Source of the DNA: Prorocentrum cordatum
Lineage: Eukaryota > Sar > Dinophyceae > Prorocentrales > Prorocentraceae
DNA length: 64,000 bases
Direction: 5' to 3'
Assembly: GCA_963575745.1 (NCBI GenBank)
Contig: CAUYUJ010018316.1
Location: 25,001 to 89,000 of the forward strand
Positions 1 through 64,000 of the stretch are shown piece after piece (position 1 is the first letter of the stretch; every line of letters begins with the position of its first letter). Under the pieces are notes generated by a model, which searched no databases, was not told the origin of the DNA, and saw only the letters and a program-made list of their open reading frames with translations. A program made the translations under genes and the position numbers.

Positions 1-567
1 TGCAGCGTTGGCCCCAATGCAAACGAAGCATGCACTGGGGCGCTCTTTGGTATCGAGCAGCGTTGCGCGCGCGCGCGGGGGATGGCGATTTCGCCAGTAG
101 GCCAGGGCGCGCGGTGCGAGAGGGCGGCGGCGAAGCCGCACGCGGCTGGGAAGGGCGGTTTGCGCGGCAACAGGGCGCGGCGCGCGAGGGCGACGTCGGA
201 ACCCAAGTCGAAATTATGCAAGAAGGCTTTCGCATGACATGAAGCGTCGCCCACGCCGCAGACGACCCGTCAAAGTCTGCCGCGCATCGCGCTAGCATGC
301 TCCTGGCGCAAGCGATGTTTGCGCGCGGCGCGCTCTCGCCCAATCAGCGGCATCGCGTCGCCAGGTCGTGCAGATTGATGCGCTGGAAGCCCAAACTGCA
401 GCTGCTCAGAATCACAGCCGCGCGCGGCCGCTGGGTTCAACGGTCGGCCGCGGCGGACATCGCGGGGCCGCGCGTTGCGCGCGTTCGCGCGCGACCTTTG
501 GCAGCGGGCCCCAGCGCGACGAGGGCGATCGGGGAATGCGCCCGTCGAGCGTGGCCCGACCAGGGAG
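1..567. other. No gene seen; GC-rich DNA
   Basis: GC-rich sequence with several overlapping open frames on both strands, none showing a recognisable motif or a consistent coding signal. I see nothing else in this stretch. Confidence 0.5.
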
Positions 568-957
568 CTCAACTCTTCGGCGGCGAACCGAACCAGGGTG
601 GTCAACTCATCAGAGGCGAACCGACCGCGCGGGTCAACTCTCGAGCCGCGAACCGACTCCTGGGTTCAACTCGGCATCGGGGAACCGACCCCCGCACTCA
701 ACTCCACTCGGGTAGTCAACTCGTTTAGTCAACTCCACTAGGGTAGTCAACTCAGGTAGTCAACTCGTTTAGTCAACTCCACCAGGGGAACCAGGGCAGG
801 TAGTCAACTCGTTTAGTCAACTCCACTAGGGGAACCAACTTGCGTAGTCAACTACTAACTGACGGCCCCAACACCCAACTTCAACCACCAACCCACGTAG
901 TCAACTCGTTTCGTCAACTTCCCTTGCGTAGTCAACTCTGGTAGTCAACTCCAGGAT
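568..957 (+). repeat. Degenerate GTCAACTC short repeat array
   Basis: The words GTCAACTC and TAGTCAACTC recur many times at irregular 15-30 base spacing, with fillers such as GTTTA, CCACTAGGG and GGGAACC. The array is too degenerate and too stop-rich to code. Copies at the left read AGCTCAACTC and GGTCAACTC and are more diverged. Function unknown. Confidence 0.7.
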
Positions 958-1829
958 GGACAACCAAGACGCGGCGTCAACTCCAATGCGGGGATTACGG
1001 TGGCTGGCCACGTCGAGCGCGGGCGTCGGCAGGGGCAGCCCCTGCGAGTGATGAGAAGAGGTCCTAGCCTCCCTCTGGCGCCGTCGCCGCCCCCTGCCAA
1101 CCGCTCGCCAACCCTCCCCGCGCCCGTCCCCAGCCGCATCTCTCCGACCAATCCTTGGAGGCCACTGTCGCGCCCCCCGCGGCAGCCGAAGCCACCGCCC
1201 CCGCCCCTTCAAGCTCGCGCCACGGGGCGGCACCTTGCCCTGCGCAAACTCCTTGAAGCCGCTTGGACAGCAATATCCATGGATGTTCGCGCTGGCGTGG
1301 TGCGACCAAGCGCCTAGGCAATCGAAGCACCAGGTCTTTTGCCTAGTCGGACAAGCCTGTCATTCGCTCGGGTAGCCCCCCGCGAAGCCAAAGACGAGCA
1401 TGACAGCGCCTACGACACAAGATGTAAGTGCAGGGCCGCTCGTGAGCCATGCTGGGCTATGCGCTCGCCCAGCAACCGTGACCCATGGCGTTCCCATCGG
1501 CCGCGAACAGGCGCTGGCACACAAGGGCGGAAGTACAAGGGCGCGCCACGCGCCTGCCGCCTACGTCGGACCAGCACTGGCGCCATCCGCACCCGTTGAA
1601 GCAGCGCGTGCACCCTGGGCGGCTTGCCCGACTAATACAACCGCGAGTGGCAGCCGCTCCAGCTGCTGATATTAGATTTGCGCACCGCGGCAGGGTCCCC
1701 AACGTTTGCGCCAACAGCGCTCCGCGCAGGCCGCTCGCTAGCAACAGTAACAGCACTCATCGGTGTAATTTGGGGCCAACAAGACCATATGTTTACGGTG
1801 CGTTGCCTTGTCGGCACCAGTCGTAGTTG
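958..1829. other. No gene seen between two repeat arrays
   Basis: GC-rich left part grading into CAG/GTAG-rich sequence from about 1,640. Open frames are short and overlap on both strands. No motif recognised. Confidence 0.5.
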
Positions 1830-2083
1830 TAGCGGAGGCACTCGCGACAGCAGTCGTATCAGCAGCAGCGGTACCAGTAGCAGCCGTTGCAGCGTAGTAG
1901 AAGCAGCAAGCCGCAGCAGCAGAAGGAGCAACACGATTAGTAATAGTCTCATCAGCAGTAGCCTTCCTATTAGGAGTGGGTTTTATAGTCGCGGCAGCAA
2001 CGGTTCTATTATAGCACTAGCCGCCGTCGCCGTTGTAGCAGTAGGCGCGGGAGTAGTAGTGGTCGTCGCCAACGCATAGTAGC

Positions 2084-2136
<53 letters not shown>

Positions 2137-2137
2137 A

Positions 2138-2192
<55 letters not shown>

Positions 2193-3042
2193 CGTAGCAG
2201 CAGCAGCCGTCGTCGTCCTACTAGTAGTAGTGGTAGCAACAGCAGCAGCCGTCCTCGCCCGACTCGTAGTAGTGGCAGCAGCAGGTGTGGAACCAATATG
2301 TGTAGAAGAAGAACAAGTAATGGTAGTAGTAGTAGTAGCGGAAGTATGAGACGTCGTCGTGTGGGACAGTCGTAGTAGCAGTGGTAGCAGTAGAGTTGGA
2401 AGTAGGAGCATTGGTAGTAGTAGTAATGACACTAGTAGTAGTAGCAGTTGCAGTAATAGTGGGATTGATTGGTGTAGCCAAACTAGCAGCAGGAGAAATA
2501 GGAGCCGTCGTAGTCAAAAACATGACATAAGTAGTCGCATGTACCAGTTGTAGACGTAGTCGGGGTAGCAGTCGCAGTCGCGACAGTAATGGCAGTAACA
2601 CAGGGGAGCTGCTGCAATTGATCCACACTTTGTATTCCGACGGGCGCAGTTGATGCAGAAGAAGTAGCAGGTGTGACAGGAACCGCAGTACCAGCAACAA
2701 AGGTGATAGTCGCAGTCTGCGTAGCAGTAGGTGTGGCACTCGCACCAGTGGGCCGTTATAGTGGCAGTAGCTGAAGTAGTGGCATCAGTTGCAGAAGCAC
2801 CACTCACATCAGTTGCGGCGGTAATAGCAGTAGCTGCAGATGTAGCAGCACGAGCGCTAAAAGGAATAGTAGAATGAATCGTAGTAGTCGTGCCAGAAGT
2901 GGTACAATTGGTGGAAGAAGTACAAGTATACGTAGAAGCACACATGGAAGTAACAGTAAGAGGTCGTAGTGGGAGTAGCAGCAGCCATAGAAGTAACCGC
3001 GCTAGTAAACGAAGTAACCGTGAACGTAATCGTTGCAGCCAC

Positions 3043-3085
<43 letters not shown>

Positions 3086-3097
3086 CTAGTAGTAGTG

Positions 3098-3137
<40 letters not shown>

Positions 3138-3237
3138 TAGTAGTAGTAGTAGTAGTAGTAGTGTATTAGTAATGGTAGTAGTAGTTGTTGTAGTAGTAGT
3201 AGTAGTAGCAGTAACAGTAACAGCAGTAGTAGTAGTC

Positions 3238-3268
<31 letters not shown>

Positions 3269-3300
3269 CAGTGGTAGTGGTAGTGGTAGTAGTGGTAGTG

Positions 3301-3341
<41 letters not shown>

Positions 3342-3355
3342 CGTAGTAGTAGTAA

Positions 3356-3402
<47 letters not shown>

Positions 3403-3478
3403 AGTACGAGTAGTAGTGTTAGGGGTAGCCGTGTTAGTAGCAGTTGCAGTAACAACAATACGTGGTACCACGAGTAGT
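1830..3478 (+). repeat. (AGT)n trinucleotide array, plus-strand polarity
   Basis: Long imperfect AGT/TAG/GTA microsatellite with near-pure blocks around 2,085-2,200, 3,045-3,160 and 3,235-3,405, diluted by GCA, GTC and GGT variants. Translations give poly-Val, poly-Ser or, on the other strand, poly-Thr. These long open frames are a consequence of the repeat and are not supported as genes. The array keeps one polarity until about position 3,478. Confidence 0.9.
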
Positions 3479-3492
3479 ATGATATGACTACT
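3461..3492. repeat. Two abutting palindromes at the repeat polarity switch
   Basis: Positions 3461-3472 read CGTGGTACCACG, a perfect 12-base palindrome. Immediately after it, 3473-3478 (AGTAGT) and 3487-3492 (ACTACT) are perfect inverted arms around an 8-base centre. To the left the array is AGT-type; to the right it is ACT-type, its reverse complement. Confidence 0.85.
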
Positions 3493-4059
3493 GTTAATGA
3501 TACCACAACTACACCCACAACTACAACAACGACTGCTATTACTACTACGACGAATACTATGACTACTACTGCTCTTACTACTACTACACCGACGGCGGCT
3601 GCTTCTTCTACTGTGCTGCTACTGGTACTACCACTCCACTACTACTACTACTACCACAACTGCTAACTACTACCGCTATTACTGCTACTACTACAGCTAC
3701 TACTGCTACTACAGCTACTGCGCTTCAGTTTGCTCCTACTACTATTGCTATTGCTGTTACGACCACTGTTGCTATGGTTGATGCTACTGGTGCGGCTGCT
3801 CGTACTGCTACAATGTATGCGACTAGTTCGGCGACGGGTGTTACTGCGACTACCTACGCCACCAAGAAAGGCGGGTAGTAGTCATGCTTATGGTTGCTAC
3901 AAGGGTTACCTCTACTACTACCGCTGCCGCTGTTACTACTACTGGTGCGACTGGTATTCCGACTATTGCTACTGCTACTGCAATTATTACGGCTACAACC
4001 ACCACCACCGCCATTACCAAACGTATTATTGCTACTACTACTACTATTACTATGACTAT

Positions 4060-4097
<38 letters not shown>

Positions 4098-4145
4098 TTA
4101 CTACTACTACTACGACTACTACTAGTAGTACCGCTACTCCTACTC

Positions 4146-4185
<40 letters not shown>

Positions 4186-4244
4186 GGCTACTACTGCTAC
4201 TACGGTTATGTGTTCTACTACTACTACTACTACTACTACTACTG

Positions 4245-4317
<73 letters not shown>

Positions 4318-4331
4318 GACTATTACCACTA

Positions 4332-4366
<35 letters not shown>

Positions 4367-5069
4367 GCTGCTGTTACTGCTACTACCCCGACTACCACTA
4401 CTACTATTTGTACGGGTACTCATACTACTCATACTGCTACTACTACTACTACTACTACTACTACTGCTGCTACTACTACTACTACTGCTACGACTACTAC
4501 TACTACTACTCGTATTAATTATCCTTCTGCTGTTACCACTTCGATTACTAATGCTAGCGCTGCGGCTACACTATGCACTATTACTACGAATGCTACCAGT
4601 AATGCGAGTGCCGCTGCTGCGGCTACTACTATTACCGTTACTGCTACTACTACGAATACTACTACCACTGCTAACACTGCTACTGATACTGTATAATGTT
4701 ACTGCTACTACTGCCACTACCCATGATGCATTGAAGCTGATATCTTTACTTCTGCTTTGCACAAGTACATGTTTACAAATACGTAAGCGCACTCTGTAAA
4801 CTAGACCCCTGCACTACCTGTCATGATGGCACCTGTACTGCTACAGAAGTACTACGATTTGAATGGTTGATGCTGCTGATCCTGACTAATACTAATACTA
4901 CTGCTGCTATTGTTACCCCTGCTGTTATTACTACTGCTACTATGGCTGCTACAACTGCGACTGATGATTCCGGCATGCGCTCCTGCTACTACTAGTGTTA
5001 CTGTTGCTGATCTTGCAATTGTCAGTGTTGCGTCTACTGTTACGGCTATTGTTACTACTACTACTACTA

Positions 5070-5101
<32 letters not shown>

Positions 5102-5400
5102 GCTGCTCTGTTACTACTACTGTTAATCATATTTCCACTTCTACTTATTCTTCTACTTCTACGTATACGTATACGTGTACCACTACTGCTGCCACTACGA
5201 ATGCTACTATTGTTGTTGCTGCTGCTGCTGTTTCTGATATGCTGCTGCTGCCTGTCTTATTACCACGACTACGACTACGGCAGCTACTACGACGACGGCT
5301 GCGACTACGAGGACGACAACGACGACTACCACGACTACGACTACGACTACGACGTCTACGACGGCGATGACAGAGACGACGACGGACTACGATTACGACC
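3493..5400 (+). repeat. (ACT)n trinucleotide array, reversed polarity
   Basis: Imperfect ACT/CTA/TAC microsatellite with near-pure blocks at about 4,060-4,115, 4,150-4,190 and 4,225-4,370. It grades after about 5,110 into GCT-rich and ACG/ACT-rich sequence. It is the reverse-complement composition of the array to its left. The poly-Thr and poly-Tyr frames are repeat translations and not gene evidence. Confidence 0.9.
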
Positions 5401-5800
5401 CTCATTTCTCTCCTCGTCCTTTCCCTTCCTCCCCCTCCTCTCGCCAGCACGCTCGCGGAGCAAGCGCGCTGCGGGGGCCTCGAAGTTGTTGAGGTCGGGG
5501 CGGCAAGGGGGGGGCGGCAGAGGGCGGCGGATCCTCCATCATCCTGGTTCCTCCTCCTCTTCCTCCTTCTTCCCTGCCCCCTCCACCATCTCCTCCCTCC
5601 CGTTTGGTTTCGTGTCCTGTCCTTCTCTCCTGTTCTGTCCTCCTCTCCTCTCCTCCTTTCCTGCTCCCCCTCTCCTCTCCTCTCCTCTCCTCTTCCTCTA
5701 CTTTTACCTCTCCCTCTCTTCTCCTCTTCCTCCTCTTCCTCCTCTCAACTCCTCTCCTCTCCTCTCCTCTCCTCTCCTCTCCTCTTCCTCTTACCTGCGT
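5401..5800 (+). repeat. Polypyrimidine tract with CTCCT tandem repeats
   Basis: The plus strand is very rich in C and T, with tandem TCCTC/CTCCT units clearest at 5,637-5,700 and 5,745-5,795. Such tracts are homopurine on the other strand. Confidence 0.8.
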
Positions 5801-6333
5801 CATCCTATCCCATCTAGCTCTAGTATGCCTTGTGGTTGTTGCCACCGCCGCCCCACCCAGATGTTCTCAACCGACCTCTGAAAAAAATCAACATGCCACA
5901 CCACATGTTTTGGAAATCACATTGTCAACCCAAACATCGATCCTCCAACCTCTCTTAAAACAAGATGCCGCGTTTCTGACGATGAGGCGGAACGCCACAG
6001 TTTCGCTCGAGTGCCCAACGGCAAGGGGGCCTCGAGCACACGCACCGCGCCAGCCACCAAGGACGGGCGGAGACGGGGAAGGACGAGCGGTGTGCGTTGG
6101 TCCCAGAAGAGAAGGGAGTTGAGCAGGAAGGAAATTGGCGAGCGGGGAGCGCGGTTGTAAGGTGGGGGGTGGGTACTAAGGCGTTGCCCCCTATCCCCGA
6201 CCCCTCCCCCTCCCAGGGTCAGGGGGGATGGGGGAGGGGAGTGAAGTGGATGTCACGGTGAAGGTGAGATGGGGATGAATGCAAGATGCCTCGGGATCCT
6301 CTGAGTGGTGATGGAGAGTGGGGCGAGGCTGCC
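5801..6333. other. No gene seen; downstream flank of the minus-strand gene
   Basis: Includes a poly-A run near 5,881 and a C-tract/G-tract pair at about 6,188-6,240. It lies 3' of the minus-strand reading frame that ends at 6334. No terminator or polyadenylation signal could be assigned. Confidence 0.4.
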
Positions 6334-7482
6334 CTACCTGGCGGGGCGCTTCGCCGCCCACTGGCCCTTGCCCAGGGCCCGATGCGCAGCAGACAGCTCC
6401 TTGCGCTTGGCCGCGTCTGCGCCCGCGGGCGTCTCAGGCACGCTGTACAGCCACCTGAACACCTCCTCGTCTGTCTTCGGGCCGAGGCGCTCAGTCACGC
6501 ACAGCGAGCAACCGCTGTGGAAGTAGCACGTGATCGTGATAGAGTTCTTCGGCTTGCCGCGCTGGATGCGGCACACCTGGCGGCCGCCGAGGTAGTAGTA
6601 GTCCTGTGGCGTCTTCGGCGAGAACTTCTGCCACGGCTTCGACTCCGACGCGTCCGCGTCGTCGTGAGGTGGTGTCTCGCCTTCGCCGCCGTCGAGCTTC
6701 GGAGGAGCAGCAGCGTCGGGCTCAGCAGCCGCCTCGCTCACGTGCTCAGCAGCCATCCCGATGAAGTCGGCGTCGCCCTCGTCGTCAGGCTCTGGCTGCT
6801 TGACTTCTCGATAGTCATCGGCTGGCGGCGGCATGACTGGCGCCTCCAACTGGGCTGGCATCTCGGAGAACGCATCCTCCATCTCCTCCACGGACGTCAC
6901 GGACTCCAAGTCATCTGCAAGATCCATCTCGCGCTCCACCTCGTGACCTCCACCTGCAGGCTCGCGACCATCATCGTCAGGCACGCCGTCTGCGCGCACC
7001 TCTGGTGGAGCGGCGCTGGGGTCATCAGCATCGGCAATGGCGCCAACTGCTGCGATGCCACTCTCCCTGCCCCTGCCTCGACTGCCCTTGCCTCGGCGAC
7101 CGCCTCGGCTAGAGCCTCGGCTCGCGCAGCGACCACGACCGCGACCTCGGGCCACGAGCGCGCCCTCGCTGAAGGGGTCGGAAGCGATGATGGTGTCCTT
7201 GACCACCTTGTCGGCGTCGACCGTGGCTGCTGCGAAGCTCAAAGGTTTCGTCATCGATGGCTCCCAGAGAATGCCCAACCTCTTGAGGCCAACAATCTTG
7301 GATAAGCGCAGACTGCCCCACGCATGGTCGATCTCGTACTCTGCCTCGTAGACCGTCATGCTCTCGAGCTCAGCCACTAGCTTGTCGATCCACACGTCCG
7401 ACGTCATGGAATCGATAGCCTTGAAGCGCTCCGACACCTTGTTGCTGCGATCGGCGATCCTCACCCAGCAAGGCAGCACCAA
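6334..7482 (-). pseudogene. C-terminal segment of a broken ~1,770-codon gene; Cys/His-rich end
   Basis: I do not recognise this protein. This 382-codon segment is the last part of a reading frame that starts near 11640. It holds an acidic, low-complexity middle and a basic Arg/Gly-rich stretch (about residues 105-140). Near the end is a Cys/His cluster, CYFHSGCSLC, followed by an RWLYSVP motif, which could bind zinc. It joins the upstream segment by a one-base frameshift at a run of six G on the plus strand (around 7,492-7,497). Restoring the frame there gives a smooth continuation. Short Cys/His tails of this kind are plausible in multi-copy dinoflagellate proteins, possibly transposase-derived, but that is inference. 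Confidence 0.55.
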
Positions 7483-10034
7483 GTCCTTCGGGGGGCGAAG
7501 GGTAAGGCTAGGATTGATGAGAACACCTCCCCATCTTCAAACAAAACCTGGCCCAAAACAATGTTTTGACACTGGAACAGAGGGTGAGGGATCGGGCGTT
7601 CGAAGGACGATCGGCCTCGTGCGTGGGCCTCGTATACCCTGGACGTTCTTAGCCTTACCCTCGCCCCCGAAACCTTTACGGGGGCCGTGCGTTCGCTCGA
7701 GCCCACGTCCTCGGACCTCTCGTTGCTCTCGATGACCCAGTTGTTCCAGGTGATGTCGAAAACTCTTGGGTTCCACGTGATGTCGCTCACAATGACGGCA
7801 CACCTCCAACGACCACCACGAACGCCAGGGCCTTCGACCATGAGCATGGTGTCGCCCTCCTCCGCCTTCTGCGTGCCGATGTACGTCATGTAGCTCATGA
7901 TCCCCTTCTCCACGAACTCGAACGCGTGGGGTGCCCTCGAAGCCGCGCGGTCGACATTCCTGGCCCCCCTTGGGACTCCCCACAGGTCGACGTTCTTGAA
8001 GAGCTCGAAATCGATAGGCTCGTCGACCTGGGCCATCCTTTCCTCAAGCGAATCGTCGAACACCTCCTGGTAGGACGGCCAGCCGTTAGCGGTGATGTAA
8101 TTGCAGAACTCATCACCCGTGATGGGCAGCGCGTTGCATCCACCACCCCAGATAGGTCTGTAGGTCGGCACTTCCAGGGCCTTGTTCTCGCTGGGGCTTT
8201 GTCTCCAAAGGTCGTACGCATCCTTGAGAGCATCCTGGTTGCAGTCGGCGACCATATGCTTGAACGTCTCCGCATGACTGGTGGTCTCGTCCCTGGTGAG
8301 CCTGCGCCCTACCACGGCTTTGATCGCCTTCATGTACTTGTTCTTCTCGAGCATGTACGCGCTGAGCCCCTTGCGAGGTGCCTCATCCTTAGTCGGTGAC
8401 GCTGGCACCTCCTTGCCACGAGATAAGCTCGATGGGTTCGGCCTCCGCGCAAGCACTTCACAACCCCAGTCATCATGCAACCCCTCGAAGTATGCAGACG
8501 GCTCCTGAGCAAGACAAATGGCCAACTCCTGATCGTCAGCTTGGCCAGGTTGATGGTCAGGGTCACCATCTTCAAGCGCAGTTAGATCTCCATGCCGTCG
8601 TTCACCCCTAAGCCAGTTAGAATGTCGCTTGAGTGAATCTTCCAGCAGAGGCGATGCCATCACGATCTCCTCCTTGACGTCATTGCTGAGGCACCCTGTC
8701 TTTAGTGGATGGAGCCCGCCATGCCCACGATGAACTGTGCAGAGCTGCTGTAGGAGATGTTCTCGCTGAGCGTTTGAACTGCTACGACCTTGAGCTCGAA
8801 CTGGGATCTTCGCCGTGTACTCGCTGTTGAGTCGCTCGATGAAGTCGGTCCCGTACGCATGCTGGCGGAAATCTGCAAAGAGCACTGCGATGCATTCGCT
8901 GGAGAGCATCTTCCCCACGGTGTTGAAATGGCTGGTGATGCCCTTGGTGTAGGAGTCCTTCATGTGCCACGGCGCGTTGATGGCATCGTGAGCAATCCTC
9001 TGCGCTTCCTCGAGCGACGCCGTGCTGCTGGCCAACGGGTACAAGCGATAAGGGTAAGCCGAGAACCTGGATTCGTACCTCCTGAGCATCACGCTGTTGA
9101 GTTTGAGAAGCTGAGAACGTGCAAACCGCGAGAAAGTCTGATCTGTCAAAGGCGCCCCCAGCATGTCGAGAAGGCACCAGGGCTTCCGCGTGGGCAGGCC
9201 CATCCACGAGTCTGCCAAATCGAGCATCTTCTGGCTGAACTTGCCTATGGCGGTGTCGCCCTTGTCCAGTAGAATATCCATCTTCGACCGCTGGTCGTCC
9301 CTCTTGCTGTTGACAATCGGATCGCCGAGCAGGGGGTACAATAGCGTAGAATCGCCCGCTTCAAATATCCCCACGAACACCATGAGTTCCCAGAAATTTC
9401 GCTCATCACCGTAGTAGGCCTTGATCTTCTTCGCCCTCACATTGAACACATGCTTCCAGTAATCCGCATCTGACATGCCATCAACTTCTCGGAGTAGGGG
9501 CACCTCCTCTTCGTCAGCATCAACAACACCCCGAGCGTCTGGATGTCCGACGAAGCTGTCGATCCCTATCTTGTAGACCAAACGCCGCAAGAGAGTCCTC
9601 TTCATATTCATCAACACATTTGTCCAGCGACTTTCACAAGGCCGAGGGTCCGACGACCCGAATAAAGCATGAACCAGTCCTGTGCACAGTTTGTCGATCG
9701 TGTCGGACTTGCCGTTGCAACACGGGCGACCAGTCTGAGGATGACGGCAGTAGTGCTTGATCCTCTCGCCACGCACGTCGCCATTCAGCAAAGGCACCAA
9801 CGCTTTCAGGTCCTTGATGAACTGGGAGTCATCTGCGCCGCCCTTCCGCAGGTGAAAGTCAGCCGACAAGTCAAACAGAACATCAACCACGAGCTGGAAC
9901 GTGTACTCGACATCCTCAGGGGGCGGCTGCATGATGCAATCGACGTTGCTCTCGACCAAGAGCTCAACTCCCATGATGTTCCGCTCGAGCTGGGTGCGGT
10001 ACCTGTTGGCACTGGCGATGGAGAAATGTCTCAT
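7461..10034 (-). pseudogene. Central segment of a broken ~1,770-codon gene, unrecognised
   Basis: 857-codon open segment, by far the longest plus- or minus-strand frame in the left half of the window and not a simple repeat. It has mixed, protein-like composition: regularly spaced Trp, Cys and hydrophobic residues. A Cys/His stretch HYCRHPQTGRPCC lies near residues 108-120, and a later HRGHGGLHPL motif near residue 430. No family was recognised with confidence. The arrangement (Cys/His-rich N-terminal part, long helical middle, conserved aromatic motifs) is compatible with a domesticated or transposon-derived protein, which is inference. The frame is open upstream of the listed Met as far as a poly-T run (plus-strand A9 near 10,106-10,114), where it shifts relative to the preceding segment. 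Confidence 0.6.
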
Positions 10035-10392
10035 CGTATGCTTCTTGACGGCCTTGAGCTTCAGCTTCCCCCTGTGGTGCGCGTGTATGCCACGCGTATC
10101 TGGCCAAAAAAAAACAAGTAGTCGATTCTTTGCGCTCCTTCAGGATGTCCTCAGCACACTGACCCCACATTTTGAGGATGCCGAGGTTGGCGCTGGCTCT
10201 GTCTGCCATGGGCTGGAACGTGAACGTAGATACAGCAGACGAAGCTGGTGCGCTGCCCTCCGACCACTTCACGATGTTGAGCTCGTCTGGAATGGCCTTC
10301 AACAGCCCAGGGTAAATGTGCTTCGCCTTCTGGCCTTGCAGCTCGAACGGCTTTGCGATCATGTACTCGATGAAGTGGCCTTGGATGTCCGA

Positions 10393-11640
10393 CTATCTGT
10401 TGAGGAGCGTGAACTGCGCCGTCGATCTCTGGATGAGCGTTGGCTGCGCCACGTTCTTTCTCATGACGCGGTAGCGCTTCCCAGGCTTCCATGCTTGTCG
10501 CACTTCAACTTCATCCCATAGATGTCCGAAACCCAGGTGTACGAAACGGTGATCGCGAGTATCGGCATCTGTAATAGAATCACGGCTTCTCTTGAGACTG
10601 TCCCTGAAACCTTGCAGTTGTCTGGTGACCGCGATGTCGCAAGCAGCCTTCATCAAGCGACGATGGTCCACTCCAATGGCGCACTGCTTCTTGGAAGGTA
10701 AAAAGCACGCCCTCGATGCAATCACGAAGTCGTCGCTGGTCAAGTGTCGCTTGAGCTTCCCGAGCGTCGTCGACGACTTGTTCCCAATGAGCTGTGATAC
10801 ACCCGGAACCAACGCCACGCTCTTGAGCTTCATATCGTGTTCCGCTTTCTGCTTCGCCAGCTGGCCCCTCAGCTTCTGCGCGTGTTTTTTGGCCTTGCCC
10901 TCCCGAGCCTGCGCTGCGTGAGCATGAGACCGCTGCGAGTGCTTCGACTTCTCTGGAGGCGAGTCGTCGATCTCGATGACCCCGAGCGCTAGCACGTCGC
11001 ACAGCTCAACTGGCCCTGGCGGAACCTGCTGCTCAACTGGCCCTGGACGCAATGGAACCTGCTGCTCAACTGGCCCTGGTAGAACTGGCTGCTCAACTGG
11101 CCCTCGCGACGATGGAACCTGCTGCTCAACTGACCCTGGCGACAAAGGAACCTGCTGCTCAATCGGCCCTGGCGGCGATGGAACCTGCTGGGCTGCCACA
11201 TGAACTGGTGTCCGTGGAGCCACCTCGCCGCCATCGCTCGAATCGTCGATGGTCCCGATGTCGGCCAGCATGTCGCTCAGGTGCTCCATGCCAGCCTCAA
11301 CGTGGAAAGCCTCGACCACGGGCACCCGCAAGCCAGAGGCACGAACGATATGGAAGGCGGCGGTGGCAACCACCGCGAATATGGAAGCTGATTGCATCAT
11401 CGATGCTCTCATTCTGAGAGAAACAACTTGGCCAAAATGGCTATCACGATGCTGATGGCGATGTTTGGGGGGATGATGCGCAGTGATGGCTATAGGTTTC
11501 CTATCTACGCGGGGTTTTGGTTGGGGGATAATGGTTTGGGGTAGTGACGGCCACTTGTGGGCTTGTTTTAATGGTGGTGATGGTGGGGGTCTCTGGATAA
11601 GGCCATGTTCCCCAAACAGTGCTTTCGACATGTTGCGCAA
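10393..11640 (-). pseudogene. N-terminal segment of a broken ~1,770-codon gene, with Pro/Val/Gln repeats
   Basis: 415-codon segment that opens the minus-strand frame. The first Met is at 11640. A second Met cluster (MRASMMQ) near residue 78 precedes a hydrophobic stretch and is an alternative start. Residues about 150-215 are tandem repeats of a GPVEQQVP unit. The next part is basic and Lys-rich. The frame ends at an in-frame TAG (10393-10395), yet the same frame continues open for about 95 more codons (10,106-10,392) before the poly-T frameshift. The TAG may be a sense-to-stop change. Function unknown; no homologue recognised. Confidence 0.55.
11008..11190 (-). repeat. In-gene tandem repeat encoding GPVEQQVP units
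   Basis: About six imperfect units of roughly 27-39 bases built on the plus-strand words GGAACCTGCTGCTCAACTGG and CCTGG. In the minus-strand gene they encode GPVEQQVP-like repeats. Length variation between units suggests slippage or unequal exchange. Confidence 0.75.
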
Positions 11641-12839
11641 TTGCGCGTTCTAGTGGCGACGCCTTGCGCACCGAACCACCTTAACTCATCTGTTTGGGGT
11701 CCACGCTGCACGAATCCTGATCTGAACCGCACGTGCGGCGAGAACGGCACACTACAATGAAAAGACTCAAGATGCGCAACAAACAGCATCGGTCTCGGCA
11801 CCGTTCTCAGGAAGAGGGGCACAGTCAGAGAGCGCCAAAGCAGACGACGAGTGGGACGATGATATAGGCAGGAGAGACAGGGAGGGAGGACCAGGGGCCA
11901 AGAGGTAGATAGAGGGGGCAGAGAATAGGGCGGAGAGTAAACAAGTGCGATCCGCGCTTCGCTTCCAAATTGGGGTGGTCAACTTGATGGGTGGGCCTCC
12001 ACGCGGGCGAGGTAATGTCGGTCGTGGCAAACTGCCCGCCTGCACCTCATCTGACATCTACTCCTCCCACATGTTTGAATAAGGACAACTTCGGGGGACG
12101 CCGAGATGGCTTCAAGATAACCTCTGGCAGATACATTCTGGATCCATCACCGACGGGGCGCCTTACTTTCGACTTGAAGAACTAACGTGTTTCACGCTTC
12201 GGGAGTTGAAAGGGGGAGTTGAATACTACATTCAACTCTCTCGGGTCTTGGGGATTTCGCAGTTCTGCAGAGGAGGCCCATCTCTGAGGAACCCACGCAG
12301 CCAACTTCAGAGGCCTCACAGAAACATGCCGCGTGGCCCACAGAAGCACCCAAGCCGCCCCGAACTCACGACCCAGGTCAGGGGTTTATTTACTGCCATG
12401 GGCGGGGCGGCGGGATGCGAACGTTGGCTCTGGACCCGTCGGTGGAGCTCCCTGTTGATACGATTCGTGTGAGGAGACAGTCGACATACGCGTGGGGGGG
12501 GACGTGACGTCCTGCGAATCCCCACACTAAGGCCGCACGTGAAACGACATCCCTCTGGGGCGCGATTCGTGTGTTGGGTGTGCCGAGATGGGCGGAGCGA
12601 CGCCGAGCGAAACTTGTCCCTGGACCCGAAAGAGGAGCTCCAAGGGAGACAAGATCCGTGTGAGTGCCGTGCCGAAATTGACGGGGGGGCGCCATGTAAA
12701 CCCCGCCTTCATCTGGGGCCGTAGGTCTCGCTTCCATCCGCATGATCGGTACTTTTTCACCTCGAGCTCAAGCCAGTTGTGGGTCACTGCTTCAGTGGAG
12801 CTGTGACCTTCTCAAGGGATGGGGCTGTTGAGAACGCCC
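11641..12839. other. No gene seen; upstream flank of the minus-strand gene
   Basis: Contains the 5' flank of the frame starting at 11640 and assorted short overlapping frames. No spliced-leader acceptor, promoter motif or other element could be assigned. Confidence 0.4.
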
Positions 12840-13130
12840 TTCTTGGGGCTCATTGTGCGCCTCTGCGTTTTTTGTCGCGCTGAGGAGGCACTTCCTTGGA
12901 CCCTCTCTTTCTGTCGTTATCCTCGGGCTTTCTTGGGGCGCCTCTTGGGGCCCTCCTGTGCTTCGTTCTGGAGCCTGCTTGGAGCTCTTTCGGGGCCACG
13001 CTTGGGCCCCCCTTAGCCTCTCTCGGAGAACTCATTGGATGTTCTTGCGTGCCCTTTGACCCTGTCTTGGGCTCCCCTTGGGGTCCTCTTGGGCTCTTCC
13101 CAGGGCGGCTCGTCCCTGGGATCTCTGAGT
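12840..13130 (+). repeat. CTTGGGG/CCTCTTGGG degenerate repeat
   Basis: Irregular array of CTTGGGG, CCTCTTGGG and GGGCCC words. The same vocabulary returns in reverse complement at 15,270-15,915 and in the same orientation at 36,685-36,985, so this is a dispersed low-complexity family. Confidence 0.6.
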
Positions 13131-13159
13131 TTCGTGACGCCTCGGACTCTCTCGGTCTT

Positions 13160-13320
13160 TTGTCTTATCGTGCATTGTATTGCATTGCATTGCACTGGGC
13201 TATTTTCCGTTGCATGTGCAATTGCATTGTTTCGTGATCCACATTGCACTTATGAGCATCGCTTTCCTTTGCTTTGCATTGCATTTATAGCCTTGCATGT
13301 GTTTGGCTTAACTGGCTTGC
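13160..13320 (+). repeat. TTGCATTGC-type short repeat
   Basis: Runs of TTGCA and GCATT pentamers, for example TATTGCATTGCATTGCAC. The same motif forms a longer array at 26,440-26,665. Confidence 0.7.
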
Positions 13321-13379
13321 ATAGCTTCGAATTGAATACTGGAGAGGCCTTACTGCCGGTGCCGCCGACCCTGAACGAC

Positions 13380-13890
13380 GACGGCGGCGGCGACGACGAC
13401 GATGACCAAGGGGGGTCGCTCCCCCCTGTGGAGGGGGGGGCTGGCCCGTGGGGGGGGCTCCCTCCTGTGGACAGGGGGAGTATGGGACGCTTGGAAGGGG
13501 GGGCAAAGCGGGGACGCTGGGGGGAAGAGAGGAGAGGCTCTCTCCCCCCGGTTCTTGGGGGGGTCCCGGGGACCCTCCGCCACATATTCGGGATCGGCAA
13601 AACAATGACAGGAGCCCCACGGGCCCCAGGGTACCCCCCGGGACCACCCCCCAGGACCACCCCCCGAGACCACCCGCCGGGACCCCCCGGGAGTTGCCCC
13701 GGGACACCCTCCCCGCTGGGGAAGGGATCAAGTGAAGGTGCTTCCCTTCGTTGTTCGATTCGATTTCGTATTGGCTGGATCGGTTGAGGAAGAGGGCCTG
13801 GGGAAAGGGGGAAGATGGCGAGGGCGACGACGACGACAACGACGACGGCGACGGCGACGACGACACCGACGACGACAAACGGAAGAGCGC
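13380..13890. repeat. Low-complexity G/C runs and GAC/GGC triplets
   Basis: GGC/GAC triplets at 13,380-13,400, alternating G- and C-runs at 13,410-13,725 (many CCCCCG and GGGGGG blocks), and GACGAC triplets at about 13,828-13,885. No gene signal; the many open frames are compositional. Confidence 0.6.
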
Positions 13891-14026
13891 CTCACACACG
13901 CCGACAGGGTCGGCGTATTATGGAGCATATGCCATTGTCGGTGCTTGGGTTCTGTTCGGCCAGCATTATGGATGCTTCTTGCACCTCATGCTTACACCAT
14001 CAATGGGTAATCACTTCAGTGGATAC

Positions 14027-15120
14027 GCGAAGCGCGCGCGCGTGGTTCTAGTATATATGTATATATATACATATATATATATATTGCGTGAGTCGCGAGG
14101 AGGTCTCAAGCGATAGCGCGATTCCCAAGTGAATCGCGAGAAATACCACAGCGAAAGCGTGGTTGCTGAGGGTCGAGGACGCGGCGCTTTAATACATCGA
14201 ACGGAAGTCAGTCCCATGCGAGAGCGCGATGCCTGTATAAAGTGTGAGGAAGTCCCGCGCGAGACCATCATTTTCAATACGTGGTGATGAAATATAAGGC
14301 GAGAGCCTTTCTTGTAGTTCGTGACCCTGTAACGCAGTTTGATGACCTCACAGGCTCTACAAAAGCAAAGTACGAGTCCCGGGAGGAGCGCTGGAGGTGA
14401 GAAATGCCATGGTCACCGGGCATTGGGGATCAACAGACACTACTGTTAAGCAATGAGATGTCAACAACAACAATAACAACACGCATTTTAAGATTGATCG
14501 TTTTGATCTGCTCGCATGCCAGTCAACACGTATACCCCAAACCCTCGATACCTGCTTTTTTTCCTTCGATCATACCTCGTTCGGGGTATATATCCCTTAC
14601 ATGCAACATGTATTTCGTGCAGCCCCTAAGGCAAGTGAAGGGAGGACAAAAGGAAGGAAGGGACAAGAGGAAGGGAGGATCACGGAGCACGAGAGAGATT
14701 CGCAGGACGGGGGGTTGAAGCCTGCAGACCCTAGAGGGCGGACTGGGGTTGCGGGCCCAGGAGGCGAGGTCGAGAAGGCGGGTTGCTGAGTCGTGCGTCC
14801 TGCATGAGTCGCGAGGAACATTTTCAACAACAATGCGATTCAAGTCGATCGTGAGAAGCCACAAAGCAAGAGCGTGATTCCGGAGTGCCGAGGGCGCGGC
14901 GTCTGAATTGTTGACAGGAAGTCCCACGCGGAAGCATGATGCCTGCAGATGGTGCGAGGAAGTCCCACGTGAGAGTGCAAATGTTCAATCATGTGTAAGG
15001 GAATGTCCGGCGGGATCCGAGGCTGTTGTGAACCAGGGGCCAGCAAAACAGTTTGGTGACACTAAACATTCCGTGGTAATAAGCCGGGCGCAAGACTTGA
15101 AGCTTGGAGGGGCAGTTCAA
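14027..15120 (-). repeat. Two minus-oriented copies of a dispersed repeat family
   Basis: The segment contains two diverged copies (about 14,027-14,590 and 14,590-15,120). Their reverse complements match blocks at 16.7-18.9 kb. Shared words include TAGCGCGATTC, GGCGCGGCG, GAGGAAGTCCC (reverse GGGACTTCCTC) and, at 14,525-14,590, the complement of the GAGGGTTTGG...ACGATCGAAG block. The first copy is bordered by GCGCGCGCGC, GGTTCTAG and a TATA run. No coding potential was recognised, so these are probably decayed non-autonomous elements. Confidence 0.55.
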
Positions 15121-15175
15121 GTTAAAGCTAACAGTGGTCACCGCCGGGGTGATCAATAAGAATGGTTCACATCAC

Positions 15176-15230
15176 CCCGACCAACGCCCGGTCGCCGCCC
15201 GGTCGCCGCCCGACCGCCGCCCGACCAAGT
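15176..15230 (+). repeat. GTCGCCGCCCG/ACCGCCGCCCG short tandem repeat
   Basis: About four units of an 11-base GC-rich word just before the CCAAGAGGCC array. Confidence 0.6.
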
Positions 15231-15269
15231 CTACTCAGAGATGGTTTTCCTTCTGGGTGCGGCCTCTCA

Positions 15270-15915
15270 GGCTCCCCAGAGCGCGCTCAGAGTGCCCCAA
15301 GAGGCCCCCAAGACTGCCCAAGAGGCCCCCGAGACGCCCAAAGAGCGCTCGAAGACGCCGAAGATGACCCCAAGACGGCCCAAAAGGCCCCCAAGACAGC
15401 CCAAGAGGCCTCCAAGACGCCCCAAGAGCCTTCCAAGAGGCCTCCGAAGAGAGCCCCAAGAGGCCAAAATCGTTGATTTTCATTTGTTTTTTCAATGTTT
15501 TTTGTGTTCTGGCTTTTTCGGCTTCCGGACGCTCCAAGACGGCCCAAGAGGCCCCCAAGACCGCTCCAAGACGGCCCACGAAGCTCCCAAGACGGCGCCG
15601 AAACGACCCAAGAGAGCCCTCAAGACGGCCCAAGTGCCGCCCAAGACGGACCAAGAGGCCCCAAGACGGGCCCAAGAGGGACTCAGGAGGGATACCGAGA
15701 ACTCAAAAATGGAGCCCTCCGTCCCAGAAGGCGCCCAGGAGGTCCCAAAGAGGCCCCAAGAGGCCTCCAAGAGGCCCCAAGATGTCGCCAAGAGGCCCCA
15801 GGAGACTCCCAGGAGGCCCAAAAGAAGCCCCAGAAGGCTTCAAACATGTCTCCCAGGCGCCCCCGAACGGCCTCTCAACAGACCCCAAGAGGCCCCCCAA
15901 AGAAGCATCTTGACG
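15270..15915 (+). repeat. CCCCAAGAGGCC degenerate array
   Basis: More than 40 imperfect units on the theme CCCAAGAGGCCCCCAAGACGG, interrupted at about 15,465-15,530 by a T-rich segment. It is the reverse complement of the CTTGGGG arrays at 12.8 and 36.7 kb. Long Pro/Arg/Lys/Gln open frames across it are a product of the repeat. Confidence 0.75.
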
Positions 15916-16690
15916 ACGACTCTATTTCGCCCCATCGAGAGACGACCCCCAGGGAACTGCTTCACCATCAAAACTCCCCACGCAACGCGTCCGAACGACA
16001 CCCACCCCCAAGAGCGCAACATGGGCAACGAACACACAGACAAAAACCAGCGATGCCATATCACGGGCCAGCGGAATGAGCGAAGCGATTCAATAATAAT
16101 GGTTCACATCAGTGATATTTCAACAACAACAACAACAAAGACAACAACAGCAGCAGCAACGACAACAATCATGTGATCGAATGCGTGATTATTCTTTTTG
16201 CAGTAAGCATAAATCACGATATATCCCAAGGGATTTTCTTGCGGGGTATTTTTTCATTTCCCCGATGTCCCGCCCGACGAGGTCTTGACAACACCTGGCC
16301 ACCTCAACATTTCCAGCCCCGATGGCACATTGCTTTCGCCATCGCCAACCCTGCCCACGCCTTGCTTCAAGAGGCCACGCCTGAGCTCCCGGAAACCGCA
16401 AGGAAAGGCCCCACAATCGATGGGAGAGCCCCTGGAGCTCCTTGGGAAGCATCCAGAGCTCCTTGGGAAGCCCTAGAAACCTGAGGGCTATTGGGGGACG
16501 CGTCAACGTTGAGCTGGAGGGCTTCGGGGCCTTTTGACAGAGGCGTCAGGGCGTCGCTGGGACATGCCTGGTTCGGAGGAAATCCTGGGCTTCGGGAAGA
16601 GGATGGAGAACAGGAAGGACCAGGAGGAGATTTGGGGCTGCTCTGAGCCTCGGGGGCGGGTCCCGGAGGGCTCCTGGGAGGCAGGCACTA
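15916..16690. other. No gene seen
   Basis: Moderate complexity, with an ACAACA-rich patch at about 16,118-16,172. No recognisable coding region. Confidence 0.4.
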
Positions 16691-16734
16691 CCTATGTACA
16701 AGGGGGGGGGGCCCTGCGGGTCACCGGGGTCGGA

Positions 16735-18050
16735 ATCCCCCATATATATGTATATATTCACGCTTCAGCAACCCGCCGGTTCGACCTGGCCGCGTGGGCC
16801 CACCTGACCGACCCACCCATTGGGGTCTACCCGCCGGATCAGCCCATCCTGCTCTGCCATGTGTCTTCTGCTCCAGGGCCCCCCCTGCGAATCCCGTGCT
16901 CCGCCCTTCTCCATCCCCTTTCCATCCGTGTTCTCTCTTCCCGTGACCTGGACGCTGCACCGATTACGCGCGGCAAGTAAGGAAGATCTACTCCCAAGTG
17001 GGCTCGGCCGAGAAGAAGAAGAAGAATAAGAAGAAAAAGAGAGCGGTTATCGAGGGTTTGGCATATACGTGTTGAGTGGCACGCGGACGGGTAAGAGCGA
17101 GCAGTTTTTAAATGAGTGCTGAATTATCATTTCTATCATGTACTTGTAATTGGCCCCCTCTGCCCGGTGACCGTTGTATGTTTTGAATTCAAGTGCTCCT
17201 CCGGGGGCTCGCACTCCGATGCTTCGAGTGCAAAGCGAAGGGAATCAAGCTGGGTAGTTGGACCCTGGTTTACAATAACAGCAGTTCCCGCCTGGTACTT
17301 CGTCGCAATATATATATATATATATATATAAACTTCGCGCTGTGGCGCGGGACTTCCTCGCAACGAACGCCTCACAATGCATGGCGGCGCCGTGCCCCCC
17401 AAACTCACGAATCACGCTCTCGCTTCGGATGCCCCAGCGATGTTTCTAGGAATCGCGCTATCGCTTGAAATTACCTCCATGCTGGGTTGACGCTTTACCG
17501 ACCCGCCTGCTCGACCTGGCCGTCTGGGCCCGCCCGCCCGACCTGCCCGTTAGGGCCCACCCGCCCGACACACCCGTCTGGTTCTGCTGCTTGTGTTCCA
17601 GCTCTCCCTGCTCCTGCAAATCTCTCGTGCTCCGTCCTTCTGCCGTGCCCCATTGTCTCTTCGCTCCTTCCCTCCTTCCCCGTGCCAGGGGCTGCGCTTA
17701 CTACGCGCGGCAGTTGAAGAAGATGTACCCCCAGGGGGGGGTACGATCGAAGACAAACGAAGCGGGTACGGAGGGTTTGGGATAGACGTGTGGAATGGCA
17801 CGCGAGCAGAACAAAGCGAACAATATTAAACTGATTGTTGTTGATGCTGCTGCTGATGAAATCTCATACCTGAAGAATAAATATTGTTGATCCCCCCACC
17901 ATTGCAAATTGTATTCTTCAATTGAAGTGCTCCTCCTGGGGCTAGCACCTTGTTCCTTATCGGGGAAGGTCTTCGTGCTCAAACTGGGCTCCTGGCTCCC
18001 GAGTTACAGCAACAAAGGCTCCCGTCTCATCAGATTGAGGGGGCCGAACG
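16735..18050 (+). repeat. Two plus-oriented copies of the 14-19 kb dispersed repeat
   Basis: Copies at about 16,735-17,300 and 17,300-18,050 share ordered blocks: a TA-run; GGTTCGACCTGGCC or CTCGACCTGGCC with GGGCCCRCC; a C/T-rich stretch; a TACGCGCGGCA block; GAGGGTTTGG followed by ACGTGTNGARTGGCACGCG; and AAGTGCTCCTCCKGGGGCT. Their order is the mirror of the copies at 14.0-15.1 kb. The TA-run at 17,309-17,331 is a microsatellite. Confidence 0.6.
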
Positions 18051-18159
18051 GTCATTCACTATCCCTGGGCGCGAGCTGCTGTGAGGTTCTGCGGTGCGGA
18101 TTGTTTATGTTGTTTGCCATTGTTTGAGGTTGTTTGTTGTCGTCGTCACCCCGCGACCC

Positions 18160-18356
18160 GGACCGCGACCCACCCGCGACCAACCCTGGACCCATCCGCG
18201 ACCCACCCCGCGATCCACCCGCGACCCACCCGCGACTCACCCCGCGACACGCCCGCGACCCACACGAGACCCACCCCGCGACCCACCCGCGACCCACCCA
18301 GCGGCCCACCCGCGACTCACCCGCGACCCACCTGCGACCCACACCGCGACTCACCA
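18160..18356 (+). repeat. CCACCCGCGAC minisatellite
   Basis: About 18 units of a 10-11 base word, CCACCCGCGAC, with CGCGACACG and CACGAGACC variants. A shorter related array lies at 19,020-19,125. Confidence 0.8.
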
Positions 18357-18469
18357 ACGTTGAGTTAACGAGAAAATCGGAGCCTGTGACGGGCTCGCAA
18401 AATTTGTGGAAATGTTGTCGCCTGCAGCGGGCTTCTCCAGAGCCTCGCAGACTGCCGACGTCCCCGCCG

Positions 18470-18930
18470 CCACCTCACTCTTATCCGCAACTGCGGGTTG
18501 CTACGCACTTCATCACAATGCATTCCAAAACGGCACTCTCGCGCGACACGTCAATGTATGCAGGATTTGCGCTCTCGCGTGGCACCTCCTCTCAATTCAC
18601 CCAGACGCCGCGCCCTGGATATTCAAAACAATCACACTCTCACTGTGGCGTTCCTCATCATTTCTATAAGAATCGCGCTATCGCTCGAGACCTTCCCGCG
18701 ATTCATGCAGGATGCACGCTTCACCAATCCGCCTGACCCTTGCCCCTTCCTTCTTTCCAGCATCTCTTCCACTGCCTCAGGAGTTGCACGACATACCCGC
18801 TGCAGGTAGGAAAGATACACCCCTGATGGGGTACGATCGAAGACGGAGGGGACGTGTATGGAGGGTTTGGGATATGCGCGTTGAGTGGCAAGCGAGCAGG
18901 TAGGAGCGAGCAGTCTTATGGTGGTGGTGG
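18470..18930 (+). repeat. Fifth copy of the 14-19 kb dispersed repeat
   Basis: Contains the TCGCGCTATCG, TACGATCGAAGACG and GAGGGTTTGGGATAT blocks in the same order as the copies at 16.7-18.0 kb. It is flanked on both sides by CCACCCGCGAC minisatellites. Confidence 0.55.
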
Positions 18931-19019
18931 TGTTGGTGGTAGTGCTGTTGCTGGTGCTGTTAATGTTGCTGTTGCTGTTGGTAAAATTGCTGTTGTTGTT
19001 GCTGCTGTTGTCGTCATCC

Positions 19020-19125
19020 TCGCCAGCGACCCTCCTGCGAATCACCCTCGACCCACCCCGCGACCCACCCGCGACACGCCCGCGTCCCACACCGCAACCC
19101 ACCAGCGATCCACTCGCGACCCATC
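19020..19125 (+). repeat. Second CCACCCGCGAC minisatellite
   Basis: Shorter diverged array with the same words as 18,160-18,356. Both arrays are followed or preceded by a CACTCTTATCCGCA... stretch, suggesting a duplicated unit. Confidence 0.65.
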
Positions 19126-22100
19126 CCGCCCAGCCCCATCACTCTTATCCGCATCTGCGGGGTGCTACACATAAACGCTGGCCTTGGAAAGGGCGGAGCG
19201 CGGCAAATGAAGCTGATGCGCAAAACATGCAGACCCCCGTGTGCGTGCTGATGGCAGCTCGAGCTGCGCCAAGTCGGATCATGCACTCAACATCGCCATG
19301 GTGGCGATCCTTAACGTGTAGCCGTCCATCCCCCTCGCCTTCTCTCGTCCTCGCTTTTCAGGTTCAGGCACTCGTTGATGTCCTCCAGAGTGCGACGCAA
19401 TTCGTGCCGTTGAACGGCGCCAGACGGGGGGGAGCAGGAGCAGCGGGGGCAGGAGTAGAGGCATAATCGGTGACGGGTGACGGGGAGCTTAGGTGCAGGA
19501 GCCGCACCAGCGGGACCAAAAGGAACATAATGAGCAGAAGCATAAGGCGAAGAGAGGACATCGGCCCTTCTCCCCTCCTTTCCTCAAAATGTGCATCCGC
19601 CTCCTCTTGCTTTCGCTCCTCAACGAATGTGACTTCATTCCCCTCATCCTGCCACGACATATTCTTGCCCTACCAAGCAGTGAAAGAAACATACAGACCG
19701 ACGAATGGATGGACGAAGCTGCGCCTGGACGTTTCCAACATCGCTGTTGTTCTTTGGCGTGTCCTGCCCCATCCACGGCGGCAGCGCGTAGGGAGCGCAA
19801 GCGTGGGAAGAGATGTGGCATCCGCTTGGAATCTGAGGTTTAGAGGGAGACCTTTGGGCAGGGAAGGTGTGAAGCGCAGGCGCACATACATCGCCCCAGG
19901 GCCGAATATGGCACCCGTTTCAACAATCGCTTATGGAGCGATAAGGGGCATGAGGAGCAATGGGAAGCTGAGGAGAGAGCAGGGGGGGAAACTGTACTGG
20001 GGCAGAGGTTGCAATATCATGAGCTGCGCATGCCTGCACTGCAGTCGTTGCCCATGACGCCCGCAGACGCGGATAGGAGTGGGGGACAGTTCTAATCTGC
20101 TCTGTACCCACAGGCTTCAGACGAAAACGACAGCCAGCCGAAGGCGCAGATTTTCCAACCACCTGACTCGGATGCTGCCAGAGGTACTGGCGGAGCACTC
20201 TGGGCCTCGAGAGGGGGGGTCTTGAGGGTGCTCTTGGGACAACCTGGGCCCCCCCCTGGACCGGGGAAACGTAAGACTCGAGTCTGGGGGACTCGATTTT
20301 GCCCGACCAGGCCGTCAGAGAAATGAGGGGGACCAATTTGAGATGACCTCCTGCTGCAAACATCTCACGACAACTGCATTGCAAAACCTACGCTGGGACC
20401 GTCAACAACAGCGGCAAACACGAGTTCTGGCAAACAGAAGTCTTCCGCTTCAGGTGTGGAGTCCCATTCCTCTCAGTGGGGAAGCTGAGTCTTGCAGACT
20501 CGTCAAATCAATGCCGAAACGTCAGGGCTCTTCTTGTGCCAGGGCCAGCCATGGCAACAGTCCATTGTTTTCCGCGTGCCTGCGGGATGCACTCCTCCAC
20601 GTCGGCAGCGACAGGAGCGGCGAACGAAAGCGGGACGCGGGAAGCGCGGGATGTTGTGGTCCCAGATCTTCCCGAAAACGACCCCCAAAAACGCTCCCCC
20701 GAGCATCCTTCGATGATCCGTGGAATGTGTCAATTAGCGCCCATGTGCAGGCGGTGCAATGAGGAGCGACACAGATTGTGTGCGATAGGTGGAGCTGAAC
20801 GGGGTAGCACACACACACACACACACCGGGCCAGCACACGTCGAGAGAACCATCGAATCCCCCCCCGGCATAGCGAAGTCGTCAGTTTCGCCAGGCTGTT
20901 CCTGGCGCCACCGCCTCGGACATCCGACGATGCGCGGCCCCAAAGGCCCCGACCCCTTTCTGGGATCATTCTTCCGCCCCGGATTCTGTGGTGATGGCCG
21001 CGGGACCCGATAACTGCGAGGCGGGGTTATCCATAGTCACCGCCTGGGGAGCCGACGTCGTGGGACCCCAGAGGGGGCAGTGGAGATGAACGAACTGTTG
21101 TGCCCCAGCGGCCGAATGCATTCATATCCACCGCCTGCCGAGGCTGCCGAAGCCTCCGAAGATCGTCTCCCAGGCTGTGGTTTCGGATACAGCCTCGCCT
21201 TAGCGGGCGCAGTGCGCTGCGAGAGCCGAATCGCGGCGCCCTCGTTGAGCCCCAGGCCCCTCGCACTGGGCACTCAAGACGTGGCACCCTGAATTCGCGC
21301 TCTGCGAAAGTGCAATGAGGCCCAGCGCAGAGACGTCCTACGGTAGTCCAGATTCGACCTCGCCATCCTGGGGGCGGGCGGGACCTGCTGGAGGATCCAG
21401 CGGAGCGGCGTCTTTGTCGGGTTATGATTGAACCTCTCCGTCCCTGGGGTGCTGCGAACTGCGACAGCGTGGCCATTTCTACTCCTTGGGCAGGGGCTGC
21501 AGACTGCGAAGCTGTCGCAAGCTTTGATGGCAGCTGGGGGCCGAGCACAATGACGGTCCACGCACATTCAGATGTGATCTCGCACTCCATGGGAAACTGC
21601 GAAGTGCTAGATTGCTCCCACTTTCGAGGCGTGACCATCACGGTCTGCACCACGGGGTCATTGTCGACGCTGGGCGCACGGTTGCAGCTGACCTGGACGC
21701 CTTCTGGCTGCATGTCTACGTGCTGCTATCCAAGACTTCTGGCCGAGAACCTTCTGATTGTACTTGGCCTGGCCCTGGGCTAGAGCTCCTTTCCTGCAAG
21801 CCCTCCGCCAACCTGGCAGCGTGCCTGCACGGGAAGGTTCAGGAGGGAGACGGTGAAGCTGGTCGTTGTCCCTTTCCTCCTTCCCCTCCCTGCTGCTGCC
21901 GGTGCTGCTACCACGTTGACTTTGCCTTCGCCTGTTCGCCCCCCATCCGTCCTCTGTCTTTTTCGTTACCGCTCCCTTCCATTTCTAGCATGGGGCCTCA
22001 CTCCCCTTTTTTTTGATGCGCTGTGAATCGTGCAACGCACGGGCATCCCATGCAGGTTGCACACCAAACAATGTTTGCGTCGTTATCTATGCAAATGTTG

Positions 22101-22620
22101 GGCTAAACGCTCTGGATTTGTAATGCACATCGGTTGGGTACGTCGCAGGGACATTTCACGGCGTGGACCCCTAAATCGAGGATGGGCCCCTTCACCGGAC
22201 TCGCTTTTCATCTTGAGCTGTTCTTGACGTCCCAGGGGTCGGCGAGGGCCCCCAGGGGCCGAAACTTGGGACAAAGCTACGTCTGGATTTTTCCCAGACG
22301 CGAGCGGAGAACGCCTTTTTGGGGTGCTGCTTGAACCACGGCCTCTAGAGCACCCCTCGCGAGGCCCAAAGTGCAGCGAAAAGCTGGGAGCACCTTGGGC
22401 CAAGGCCACCTTCAACAATCCCCCGATTCTTAAGCTTTGCGATGGCGACCGTTAACTAGGGGGCAAAAACAAACCTACCTCGCGTTTGACCACCCTCGCT
22501 TCCAAGAGATACCAAGCGATGCCAAACTACGGCCGATACCAAGCGTGGTATGGCTTGGTTTTGCCTGGAAGCGAAAGCGGGGTAGGTAATTCACGCTCTG
22601 ATTAACGGCCTGGGCCACCC
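19126..22620. other. No gene supported in 3.5 kb
   Basis: Many overlapping frames up to about 230 codons on either strand, none with a recognisable domain and most low in complexity. A (CA)n microsatellite lies at 20,808-20,826. No RNA gene recognised. Confidence 0.45.
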
Positions 22621-22621
22621 C

Positions 22622-22659
22622 CCTTCCTTCCTTCCTTCCTTCCTTCCTTCCTTCCTTCC
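22622..22659 (+). repeat. (TTCC)n tetranucleotide microsatellite
   Basis: About nine uninterrupted TTCC units. Confidence 0.95.
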
Positions 22660-25140
22660 GCACGGCTCCACGAGGCGTGCCCAGCCGGAGCCCCGCGGCC
22701 CGCTGGGCCGCCCGGCGCGGCCGCTTCATCCCGCGGGCGGCCCCCGCGGGCCTGCCACGCGGCGGCCCTCCCCGCGGCCGAGGGCACAGATGGCGACGCC
22801 CGACGCTGTGCTGACCTCGAACTTGTCTCTGGCTAACACTGGGCGCGCCGGCGCGAAACGTGGCGTTCCCGGCCCTCTCGCCTCCCCCCTCCCGGTAGCG
22901 CCCGCTATCGCCCTGGAATGAACACACGCTCTCGAGGGTCTGGGGAGCCCGGCGTTGGCACCTGCGCCACCGCAGTGTGCGGGTGGACCAGGCTCGGGGG
23001 GGACAAGCCTGTGCGGATCGGGGGCCCCCCACGTTCCTGCCCGCTCCCCCCCCGTGGCGGCGCGGACGAGGCTCGGGGGGAGGTTAGGAGGCAACTCCTG
23101 GGTTGCTTCCGTAAGAATGGGTAGGGCTTCGAAGACAATCGGGTGAGGATAAATCGAAAATCTCTGAGATCCGGAGGCTCTGTAGGATGTCGCGGGCGCC
23201 GCGGCCTCCCCAAAGCGCTGTGGAGTGCTCCGAGAGCGTTCCGGAACGCTCTGGACAGGAGTTGTCCTCGTCCTAGCCCCGTCTGAGTGGATCAAGCCCG
23301 ACTCAGGGGCCATTGTGGGCGAGCAACGACATATGTACATGTACGCCCTCCGCGGTCTTGCCTGCACGAACGTCCGCGTTGACACGCACTCCAGGGGAAG
23401 CTAACCGCGTACGTGTACATATGTTGCTGGCCTCTGACATTGAGCCAAAGTAGCCCGGATCAGGCCCAAGATTGAGCTGGATCCAATCGGGCAGATTGAA
23501 CCGGAGGATGCGAGAGTGTGTGCCAGATCAGGCCTGTCTTCCACTGGCGATGCAGGAAACAACCCGCCAGGGCTTGCATCCTAGGGGGAGGGGGGTGGGG
23601 ACACGACATGCGGGTTGGGAGGTTGGAGCGACGGTGTAGGAATATAGGTGGAAGGGAAAATGTGAGAGGGAGGTCCAGAACTAAGGGAGGGGAGGGAGAA
23701 GATGGCGGGGATCAACCGATGCCCCAAGACGTCTCCGAGAGACTTCCAAAGGAACTTGGACAGCCCAAGACGGCCGTTATTAGACCCTGCTCTGCCGATG
23801 TGAGGAATATGCGGACATCTTGTGCAGTCTCGGGGCCGTCTTCGTGTCTTCGAACAACTCGATCGTGCCTCTGGGCTGCTTTCGGCCTCCCACGAAACCG
23901 AATTGAATTATCTCTGGCTTGTACTGCTGCCCGTCATGCCGTCATGGGCCGCCTAACGCCATCCCCGCGAGAACTTGAATCGAGGGCGACGGTCGCGAAG
24001 CGTCTTGGATCGATCTCCAACAGGCGTCCACGCAAGACGGCCAACACGGAGACAAGCGACGCCACCGCTGCCTCCCACCCGCTCCTGAGTCACGACCGTG
24101 TCAGCGTACTGCGTGCCGCAATTGCTATCCAGCTCGCTGACGACGCTGCCAGCCCCTTGGATCCCGGATGCGATCCCCTTTTTCCTTTCTCAGAGGCAAA
24201 ACAAGGTGGTGCAGGTTGGGGGAGACGCCAGCCACAACTGCCAGCAGCAATCCCGTGCGATCCCCTTCCTCTCCCGTCACTCTCCTCCCGCCTCGGTCCT
24301 CCGAGCATATGACAGCCCCGTCTGTTCCCTGCTGGTTCTGGTGGTGGCGCTGGTGGTGGCGCTGATGCCGCATCTGCACCTCCTCGCCGTCGTCTCGTCG
24401 CTTGGTTATCTCAAGCATCGGCTGCTGTATTCGTCGCCGGCGTCGCTCCCTCTCTCTGCCGCTGTTCCTCCCTTTCCGATCCGCCTGCGAATCCTTACCC
24501 CCGGCCGGAATCGCAGAAGCGTGCGGCATCGAAGCTTGACAACGAGGCTGGGGAGATGTTGCATGTTGTGGAAATGCCTGCCAGCGTTGGCCCGAAGCAG
24601 TGAGGCATTGCCCCAGAGGTGAGATTTTCGTGGCGCAGGCTCTGCGCGGCGCAGCCAAGGCGATGCAAGCAAACGTGGGCAGCCTCGCGTGACCACCCGT
24701 CATACGCGAACAACCATCCTGACACGCGCCCGCAAATGGATGGCGGAACTCGAGAGACCATGAGTGAAGTTACACGTCGTTTATTTCTAATCGTGCTCAT
24801 GTCTACTTGTGCTCGTTTCTAATTGTTCCTGGCCCCCTAGTGGCCAGGAAAAGGCCCACGATAGAAGAATTAGAAATGAAAGGATCTTGGCCCCCTCAAA
24901 AAATCAAAGACCTCAGATACTTAGAAATGAACCATGTGTACTCATCGTACCATGCTAACAAATTCCAACAGGCGCAATGACGCGCGAAGCCTACGCACGC
25001 AGAGCCGTGACTCGCGCGGGCGGGTGCTGATGGTGATGAGAGCTTGTGAGCGTTTATGTATTCTGGGTTTCGTCATTTGGCGCAAGGGGGGGAGGGGGGG
25101 GGGTCCGGCTCTCGTCCCGTAGTCAATACCTCCGATTGAA
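22660..25140. other. No gene supported in 2.5 kb apart from the inverted repeat
   Basis: Open frames here (for example an unrecognised 264-codon plus-strand frame at 23,518-24,312) have no domain or motif I can name, and they compete with opposite-strand frames of similar length. I do not call a gene. Confidence 0.4.
23323..23427. repeat. Long imperfect inverted repeat
   Basis: Left arm 23323-23345 (GCAACGACATATGTACATG...) and right arm 23407-23427 (...GTGTACATATGTTGC) are inverted copies apart from a 3-base insertion and one or two mismatches. They enclose about 60 bases. It could fold into a hairpin or be a small foldback element. Confidence 0.6.
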
Positions 25141-25440
25141 TCATCTTGAAATTTTCAACATAACTTAAAATTCAATATTTGAGCCTCATGAGGCGTGAAA
25201 CTGGTGAACAAACTCATTCTAACAATTACAACGCAAATATTTATGAAACTTATCGATAATTTAAAATGTATTATGAAATATTGTGAAATGTCTTAGTCAA
25301 TATATTTCTGACGTGTAGAATCAACACATTTCTGACGGAACCTCACTTAATAGATTTATCACGTATTTTTAAAAATCTTTTATGCAAACAATGTAGTTCC
25401 CACGTCTAAAATCAATGCATTTCTCGTGTAACTCAGCAAT
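25141..25440. other. AT-rich island, no gene
   Basis: Roughly 300 bases that are markedly AT-rich in a GC-rich neighbourhood, with short related words (CATTTCTGACG, ATATTTCTGACG, GCATTTCTCGTG). Nothing codes here. Confidence 0.6.
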
Positions 25441-25456
25441 GACGGGTCCGGCGCCC

Positions 25457-25720
25457 CTGAGCCCTTTCGTTATGGTTCCAGAAGAATAGCAGGAAAAAGT
25501 TCGCACAGTTGCACACATCAACGATTCGGTTTCTACGGGGGGGGGGGGGCTGAGCCCTTTCGTTATGGTTCCAGAAGAATAGCAGGAAAAAGTTCGCACA
25601 GTTGCACACATCAACGATTCGAGTTTCTACGGGGGGGGGGGGGCGCCGGCCCCCGTAGTTCGTCCGATCGACTGAAGCAGGTGCCAAAATCAGCCCATAA
25701 CTTCTCTACGGGGGGGGGGG
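25457..25720 (+). repeat. 93-base tandem duplication ending in poly-G runs
   Basis: Units at 25457-25549 and 25550-25643 are almost identical. Each runs from CTGAGCCCTTTCG to TTTCTACG followed by 12-13 G. A third TCTACG plus poly-G lies at about 25,703-25,720. The flanks of the poly-G differ, so the G-run is the common joint. Confidence 0.85.
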
Positions 25721-25789
25721 GCGGGGGGTTCCGCCGAAAGCAAAAAAAAATAATAAAAGAACGATCACCTTCAGGGACGACGTCAACGT

Positions 25790-25940
25790 GTGATGATAGC
25801 GATGGCGGTGGCGATGATGACGAGGGCGAAAGCAATGAGGATTGCGACGGTGGTGATGCATCTAATTGTGATGATGGTTGTGATGATGGCAACCGCGAGG
25901 ATGATGGCCATAGTGATGACGAGGACTGTAAGGAAGTGCG
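25790..25940 (+). repeat. GATG/GATGAC-rich low-complexity tract
   Basis: Imperfect GATGATG and GATGGCGA triplets. The 106-codon acidic open frame across it is compositional. A similar tract lies at 27,975-28,125. Confidence 0.6.
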
Positions 25941-26439
25941 CGCGTGCAGAATATATGACGCCGTGTCCAATTACAAAAACTGTGAGTTCAGATCTGTTTG
26001 AACGCCTCTACGCTGACATGCTTACAAAACCATAATTGGCCATGTAATATGTTGGACCTGCGCCCGCGAGGAGGCGGCGGTGTGGCTCGCATTGTACTGC
26101 TTGGAATTTGCGGGTGCGCGATGGCTGCTGCATGGTTTCGAAACGCGCGAGCAGTTGGTCCATGTGGCTTCGTTCCACTGAGTGTCGACCCCGTGGCTCC
26201 TCATTGTTTCAAAGGGTGCGCGCGCACAGACACCTGCCATGTTTGGTAAGAGTGACTGTTCGTTTGAAACCTCTGTGAAACAAGTATTTGAACAAACAAC
26301 AATCACTCGGGCATCGTTTCAATATTGCCGCGCGCGCATGGCCTGGATGCTGTCCTCGTCTGGATTGAACGCTTACACAAAGCACTTGGTAGATCAACGC
26401 GCGTGCCCAGCATGGTACGTTTTTTTGTCAGAGGTGGCA

Positions 26440-26665
26440 TGGGCATCGCATTGCTTTGCATTGCTTCACATTGCGTCGCATTGCTTCGCATTGTTTTGTA
26501 CTGCGTTGCATTGCGTTGCACTGCGTTGCTTCGCGTTGCACTGCTTTTCTCTGCAATGCTATCTATTGCGTTGCATTGCTGCGTAATGCTTTTCATTGCT
26601 TTACATTGCTTCGCATTGGCTTGCATTGCTTTGCCTTTCTTTGTTTTGATGCTTCGCATTGCTTC
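26440..26665 (+). repeat. GCATTGCTTT/GCATTGCGTT array
   Basis: About 25 five-base GCATT-type units with 5-base spacers TGCTT, GCGTT and TGCAC. It is the same motif as at 13,160-13,320. Confidence 0.85.
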
Positions 26666-27119
26666 ACACTTCCCTTCGTCTTCCATTTTCCGTTTGGAAT
26701 CATGCCAGCGCAGGCAGGCTGGGTATCGCACCCAACCTTCATCCCTGCAAAATGAAGCTGTGCGTGCATCACTGCTCACCGGACAAGATGATGGCTCCAG
26801 AACCCATGGCAGAAAACACAACAAAAAATCAGCACCCGCGCGCACATGCTGAAATCACACCAAGCACACCCGTTCTGAACGGAATCTGGACATACAAACA
26901 TCACAAGCCATTCGGTTTCCCACCACAGACCTTGCAACGGTTCTGCCCGCGCTCATTTACTAGAATCAGCCGACCGTGCCAGCGTGAGTGACACGATCTC
27001 CGATTGAATCGTCGTCGCCGCCGCTCCCATCCCTTTAACGCTTTTCCGTCTGAATCGTCGTCGTCGCCGTCGCTGCTCCCCCCCCCCTCTCTGGACCCTC
27101 CTCCGCAAACGCTCCACCC

Positions 27120-27330
27120 GGGAGGAAGCCGAACAACGTCGCAATCAAATCGAAGGGGAGCCCCTCACCTTTGACCCCTCCCCCGTCAGCAGGGGGGGGG
27201 GCCCAGTGTTGGTCCCGGGTCAAACTGCGCTCCCGAAGGCAAACCGAACCACGTCGCAATCGAGTCGAAAGGAAACCCCTTCCCATTGATCCATCCCTCC
27301 CCGCGGGGGGGCGGCGTCAGATCCTCGCAC
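27120..27330 (+). repeat. Diverged tandem duplication around G-runs
   Basis: Two copies about 112 bases apart share GAANCCGAACNACGTCGCAATC (split across 27,128 and 27,240) and end in G-runs (27,190-27,200 and 27,305-27,312). Confidence 0.65.
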
Positions 27331-27444
27331 GGGCTTGCGAAACATGCAATAGAAATTTCGTCGTTCAGTGAAGGACAAGTCTTTTCCCTGTCATCCCTTC
27401 CCCGCCAGGGTGGGGAGGGGGGTCCCAATTCGGACGCACACCGC

Positions 27445-27595
27445 ATATCTTACACAACGTAGCTAACACAGCTTGTATCACAGCACGTGGCATGCGCAAC
27501 ATAGGCAACACCATACGTGTGCACCGCGTAGCTTTCACAACGGAGCTAGCACAACATAGCTCACCCATCTGATATGCTAGATGCCACCTCCGCAG
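27445..27595 (+). repeat. CACAACRTAGCTNACACC minisatellite, copy 1
   Basis: Imperfect 17-18 base repeats around the words ACAACGTAGCT, CACAACATAGCTCAC and GCGTAGCTTTCACAA. The same theme recurs at 30,915-31,045. Confidence 0.65.
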
Positions 27596-29331
27596 CGCAA
27601 CAACTCGCATTGTTTGGGGCCCACGGTTGATGACATGTGTATTTTTTCGGGCGACCAAATCTTTACACCGAAAGTACTGTTTGCCAACTCGTGACGTGTC
27701 AACTCCACAACCCGCGCAATCATCCCACCCTCCCACCCGCAATTGGCTTTGCAAAACCCATGCGGCCGCGAATGCGGTGAGTATTCGACCAAAGCTGCCA
27801 CATCTCTGCGGCCGCGCTGGCGCGCTGAAACTCGCGCGTAGAACGACAAGCTGCTGGCACAGGTGATGCAACAACGATCGCGCTTGCCAATGGCAACTTC
27901 TCAGCGCGTCTTCAGGCCGCGCTGGCGCGCTCGCACATCCGTGCGGGTCGTTGGATCGGGCTGGCACGGTATCGTGACGACGCCGACAGCCACGACAACG
28001 ATGATGACAGTAGCGGTGGTGTTGGCGAGGATGACGATGACGACGGCAAGGCCAATGATGGCGCCGACGCTGGTGACGACGACGGCGATGATGATGTCAA
28101 TGTGCAGGCGATGAACGTGATTGGCTGGCGATGGCGGCCAGACTAGGGATTGGCGATGACGATAAACAGCGGTAGCGCGATGGGACAGATACGGGCAATC
28201 CTGATGAACTGCGCGAGACATGGAAGAATTGAGGCGAACTGTCTGTTGCAAAACGATTGGTTTGCCTCATTTCCAAATGGGTGTGCCTACAAGAGTCCTT
28301 TCCCAATGAATAGGCAAATGATCCAACTTCCCGATCGTGTTTTGCGTCAAACTATGGCAGTGACTTCATCTGCTATCTCAATGGCTTCCTCTGCTGATGC
28401 AGTGGTTACCCCAACTATTGCAATGGCTTCCTTTGCTATTTCACCAGGCTGTGCGAACACACGCATGCATGGGCATCGGGCGACCATTGGGAATACCAAG
28501 TACGAAACGAAAGAGATTGTATGGCCTCGACCTACAGACCTGAGGACCGGCCAGGAATCCAGAGCCCCTCGCCTTGTGCTTCACGTTTCCCAGCCTCTAG
28601 AGGACGCTTCCTGGCTCTGGGGCCGTCCGCAAAACTATCCGAGATGACTGACAAGGCGCCCCAGGGCACCGGCCAAGACCCTTGGGCCAGACGTCGCGAA
28701 AGCATGCGATTCCATTCGATCCAGTTTGATTTAATCTTTCGCCAAGCATATCCACATTAGTGCACCATACACTGCATTCTTTGTACACCCGCCTCAGGCT
28801 CGCCTGGCAACGGTTATGCCGCGCCAGGGTCGCCGAGAAACAGTTGACTGCGCAACTTCCTTTGGTCACCTTTCTGGTCTAGGACTGAGTATGCCAACTC
28901 TTTGGGGCACCCCTGGTCCAGTCCGTCTCCAGCGTTTCGGCGTGTGGTTGGCGCTGTCACGAACGACGCCTCTTGCTCCGACTGTGCGAAAACACCACGC
29001 GCACATCTTGAATGCAGAGATACGCGGTGCCTGGTTGTCTTCTGGGACTCCTTCGCACACACCAAGATTGCCAGACGATGTCAAAGCCAGGCTCTGAGAA
29101 CCTGCTGTCTTGGCCTGCAAGAAGGGAGGAAACCACTGATGCGCCAGCACTGGCCGAGGCCCGCCCGGAGCCGGGCGCGGAGATCCGACCTCGGTTGGAT
29201 GCGAGACGATGCGCCGGCGCGGCGCGCGGCGCGCGGGGCGCGGACCGCGCTGGAGCGTCGCGAAAGCATGCAGCGTCGGAGGAGACTGTCGGGGCAGCAT
29301 GGCCCGAGGCGTGTGGCCAGACGGAGGGCGG
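27596..29331. other. No gene supported; includes a GAT/GAC-rich tract at 27,975-28,125
   Basis: A 165-codon plus-strand frame (28,150-28,647) is open but has no recognised motif. The rest are short overlapping frames. Confidence 0.4.
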
Positions 29332-29433
29332 TCAGAAGAAGAAGAAGAAGGAGAAAAAGAAGAAGAAGAAGAAGAAGGAGAAAAAGAAGAAAAAGAAAAA
29401 TAATAATAATAAGAAGAAGAAGAAGGAGAGAGG
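29332..29433 (+). repeat. (GAA)n purine tract
   Basis: Imperfect AAGAAG repeats with AAAAAG and AATAAT interruptions, purine-only on the plus strand. Confidence 0.9.
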
Positions 29434-30100
29434 GCCATGATATCCACGAATCCGCACACCCGTAGTCCTCACCCTCCTCTTCGACGCCCACGACGACCCC
29501 TGGGACTGCCCTTTTTCCATCCTGCAGTGGGTCATTTGAAGGCCCAGGCCTCCACAAGGCCAGAATGGCGACAAGACGGCCGTGTCTCCATCTAGTCGGG
29601 CCGCCAGTATGTCTGGGTATGCAGAAGATTGGTTTTGCCCTCAGACGAAACACGACGTCCACTAGCCTGGCCACCATACAATGAGATTTGAGCGTGCTGC
29701 TCGGGATCGCCCCGACGGCCTTATCACGGGTTCTATCAAATTTTGGACCGCTAGGAGTTCATAGTATATCTGTGTCTCAGGTCAGGTGTTTGCGTGGGGG
29801 AGTTCCCGTTGAAGGCATATATTTTCGCAACGCATGTGATCCTGGCCCCAGGTGCCTCCCGAATTGTGTTCGCACCATCTTGGACCCGCTGGGCCTCTTG
29901 AGGGATTCTCTGGAGGCCGTCTCGGCCTCCCTGAAAAAGCTGGGGCCACGTTGGGCAAGGGCTACCTCTGGTAACATCCGATGCGTTGCCCCAGAAACCC
30001 CAAGCAACAGCAATGCTGGCACTCAGGGGGCCTCGCTTCACTCTCCACCGACTTGTGTGACTCCGTCGAGGCTCCGCCGCGCTCCCGCCCCTGGTGTTCA

Positions 30101-30252
30101 GTTGGGCCTGCCCCTCTACAGGGGGGATAATCAAAAAGAGTCAAACAAAAGAATATGGGGACTATTTTCTTAGTATTTTTTACCATGTTGGAATATTTTT
30201 CCGTATTTCTTAATATTCGTCGAAAATCCCCCTGTAGGAGGACAGGCCCGAC
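30101..30252 (-). mobile_element. Short TIR element, family 1, copy 1
   Basis: AT-rich body of about 100 bases between GC-rich inverted ends. The right end read on the minus strand begins GTCGGGCCTGTCC; the left end is GTTGGGCCTGCCC. The interior on the minus strand is clearly homologous to the element at 34768-34922. The flanks carry TTCA on both sides (30097-30100 and 30253-30256) and, outside these, the direct repeat CCCTGGTG (30089-30096 and 30257-30264), consistent with a target-site duplication. It has no coding capacity and is probably non-autonomous. Confidence 0.8.
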
Positions 30253-30296
30253 TTCACCCTGGTGCGCCCTTTGGGCGCCCACGATGCCCTCCGTTG

Positions 30297-30412
30297 GGAG
30301 GAGGAGGAGGAGGGGGAGGAAAGGGAGGAGGAGGAGGAGGAGGAGGAGGAGGAGGAGGAGGAGAAGGAGGAGGAGGAGGAGGAGGAGGAGGGGGAGGAGG
30401 AGGCGGGGCGGG
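30297..30412 (+). repeat. (GGA)n array
   Basis: Near-pure GGA triplets. Together with the (TCC)n array at 30,597-30,652 it forms an inverted pair enclosing about 190 bases of GC-rich sequence. Poly-Glu/Arg/Gly frames over it are repeat translations. Confidence 0.9.
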
Positions 30413-30596
30413 CCCGCGGGGGCGTCGCACGATGCCCTCCGCTGGGGGGCGCCCGTGGCCGCCTCGCCGGGGCGCCCTCCTGCGCCGCCGGAGCCTCGCC
30501 TGCGGTGCCTGCCCGGGTGCGCCCCGTGGGCGCCCCTCGTGCGCACGGTGGGCGCGCCGAGGCCGCCTCGCCGGGGTGCCCTCTTGTGGGCGCCTC

Positions 30597-30652
30597 CTCC
30601 TCCTCCTCCTCCTCCTCCTCCTCCTCCTCCTCCTCCTCCTCCTCCTCCTCGC
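30597..30652 (+). repeat. (TCC)n array
   Basis: Near-pure TCC triplets, the opposite polarity to the GGA array 190 bases upstream. Confidence 0.95.
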
Positions 30653-30914
30653 CTCGTGGGCGTCTCGCGGGGGCGCGCCGGTGCGCTGGGGCGGGTCTGC
30701 GGGAGGTGCGACACGTGTGCGCTTGTGCCCGCTCGTGGTCGAAAGCCCAGGGTTCACCAGGGACGATGTTCCGGTCGAAGAAGCTCCATGAAGGGCTCCT
30801 GAAGGCTTTGTCAGAAAGTTTTGGGCGGGTTTTGGAAGGAGTTTCGTCGTTCTCGGGGGAAGCCAGCCCCTCGCGAACCCTGGGCTTTCGGACGCTCGTG
30901 GGCGCTTTGTGGGC

Positions 30915-31045
30915 GCAACCTAGCTTACAACACATAGCGTGCACTGCGCAGGTTACATCACATAGCCTGCACAACATCGCTTACACCACGTAGCTTACAC
31001 CTCACAGCTTGCAAAACACAGCTGACACCACCTACGTTCTACAAT
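30915..31045 (+). repeat. CACAACRTAGCTNACACC minisatellite, copy 2
   Basis: Words CACATAGCNTGCAC, ACACCACGTAGCTTACACC and CAAAACACAGCTGACACC match the theme at 27,445-27,595. A (CT)n run at 31,063-31,080 follows. Confidence 0.65.
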
Positions 31046-31080
31046 GCATAGACCCTGGAACTCTCTCTCTCTCTCTCTCT

Positions 31081-32566
31081 AGACTCTACACCATCCCTGG
31101 ATCCCAGATCCACAACCAAACAATAGCTGCCAAGAGGGCACCCGCAAGGACAAGCGGCAGACGAGTGGGAAACGGGCTGACCCGGGTCGGCCCTAACCTA
31201 GGTTAGCCAAGGCCATGTCGCCAACCCAGACGGCCATGAAGTAGCACTCAAGCCCGCATTAGCGGAAACACGTGGTCAATTACTTCCACTAACCTCCGCC
31301 GGCCTTCCGCTGGCTTCTGCTCGCCTTCCGCCGGGGAAGATGTGCCAACCTCTCGATCCCTCGAGGGCGGGGCCCTTCTCAAAACGCCCCACATGGCTCC
31401 CCAAACCGAGTCAGCCAGAGGGGTAGGGAATCGGCTGACCCCAGCTAGCGCTGACCCCTGAATGAGTCGACCCCGAACGAGGGCAAGCACGCATAACCGC
31501 AGCAGTCAAGGCAACACGAGCGAGCGTGATACGGCAGGCGGAGTCGTAGCTGTCGGCGCACTGGCGAACGGTGCGGCGATCTGGCGCCAGATCCGGGCCC
31601 CGGCCATGCAGAAGTGCGAATTGATCGCCCCCCGATGGTTCACGGGGATTGTGGCAGCTTCAGGAGAGCATCGCTCCTGACTGTTCACAGCAATCGTGCC
31701 AGCCTGAGGGAGGTCGAGCGGCAGTTGAGAGACATGACGGTCGACCGCCTCAAGGCAGGAAGTAGGGTGGACCTGGGCGAGGAAAAGAGGTGGGGAGGGG
31801 CGTGTTTGTGTCAGCCAGAAGTCGACACCATGAGCAATTAGGTGTGACAAACTACTTGGCGGCCCCCATCATGTTCCAGGCAAGGCAAGGCCAAGGTGGG
31901 TTACCACTTGGGGGGTGCCGCTTCCTTGCAGAGAACAACCACTCAGGAGCCCCAGATAGCCCACCATACGTTTCCCAAACGTTCGTAATCGCCGAATTGA
32001 TCCTCGGCCGTTGCTCCTCGAACCTCGATTCTCAGGCAGGGCAGGCAACCAACCTAGGCATTGCCTGCATTTGAAAACGTGCACCAGCAAGAACAGCCGC
32101 TTTGGCAGCCAATCCAGGATTACAGGTCTTCCGCGCGACTGGCTGAAGGCAGAGCGCGCATTGGGCATGGGTCATCTACAAACTCAAATTCGACGGCCCC
32201 GTGCTGTAGAAGCGAGGGTCGCGGGTCCAGGTGCAGTCAAAAAGGCAACTGCAGACATTGTCACGCACTCTATCACTCTCTGTTTCCCTCCCTCCCTCCC
32301 GCCCTCTCCAATTCAAAGCGGCCCTTCATATCCGCACTCTCGGTTACATTCTCCCCCGAGCGCAGGGAGCGCCTGAGCACTCTCGGCCGCTGCAGGAGCA
32401 GCCGAGCGGGGCACCAGCTCAGGGGGGCAGGCAGCGAGCCTGCACTGGCGACACATCGCCGACAGGACGGCGATGGGCTCCCGATCGGCGATGGCTGGGC
32501 GACTAGGGGTCGATGCTTCCCCTCCCTGAGCCCACATGTCCTCTGACGCTGCCCCTGAGGAGGGAA
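31081..32566. other. No gene supported in 1.5 kb
   Basis: Short overlapping frames on both strands with no recognised motif or RNA gene. Confidence 0.4.
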
Positions 32567-32746
32567 CTAGGCTTGTGGATGCCACGACAACGGACACCCT
32601 AACGGTCCTATCATTGAATTTGCAGATGTGCTGAACATGCATAAAAACATGTTCTAAACATGTCTCAATCATGTTTTGACATGTTTGAAACATTTTTGAA
32701 CACACATTCTGGACATCTGGAAATTATTTGGCAGCGCGCTTCCTGT
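32567..32746 (+). repeat. ACATGT-array repeat family, plus-oriented copy
   Basis: A conserved block (TTGTGGATGCCACGACAACG, then a TATCATTGAATT word) is followed by about 110 AT-rich bases in which ACATGT, CATGTT and related CATG palindromes recur every 10-15 bases. It ends in GACATCTGG and GGCAGC. A diverged inverted copy lies at 62,033-62,214. Confidence 0.75.
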
Positions 32747-33565
32747 CCATCAATCGACTTCCACAACACAAGGCCCGCTCAACCGCCGAACGAGTTCGAT
32801 CCCGGACCCGCTCGCCGGTCGAACGAAGCGGCCCTGACGCTGAAGCGGCCCACTGTGGCAAGGAGCCGGCCCGCGCAACGGCAGCGCCCACAGGTGGCTT
32901 CCGCAGCCTACATTCCCGAGCCCCTGGTCTTTGCACTGCGCGGCGCGCGGCCCCGGCCCCTTCCCTGGGGGTAAGTTTCCGCGCTTGGGCCATTGTTGAT
33001 ATGGCCCCGGGCCCCGAGGACGGGCCCCAGGGGCCGAAGTCGAGGGACAACGCAGCGGTTGAAGGCATCATACCGTCGGATATCTGGGAGAACGCGGTAA
33101 GCATTCGTGCCCGGAAATCGGCCCCCGGACCCGTCGATGCGCCGAGTGGCACGCGGCAGTGGCGACGCGAAGCCCCCCGAAAGGCCCCAGACGCTCGGGA
33201 AAGCCAACAAACACATCGATCCTGGATTTCTCTATATTTCTCCATCCTCCGCGCACGGCAACACACGACACAGTCTTGTTCGGCCTGCGGCGAGTGGGGC
33301 CAGACAAAAAAAGGGCCAAGCAAGCAGCGGGGCACATCCGTGGCGCACTGAGGCACGAGGGCGCAACGCAGGGGCGCAGGCGGGAGAGGAGAGAGAGGGC
33401 CGCGGGACGGCCAGAGAAGACTCAGATCTGGCAGACCTTTAGGATGTGCCCGGGAGCAGGCTCCCACTCGTGACGCAGTCAATGCAGACGAACACACCGA
33501 GACACCGACGATGCAATCGAGGAGCCAACCAGAAACACATGCACATGCTTTCTTAGAGGCCCGTG
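32747..33565. other. No gene supported
   Basis: Competing open frames of 207 (plus) and 311 (minus) codons overlap here. Neither has a recognised domain. Confidence 0.35.
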
Positions 33566-33645
33566 CGGATTTCTTGGATCCGCGACGGGCCAAGCTCCCT
33601 GGCGCGCGGAGCACATCGGGGGCGGCGCGACACAAATCCAAGAAC
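33566..33645 (+). repeat. Small inverted-repeat element, family 3, copy 1
   Basis: Arms TTCTTGGATCCGCG (left) and a complementary AAATCCAAGAA (right) enclose GC-rich sequence. A longer copy with the same arms and interior words (GCGCGCGGAGC, GGCGGCG) lies at 60,952-61,057. Confidence 0.6.
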
Positions 33646-33654
33646 TCCTTCCTC

Positions 33655-33925
33655 CTCATCCTTCTCCTCCTCCTCGGTCCTCAGTCCTCAGTCCTCAGTC
33701 CTCCATCCTCCTCCACTTCTTCCTCCTCCTCCTCCTCCAACTTGTCCTCCTCGTCCTCCCTTTCCTCCTTCTCCTCCTCCTCCTCCTCCTCCTCCTCCTC
33801 CTCCTCCTCCTCCTCCTCCTCCTCCTCCTCCTCCTCCTCCTCCCCCTCCTCCTCCTCCTCCTCCCTCTCTTCCTGCTCGTCCTCCTCCTCCTCGATCCTC
33901 GATCCTCGATCCTCGATCCTCCTTT
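33655..33925 (+). repeat. (TCC)n array with CCTCAGT and CCTCGAT heptamers
   Basis: Begins with four CCTCAGT heptamers (33,677-33,704), continues as TCC triplets, and ends with four to five CTCGATC heptamers (33,890-33,921). Confidence 0.9.
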
Positions 33926-34015
33926 GGCGGCGCGGGCAAGGGGGGAGCGGGGAGCGGGAGGGGAGAAGACTTTTGGAAGCAGGCCGCTCCTTAGAAGGCG
34001 CCGGCCCTACGTCTA

Positions 34016-34041
34016 CACACACACACACACACACCTGGAGA

Positions 34042-34078
<37 letters not shown>

Positions 34079-34080
34079 CA
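34016..34080 (+). repeat. (CA)n then (GA)n dinucleotide microsatellites
   Basis: CA run at about 34,016-34,036 and GA run at about 34,048-34,075. Confidence 0.95.
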
Positions 34081-34319
34081 AACAAAGAAAAACGACGAAG
34101 CTAACGTCTTCTCAGAGACAAGGCGCTTCTAAGAAGCCTTCACCTCTCCACCTGCCCCCCCTCTGCGCGTGGTTGACTCCGCCTCCTCCTCCTCCTCGAC
34201 CAGACCGAAGCGAGAACACATTTTGTCCGCGGCCAGGAGAATCGACCGCACACTTCACCCGACGGGGCAGGAGAGGAGGAGGAAGGAAGGAGAAGGAAGA
34301 GGAGGGAAAAAGGAGGGAG

Positions 34320-34625
34320 ACGCCGGCCTCCTCCTCCTCCTCCTCCTCCTCCTCCTCCCTCCTCCTCTCCTCCTCCTCCTCCTCCTCCTCCTCCTCCTCC
34401 TCCTCCTCCTCCTCCTCCTCCTCCTCCTCCTCGGTTCTCCTCCCTCCTCCTCTTCCTCCTCCTCCCTCCTCCTCCTCCTCCTCCTCCTCCTCCTCCTCCT
34501 CCTCCTCCTCCCTCCTCCTCCTCCTCCTCCTCCTCGGTTCTCTCCTCCCCCTCCTCCTCCTCCTCCTCCAACTCCACTTCCTCCTCCTCCATTTCCTCCA
34601 TTTCCTCCTCCTCCTCCTCCTCGCG
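34320..34625 (+). repeat. (TCC)n array
   Basis: Near-pure TCC with phase-shifting CCCTCC and GGTTCTCC interruptions. Poly-Ser, poly-Leu and poly-Pro frames are repeat translations. Confidence 0.95.
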
Positions 34626-34767
34626 GCGGCGGTGCTGGCGGGCTCTCACCCGCCCCGCGAGCGCGCGGGCAAGCGCGCTCACTCCAGCGGGAGGGTCGGC
34701 GCCGCGAGGGCCCCGCCGCCGCTCTCCTCGGGGCCGCCGCGGCATCGGCGGCCAGCCCAAGGGTTAG

Positions 34768-34922
34768 GTCGGGCCTGTCCCCCTACAGGGAGATTTTGGA
34801 CGAAAAATTAGGAATACCCCAAAAATATTCCAAAATTGTCAAAAAAAAAATGTTCAAAAAATCGTCCCCAACTAGTTTTTGACTAGTTTTGAACATTCTC
34901 CCTGTAGAGGGACAGGCCCGAC
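34768..34922 (+). mobile_element. Short TIR element, family 1, copy 2
   Basis: Begins GTCGGGCCTGTCC and ends with its complement GGACAGGCCCGAC. The next bases inward, CCCTACAGGGAGA and TTCTCCCTGTAGAG, are also inverted. The AT-rich interior aligns with the minus strand of 30101-30252 (TTTTGGACGAA, AAATATTCCAA, TCGTCCCCA against TTTTCGACGAA, AAATATTCCAA, TAGTCCCCA). Flanks 34750-34763 and 34927-34940 are a 14-base direct repeat with one mismatch, separated from the TIRs by TTAG and TTCA. Confidence 0.85.
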
Positions 34923-35009
34923 TTCAGGCCAGCCCAGGGGGGGGTCAAGACATCGCCGCTGCAGCGGCGACGGCAGGACGGCCCGGAGGTCAAGCAGCGG
35001 GGCTCGAGA

Positions 35010-35733
35010 AAGTACCACTGGAAGAAACATGGCCCTTCGGAGGTCCCGCGGATCTCTGTGGCGGCCTGCTCTTCCTGAGGAGGAGGAGGAGGAGGAGGAG
35101 GAGGAGGAGGAGGAGGAGGAGGAGGATCGACGATCGATGATCGACGATCGAGCCTCGACGATCGAGGACCGGCGATTGAGAAGTGAGGCGCGATGAAGGA
35201 CCATCGGCATCAACATCGCCCTTCGGAGGTCCGCGCGGAGGCTGCTCTGATCGGCGGTGCGCCCCCCGGCGGCGCCTCCGGCGCTGGCCGCCAGGGCATC
35301 CGCGCGGGCCTCCGAAACTGTGCGCCTATGTCAGAGGATCGCGTGGCAGCGCCGACGCATCGGCGACGGCGGGATGGAAGAGCACGGGCTCCATCGGGTC
35401 GGGCGAAAGGGGGGGATAGCAAAGGGTGGGGTTTGAGAATCAGCTCACGTAGCTGATTTTCCCGGCGCCTCCCGGCGCCGGAGGCGGATATGTATCGAGA
35501 AATGGCCCCCTCGGTGAGGCCGAAACCAGCTGCATGCAGCAAATTTCGTAACCCCCCCTTTCCCAATCCCCCCCTTTCGCCCGGCCCGACTCCAGATCGC
35601 GCCGCATCGCCGACTCATCGGTGATGCGGCGTGACCCTCCGGCCGGACTCTCAGCACCCATCTGGAGGCCTGGACCTGGGCGGACTGAGACGGCATCGCG
35701 AAGTCGGCGACGACAGACGCATGGAAGCAGAAA
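35010..35733 (+). repeat. Segmental duplication, left copy
   Basis: Shares ordered blocks with 37,090-37,500: GCCTGCTCTTC, GATCGACGATCGATGATCG, CCCTTCGGAGGTCCGCGCGG, CCGAAACTGTGCGC, TATGTCAGAGGATCGCG and TGGCATCGCGAAGTCGG. This copy additionally holds a (GGA)n tract (35,078-35,123) and the inserted TIR element at 35394-35589. Confidence 0.8.
35394..35589 (+). mobile_element. 196-bp TIR element (family 2) with 5-bp target duplication
   Basis: Ends TCGGGTCGGGCGAAAGG (left) and, read inward from the right on the other strand, TCGGGCCGGGCGAAAGG, with one mismatch over more than 20 bases. It is flanked on both sides by CTCCA (35389-35393 and 35590-35594). The paralogous segment has a single CTCCA at 37368-37372 and no insert, a direct empty-site comparison. 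The centre holds the palindrome AATCAGCT...AGCTGATT. It has no coding capacity; its mobilising enzyme is unknown. Confidence 0.9.
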
Positions 35734-35936
35734 CTCGGCGGCGAGACGGGAAGGGAAGGAAGAGGGGACCGGCCTTCTCAGAAGGCTCTAAACTCCTCGG
35801 GCTTTCAGAGACCTTCGCCAAGTCGTCCTCCAAGACACCAAACACTTCTCAGTAGGCCGGAGGGCTCCTGAGAAGCCCCGCCGCCTTCTGGGAAGGCCCT
35901 CTCCTTCTCATTTCCCCCCCCTGGCTCGCCGCCGAG
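35734..35936 (+). mobile_element. ~203-bp foldback/TIR element, family 4, copy 1
   Basis: Begins CTCGGCGGCGAG and ends CTCGCCGCCGAG, preceded inside by a purine tract (GGGAAGGGAAGG) and its complement (CCTTCTCATTTCCC). The interior is rich in CTTCTCAGAAGG-type short palindromes. It is homologous to 38656-38856. Confidence 0.75.
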
Positions 35937-36162
35937 TTGTGTCGGATGAGGGCAGGTCGAGACAAAGGCGGGCCTCCCCAATACCCCTGCTCCAAATCAG
36001 GAACAATTCTGCGCTACGGCAGTGGAGTTCACTCCAAGCGTTTTCTTAAACAGTAGTCTAGGTCCAGACATACGAACATTATACGAAGAAACGAGGCTCC
36101 GAGAAACCCCCAAGGGTCCTCTTGAGCGAAATCTGGAGTCCTGCTGGGTGTAGGCGGTTGAA

Positions 36163-36226
36163 ATGTGTATCTATATATACATACTAGAACCATCGCGCGC
36201 GCTTCGCGCGCGCTCAGGTTCTAGCA
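36163..36226 (-). repeat. GCGC hairpin with CTAGAACC arms and TATA run
   Basis: CTAGAACC (36184-36191) and GGTTCTAG (36217-36224) are perfect inverted arms, with GCGCGCGC runs inside them. It is preceded by a TATATATA stretch. Reverse-complemented, it matches about 40 bases at 14,027-14,070. Confidence 0.7.
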
Positions 36227-36417
36227 GGCCCCAGGCCTTGACGAATTCACTGCTCCACTGAAGTAGTGGACCACAGTCCACGCATGCCAATCTGCATTCC
36301 GAAAGGCCTTCGAGGAAAATGGTTGTGTAGGGGGGCGGAGGCAGTATGAATCGGGTTCTCAGAAGGCCTTCTGGGAGCATGGGTTTGGGGCGTCTTGGGG
36401 AGCCTGTTGGGGCGTGC

Positions 36418-36489
36418 TGTCGTCGTCATCGTCGTCGTCGTCGTAATGTCGTCGTCGCCTATTGGGGCGCGCCGTCGTCGTCGCCGTCT

Positions 36490-36529
<40 letters not shown>

Positions 36530-36546
36530 TTCGTCGTCGTCGATTC
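36418..36546 (+). repeat. (GTC)n trinucleotide array
   Basis: Near-pure GTC/TCG triplets in two blocks, 36,418-36,465 and 36,472-36,546. Confidence 0.9.
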
Positions 36547-36684
36547 AAGAAGGCACTTGGGGCAACTTTGTGCGAAACGATCTGCGGAGGGTCGCGAGAA
36601 GCCGATCAGTCATGTTCCCAATCAACTTCCCAGACAGCTCTCCTGCAGCATGATGGTACTTCGAAGCCTCCGGAGACTCGCGGG

Positions 36685-36985
36685 CCCATGATGAGCCATG
36701 TCCCCGGAAGGCTCTCTGGGGACGTGGTCTGTTGGGGTGTCTTGGGGGGTCTCTTGGGCGTTGCCTGGGCCACTTGGGGGCCTCCGGGAGCTCTCGGGCC
36801 CATGATGAACCATGTCCCCGGAAGGTGTTCTGGGGACATGACTTCTTGGGGTGTGTTGGGGGGCCTCTTGGGGGTCTCCTGGGGGTCTCTTGGGGCTTCC
36901 TGGGGGCCTCCTGGGCGCCTCACGGGGCTTCGTGGGAGCCTCTTGGTGGCCTCCAGGGGCCCACAGGCGGCCTCTAGGACCAGAA
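36685..36985 (+). repeat. CTTGGGGG/CCTCTTGGG degenerate array with a duplicated block
   Basis: Same words as 12,840-13,130. Internally, CCATGTCCCCGGAAGG and its flanks are repeated about 110 bases apart (36,697 and 36,807), so part of the array is a tandem duplication. Confidence 0.7.
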
Positions 36986-37089
36986 ACCTCGAGATATCGG
37001 TGGGCGGTCCCCCTCTGGGACACGACTAGTGCCTATTGTATGACTGCGACTGCTCCTCAGGACAACCTACTGCCCAATGACCTTCGAGC

Positions 37090-37500
37090 TCGCAGCCGCG
37101 GCCTGCTCTTCTTGAGGAGGAAAAGGAAGACCGACGATCGATGATCGATGATCGACGATCGGGCGTCGCTGATTGGAAGGACCGTTGGAAAAAAGACATA
37201 GCCCTTCGGAGGTCCGCGCGGATTTCTGTGATCGGCATTGCGCACCCCAGCAATACCTACGGCATCGGTCCAAGGAATCCGCGCGGGTCTCCGAAACTGT
37301 GCGCTTATGTCAGAGGATCGCGCCGCATCGCCGACGCATCCGCGACGGCAGGATGGAAGAGGAAGGGCTCCAAATCGCGCCGCATCGCCTATCTATCCGT
37401 GATGCGGCGCGATCCCTCAACCGGACTCCAGCCCCGATTTGTAGGCCTGGATTCGGGCGGATTGAGATGGCATCGCGAAGTCGGTGACGACGGAGGCCTT
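37090..37500 (+). repeat. Segmental duplication, right copy (empty site)
   Basis: Homologous to 35,010-35,733 without the family-2 TIR element and with only a vestige of the GGA tract. The empty insertion site CTCCA is at 37368-37372. Confidence 0.8.
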
Positions 37501-37802
37501 CGAGCGAGAACTCTTGGATACCCGCGCGCATCTCGTCTTTCGGCGCTGCCCCCCGCCATTTCCAAAAACCGCTTCCCTGGCGCGCGCCGGGGGCGGCTGC
37601 AGTGGTCCGCCGGGGGTGCGAGGAGGGGCGCCCGCCGCCGAAACAAGCACTGCGAATCCGCGTGGGGATCTCAGCTGTTGCTGCATGCTTGCGCGAGTGG
37701 TGTACCTTTGAGCTGCTCGTCCATCCACTGCACCCCCCGCTCCTGCTCGGCACCAGTTGATGGGCCTGTCTTCCACCACCACCACCATGGGTTGGAGAGG
37801 GG

Positions 37803-37866
37803 AAGGAGGAGGAGGAGGAGGAGGAGGAGGAGGAGGAGGAGGAGGAGGAGGAGGAGGAGGAGGAGG
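37803..37866 (+). repeat. (GGA)n array
   Basis: About 21 GGA triplets, bordered on both sides by CCACCACCACC / GGTGGTGGTGG words that are themselves inverted. Confidence 0.95.
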
Positions 37867-38655
37867 ACCCCCTCCCCCTCCTACTTATGGTGGTGGTGGT
37901 GGAAAACAAGCCCACCACCAGTGGCATGGACGACGGAGTATCGATAAAGCCCCGCCCCTGGCCGGGAATCATCCACATCCAGGTCTCCGCGAGGCCCTCG
38001 TCGGGGGCACGTCTCCGAACGGCCGGATAAGGACAGACCCCGGGCGTGGACAAGTGGCGCTTGGAGGTCGAAGCCCACCCACCCCGATGCACGGTGGTGC
38101 ACCCCGAACCCCAATCGGAGACGAATGGGAGATTCGTACGTCGGTATCCTCCCAGTGGGGCATCGGGTGGTCTCGGGAGCTCCCATGCAGGAGACCCCAG
38201 GGAATCTCCCAAACAGCAGAGACGTGTGTAGACTTGAGTTTTAGATCCACTTAGATCCTCGATCGATCCCTCCCCGAGCCGCCCCCCCCCCCCCACCCTC
38301 TCTGCCGCCCCGAGTGTCCTTGAGGCCCCCGGATGTTTCACCAGAGGCATCTGCAAGTTCCCATGCTCTTGCGCAAACAACAGAAAAAAACGTAGCACCG
38401 ATTCTCTTCGATCCTCGATCCCCCAACGTCATGATTTGCTCGCAACGCCTGGAGATCGCGGCACTTTCCCCAGGATTGGGTTTTTCCTGAACGGTTGTTT
38501 GACGGTCTCCTGGTCCACACACGACGCGAGGGTGTCTGGATATGTCTAGGTTTCGACCCTCGATCCCGAAGCGTCTGGCGCTTCGATCTGCGTGAGGCGT
38601 GGGCCCAAGACCCCTCGACCCTGTAACCCCAGGGTCGGCCGCTTTCGCCCCAGAC

Positions 38656-38856
38656 CTTGGCGGCGAGCGCGGGGGGGAAGCGAGAAGGGCGGGCCTCCTC
38701 AGAAGGCTCGGACGCCCCCCGGACTTCCTGAGAGGTTCCCTGAGCTTCCCCAGAAGACGCAGAGAACTTCTCAGAAGGCGCGAGGGCTTCTGAGAAGCCC
38801 CGCCGTCTTCTGACAAATCCTCCTCCTTCTCACTTCCCCCCCCGGCTCGCCGCCGC
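38656..38856 (+). mobile_element. ~200-bp foldback/TIR element, family 4, copy 2
   Basis: Begins CTTGGCGGCGAG and ends CTCGCCGCCG. The interior shares CTTCTCAGAAGGC, CTGAGAAGCCCCGCCG and CTCCTTCTCACTTCCCCCC with the copy at 35734-35936. Confidence 0.7.
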
Positions 38857-39178
38857 AGACCGTTGCCGCGGACGGCCAGGAAGCCAGAAGCCGGCCTCCC
38901 GGCGGCCTGGACCCCGAGCCCATGGGGCCAATCGAAACTCCAGGTGCCAGGCCCAGGGGCAAACACATCGGACCCTGCACTTGGCTCGCCTTGTCGCGGC
39001 AACGCATCGGACTCTGCGTGCGCGTTCTGGCCCCAGTCTTGAAGCGGATCCGACCGCGGCGCCGATGAGCCCCGCCGGAGGCACCAAAAGGGTGAGCACC
39101 TGAGAAACAACAGCTCGACCCCCCCCCCTTTGGCCGACACCCCCCCGCCCCACCCCTTCGGCGGCTCGCAAGGAAGAG

Positions 39179-39443
39179 GAGGGGGAGGAGGAGGAGGAGG
39201 AGGAGGAGGAGGAGGAGGAGGAGGAGGAGGAGGAGGAGGAGGAGGAGGAGGAGGAGGAGAAGATGAGGAGAAGGAGGGGGACGAGAATTCGAAGAATTTG
39301 GCGACGACGATGTCGAGTTTCGCGTAAGAGACGAGCGCCGCCTCAGGACCCGACGCGAAGGGCCCCAGGTGCGGCGAGACCAAAAGGAGGAGGAGGAGGA
39401 GGAGGAGGAGGAGGAGGAGGAGGAGGAGGAGGAGGAGGAGGAG
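39179..39443 (+). repeat. Two (GGA)n arrays at the left edge of the retrotransposon
   Basis: GGA runs at about 39,179-39,262 and 39,386-39,443. The second runs directly into the LTR boundary at 39445. Confidence 0.9.
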
Positions 39444-39444
39444 T

Positions 39445-39640
39445 TGCGCATGGGGTTAGAGTACAAAGGTACAGATACCCTGGTCCGTTGGTAGAGGAAA
39501 GGAGGGAAAGATGGATATCTTTTCCTCCTGCACGATCAAAGGTCAGATCGATCGAATCCAATGCCTAACCCAAACGGCCAGGCGCAGGAGAGGTGAGGAT
39601 AAGGAATATATATATATATATATATATATGAGGTTCTGCA
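39445..39640 (-). repeat. 3' LTR
   Basis: 196 bases. Matches the 5' LTR over its length with about 15 substitutions in some 160 aligned bases (hand count), plus an expanded (AT)n run at 39,606-39,629. Conserved inside are AGAGGAAAGGAGGGAAAGAT, CCTCCTGCACGATCAAAGGT and AAACGGCCAGGCGCA. Confidence 0.9.
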
Positions 39641-40006
39641 TCGCTTCAGCTGCGTCCTAATCACGAAAGCGGCGTGCAAAAGGAAACGTAGCACAACGGC
39701 TGTCATGATCAGGCAAGCAAGGGTAAGAAGGAACACCCAGGGCCCCAGTTTCTTCGCCAAACACACTTTGGTGTCCCCTCGGTGCGCCCTCCAAAAAACG
39801 CTTCGGCACTCGAGGGCGGAGAAGAATGAGACACGGGTGGGCGGAGCAAGAGGATTTGATCAAATTAGAGCAACATCAGAAGCTGCCGCGCCTGAGCGCG
39901 GCAGGTGTTGCCACCAGCTCTCAAACGATAGCTGGGCATCAGATCATTCTCAACGCAATGTAATTATACTGTAAAGAACAAACACAACAAAATGCGTAAT
40001 ATGAAG

Positions 40007-40096
40007 TCGTGTTGAGGAACACGATCGTGGTAAGAACCACGTCTAAATATCAAAGTAAAAGCGTGGCCACGCGTAAAGTCGTGTTGACAAACACGA
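40007..40096 (-). ncRNA. Cluster of four perfect hairpins before the 3' LTR
   Basis: On either strand the following fold: 40007-40024 TCGTGTT-GAGG-AACACGA; 40026-40041 CGTGGT-AAGA-ACCACG; 40061-40072 GCGTGGCCACGC; 40079-40096 TCGTGTT-GACA-AACACGA. The outer two are the same stem with different tetraloops. The cluster lies in an AU-rich stretch between the last coding region and the 3' LTR. It could act in the element RNA (packaging, export, strand transfer) or be an RNA in its own right; both are inference. Confidence 0.55.
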
Positions 40097-40303
40097 AAAG
40101 TTATATAAATAAATTCTGAATTTGGTTACTCCCCTCGGCGGTGCTCCTTGGGAGTCTGCCTTGGGTTTCACAAGTGTGAGTGTGGCCACTTTTTTTTGGA
40201 GTATGAAGTGGCCTAAAATTATATTGTTATTCACTGCCCGAGGCGAACTTGTATAAATATGAAGTTCCAGCCAATCGAGCAGTGGGCCTTGCGGCCGACT
40301 AAA

Positions 40304-40753
40304 CTACGAATATCCCCTCATGTAGAACGTCTGGTCCCACACCCTGTGGCCATCATCCGCGACGTAGCTCGTCGTGAATGTCTCCCAGGGCGCCCTGGGG
40401 GCCCAGTTGGGGAACCTGTCGTTGTGCAGAAGGTCGCGGACGCACACGAACTCGTCGTTGTTGCCCGCGATGTATATCCAGCAGTTTGCGCAGTAGCCCC
40501 AATACCTGGGGCCCTACTGGCTGTCCTCCAGGTTCTAGCGCCACCACGTCGCGTAGTCCTCTGTCGTACGCGCCCGCTTGGCACGTGGAGGCGTTGTTGG
40601 TCTGCGGCTGGCGTCGCTGCTCTGCCGCTGCGCGGCGGCCGCGCCGCGCGGCCCAGCGGGCATGTCATCCTGCGCGCCAGAGGCGCGGGATCCAGCTGCA
40701 TCGCCACGGGCAGGGCGAGGCGGCGGCGGGCGCCGCGGCTGCCGCGGCTCCAT
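40304..40753 (-). pseudogene. Broken small ORF (ORF3) in the retrotransposon 3' region
   Basis: A minus-strand frame from ATG at 40753 to TAG at 40304 runs about 149 codons with two internal TAGs, at codons about 73 and 80. The N-terminal half is Pro/Arg/Gln-rich. The C-terminal half is clearly protein-like, with YWGYCANCWIYIAGNN, a PRAPWETF motif and DDGHRVWDQTFYMRG near the end. The CxxC pair suggests a metal site. I do not recognise the family. Both interruptions are TAG close together, so either two point changes or a short decayed region. Confidence 0.5.
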
Positions 40754-40979
40754 GGCGCCATGTATGTGTGAAGAGTGTGTGTCGGGGTCGTTAGGATCGG
40801 TTCTAACCCCCTGAACTCACCCCCCTTTGATTGGCAGATCCCATGGCAGGTTCGACGGAGGCCAGTTTGGCGAGCTTGCGCTGCGTGACTTTCTCACAAG
40901 TGCCGTCCCCGCGGGGCAGAGCAATTGTGATAAGACCACGCTCTTGCCTAGTGCCTCTGTCGAGTCTACCACTGTTCAA

Positions 40980-42044
40980 CTACCAATTCCTGCGACCAGC
41001 GAAGCCAAGCCTAACGCTGTGATCATGGATGTCACAAGCGTCGCGCATGTCTTCGATGGTCCAGGCCTTGTTGCCAGTCTCAGTGCGAGCGGCAGTCATT
41101 TGGTGGTGGAAACGTGGGTCATTCAGGAAACGCTGAATGAGATTGGCGAAGGGGTGGAATAGAGGTCGCTCATCTTCAATCTCGCCCATCAGCCTGCACA
41201 CGTGTGCAGGAGGGGAGCCTGCGTCAAACCACCTCTGATACCTCTCCGCAGCTTTCTTCGCGAATCTCCTCAAGGTATCCTTCTCCTGGCCAACCTTGGA
41301 GCGCTTGCCCATCATGTAGACGCGCGTTCCATCTGACATGTACCTGGAGACGTCGTCCTGGGAGAGGTTCGTCTTGATCCAGTGGTTCAACTGCTGGAGG
41401 TATGCCAGGTCGCTCTCCACGGCGCCACCTTGGCCTGTAGCACCTACAGAGACAGTGTACTGCCAGCAGATATCACAAATTGTACCGTTACCTGTGACGA
41501 TTCCCAGAGACAGGAAACGATCGCAATTCCGACATCGCGCTATATCATGCTGGATCTCTTCAGGAGCCCCGGAAGTAGCCAGGCCCCCAAGAGATCTCCA
41601 GCGGGTGATGCCACCGTCAGTGGAAGCAAGACCACGGCCGATTTGGTTCATTGCCTCACGATGGATCTCAGTGGTCGGACGGGAGGCGATCGATCGGCCG
41701 ACCCCCTCGATTTCGATCCTAGACAGTCTTTCCCCCGGTAGTCCTGCGTGCCCGGAGGTGTCGGTGTCCGCAGTATCCATATCGCCATGGTGTACGTTGT
41801 CCGTACGGATGCGGGTAGCCTCTGCCTGCAAGATGGCCTCGTTATCGCCCACCTTGCGGTCAATCTGCTGTGTCTCGGCTATGATATGTACCATGGTCTC
41901 TTGGTCGGGAACTGCAGAAGCAACACTACCTGGATCCCTGGGGATATCCTGCTTGGCGCCTGGATCGTCCTGGTCAGGCGCAGCAGGCGTTTCCACCGGC
42001 TCCTTCCATACGGGGAAGCCTGGGTTGCCATGTGTCCTGAAGCA
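40980..42044 (-). pseudogene. Accessory region segment F: CxxC...CxxC protein end
   Basis: Last part of the extra coding region. It is open in the same frame as the preceding segment and separated from it by an in-frame TAA (42045-42047). The listed start is a GTG/Val (41996), so this is a continuation and not an independent gene. It includes a two-CxxC motif (CRNCDRF ... CDICW, about residues 152-177), probably a zinc ribbon, followed by a helical, basic C-terminal half. Stop at 40980. Function unknown. Confidence 0.55.
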
Positions 42045-43304
42045 TTATGCGAAGAAAGCACGCAACGGATTGAGGGCAGGATGGTCCTGATAGATGGCAT
42101 CGTTGGTGAACTGATGTAGCTCCTTGATGCTGTCCAACAATATGATTCGGTACACTTTGGAAATCCATTGAAGTATGCTCGTGGTCGATTCCTCAATAAT
42201 CCCTGGGTCAAGGTAGTGTGCCATCATTTTGAAGAAACAATCTGCACTGCAAATCGGTAAGTCGCGTGCCCATTTATGGGTACGATCGTATTCCATTTGG
42301 TATGAATCTGTTTTTGGACCGAATTGTATCTCAAATCGCAGGCATGACTCCATCCTGTCCACCATAAGGTCGGCCCTGCCAGTGTGTAACTCAATAATTT
42401 GTTTTACCTTTATCATTGGAGAGTCCACCAGTAGTTCCGACGTCCAGCGGTATACGCGGTGGTCGTAAGATTGCAAAATCAATTTGGCATTGTCCTCTGG
42501 GTCGTAGTCGGGGTGGCTGAGGAAATTTTCTGGCGGACCAATGATATTATCAAGGATGGACGAGCCACCGTCCTCATTAGCGTGAATCTCCGCCGATAAA
42601 TCCGATTTCATGGTATCATTGGCTGCTCTTTCCTCGTCTGTTAGTGGTATGGTCGATATGTCGACGATGACAGTGACCAGAGGATCCTTGGATTGGCCTG
42701 CGTCGTGTCGGGATCCCTCGTCGTCTGCCGTGGGGTCTTCGGCAGGTGTCGCCACCAGCTCGTCGGGCTCGGGTGTCCGAGGAGCGGGGCGTCTGGTCGG
42801 CGTACGTGGGATACGTGGTTTGTAAATGCTCGGCATTCCAAGATATGGTAGATCACCTGCTTGTTTAAATTCACTGATCTGATCACTGCATGAAGATGGG
42901 CCCTGAAGTGCGGCATTCAAGTGAACTGGGTTGCTGTCAGCACGTACTGGCATAGCGAAGACAACGCCCTTGAGGGGCATATTTGTGTCGCAATACCATA
43001 TGTTTACCCATCGTAAACCGTAGTTGAGAATAGGTAATTGTATTGCAAAGAACTTCTCGAAGACTCCGAAGTGTATGACTGGTCCATAAATATGTCCCTT
43101 GTTCATGCGGGCCTTCGTGTTGTTGTCGCCCTTGGGGTAGTGATTGTCATAGTGGTAGAACTTAGTTGAGCCCCAATGTTTGACGATAGTGAAATCCCCC
43201 ATGCGGACATCGTTGAAGATCGGGCCTCGATCCCAGTCTTTTTGTGCAATCTTTGATGTAATGGGTCGCAGGGCCTCTCTGCAATGTGAGATAGCTATCA
43301 ACCA
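42045..43304 (-). pseudogene. Accessory region segment E, unrecognised
   Basis: 418 codons in the same frame as the Tpt1-like segment, joined to it across an in-frame TAA (43305-43307). The N-terminal part has aromatic/Gly-rich motifs (FYHYDNHYPKGDNN, WVNIWYCD). The middle is a Pro/Asp/Glu linker. The C-terminal part is helical, with WTSELLVDSPMIKV and a CFFKMMAHYLD motif. No family recognised. Confidence 0.5.
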
Positions 43305-44654
43305 TTATTTATCCTGTGTGTTGTGCCCGCAACTGTTGACCATATCACGGACAATGGCCTCATCCAAAGCGTCAGCGTCAGCTGTGTGGCCAGCAGGGGT
43401 CGCCCCCAGCTGAGGGGCGATTGGCCGCTGGGCCGATGATGCTGAGGCGGACTGTGTCTGTGGTTGCTGAGCCGTGTCGTAGGTCTTGCCAGTTGGGGCA
43501 ATCCCAGGAGGATCATCAATTGTGTCTGTTCCAAGGGGAACAGCGCGAATCTCGTATTTGCTCAATGGTTGTCTCGCAGCCAGCGGCGGGTAAACCCACG
43601 TAGTGCCTGTTTCTGGCCACATCTGCCTGCCATTCTCGCTGCGTGGTGTGAGACGGGGAATGGCGAGTCCTGCAGCGGCTGGAACCACACCCTCAGTCAT
43701 GATAGCGCCCTGTGCTCCCAGCCAAAATCTGCATCCAGCCTTTGTGGCAATATGCATGTCGATTACCAGCTCCACCTCTTTCTTGTGGCGCTTGAACTTG
43801 TACGATTGTACCGAGGTGTGACGGTTCTTGTTGGCATTGTGCATGTAGGTACTGGAACTGAAGAATGCTTCCGTGCGTTGTGAGCCTCGAAAATGTTTGT
43901 CTCTCTGGGAAGACGGATCAACATAGCCTGGAATAATCCCTGGCCCGAGGATGCTTCGCCAGGCACGAAGTGTCGTGCCGTGGTGGAGGTACTTCACGTC
44001 TGTCCATTGTAAACTCCCCCAGCCCATATTCCATGGTTTGGAGAGTGGATTGACGCAACTGTGGCCTCCAACGCATCTGATAGCGATAACGTTGTTCCAA
44101 TCGAAGCAGCTGGGATCGCTCCCGTCGGGGACTGGTCCGGCATATATCTCGATCCGGTTCTTCTCCGGGTCAATGCGCTTCTGGAACGCGCGAATGACAA
44201 AGATCAGGTAGTAATTAGTCCAGCACATGTATCCGTCTGGTTCACCGTCTTTTTTTAAGTGTGCCATGGACGCCTCGGTGGATGGTCCGTTGTGGGGTCC
44301 ACTACGCTCTTGAAATTTCCACTGAACCATGTCCTGAAATGATTGCCAATTGCTGGGGGTCTTCCAAGAGTGCTGCGCCGAGTTCGGCCATATGTTGACA
44401 CGTCGATCATTCAATTTGTCACTATGGAACTTTTTGTAGTGGATCTCATGACGTAGCATTGTCGCGATGTCTTTGCTCATCCAAACAGGATCTCCAAGCC
44501 ACTCATCGAGCAGCTCAGGTCCGCAGCGTGCCTCGTCGTACGGCGGGAGTGATATCCATTTCCATTCTGGGAAACAACCACACTGAACAATGTCAGGCGC
44601 ATGGGCGATCACACAATCGTCGCATGACAATTGGCTCGTCCAATCATCGTCCAA
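43305..44654 (-). pseudogene. Accessory region segment D with a Tpt1/KptA-like domain
   Basis: 449-codon segment. Residues about 217-330 (43,665-44,003) resemble the Tpt1/KptA family, RNA 2'-phosphotransferases of the ADP-ribosyltransferase fold. It has LHHGTTLRAWRSIL followed by a Gly/Pro turn, KHFRGS, and then the characteristic C-terminal core VELVIDMHIATKAGCRFWLG, AQGAIMTEGVVP. In the family this core reads roughly [VI]x[IV]D...G..F..S.NGV.LT..VP and binds NAD. The first core His (HGT) and the second (HF) are present. The remaining sequence carries several WxxxW and CxxC motifs and is unrecognised. The canonical role of the family is removing the splice-junction 2'-phosphate from tRNA using NAD. 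A role in a retroelement is not established. Confidence 0.65.
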
Positions 44655-45454
44655 TCATCGTCCTGCAAGCAAGCCATGCCATTGATCGCGGACGTGCTCC
44701 GCAACGGGGGAGGTACGTATGGATGATCATCCGCGTGACCTGCTTGGAGCTTGTACTCACGAGGGGTGCACGCATTGTCGAATGTCGGGAGCTGGCTGGT
44801 GCCCTCATGGGAGGAACGCTCGCAACAGTCTTGCCACGACAGTATGTATACCGCATCCGATTGCTGACCAGGAGAAGGTCCGCCGCCAGCAGGAACTGCT
44901 TCCAGCTCCGCATCCACGTCAGTGTCCTCGTCGGGGAGCGGGGCTGACGCGGGTGTCGGGGGCGGGCCTGGTGGCGGTGGGTCTGCAGGCGTGCTAATCG
45001 GAAGCGGACCAAGTGGCAATGGCTCTGGTAGCGTGACAATCGGCTGCGGGCCTGGCAGCGGGCCTGGCGGCAGTGGCTGCCTGTCCTCGCTCTGCTGGTC
45101 TGTCCCAGCTGCCGCGGAGCCTTCGGGGGGCACCGCGCCGAAGGCAGTGGTTGGGGCGTCGGCCGTGAGTCCCAGGGTGATACGATCCAAGGCATTCTGT
45201 GTGTAGAAACCTTCGCACGCCGTAATAGTTTCTGAGTTGTCAATGCGAGGTCCGACACGATGGGGGCACAATCTGCTGCGCTCTGCAACGAGGCGTGATT
45301 TCGTCGGGTCGTCATCTCCTGCCATGTCGTTAATCTGGAGCAGGAACTGTTCGTATACAGCCCAAGTAACAGCGTGTGGGTCCTTGGTGTCCTTCACGAT
45401 TTTGGTGTGAAAGAGCTCCTTCTTTTTCGTCTGATTCCCAAGGTGCCCACGCAC
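44609..45454 (-). pseudogene. Accessory region segment C, Pro-rich linker, frameshifted
   Basis: 281 codons in a different frame from both neighbours, implying a frameshift near 45,430 and another near 44,640. The first 90 codons are protein-like and continue the preceding segment (EQFLLQINDMAGDDD). Residues about 110-180 are a Pro/Leu/Gly repeat (PLPPGPLPGPQP-type), a likely flexible linker. Function unknown. Confidence 0.45.
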
Positions 45455-46652
45455 CAGGGTAGTCGTTGATCAGGAGGAGAAGCTGATTGAACAACTCCTC
45501 GTATGCCTCACCATATGGATCGCTAGCAGGAATAGTTTTCGTCGGATCCGGTGCTGGTGGCTCTTTTGCTAGTCCAGGAATGGGCATGCATGGATCGCTC
45601 GCGGCCAACGGCATCGATTTCGGCAACGTGCCACTGGCGCACGAGGCCATCCAGGCACAATGAGCCATCTCCCCTGCAGTCTGAGTCATCAGCGTGGTGA
45701 GGCTGAGGTTCCTCTTCCATTCGTTAGTCGTCTTCTCACGAATTTGAAGATCTTCCATAATCTCTGTGGCCTGTGTGTAGGCCTGTGAATCCGTGACTGC
45801 TGTCAGGAGAGGAGGTCTGAATGGGTATGGCTGTGATGGTAATGACTGGATCAATGCACAGAAATTGCGGTAGCATACTGCATCACAAAACTGAGTCGTC
45901 ATCGTCGCCAGATTGTGATTATTCTGCTTTGAGTGCCAAGCCGAGGGCGTGACTCTGTCGTACGCATCAACCCAGTGGTCTGAGGGAAGAACTGTAATAC
46001 CACGCATTTGCATAGTCCTGATCAGGTCACCCGTGTGTTAGTCGAACTTTGGGTGTACGCCCCATTGTGCCGCTTTGCCTGGCCCCATGACGGTGGGGCA
46101 ACGGAAGTACTGCATCACGTCGATGAAACGTGACAAGTCCACTTTCACGTGTACTGGCATAAGCGTCGGGACGCCGCCCTCGCAGTCTATCTTCATGAGC
46201 TCGCGCACGATGGTAGGAGCGCGGTCCTGATGGCGACGGGTGTCCAACATGGTCTGACCATGATTAGCGCATGCAATGCCGTTCGCGCTCCAGACCACCA
46301 TGGCGATGATGACCCTGCAGTAGTGTCTTTGTTTCACGCATGCAGGAAAGGCGTTAGCCCAATATTCCCATACGACCTCATTCAATTTACGCCACTCTTT
46401 TATGGAAGCATTGTCATTCATCAGCGACAAGCCTCTGGCCGTGCGGATCATGATGATCATGTTGCGCTGTTCGAGTGTTGACTCAAACTGCGACGCCAGG
46501 ATAGCTGCGATACGGTTCTCCTGTGCCTTGACAGGCTGCTCGCGGAGTTGTGCCACATCGCAGCGGGTGTCGCCACCAGCCCCTGGCAATTGAACGCAGT
46601 CCTGGCCAATCGCCGTATCGTTCTGTTTTGAACCATCCTTTGTAATTGCCAA
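45330..46652 (-). pseudogene. Accessory region segment B, helical, unrecognised
   Basis: One open frame interrupted only by an in-frame TAA at 46038-46040. The upstream 204 codons include a Gln/Arg-rich helical stretch and CVKQRHYCRVIIAMVVW. The downstream 227 codons include a Trp/Cys-rich stretch and PIPGLAKEPPAPDP. The join to the preceding segment is a frameshift near 46,640. No family recognised. Confidence 0.45.
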
Positions 46653-48381
46653 CGGAGAATGCCCACATCATAATGTCGTCGCGGATAGCGGTCGACAAGT
46701 GCTCGAGAGTGGCGCCGCCGATGTATCCTGCACGGCTGAGGCACGGCATGAATAGAGGCACGAGGCCAACATGCGATGCCTTGGCGAGGGCATCTCGCTG
46801 CTGTGGGCTGTTGAGCTCGTCGATGCCGTAGCTTGGGTACTTCTTGTGCGCGGCGGCCTTGATACCTTTCCTGGGATACATGATCCATGTGGAGTCCGTA
46901 TACAAACCTCTCCATTTGTATGCGTGCCCTGACGGGCCGAAGGCATAGTGAAGGAGAAGTCCCAGGTCCTCCTGTATGATCCCATGCCATCCGTTGTCTG
47001 AAAGAAGAGTGGACACCAATCGACCACCACAAGACGCGTTGTATTTTGCTTGTGCCAGCTCCAGCGGGTCAACGGCAGCACCAGGGGTAAGACCAGGGTC
47101 CTCCATGGTAGGCGTTTCTCCTGCGAGCGCAGATCCTTCCTCGCATGGCTGCCAATGATTCTCGTCATACTCTGGGAGGATTGTCCAGCCATCTTGGTGA
47201 TCGGATGGTGTTGCCACCGCCTTGGGGCCTGATCCGATCCCTCCAAATCCTCCGCGCGCGGTCAGCCAAGTGCCGAGCTTGCGGCGGAATTTGCTTGTCT
47301 GGTGGATATCGGAGAACGCCCTCACTTCGGTGACGAGGCGATCCTCGACAATGTGGCCGAGGTGTCCCGCCGTGTCCGATGTCCTGGCCATGCCAGGTGG
47401 ACGCGCGGGTAGTTTGATCGCAGCGCGATCAAGTTTCGGAGCGTAGCTGGGGGTCGTTAAACCATGGTTGTACACATCTTGAGGCGCACAAAGCCCGCCC
47501 TTGTACACCTGATGTGTATCCTGAACGCTGTCTTCAGAATATTGCCCAAGAAATGCGCTGCCCACTGTTGACCAATCGTTGTGCATCATCATCCACTCTG
47601 CCTTCAACACCACCGTTGCAAGCTCCATTGGTGGACACTTGCGGTGTGAGTTTGGAATCACAGCACGCGAGTGATCATGTAAGCCACGAGCGTTTCCTTG
47701 TACAGAAGAGTTACGCGTGAAGAAGCTGGAGATCATGCGCATGGCCTTTATGAATGACACCCACGGTGTGGCCGTGGTCGCACTGTATCCATAGCGGGCG
47801 TCGCCGCCGACTCCTCCAACAGCTTTGCCGATACAACTCGTCGCGTCGATGGACGCGGAGCGGGTAACTTCGACAATGGTGGATTCGTCGGGTACTCGTA
47901 GATCATACTCTGCACTACGATCAAAGCGCAGATGATGTACGTAAGTGAAGCCATCCTCGGGGTCGCGAGGAACGACCCGTCTGAGCGTGGTACGTGAAGC
48001 CCACGCGATTGTCGTCCTTGGCGTTCGGGTCGTAGCTGGCGTCGTAGGCGATGGCCTAGCCGTCGAGGTGGAGCGGCGATGCCTGGTCCATCTCGGTGAT
48101 GGGGGGATCGGGGCTAGAACCGATCTCACTTGATTGCGTCTCGCGCACAGCGAGCAAGATGCTGGTGAGCTTCGTCGCCCGAGTGGTAAAACAGCTGCGG
48201 CACGATCGTATAATAAGTGTTCTAGACCTCTCTGTACCATGCGGTGGTGGGGGAGGATGACGAGGGCGTCTACCGTGCGGCGAACGTGCCCTCGCTCGAG
48301 GTGTTCGCGAATCGGTAGCCGCAGCAGGAACACCGACATGGCACATGCATGCACATACTCCCTCGTGATTGGCCTGTCCAA
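46483..48381 (-). pseudogene. Accessory region segment A, unrecognised
   Basis: 632-codon open frame immediately downstream of RNase H, in the same frame as the RNase H tail but beyond its stop at 48406. The first 130 codons look out of frame (Arg/Thr/Pro-rich). Protein-like sequence begins near 47,965, where RVVPRDPEDGFTYVHHLRF continues a neighbouring frame, so a frameshift lies there. It is then continuous to about 46,640, with WMMMHNDWSTVGSAFLGQYS, a Gly-rich linker and GLLLHYAFGPSGHAYKWRGL. No recognised family. This begins the extra 7.4 kb that ordinary copia elements lack. Confidence 0.5.
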
Positions 48382-48405
48382 CGCACAAGAATCCGCATTC
48401 TGACC

Positions 48406-49385
48406 CTACCTCGCCCCATTTTCTCTGTCGGTAAGTAATATCTTACATATTTCCGGACATCCATCCAGTTTTGGAAGTTCTGCGACATGAGGTAAACCAT
48501 CGGGCCTCTGAGGCCCTCGTAGTGGTCTCCTTGGATCCTTTGGAGCGCACTGTAATGGGGCAACAGGAAAGATGAGCGAGTGTTCCAATAGATCCCTCCA
48601 GAGGTCTGCTTTCTTTGGCCCAAAATGTTTAGTCATCATATCTGCAATTTGCTCTTTTGCACCTACACACTTGAGCTCAATGTGTTCAAATTGGCATGTC
48701 TCACATATCCAATCCAAGTTAATACGATGAGTACGATCAAGATGACGAAGTGCGGGTGCACGTCCCTTTTGGGCAATCTTGATCACGGCCTGGCTATCCT
48801 CGAGGACGATGAGATGCACTTTGGGAGAGCTGCTCTCCTGAGCAGGCTCTGGTTCCACGTGTAGCACGGTGCCCTCATGGGATATCGCGCGCCTCTTTGG
48901 AGGCACAGGTAGCTCCGTCTTCAGCGGTAGCTGCCTACGGCTAGGAGAAGATCCCCGTGTAGGGGATGCCTTGCGAGGCGATGGATTACGCTTCTTCCTT
49001 TTGGCGGCCGGCGTCGGACATATCGCCGTAGCGGCGCGTCCCAGGCAGCCAGGCAAGTCGTCTTCTCTTTGCAGGTGTCGGCAACCTCCACCACGGCCTC
49101 CCAGAACGAGAGTAGTGGTAGTCCCTCCAGTCGTAGCGCCGAGTCAAGAGCAACAATCTCGGACTCTGTGGATGAGTGCGATACGACCGTTTGTTTCTTG
49201 CACACAGCGTTGACGGGGAAGAACGTTGTGGGTCCAACAAGCGCCGCGAAGACGCCAGTAGTGGACTTGGAGGAGGTAATGCAATCGGCGAACGAGGCGT
49301 CAGTGAAGAGCATGATGGATAATTTGTGTGAAGGGTCGCCAATCCATCCATGTAAACAATGGTACGCGTCGTTCTGATGTAGCAT
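48406..49385 (-). pseudogene. Copia RNase H domain, frameshifted
   Basis: Two overlapping frames carry the domain. At 48921-49385: LFTDASFADC, SSKSTTGVFAAL, FFPVNAVCKKQTVVSHSSTE, SEIVALDSAL. At 48406-49056: LIVLEDSQAVIKIAQKG, RHLDRTHRINLDWI, GAKEQIADMMTKHF. These are the standard copia RNase H landmarks in order, so a frameshift falls between them near 49,056, inside an Arg/Ser/Lys-rich insert. The enzyme degrades the RNA of the RNA-DNA hybrid. Confidence 0.85.
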
Positions 49386-50728
49386 ATCAGCCGATGAAGG
49401 CGTTTATCACACGTGGTATTCCATTTGGTGATTTCTCTGGCTAGCATACATACTGGATGTAAAAGATCAAAACGACAGCAGCGTGTCAGATAGAGAATCT
49501 TCATCAGTACACTCGCCGCGTCCTGGCCGAGGATACCCTCGTCGGAGTAGTCAGACTCGGTAAAGGGGGTGTCCTCGATGCCAGGAGTCTCTGCGTCGGG
49601 TAGGTCATCATATGTGACTGTCGTGGATTGTGTCGTAGTGGAAGGTCTGTCAACCGATCCAGCTGGGCTGGATGATCGCGAACGTGCGTTGAGTGCGCGG
49701 GTGGGTCTTACGACCGACCCGGAGGAGCGAGGCGATTTGGATCGCGAAGCCCTCGGTGAGTCAGACCGTTTACGACGTGACCCTGGCCCGTGGGTGCGCT
49801 TGGAGGCGCACTCCAGGTAGCGCTTAATACATTGATCAGTAAAACCAAGCATGTCATGTCGTGTTCCACGAACTTGTTTAGCTGCATGGTATTCTCTATC
49901 ACTGTGCGCAGGCAACATAAGTCGAATGGTGGACATTCTTTTGTCGAATACGTTCTGCGGTACATCGTATGCCTGTTGTCCACAGACAAGGTATTGAGAG
50001 TATGGAGTAGGCGGATCCAAATCCATGCCGCTTTTGCGGATATGATCCCAGCCGGCTTGTAGGTTGATGGCTGGTCCTGCTAGTTTGAAGTCGTCCACGT
50101 ATACTGAAAGTATCAATCCCAGTTTGTTGTGTCTCCACACACATTCCCAGCCTGGGATAGGCTCAAATCCAACACTTTCCAGACACGTGCGACACTTTCT
50201 TTCCCAAAAGACACCTGCGAGAGGGTGTCCGTATAGTGCCAATCGTAGTCGGCACGCGGGATTCTTGCATTGAGACCAAGATGCAGGTTGGCGCCACTTG
50301 GGCATGGTAATCCAAGTATCGACTGGGTCGATTCTTCCATCTCCGTATAGCAATGCCTGCGCGCATGCGCCAGGTGCATCGCTCTGCTCGCCAGCATAAT
50401 TTGGTAATAACGCGGTGGCGTCACAGAGTTTGGGAGCTTCGATATGCGACGCACTGGGTGCGGCATCGGCGAATATGGCGGCCTAGCCGGTTTCATCTTT
50501 GCCGGTGTTGCCCAGAACCACCACTCGGCCCCTGAACTTACGTAGTTCAGGAGGAAATTCTTCATGTTTGACTGAAGATAGCTCCAAGATGTTGAAGAAG
50601 TGAACTTTCTTCCCAGTACGAATCGCCTGTGATTCAATATCATATTTTTCAGCAACAGTCTCCAACATCCACGGTTGCTTCTTTTCAAGGCGCTCGTATT
50701 CTTTGCGCACGGCCTCCTGTGCACGCGG
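48986..50728 (-). pseudogene. Copia reverse transcriptase, with in-frame TAG
   Basis: Reverse transcriptase in the same frame as the integrase C-terminal segment. The N-terminal fingers region (KEYERLEKKQPWMLE, FRGRVVVLGN) precedes an in-frame TAG at 50483-50485. The frame then continues without a gap (PSASHIEAPKLCD, GACAQA). RLRLALYGHPLAGVFWERK and the catalytic SVYVDDFKLAG (about 50,085-50,110) follow, then a conserved thumb/connection with CIKRYL. A long Arg/Ser-rich insert (SRRKRSDSPRASRSKSPRSS) separates RT from RNase H, and a CRFDLLHPVCMLAREITKWN motif precedes the frameshift into RNase H. The catalytic Asp pair is intact. Confidence 0.85.
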
Positions 50729-52546
50729 TTATGCGGCAACTTCTTTCTTACTCAAATTTATAGTAACAAGGGCTGGGCGTGCCCATGGTGAGTCAGGAAT
50801 ATTATCTCTGCGCGCCGGCGTGCATGTCGGCCTTCGTGGCATAGTGGGCACTGCTACGGACGGGGTGAACTTGCGCGTGGGCGGGTTCACGGCCCCGAAG
50901 TCGTTCCCCTCACTGTCAACAAGTACCAGAGCACGTGCGACTCCAGCAGGCTGCGGCGAGGGTTGGCGGTAATATAATACTGTAGAAATGTCACGTGGTC
51001 CACCAGGTAGTTTGGCACACAGAATTTCTTTGTTGGTCGCGCCCTTGACTTCCTCGTCACGAATGACAGCGCCGCTGTCCGTATCGTAAGTAATCCGTCG
51101 TTCCACGGTATTCCATGTGGGTCCACCAGCTGTAGTAGTACGGATTGTTTTAACTTGTTTGTCCTGTCGGGTCCACGCTCGAAGTGCAGCTCGTTCGTGA
51201 GTCTCACGAGCTTGTTTGATATCTTCGGCGTACTCAATATCCTTCTTTTGCTTTCCGCGAGATAAGGTCTTCCAATGCTCGGGAAGAATGTGGCATGGAC
51301 GCGTGGTAGTCTGTACACGGGTCTCGCGGCCGCGGACCACCATTTTGCCGTCTGGCAACATTTTAGGGAGCTCATAGAATCGAACTAAGCCGGTCCAAGG
51401 CTCGCTCGGTTCTCGGTGGTCTGTGGCGCTAACACCATCCCAAACATCGCGAAAGACACTTTCTCCGTCGAAGGTAGAAGTCGTCTCGGAGTCTCGTGTC
51501 ACATCGAGCTGATCAACAGGTACAGGTATGTTCATAACGTCGTCTGTTGGTATGAACAATTTCCTGCGTGGAGTACGGATGTGTCGGATGACGCAATATC
51601 CACGCTGTTCCCAGTAGTCGGGCTCCGGTGCCGGTGCAGCAACTTCGGAGGCCGATGGATGAGTATCAGCGAGGTTGTCGTCCATCGTCATCATAGATGG
51701 ATCATCCCACTCCTCTGGGTAGGCAAGTGGAAGGTCGGGCATAGGTTTGTCGCCCACGGGACGAGAAGTAGATGCCTTGACCTCGTCGTGTGCCTCGGGG
51801 TTGTGATGTCGCAGGGTACCGTCTTTCACAGGGAAGGTGAACTTGCCGTCGGGGATGCTGATGTCTTTGACTCTGTGTACGTGGCACAAGTCGCCGTCTG
51901 GGTTCTTGGCGCATGTAGCCGCATCCAAGACAAGGTAATCTCCAGACCAGCGTCCACCTGAGTGTAAATGGTAACCCATAAATAACCCTTCCCGAGTATT
52001 CCGTTTGAACTTTGCAGTCTCGTTATTAATCTCGGGATTGAGGCATATCCAAAAGATCCGAGCACCAAATGGAATGCAGCGCCCGGGGAAACTTTCACCA
52101 AAACGTATTTCATGAGCTGTATTTTCAGCATGCCCGTCGCTGAGGGCGGCAACGCCCGCGGATGGATGCGCAAAATTATGTCCACAGCGAAAGGCTTGCA
52201 TGGCCTCTTTCCACCATTCGTGCCCCAGACCAGACATGTGCAACACAGCCCTCGTGCCGAGGATGACGATCTTGACAACGCGCTCAATCAATCCATTTGT
52301 TTGTGGACGATGAGGAGTGCTAGTGTCATGTATCCATCCCAGTTGGCGGCATGCCTTCTGAAGCTCTCCAGAACTATCTGTATACGTGTGCTTCACCTCA
52401 TCGTTTGCGGCGATGCACTGCTGGAATGATGCCTTTTGTAGTAGCTGCGTCTTTATGTGATGCTGGGTACGCCATGAAGATGCTGGTGTATTTGTCCAGT
52501 ACGACGAGTGCGTACTTGTCACCGTGCTTGTCAGCAGCATCGTCAT
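50729..52546 (-). pseudogene. Integrase core (second half) and integrase-RT linker
   Basis: 605-codon frame. It holds the second and third acidic residues of the integrase triad (TYTDSSGEL and TNGLIERVVK, about 52,285-52,385) with HDTSTPHRPQTNG between them, then the copia-type GARIFWICLNPE and GLFMGYHLHSGGRWSGDY region. An acidic linker leads to RT. It ends with an in-frame TAA (50729-50731), after which the same frame continues into RT. A one-base frameshift near 52,438 separates it from the first integrase half. Confidence 0.85.
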
Positions 52547-53255
52547 TGGCCAAAACGATATGGTCGCCAGTCAGAGCCTCCCCGAACTTCTTCGGGACGA
52601 AGGCCTCGTAGGCTGTGTCCTCGTCGGCGGGGGCTGCCGGTGCACGTGGTTTGTGCTGTCGTCGGCACGGAGCGTTCTGCGCCATAGTGCGAGAGCAAAT
52701 CTCACAGTCTGGATGTTTCGGACTGTGGGTCATGTAAGGCATAGGATCGATCGGTTTCTTCTGTCTGTTTCGAAGAACGCGATCACTATCATGGTGCACT
52801 TTGATAAGCGTATCCGTCGGCAGATCCTCGAGGGAGGTCGACGTGATGTCGGTATCTGCTTGAGCTGTATCTGCAGGCCCCCCGCATGTGGGAGGAGAAC
52901 AGTGTATCTGAGACGTAAGCGAGTCGTTGTGTGTATCCACGTTGGACTCGGCATTATTTGTGTCGGGAGGTTTTTCGACCGTGGCGGTCCGTGCTCCTCC
53001 TCCCTCGCTCATTTGTAGGTGGCGACTGCTCTGTAGTTTTGCAACGCCAACATATGTCGTTGCAGCGTGCGGATGAACGCTTGCGCTGACGACGTCTGGG
53101 TGCTGACGAAGTGCACAGACGTGGTGGTCTTCCCGCAAAGAACACGAGAGCCGTCGATCGTCCACCACAGCCAACTCCAAACGAGGAGGCCACGACGCGC
53201 CAAATGCGTGTCGACAACTCTTCTGAAACAATAAGATGAGATCGAAAAAGTGCAT
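52398..53255 (-). pseudogene. Integrase N-terminal half (HHCC and first catalytic Asp)
   Basis: Contains the zinc-binding region (MTHSPKHPDCEICSRTM, an HxxxH...CxxC pattern) and the first catalytic Asp (ALTGDHIVLAND), then YALVVLDKYTSIFMAYPASH. The domain continues in another frame from about 52,438. The first about 90 codons (53,000-53,255) are of uncertain frame because coherent-looking sequence also appears in the other two minus frames. Confidence 0.8.
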
Positions 53256-53289
53256 GGGCGCAGCATGCCGAAAAATGCGGGCTGAGCAG

Positions 53290-54037
53290 CGTCAAAGGAG
53301 GAGGAGGAGGAGGAGGAGGAGGAGGAGGAGGAGGAGGAGGAGGAGGAGGAGGAGGAGGAGGAGGAGGAGGAGGAGGAGGAGGAGGAGGAGGAGGAGGAAG
53401 AAGACGAGGAGGAGGAGGAGGAGGAGGAGGAGGAGGAGGAGGAGGAGGAGGAGGAGGAGGAGGAAGGAGGAGGAGGAGGAGGAGGAGGAGGAGGAGGAGG
53501 AGGAGGAGGAGGAGGAGGAGGAGGAGGAGGAGGAGGAGGAGGAGGAGGAGGAGGAGGAGGAGGAGGAGGAGGAGGAGGAGGAGGAGGAGGAGGAGGAGGG
53601 GAGGAGGAGGAGGAGGAGGAGGAGAGGAAGAGGAGGAGGGAGGAGAGGAGGAGGAGGAGGAGGAGGAGGAGGAGGAGGGAGGAGGAGGAGGAGGAGGAGG
53701 AGGAGGAGGAGGAGGAGGAGGAGGGAGGAGGAGGAGGAGGAGGAGGAGGAGGAGGAGGAGGAGGAGGAGGAGGAGGAGGGGAAGAGGAGGAGGAGGAGGA
53801 GGAGGAGGAGGAGGAGGAGGAGGAGGAGGAGGGGGAGGGGAGGAAGAGGACGAGGCGGAGGGCGGCCTCGGCAAAATCCGGGTTGCGACACTTCGGCCGC
53901 TTTTCCCAGGGCGGGCTGGTTACGACAGAATTCGCCTATTCTGCTGAACTGGAGGAGGAGGAGGAGGAGGAGGAGGAGGAGGAGGAGGAGGAGGAGGAGG
54001 AGGAGGAGGAGGAGGGAGGAGAGGAAGGCGCAGAGGA
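53290..54037 (+). repeat. Large (GGA)n array inside the retrotransposon
   Basis: About 555 bases of near-pure GGA (53,298-53,853), 95 bases of unique sequence, then GGA again (53,950-54,018). It lies at the 3' side of the LINE-like fragment and may be its tail or may have expanded after insertion. The poly-Glu, poly-Arg and poly-Ser frames over it are repeat translations. Confidence 0.9.
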
Positions 54038-55100
54038 CTAGGGCTCCTCGTGGTCCGCGGCCCACGTTAGTCTGGCCGCTAACGCCCACGAGGCTCGAGC
54101 CCCGCTCACCTTCGCCCTCCGGCGCGCTATGCGCGCGGCGCTCCCTCTCGCCACAATGACGGCGATGCGATGAAGCATCTCCCGCCGCACCGCGGCCGGC
54201 TCCCGGCCCTCCCTGCTCGCCACCGCCGTCGCCAGCGCACGGACCGCGGCGTCCGCGCCCTTCGACATGCCGCCCTGGGCCTCGAACGCGACCGGCCTGA
54301 ACTGGAGGCCGTGCTCGCGGCATCGCTCCTCCGTCTGGTTGCGCTGCCGCTTCTGCTCGTCGTACGCCTCGGCCGCGAGCCCCGGCGCCATGGCCGCGTC
54401 CGCCCAGTGCGACGGCCCCAGGGCGTTGATCAAGGCGAAGTCGAAGCAGACCTTGTCAGCCCTCGCCGCGCGGCTGCCGTCAGGCAGAAACCGTGCTAAG
54501 GTGATGTGGGGGATCACCAGCACGTCTGCCGGGCGGTGCTCGTCCGCTGCCTGTCGTGCTTCGCGTGCCCCGGGGTCATCCAGCAACCCTGCTGCCTCCA
54601 GCGTGGGGCGCAGCCCGCCGCGAGCAGAGTAGTCGTAGAAGACGTCTCTGATCGCATTATGCACAAGCGTGGCGTCCCCTCCACTCATGCACGACAAGCA
54701 ATGCGTACCCTTCGCGTCCAGCGGGGCCGCGCACAGCGGGCACGCGCTGCCCTCATCCAACACATCGACACCGAGCAAGGTCGCGACGTTGTCTGCGAAC
54801 TCGCCCGCGGAAAGGTTCATGTCAAGTGTCCTGGATGGGGTGAGCTCGTACCGAGTCCCCGCTCCCTGCGCTGAGTGCGCGCTCAATCGAACCCCGTCGG
54901 CTGGCTGGCTCTCCTCACGCCATGCCTCGACTGCCTTGCTCCGCAGCTTACCTCCCAGGTAGGCCTGGGTCAACTCTGCCCGGGTCGCCACCCCGCGGGC
55001 GTCGCGGCCCAAGGTGGCTGCCAACCTGGCCGCGGCGTCCGCCAGAGGCCTGCCTGGTGGTTGTATCGTCACCAAATCGTCGAGTCGTAGTTCTGGAGCT
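54038..55100 (-). mobile_element. LINE-like C-terminal nuclease-type fragment inserted in the copia element
   Basis: The frame 54038-55201 begins with copia protease sequence and changes near 55,090 into GC-richer sequence. This carries CPLCAAPLDAKGTHCLSC (zinc CCHC), GGDATLVHNAIRD, RPADVLVIPH, KVCFDFALINAL and HGLQFRPVAFEAQGG with AAVRALATAVASREG. This combination is typical of the C-terminal part of a widespread non-LTR retrotransposon protein family, where PADVLV and the D/E-x-K-like residues suggest a restriction-like nuclease. No RT domain is present, so it is 5'-truncated, as LINE insertions usually are. It lies in the same orientation as the host element and, by chance or selection, in frame with protease. 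Confidence 0.7.
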
Positions 55101-55107
55101 CTGTTAG

Positions 55108-55585
55108 TGACGGGAACCATATACCATTGGCCCCCCGGACCCTGAAGCAAGTAGCCCAGCTCTGGATCCCAAAGCTGCCGAAAGCGATCAACTTCAATCA
55201 ATTGTCCAACTGATAATCACGATTGGCAATCTGGCAAGGCGAGGGCTGAACTCTTCAAGCCCACTTCAGGTGGCTGTATGTCATAGTGCTCGTTGACAGT
55301 ACGATCACCATTGGCAGTTTCCAGAATATGCTCCTCGCGAATAGATGTGCGATCCGATTCGGTCTGCGTCAGCTCGTTTTTATCCTGAATATGGTGCGCA
55401 GATCCACTGTCGAGAACCCAGGAGCGTGTCAACGCGGCGGTCGCTCGTGGAGGGTCGACTTGCGAAGTCATGGTCGCCTTCTGGTGTGTCTCGGAGGACT
55501 CTATGGTAGAGTCGTCGGAATCTGGAATCGCAGTTGGTGTGGCCACCGACCCCTTGTCGTGTCGGTAGTCATGTAGATCTTTATA
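55108..55585 (-). pseudogene. Copia aspartic protease with two interrupting TGA codons
   Basis: In the Gag frame. The active-site motif WVLDSGSAHHIQD is at about 55,390-55,415, followed by LETANGDRTVNEHYDI and then ALPDCQS-TGA-LSVGQLIEVDRFR, the usual conserved protease end (TGA at 55217-55219). A first TGA (55586-55588) sits at the Gag/protease boundary. The frame is otherwise open to the LINE-like insert. The catalytic Asp is intact. Confidence 0.8.
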
Positions 55586-58500
55586 TCATAACTTTGCTTC
55601 CCGTTGACAACGTTGTAGGGCGTCAAGACTTTGTTTCCACCACCATTGTGGCAGCGGATCTGGCACTTTGACGATATTGCCCTCGTTCGGCTTCTCCATC
55701 CACTTGCCCAGAATGGACTTGCCAGAAACGATGTACGGGTAGTATTCCACGGTATGTGTGTCGAAACGTATCCGACGCCGTGGTTTGGTAGATGCTGCCT
55801 TGGCCTTGTTGGCGGCCATGAGAGTCTTGTCGCGCATGACGTAACTGCGGTCGGAGTGGCGCGGGCGGCGATAGTTGGCAGGAGAGCGTGCCCTGAACTT
55901 GGGAGAACCACGGGGCGAACCGCGGCTCGTGGAACGTCGGTCACGTCCTCTGTCGCTGCCGTACGATCTGTCGCGGCCACGTGGGCTGCCGCGCCCTCCG
56001 CCACGCCCGTCTCGCCCTCGAGAGGAAGATCGCGAAGATCTGTCGCAACGACTTCTCGGCTGGCTGCGAGAGTCGGGGGACCTCCTGGACGATGAGCGAG
56101 ATCGGTCGTACTGGCGTCGGTTGTCACGTCTATTGTATGAGCCCCCCGCATTGCGGGACCCCCCGCGCTGTGGAGAGCGTTGGCTCCCCGATCCGCGGGA
56201 CGGCGGTCGGCCGCGACTGTCCTGACTGGAGGTCCGTGGGCGACTTGGGCTTCGCTCAGGTGTCTTCGTACCAGGTGCCAGGTGCGCGCATTTGCATTTG
56301 TCACCCTTGGGGCACTTGTTCTTTGCGAAGTCTCTGCGCTGCGCCTTGTGAGGGATGTTGCACTTGTCGCCTCTGGCGCAGGTGTTGCGCTCGGCGAACT
56401 CGAAGCAAAACGGATTCGATGCCGGCTTCCTGGGATTCGCAGGGGCTGAGACGCTGCGGCGAGAGTTGCCACCAGCGGTCGATGCTCTGGAAGATCTGCT
56501 GCTCTTCCAATCCCTGGAGAAGGTATGTAAAGCTTTGCATCGCTCACCATTGCGACAGTTGCCTTTCTTCCAGGCAGCGCAGACATGTACCTGATAGCGA
56601 GTCTCATGTTCGTACCGTAACTTGGTTTGATTCTTTTCCAGTTGTTTGAGCTCCAGTACGTCCAGGACGCGCTGTCGGAGCCAATCATAGGTACGATTCG
56701 GGCCGCTGGTCTTCATGCGCTGGTATTCGTACATATCCTGGTTTATCCAGGCATGCCGGCGAATCTGCGTGCGAAACAGAAATTCCAAGATCTTTGGGTC
56801 GGGTGCCTCTCGGCAATCCAACAGTAAAGCGTCCCAATCAGTAATGAAACGTGACACATCTTCATCTCTCATCCTCAGTTCTTTGAGGCGCTCGAAATCA
56901 TGCAGGTCGTCATCAACCTCTGTCACTTTATAGGACTGTATGATGTGCCAGTAGATCTGGCGTCCTTTGAGCATGCGTCCTGTGTTGTGCTCTCTGGTCT
57001 CGATGAGCCTGATCTGGTAGCGCAAGTCGGAAGATAAGATGTCGCTGAGAGCGGTCGCGAGTTTGCAATCGATGCTCTCAAAGTCTCCGCTGTCTTGTGA
57101 GTCTTCGAAAGTGCACTCGGGCTGTTCGGCCACGCATAGGAAGGCATATGCTTTGGATGGTCGCCCTGAGGCGGCTCCGAAATTATTCCGTACCTGTTGC
57201 TGCCACTCAAGCAGCTGTGTGATCTTAGGCAAGACAGGGACTCGGACGGTGTCTGGCTCCTTTATCGGTGTAGTAGTATTGACCGAAACCGCAGACAATG
57301 GTTGTGAGGGTATCGGTACACCGTCGGTAGTTGGTTCTGTGCGCACGGAAGACACTTGGCGTGTCTCTGCTGAAGCTGCCGCGGAGGCTGCTCCTGGTGA
57401 CGTACGTCGTTGTTGTCCTGCAGAAGCGCGTGGTGCTTCAGCGGACGCTGCCGTCGGCCTGTGCAGGTCGGTTGCAGGTTGAAGGTGAAGTATGGTGTCA
57501 TTGGTGTAGTCAATCAGCTGATTTGTCCAGCTCGTCATATCTTCGTGTAGCTGGTCCACTTTTTGGCGTGTGTACTCGTCAGTATCCCGAGAGCGTTGTG
57601 ATTGCCGGTCAAGTCGTTGCTCGTGGGCTCGGAGACGGGCGTTGTGCGCCTCCAACTCACTGTCCAGACGTGCGAGGCGCTCCTCAACACGTACCTTTCC
57701 AGTATCTCTCTCACGAAAGACCTGGGAGAGCTCAGACTGCGCGTGGTCCGCCGCCTTCTCGACCTCCTGCAACCTGTCAGTGAGGCGGGCGAAATCGTAA
57801 ACCGTGGGAGGAGAATCCAGCTGGCCAGTCTGGGCTCGTCCGACACGCAACTCTGCCAGGGCGTCCTGTACACCAAGAAAACGCTGCTCGATTTCAGAGA
57901 TCCGGTTAGCGAGTGGCTGCACGATCGCGTTGGTCGCATCAAGCCTTTGAGTGATAACTCTCTCAGTATTTTGCAACATGCCGATCAGGTTCGACGAGTT
58001 GGCGTGTGCTTCGGCGCGAAGCGTCGCCGTAGTGCGGTCCATGTGGGATCGAAGATCGTTGATCTGAGGCTGAACGTCGCCAAGGTCGGTGGCCTCGGCT
58101 GGTGGTGGTCGGTTGCGGAGCTGGTCGTGGATCTCGTCGTGGAGAATCCTGACTGCTGAAACGCCTGTGTCGCGTACGATCACAATCTGTTGCTCCATCT
58201 GCGCGAGGTAGTTGCGCAGGTTCTCGACCGTCGCCGATCGTTCACCTGAGTGTGACATCTCACGGTCAATCTGGTACTGCAGCTCACTTAAGATGCGGCG
58301 ATATTCAGCGATCCTGGAATAAATGATCACTAAGGCGCCGTCGAGATCATGGCGTGGAGCAGCAGTATTGGCAGCGTTCGTCTGAACGCTCTGCATCAGT
58401 CCAGAGTACTGTCTGGACACGAAGGTTCCAACCTGGTCTCTGAGCTCAGCTATTTCGCCTGCAGCGGACGTTGCCGCCAGCAGGTCATCTGAGATGGAGA

Positions 58501-59137
58501 GGTGGGGAGCGTCAGCTCCCCTCTGCACCCTCTCGCGAGGAGTGCATGGCCTCTGCGAGGCAGCACGCGGACTCGACCTCTTCTCGTTGTATGGGCCTGT
58601 GGCCCCGCGACGGTTGCGCAAGGACGAGCTGCGGCTAGGGCCGTGCGTGTGTGGTGCCTGATGAGATGATACCTGGGGGTACTGCGTCTGCGGCTGCGCC
58701 GTCACTGGTCGACTGAGTTCCTGGAAGGTGGCTACGTGCTCCGCTACAGGAGCGGTCGCAGGGCTGGTCATGCCAGCACCTGTGGTCCATCGGCGGTCAG
58801 CGCGAAAGCACCCTGGAGTATCAGGACCAGTGGGGCTCGCGCCCGACACAGTTGGGATTGCTCCCGACGGAGGAGGAGATGGAGGATCGAAGGTAGGCGT
58901 GTGAAATTCCCGACTGCCTGCTCCTACTCCTTCTCCTGTCCCCCCGCGGGCGGCGTGGCGGTGAAGTTCAGCAGCTAGCCGCGCCTCGGGTCCGTCGGAG
59001 CTGTGGGGGGTACCTGGGACACCTACACGGTCCACACTAAGGCTCTCCAACTCATCACCGAGCCGTCGCGCCGTCGGCGAGCCCAGACGCGAGGCCCCGA
59101 TGGACCCCTTACGGCGCATGCGCCGCTTGGGTTCCAT
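55586..59137 (-). CDS. Gag protein of the copia element, three CCCH zinc knuckles
   Basis: 1,183-codon uninterrupted frame starting 65 bases inside the 5' LTR. Residues 1-190 are Ser/Pro/Arg-rich. About 250-570 is a long helical, probably coiled-coil region (REERDTGKVRVEERL-like heptads). About 700-840 resembles the copia Gag core (IYWHIIQSYKV, RFITDWDALLLDC, YDWLRQRVLDVLEL). Three CCCH fingers follow: CX7CX5CX3H near 852-870, CX8CX5CX3H near 911-929, and a third near 936-952 lacking its first Cys. The tail is Arg/Ser-rich (RSRSSSRRS) and Gly-rich, likely RNA-binding. Gag forms the particle and binds the element RNA. It is longer than usual copia Gag. It ends at a TGA, after which protease continues in the same frame. 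Confidence 0.9.
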   Translation of the reverse strand: MEPKRRMRRKGSIGASRLGSPTARRLGDELESLSVDRVGVPGTPHSSDGPEARLAAELHRHAARGGTGEGVGAGSREFHTPTFDPPSPPPSGAIPTVSGASPTGPDTPGCFRADRRWTTGAGMTSPATAPVAEHVATFQELSRPVTAQPQTQYPQVSSHQAPHTHGPSRSSSLRNRRGATGPYNEKRSSPRAASQRPCTPRERVQRGADAPHLSISDDLLAATSAAGEIAELRDQVGTFVSRQYSGLMQSVQTNAANTAAPRHDLDGALVIIYSRIAEYRRILSELQYQIDREMSHSGERSATVENLRNYLAQMEQQIVIVRDTGVSAVRILHDEIHDQLRNRPPPAEATDLGDVQPQINDLRSHMDRTTATLRAEAHANSSNLIGMLQNTERVITQRLDATNAIVQPLANRISEIEQRFLGVQDALAELRVGRAQTGQLDSPPTVYDFARLTDRLQEVEKAADHAQSELSQVFRERDTGKVRVEERLARLDSELEAHNARLRAHEQRLDRQSQRSRDTDEYTRQKVDQLHEDMTSWTNQLIDYTNDTILHLQPATDLHRPTAASAEAPRASAGQQRRTSPGAASAAASAETRQVSSVRTEPTTDGVPIPSQPLSAVSVNTTTPIKEPDTVRVPVLPKITQLLEWQQQVRNNFGAASGRPSKAYAFLCVAEQPECTFEDSQDSGDFESIDCKLATALSDILSSDLRYQIRLIETREHNTGRMLKGRQIYWHIIQSYKVTEVDDDLHDFERLKELRMRDEDVSRFITDWDALLLDCREAPDPKILEFLFRTQIRRHAWINQDMYEYQRMKTSGPNRTYDWLRQRVLDVLELKQLEKNQTKLRYEHETRYQVHVCAAWKKGNCRNGERCKALHTFSRDWKSSRSSRASTAGGNSRRSVSAPANPRKPASNPFCFEFAERNTCARGDKCNIPHKAQRRDFAKNKCPKGDKCKCAHLAPGTKTPERSPSRPRTSSQDSRGRPPSRGSGSQRSPQRGGSRNAGGSYNRRDNRRQYDRSRSSSRRSPDSRSQPRSRCDRSSRSSSRGRDGRGGGRGSPRGRDRSYGSDRGRDRRSTSRGSPRGSPKFRARSPANYRRPRHSDRSYVMRDKTLMAANKAKAASTKPRRRIRFDTHTVEYYPYIVSGKSILGKWMEKPNEGNIVKVPDPLPQWWWKQSLDALQRCQREAKL

Positions 59138-59190
59138 CGAAGCCGCGTGCGAGATCGCGACGCGGGGTTTGATAAACTGTGATCTTTACA

Positions 59191-59202
59191 GGGCTGATAG
59201 CC
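59191..59202 (-). promoter_or_regulatory. Candidate primer-binding site next to the 5' LTR
   Basis: On the element strand the sequence directly after the LTR is GGCTATCAGCCC. It shares the TATCAG core with the initiator-Met-tRNA primer sites of many copia elements (TGGTATCAGAGC): 8 of 12 positions, including the central six. Which tRNA primes this element cannot be settled from the window. Confidence 0.4.
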
Positions 59203-59399
59203 TGTGTATGGGGTTAGAGTACAAATGTACACAACCCCTGATCCGCTGGTAGAGGAAAGGAGGGAAAGATTGATATCTTTTCCTCCTGCACGATCAAAGG
59301 TCTGATCGATCGGATCCAATACCTGAGCCCAAACGGCCAGGCGCAAGAGAGGTGAGGATAAGGACTATATATGAGGGTATTATACGGGTTCCATTCACA
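59203..59399 (-). repeat. 5' LTR
   Basis: 197 bases; on the element strand starts TGTGAATGG and ends ATACACA. It contains a TATA-like CATATATAG about 30 bases from its start, a possible promoter, and the CT-rich complement of AGAGGAAAGGAGGGAAAG. It matches the 3' LTR with about 15 differences and without the AT expansion. Confidence 0.9.
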
Positions 59400-60830
59400 G
59401 GAGGAGGGGGGGAGAACGGACCGTGGGCGCGCACCGAGGCGGACACCAGAGCACGGCGCGGCTTCCTGAGCGGCGGGCTGCCGCACCCAGGTCGCCTTAG
59501 AACTATGTTTTGCGGGGTCGAAGGCCTTCTGGTGGATCGGGTGCGGTGGTGCCGCCCATCGGAGCGGGACGGCGGAGGCCGCAGCTCACACGAGACGAGG
59601 GCGATGGGAAGCAGGAGCTCGACGGAGGAATCGTCGTCTTCCTGCGCCTTGGTCGTCCCCGAAACCCGGCCGCACTGGAGGAGCAGCATCTTGGGAGAGG
59701 CCCTGGGGAGCGACGCCAGGGGCCGGGCGTGGCGCGGCAGACAAGGGAGTGCTGGATGGAATCCACGCCATCCTCGCAGCCCCAGCGGCCGCGTGCACGA
59801 TCACGGCGCGCGTGCGTACGGCCATCGTGCTGCCAGAGGGAACGCAGGAGCTTTTCTGGCCACGGCGGGCCTGGGCCACAAACAGAATATCCGCGACAGA
59901 AGTCCCAGGAGCGGCCCGAACACCCGAGCCCCTCCGGAGCCCAAAGCGGTCCTTATTTCGGCGTCTTGACTGCACAGTGGGAGGGTGTGCCAATCACCGC
60001 ACAGGGTACGAAGCCAGAGCCAACGCCAGGCGGGCGTCACGTTCGCGAGCTCTGTTCGAAGGGGGACGCCACCGGGCCTTCAAGGTGAGAGCGGAGGGAG
60101 CCTCACCGAACCACGCGAGGAGCCCCTTGCGGATGGTGACCTCGAGCTGGTCGGTATAGTTGCTAATACTCGCAGGAGTTTGGACAGACGTCGCTGGTGA
60201 TGAGGACGTTAGCCCTGCTCGTGCTCACGAGCAGCGCGATGAATCACGACTATTGCCTGGCGTTGAAGGCGGCGAATGGCCGTTGGCGTGCCCACTAGGA
60301 CACAGTTGGCAAGCGCCTCGAAGCGCTAGACGATGGAGACTCGGTCCAAACGTGGGAGACAACCTTCCCTCAGCCAGGTCGCACAATCCGAGGTGGGTCC
60401 CCGCTGATTTTTGCAAGGCTTGGTAGTTGGATTGCCAGTCAGTGATGTTGGCTGTCGCCATGCGCCACACCGACGCGAAACCGAGGATCTTCATGGAGAG
60501 AATGGCCGCCGTCGGGAACCGCGATGCGCAGCTCAGGATGCATCGAACTCGAGGTACCACATGCGCCTCTCCGTGACACAACGCCTTCGGCATGGGGAAG
60601 AACTGTGCCGCGCTAGCTAAGGACGGGCAGGCACGGGACGGCATTCAGGCGGGCCGCCAAATCCACTGGGAATGGGGGATTACTGGTTGCTACGGTTCTC
60701 TGCCACCATTTGGGGCCGGCTTGGTGCAACTGGTCTGCGGGGGCTGCTCCAGGTCCCACCAAGACACCCGGATACTTGGCAGCCGCCGCCACGTTGACGT
60801 CAGACCACTGGGGGACAACGGTCGCGAGAG
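59400..60830. other. No gene supported in 1.4 kb
   Basis: Immediately outside the 5' LTR the sequence is GGAGGAGGGGGG. The rest is GC-rich with overlapping frames (192 codons plus, 135 codons minus), none recognisable. Confidence 0.4.
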
Positions 60831-60833
60831 AGG

Positions 60834-60900
60834 GTGAGGGAAGGAGGAGGAGGAGGAGTGGGGGGCAGCAGGAAAGGAGGAAAACAGGAGGGGGGTAGGG
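60834..60900 (+). repeat. GGA/GGGG purine tract
   Basis: GAGGGAAGGAGGAGGAGGAG and following G/A-rich sequence. Confidence 0.7.
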
Positions 60901-60951
60901 AAGGAAGTAGAGAAACAAACAACTGCAGCAACATGACCTGTAGGAGGTCCG

Positions 60952-61057
60952 CGGACTTCTTGGATCCGCGCTGGACCCCCTCCTTGCGCGCGGAGCGCGT
61001 CAAGGGCGGCGCCGGAGGCGCTGCCAGAGGGGCCCAGCGCAGATCCAAGAATTCCGG
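60952..61057 (+). repeat. Small inverted-repeat element, family 3, copy 2
   Basis: Left arm TTCTTGGATCCGCGC, right arm GCGCAGATCCAAGAA, complementary apart from one inserted base. The interior is GC-rich with GCGCGCGGAGCG and GGGCGGCG. It is homologous to 33,566-33,645, which has a shorter interior. Confidence 0.7.
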
Positions 61058-61099
61058 GCAGAGCTCCGACAATTCATGCTTCTGCAGACGGCCTCCGAG

Positions 61100-61740
61100 G
61101 ACGGGAGGGAGGAGGAGCAGGGAGGAGCGGGAGGGGGGGGGGGGGACAGCGGTGGCGCGAGAGGGTTGGGGGGGATGGGGGGGCGGAGGGGCAGAGGGCC
61201 AGGGGGAGAGCACGAGGGGGAGGAGGAGGGGAGCAGGGCGGGGAGGGAGGGAGGGAGGAGCGGAGGCGGAGGCCCCGTCCTGGCACTCGTCGCTGCTGGA
61301 GGCCCCCTCGAGGCCTCGGCTCGGGAGGGGGTGGGGGGGGGGTGCGGGGGCGGGGGTGAGGGGCCGAGGGCGGCCCCTCGCCTGGGGCGGGTCGGGGGCG
61401 GACCTCGGCGCCAGACGGGCTCGGCCGATGCAGGAGGAAGCCGCGCCAGGGTGTCTTGGCAGGAGGAGGAGGCGGAGGAGGAGGAGGAGGAGGAGGAGGA
61501 GGAGGAGGAGGAGGAGGAGGCCCCTCCGGAGGACAGGAGGAGGAGGAGGAGGAGGAGGAGGAGGAGGAGGAGGAGGAGGACAAGAGGAGGAGGACAAGAG
61601 GAGGAGGAGGACAAGAGGAGGAGGAGGAGGAGGAGGAGGAGGAGGAAGAGGAGGACAAGGAGGAGGAGGACAAGAGGAGGAGGAGGAGGAGGAGGAGGAG
61701 GAGGAGGAGGAGGAGGAGGAGGAGGAGGAACAAGCGAGGA
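61100..61740 (+). repeat. GGA/GAG-rich region with near-pure (GGA)n at 61,460-61,735
   Basis: A G-rich imperfect part at 61,100-61,460, then GGA triplets with ACAAGAGG interruptions. Frames of more than 300 codons on both strands are poly-Glu/Arg/Gly and poly-Pro/Ser/Leu products of the repeat. Confidence 0.9.
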
Positions 61741-62032
61741 GCGGCAGAGGGAGGGGCTGCAGCAGGCCCTCTTCGCCACTTCCCTCCCGCCCCGTCTTCG
61801 CCCCTCGCCCTCTCCCCACGCACTCCCCGCCCCGTCCCTCGCTCGCCATCGCTCGGACGTCCATTCCCTGTGTTTTTTTGTGTCGTGCGTGGCTTTTTCG
61901 CCAAATGATCAAGGGTGCTCCTCGATGGCCCTCGCCGAAGGAAAAATGCACACGTCCGAGCGATGCCAAGCTCGTACCACCTCCTCGTCGCCCCTGGCCC
62001 TCTTCCTCGACGCTTGTGGAGGGCGCTCCATG

Positions 62033-62214
62033 GAGAGGAAACAGGTTGCCACATGATTCCCAGATGTCTAAAACATGTGTTAGACATGTTGTAGACATGT
62101 AGCGCATGTTGTAATCATGTGTAGAACATGTCCGACATTTTAAACACATGTTGAATTCAATGATAAGACTGTTCGGATGTCCGTTGTCGTGGCATCCACA
62201 ACTCTACGCCCTCG
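62033..62214 (-). repeat. ACATGT-array repeat family, minus-oriented copy
   Basis: Reverse-complemented, it carries the TTGTGGATGCCACGACAACG block, TCTTATCATTGAATT, then spaced ACATGT/CATGTT palindromes and GACATCTGG, matching 32,567-32,746 in order. Confidence 0.75.
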
Positions 62215-62314
62215 CCTCGTTCCTGTTCCTTTTCCTCTTCGCCCTCCGTGCCCCTGTCTGGTGGATGGGCGTGCAAAAGAGCCCGCTGGAAGGACGGGCG
62301 GCGAAGCGCAAACT

Positions 62315-62950
62315 GCTGGAGCTGGCCAGCACCTGCGCTGCAGATGTCGGGGGGCTTCCCAGACCTGGCTCAGACGCTTTGAGACCCTGGCATCGCATTG
62401 TTTTTTCGCGCTGGGCGTTTTGGCCCAGCTTCGGGCCCCAAGGAGCTTCACGGATCGATGCGGCGCGAGACATGCAGCAGAAAGATGGTCCGGGGCTCTG
62501 GCCGTGATCTTTCCTGGTCTGGCAATTTGTTCACAATGTCGTACCTCAGGGAACCTGGCCCTGCCGCCTCCAGGGCCGAATCCCCGCCTCCTCGTGTTGC
62601 GAAGCAATCACGGTGGGAGGCGTTCGGCCATGTCTGGCCTCCGGGAGCACTCGACGGGCCTCAAACAGAACGCCCCCGGGGAAGGGGTCTATAGACCACT
62701 GGGGGTCACCGCTGTGAGACAAAAACAACGACGCTGGAGCTGGGGCCACGGCCAAAGTCCGGCTCAACCGCCCTGAGATCCTGGCGTCGCACTTTTTCCG
62801 CGCTGGGTGTCTTCGCCTGGTTTCGGGCCGCTGCATTCTCGCAGATCGATCCAGCTCGAGAGAGGCCGCAGAACGATGGGGACATGGGGCTGCGGCCGTG
62901 ATTCCCCACCTGCAGGTTGGGGTCGTTGGGTTTCAAGAATTGACCTCCCG
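62315..62950 (+). repeat. Diverged tandem duplication, period about 410 bases
   Basis: Left unit about 62,315-62,560 and right unit about 62,728-62,950 share GCTGGAGCTGG, CTGAGATCCTGGC/TTGAGACCCTGGC, CGCGCTGGG, GATCGATSC, and GGCCGTGATYTT/CC in the same order. Confidence 0.6.
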
Positions 62951-62959
62951 GCACGCCCA

Positions 62960-63093
62960 CCCTGCACACAGTGGCCGCCAGATCCCCAAGTCCACCGAGA
63001 ATCCCCCGAGACCCCCGCATCGCGCCGACCCGCACACTCTGCATACCACGGCCGTCAGATCCCCAGGTTCACGGAGAATCCCCCGTGGCCCCC
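62960..63093 (+). repeat. Tandem duplication, period about 79 bases
   Basis: Two units share CCGNCAGATCCCCA and GAGAATCCCCCG in order. Confidence 0.7.
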
Positions 63094-63149
63094 TTCGAAG
63101 AACGCGACAGAACCTGACAGAGCTGAGCACAGCATCGCACTTCACGACA

Positions 63150-64000
63150 TAAGACAACATAACAACACATACCATTACACCGCCGCTGAACATATCATGA
63201 CACACGATCGCATATCATATCATAACATAACACATCAACACATGTCGTAGCATTGTACATCATGCATCACATACCATGACAGAGAGGGAAACAGCATATC
63301 GATGCTTTCTTGGATCGTAGCATATCCTCATACCATGATTAACAGAGCAGGTCACCACCTGGTATGACATGTTAACGCGTAAGATGTCGTGATAACGCAT
63401 GGCATGGCAGGGCGGACAGGACATACCATATCATAACAACACACGCACAATAACACTCCATACCATACCATACCTGACCATGCCATAACATATCAAACAT
63501 GGCCACTATGACATACCAAAGCATGCCATCACACAACACTGCATGACCAATCAGTCAACACCATGGCACACCATACCATGACAGAGCGAGGCAGAACAGA
63601 TCACAACATAGCAAAACGAAACACGGAACACTACCAACCCATGACAAGACATGATGCATATTATAATGGAATGAGTTGCTGAATAATAACACAACGCCGC
63701 ATAACAACGCATTCAATGGCAGAGCCGGGCATACGCATACATCAACCAGCATGACGCGACACACAAACCCAAACCATACCATAGCATAACATGTCATATC
63801 ATGGCGTAGCACGGGGTACCATAGCCATGACAGGATACACCAAAGCATGGCATAGCACAACATCACAGCACAGCGCATTCCAACCCATGACAGCACATAG
63901 CACGACAGAGGGCGACGAACATATGGTGAACTAGAAGAACATAACAACACAGGACAGAGCATGCAATTACATGTCATGGCGAAGCAGGGCATGACTGAAC
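63150..64000 (+). repeat. CATAM/CATAC pentamer-type satellite to window end
   Basis: Highly repetitive CATAC, CATAA, CATGA and CATAG words (for example CATACCATACCATAC) with occasional GACAGAGC stretches. There is no unit of fixed length; it runs off the window. No gene. Confidence 0.8.

Follow-up and report, generated by a model that had tools for sequence, protein, structure and literature searches.

Many copies of a copia-type LTR retrotransposon family in the genome of Prorocentrum cordatum carry a Tpt1/KptA-like domain between the reverse transcriptase (RT) and the 3′ LTR, and in the sampled copies this domain is kept by selection. One copy lies in the window, the 64,000-nucleotide stretch of this genome that was analyzed. 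An earlier reading of the window, made from sequence only, had claimed that additional 3′ coding sequence with such a domain belongs to the retrotransposon, a claim that a Pfam match and the fixed place of the domain in further copies bear out. We give roughly even weight, for and against, to the explanation as a whole: that the copia-type family, ~18 kb long and represented in the window by a decayed copy, encodes a large accessory protein in its 3′ ORF, and that this protein carries a selectively maintained Tpt1/KptA domain that would act on phosphorylated RNA ends or junctions.

The element in the window and its copies

The window copy is composed of the following parts, from 5′ to 3′ of the element:

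59203..59399, minus strand: 5′ LTR, ~197 nt, 90.6% over 170 nt against 39445-39613; its start, TGTGAATGG, was set by aligning it to the 194-nt LTR of copy C15043
55586..59185, minus strand: gag-like ORF, 1199 aa, open frame with CCCH-type zinc fingers (zf-CCCH 22 bits, cut-off 20.5)
55217..55585, minus strand: aspartic-protease-like stretch (WVLDSGSAHH; motif by eye, without Pfam match)
53296..55216, minus strand: (AGG)n arrays and ORF 54038-55216 (without Pfam match)
50729..53291, minus strand: integrase region, two overlapping ORFs (D..D..E-like motifs by eye, without Pfam match)
48406..50751, minus strand: RT and RNase H region (ORFs 50113-50751, 48986-50482 and 48406-49143)
46483..48405, minus strand: 3′ ORF part 1, 640 aa, no known domain (68 further scored copies)
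44609..46667, minus strand: 3′ ORF part 2, no known domain, broken by a stop and frame shifts (ORFs 46038-46667, 45330-46037 and 44609-45469, without Pfam match)
43305..44654, minus strand: ORF with the Tpt1/KptA-like domain, 449 aa (Pfam PTS_2-RNA; 94 scored copies including itself)
43620..44486, minus strand: extent of the Tpt1-like domain, residues 57-345, from the alignment (LRH, EKxRI, IRCVGGHS, HHGT, QR, GCRFWLGAQGAIMTE)
40980..43304, minus strand: 3′ ORF part 3 (ORFs 42045-43304 and 40980-42044, in the frame of 43305-44654, without Pfam match)
39445..39613, minus strand: 3′ LTR, the part that aligns in the LTR pair; its 3′ flank is (TCC)n

The copy is decayed: its frames contain stops and slips, and its LTRs have diverged (90.6%). 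ORF 55586-59185 would take the gag role, as judged from its position only. RVT_2 reaches 24.5 bits in ORF 48986-50482 (E 2.4e-5), under the cut-off of 31.6. The putative protease, integrase, and RNase H of this copy gave no match in Pfam, the RNase H being placed by position and motif only, and the order PR-INT-RT-RH is read from motifs by eye. The distance from the aligned start of the 5′ LTR to the RT is 8,890 bp versus 6,925-7,005 bp in four other copies, while the fifth copy compared (C13300) is likewise long with 8,956 bp. ORF 54038-55216 presumably resembles a piece of another retroelement, and 53296-55216 may be a nested insert about 1.9 kb long; because C13300 is equally long, the extra ~1.9 kb may be common to other copies. 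A search of the 64-kb window for tRNA genes found none, and a spliced-leader match in the LTR was discarded, as its 6 mismatches in 21 are at chance level by estimate.

Downstream of the RNase H, the minus strand is open at 48405-46483, 46667-46038, 46037-45330, 45469-44609, 44654-43305, 43304-42045, and 42044-40980. The first of these is in frame with the RNase H ORF, from which one stop separates it. The last three form one frame with two stops, which is also the frame of 46667-45330, and the change of frame falls somewhere within 46,483-46,667. The long open stretch described in the sequence-only reading is therefore present, but it uses three frames and does not run mostly in one. For most of the relatives listed, the match stops at residue 593-595, and for about ten at 636-640. 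Part 3 harbors the cysteines CRNC...CDIC at about 41,470-41,535. A 1799-aa frame was found both at the part 1 place and at the KptA ORF place of copy C16685 and is presumably one and the same.

In the 4.13-Gb genome from which the window comes, 93 further copies of ORF 43305-44654 were scored, at 71-90% identity. Stops are absent from the match in 52 of the 94 scored copies (window included) and occur at least once in the other 42; the longest stop-free frames at these copies reach 1997 aa. For the RT (ORF 48986-50482), 85 further copies were scored. Listed RTs and listed copies, those of the window included, form 29 same-contig pairs. In 28 of these the KptA ORF follows the RT at 5,614-6,033 bp on the same strand; in the odd pair the two are separated by 320 kb, and its contig holds a normal pair as well. 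Likewise, the KptA ORF lies 3,703-3,859 bp downstream of part 1 in 26/28 same-contig pairs (26 same-strand, window included). The distance between RT and 3′ LTR is 10,869 bp in the window versus 10,860 and 10,927 bp in two other copies; in a third, C558, it is 14,330 bp. Forty LTR places were scored, including the 3′ LTR of the window. Besides the window pair, three LTR pairs among these places span 18.0-18.1 kb; in C13200 and C15043, both LTRs enclose the domain and span 18.1 kb. The LTRs of C15043 are identical at 193/194 positions, marking a young copy. Given the fixed spacing to RT and LTR and the LTR-to-LTR copies with the domain, the 3′ region is therefore part of the element. An unrelated nested insertion at ~48,400, the outcome that would have spoken against the sequence-only reading, is contradicted by the constant spacing and the matching RT-to-3′ LTR length. 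Related copies in the window's genome, of the kind that the sequence-only reading proposed to look for, have the same downstream ORF at a fixed place. Homologs of the window ORF were absent from a large protein set.

The Tpt1/KptA-like domain

The translation of ORF 43305-44654 matches Pfam PTS_2-RNA (Tpt1/KptA) at residues 190-322 with 31.2 bits (2.8e-7, cut-off 26), and the HMM check suggested beforehand thus came out positive. In 10/10 other copies scanned as pieces, PTS_2-RNA is the best Pfam match (eight at or above the cut-off, two below). Profile comparison of the window family with KptA, two host Tpt1s, and one row of the second family described below gave a probability of 87% (E 4e-6), and comparison with the second family alone gave 4% (E 0.011). 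Among PDB entries, the window-family profile reached "Probable RNA 2′-phosphotransferase" only at E 0.46, and Tpt1 was not found by a single-sequence PDB search with the window ORF. An AlphaFold model of the ORF made without an alignment (mean pLDDT 29) was useless for the fold.

The Arg-His-Arg-Arg tetrad of Tpt1, as defined in PMC6333775, corresponds to residues 68, 69, 193, and 260. Each position is kept in 11/11 rows of our alignment, which consists of the window and 10 copies chosen to be stop-free over the match, a choice that favors conservation here and in the dN/dS values below. The HGT motif (H in 11/11, T in 10/11 rows) and the GCRFWLGAQGAIMTE core singled out in the sequence-only reading are conserved in the sampled copies. 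Its third motif, HF, is not: residues 254-255 are HF in 2/11 rows and HS, RD, YY, or HH in others, and for this reason it is not the Tpt1 HxHF motif. Typically, Tpt1 has an HxH motif after the last tetrad Arg. At the aligned place E. coli KptA has VHL and the host Tpt1 L002 has HIH; the window family has lost the HxH and has EAFF or similar. The name "Tpt1/KptA-like" was chosen because of this absence. With 16-27% pairwise identity to the other Tpt1s compared, the domain is a diverged Tpt1/KptA homolog with a predicted RNA lobe and NAD+ lobe.

The median dN/dS of the window family is 0.15 (11 rows, 55 pairs, single pairs up to 0.57), a rough value because dS, with a median of 0.94, comes close to saturation. 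Compared with first or second codon positions, third positions are 2.3-3 times more variable. Nonsynonymous change is hence far lower than synonymous change in the sampled copies, a comparison that had also been proposed from the sequence, and at dN/dS ~0.15 an unselected passenger is disfavored.

A second copia-type family with a fuller Tpt1

Unexpectedly, a second copia-type family with a complete Tpt1 domain was found in the same genome. Its Tpt1 lies between a gag-like and a protease-like part, and a RING finger is encoded in the same ORF. Among the matches listed, Tpt1 profile positions 4-177 are covered at 84-92 bits in most places and 59-177 in the weakest. The domain is 25-36% identical to KptA and the host Tpt1s, with inserts, and its only solved-structure matches are two tRNA 2′-phosphotransferase 1 entries (best 3.7e-13). 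The tetrad positions are kept in 21, 21, 21, and 20 of 21 copies (full tetrad in 20/21), the two His of HxH in 18 and 21 of 21, and HGT is present. All 21 copies have a Trp where the NAD+-phosphate Arg139 aligns; a neighboring Arg could act in its place. The median dN/dS is 0.19 (208 usable of 210 pairs).

ORFs downstream of Tpt1 in C1962 and C10025 match RVT_2 above the cut-off of 31.6 bits, at 34.3 and 39.5. The initial 198 nt of the element were located at 40 places, including eight same-strand pairs 15.63-15.71 kb apart, and 0/8 of these pairs enclose a Tpt1 place among the matches listed. Single 198-nt places 4.7-5.0 kb upstream (C16964, C13819, C11336) and 11.0 kb downstream (C19043) of a listed Tpt1 domain fit an LTR layout; one 18.7 kb downstream (C1239) misfits it. 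A 1260-aa piece of this family has no homologs in the large protein set. The sole match of the domain there is from Pyramimonas sp. AAC (EukProt; 71% over 63%) and may be contamination. Viral contigs with the Tpt1 domain of either family were not found. On a shared origin of the two domains a 23-row tree gave no resolution, with a branch of 2.2 leading to the window rows, 64/32 at the deep forks, and a long-branch warning.

Proposed role and comparison with known systems

The 3′ ORF protein would bind RNA and NAD+, and its domain would have phosphorylated ends or junctions of RNA as its target, most likely removing a 2′-phosphate or leaving an ADP-ribose cap behind. The substrate may be RNA that the host has cleaved and ligated, either the genomic RNA of the element or its tRNA primer, and reverse transcription could then read through. 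Such a role in the RNA cycle is likelier than a chance passenger because the second family carries a more canonical Tpt1. The loss of HxH, the 16-27% identity, the weak PDB profile match, the single-sequence PDB search without Tpt1, the 4% probability against the second family alone, the stops in 42 of the 94 scored copies, and the Arg139-to-Trp exchange of the second family speak against the explanation. The data suggest that damage to RNA ends, or their modification, has a bearing on how such elements spread. Tentatively, and with the balance leaning against it, two distantly related LTR retrotransposon families may have taken up Tpt1/KptA separately and at different places (gag/protease and past RNase H), with both tetrads under selection and Tpt1 as an RNA-repair or counter-defense tool, as proposed for phages. 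If so, retrotransposition in this lineage would meet a real barrier in RNA ends that are phosphorylated or have been cleaved and religated.

An unlikely alternative use of the domain would be that of an ADP-ribosyltransferase (ART) effector that modifies a host protein, DNA, or another target and blunts silencing or aids integration, instead of repairing RNA ends. Homology places the domain in the ART fold family, the window family keeps HGT and has lost HxH, PARP matches below the cut-off of 26.7 occur in 2/10 copies (13.2 and 12.4 bits), and the RING finger beside the second-family Tpt1 is a host-directed kind of domain. A pure protein-modifying ART, however, would have no need of the RNA-lobe Arg-His, which is kept with the tetrad in 11/11 rows. 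Distinctly unlikely is a noncatalytic domain that serves the element's particle as a structural or RNA/NAD+-binding module; the lost HxH and the lost aligned Arg139 of the second family would fit, but tetrad and HGT are strongly conserved in the sampled copies. An unselected passenger, or unrelated DNA nested beside the retrotransposon, is highly improbable, since the stops, frame slips, and 90.6% LTRs of the window copy are outweighed by the constant distances to RT and LTR across many copies, the young copy, dN/dS 0.15, and stop-free frames up to 1997 aa.

The preferred reading, a retrotransposon Tpt1/KptA domain that would act on RNA ends, can be set beside several known systems. In Tpt1/KptA proteins (PF01885; E. 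coli KptA, human TRPT1, CthTpt1), the RNA-lobe Arg-His, the Arg of IRxxxGHS, HGT, the NAD-lobe Arg, and the G-x-x-F-W/C...G core align with the window domain. Both retrotransposon domains differ by being embedded in a polyprotein, the window family by lacking HxH, and the second family by its inserts and the Trp at the Arg139 place. LTRs are shared with Ty1/copia, and an RVT_2-type RT (weak in the window copy) and, as far as motifs show, the PR-INT-RT-RH order are probably shared with it too. From Ty1/copia the window family differs by its 18.1 kb and large 3′ ORF past RNase H, and the second family by Tpt1 and RING between the gag-like and protease-like parts.

According to PMC5890265, LINE, DIRS, and Gypsy retrotransposons of dinoflagellates and charophytes captured DNA methyltransferases (DNMTs), and the abundant Copia of Symbiodinium lack DNMT. 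There, as here, a host-type enzyme is selectively kept in retrotransposon ORFs, but here it is Tpt1 in copia-type elements. PMC9503650 reports KptA in jumbo phages and, as a domain embedded in the polyprotein, in a few positive-strand RNA viruses (Beihai picorna-like virus, Botrylloides leachii nidovirus). These are likewise parasite genomes that use KptA, in two cases inside a polyprotein; they are viruses, however, and retroelement KptA is not mentioned in the available part of that source. In what is available of PMC4053983 and PMC3549820, which join Tpt1, KptA, and retrotransposon, the Pfam name stands in tables only.

Captured enzymes in retrotransposons are known already, but among the open-licence papers listed there was no record of an RNA 2′-phosphotransferase (Tpt1) in a retrotransposon. 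Since young copies have open domains, they connect RNA-end chemistry with retrotransposition in a direct way that can be put to the test, in genomes filled with such copies. In such genomes, PF01885 counts can consist mostly of retroelement copies and not of tRNA-splicing genes.

The Tpt1/KptA-like domain of the window element

The interval from 48,405 to 40,980 of the window is filled by open frames on the minus strand. Seven minus-strand ORFs from it were scanned against Pfam and a family was found for one; the other six gave no Pfam family at E <= 1. The sequence-only reading had placed a Tpt1/KptA-like domain in the ORF at 43305-44654 (the KptA ORF), which is confirmed by its match to PTS_2-RNA (Tpt1/KptA; E 2.8e-7, 31.2 bits, cut-off 26), with residues 190-322 aligned to profile positions 73-177. 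A PDB search with the single sequence of this ORF found no Tpt1. The window reverse transcriptase (RT) is recognized weakly (RVT_2, 24.5 bits, under the Pfam cut-off), and the putative protease, integrase, and RNase H are assigned by motif. From the placement of the LTR repeats, the extra coding region lies between the RT and the 3′ LTR.

Features of the window element
39445-39613 and 59203-59372: direct repeats, 90.6% identity
59203-59399, minus strand: 5′ LTR, bounds from comparison with a young copy
46483-48405, minus strand: 3′ ORF part 1
43305-44654, minus strand: KptA ORF

At 59342 (minus strand), the LTR matches the dinoflagellate spliced leader at 15 of 21 positions, an estimated chance level.

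Ten other copies of the window family were retrieved in pieces and chosen as varied and stop-free over the match. PTS_2-RNA is the best Pfam match in all ten and reaches the cut-off in eight. In an alignment of the window-family domain with E. coli KptA, host Tpt1 genes, and second-family domains (described below), the Tpt1 motifs align with MLRH, EKxRI, IRCVGGHS, HHGT, QR, and CRFWLGAQGAIMT of the window family. The window-family profile matches KptA combined with two host Tpt1s and a single row of the second family at a probability of 87% (E 4e-6), the second family alone at only 4% (E 0.011), and an RNA 2′-phosphotransferase in the PDB at E 0.46 only. The comparison of non-synonymous with synonymous change in the KptA ORF came out in favor of the earlier reading, with a median dN/dS of 0.152 over 55 pairs of stop-free copies (range 0.095-0.566; 0.150 without the window row).

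Copies and spacing of the window family

The genome searched for copies comprises 4,128,499,153 bases in 21,875 contigs. Top-scoring places only make up the copy lists, and an RT without a listed KptA partner does not equal a copy without the domain. For the KptA ORF, the best 94 of 2,433 candidate places were scored, window ORF included; the others share 71-90% identity with it, the match is stop-free in 52 of the 94, and 20 of these 52 lie in frames of at least 1,000 aa (longest 1,997 aa). The best 86 of 22,410 candidates were scored for the RT, 69 of 14,290 for 3′ ORF part 1, and 40 of 1,641 for the LTR.

Related copies carry the same downstream ORF: among the matches listed, 29 RT-KptA pairs share a contig, and in 28 the KptA ORF lies 5,614-6,033 bp downstream of the RT on the same strand (window included, 5,828). 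In the remaining pair the two are separated by 320 kb, and its contig holds a normal pair as well. Among the matches listed, 3′ ORF part 1 precedes KptA by 3,703-3,859 bp in 26/28 same-contig pairs and follows the RT by 2,046-2,091 bp in 15/17; the four exceptions, two with each partner, are distant or on the opposite strand.

An LTR pair, 18.1 kb end to end, encloses the KptA ORF in contigs C13200 and C15043, and both LTRs enclose the RT in C15451. The C15043 copy is a recent insertion, since its LTRs differ by one mismatch in 194 aligned bases. The RT lies 10,869 bp from the 3′ LTR in the window (10,860 in C15451, 10,927 in C19901, 14,330 in C558) and 8,890 bp from the 5′ LTR (6,925-7,005 in C14587, C11336, C15451, and C14766; 8,956 in C13300); one of ten LTR-KptA distances is out of line (C470, 20,872). 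These LTR-RT distances place the excess length of the window copy 5′ of the RT. Because C13300 is of similar length, this excess may be common to both copies rather than a private nested insert.

Window positions 53296-55216, which separate the protease-like stretch from the integrase region, contain (AGG)n arrays together with an ORF that looks unrelated. This may be a nested fragment of another retroelement, though the C13300 copy is about as long at this place. A TCC-rich microsatellite flanks both copies examined, that of the window (39380-39444 and 59400-59440, with only a short run on the 5′ side) and that of C15043 (loci L070 and L071), as if the integrase of the window family preferred such DNA.

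A second family with a Tpt1 domain

A Pfam PTS_2 search of the genome, in which the best 150 of 2,877 candidates were scored, placed all 150 above the cut-off; 143 of them have 71-92 bits and frames of up to 2,943 aa. Two entries listed at 4,482 aa were left aside, and 30 of the 143 places were examined. In a second high-copy family (loci L009/L010 on contig C16964 of the window's genome, G000), the long first ORF encodes both a full Tpt1 domain and a RING-H2 finger.

Parts of the first ORF in C16964
CCHC knuckle: 19.2 bits, under the 20.8 cut-off
Tpt1 domain
RING finger: 34.4 bits, above the cut-off of 27
Protease-like stretch: by eye

C1962 and C10025 have RVT_2 matches above the cut-off in ORFs that follow the Tpt1 domain. 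A comparison of eight copies found no common sequence ahead of the first ORF apart from the short motif CTTTAAGGGTAG, except between two of the copies. Scoring the best 40 of 1,635 candidate places for the first 198 nt of the element gave eight same-strand pairs 15.63-15.71 kb apart, a spacing as LTRs would show; none encloses a Tpt1 place among the matches listed. Of the single places, three 4.7-5.0 kb upstream and one 11.0 kb downstream of listed Tpt1 domains fit an element of ~15.7 kb, and one 18.7 kb downstream is out of line with it.

Over the domain, 20 of 21 sampled copies are open and one has a stop. The median dN/dS is 0.19 (208 usable of 210 pairs), with 0.4-0.9 in the three closest pairs, where higher values are expected from change after insertion. 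In the PDB, the domain matches only two entries, both tRNA 2′-phosphotransferase 1.

The second ORF (L009:1114-6117, minus strand) contains by eye a C5 DNA methyltransferase-like stretch (LCGGEGGISELAFSRGL) without a Pfam match. Protein P0004 (190 aa), listed under Pyramimonas sp. AAC, shares 71% identity with the second-family domain and includes the downstream linker, which may reflect transfer or contamination of the data set.

Proposed function, precedents, and host genes

According to PMC6333775, Tpt1 removes 2′-phosphates via an ADP-ribosylated intermediate and depends on an essential Arg-His-Arg-Arg tetrad. All four residues are kept in 11/11 window-family rows, and HxH is lost. The substrates of an element Tpt1 would be the element's own RNA or its tRNA primer, whose ends would arise by cleavage with cyclic-phosphate-leaving RNases and subsequent religation; we infer that such a role is likelier for the second family. 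A host-directed ADP-ribosyltransferase is a less likely alternative, and a non-catalytic role is less likely still.

Dinoflagellate LINE and DIRS elements have captured DNMT, and Symbiodinium Copia is without it, as PMC5890265 describes; PMC9503650 describes KptA from phages, from a few DNA viruses, and from the polyproteins of two RNA viruses. Among the matches listed from the open-licence literature, none joins Tpt1/KptA to a retrotransposon polyprotein, and a term search of the main text of PMC6338049 on retrotransposon accessory domains found Tpt1, phosphotransferase, PARP, and ADP-ribos- all absent.

An 81-residue stretch of the second family is 36-38% identical to the window element between integrase and RT, and the two families therefore appear to be distantly related and carry the domain in different positions. 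A tree of Tpt1 domains gave no decision between one capture and two. The seven strongest PTS_2 places among the best 150 of 2,877 candidates (L001-L007, 186-96 bits) appear to be host Tpt1 genes or damaged copies and fall into at least four kinds: L001, L002/L004, L003, and L005-L007, one with a stop.
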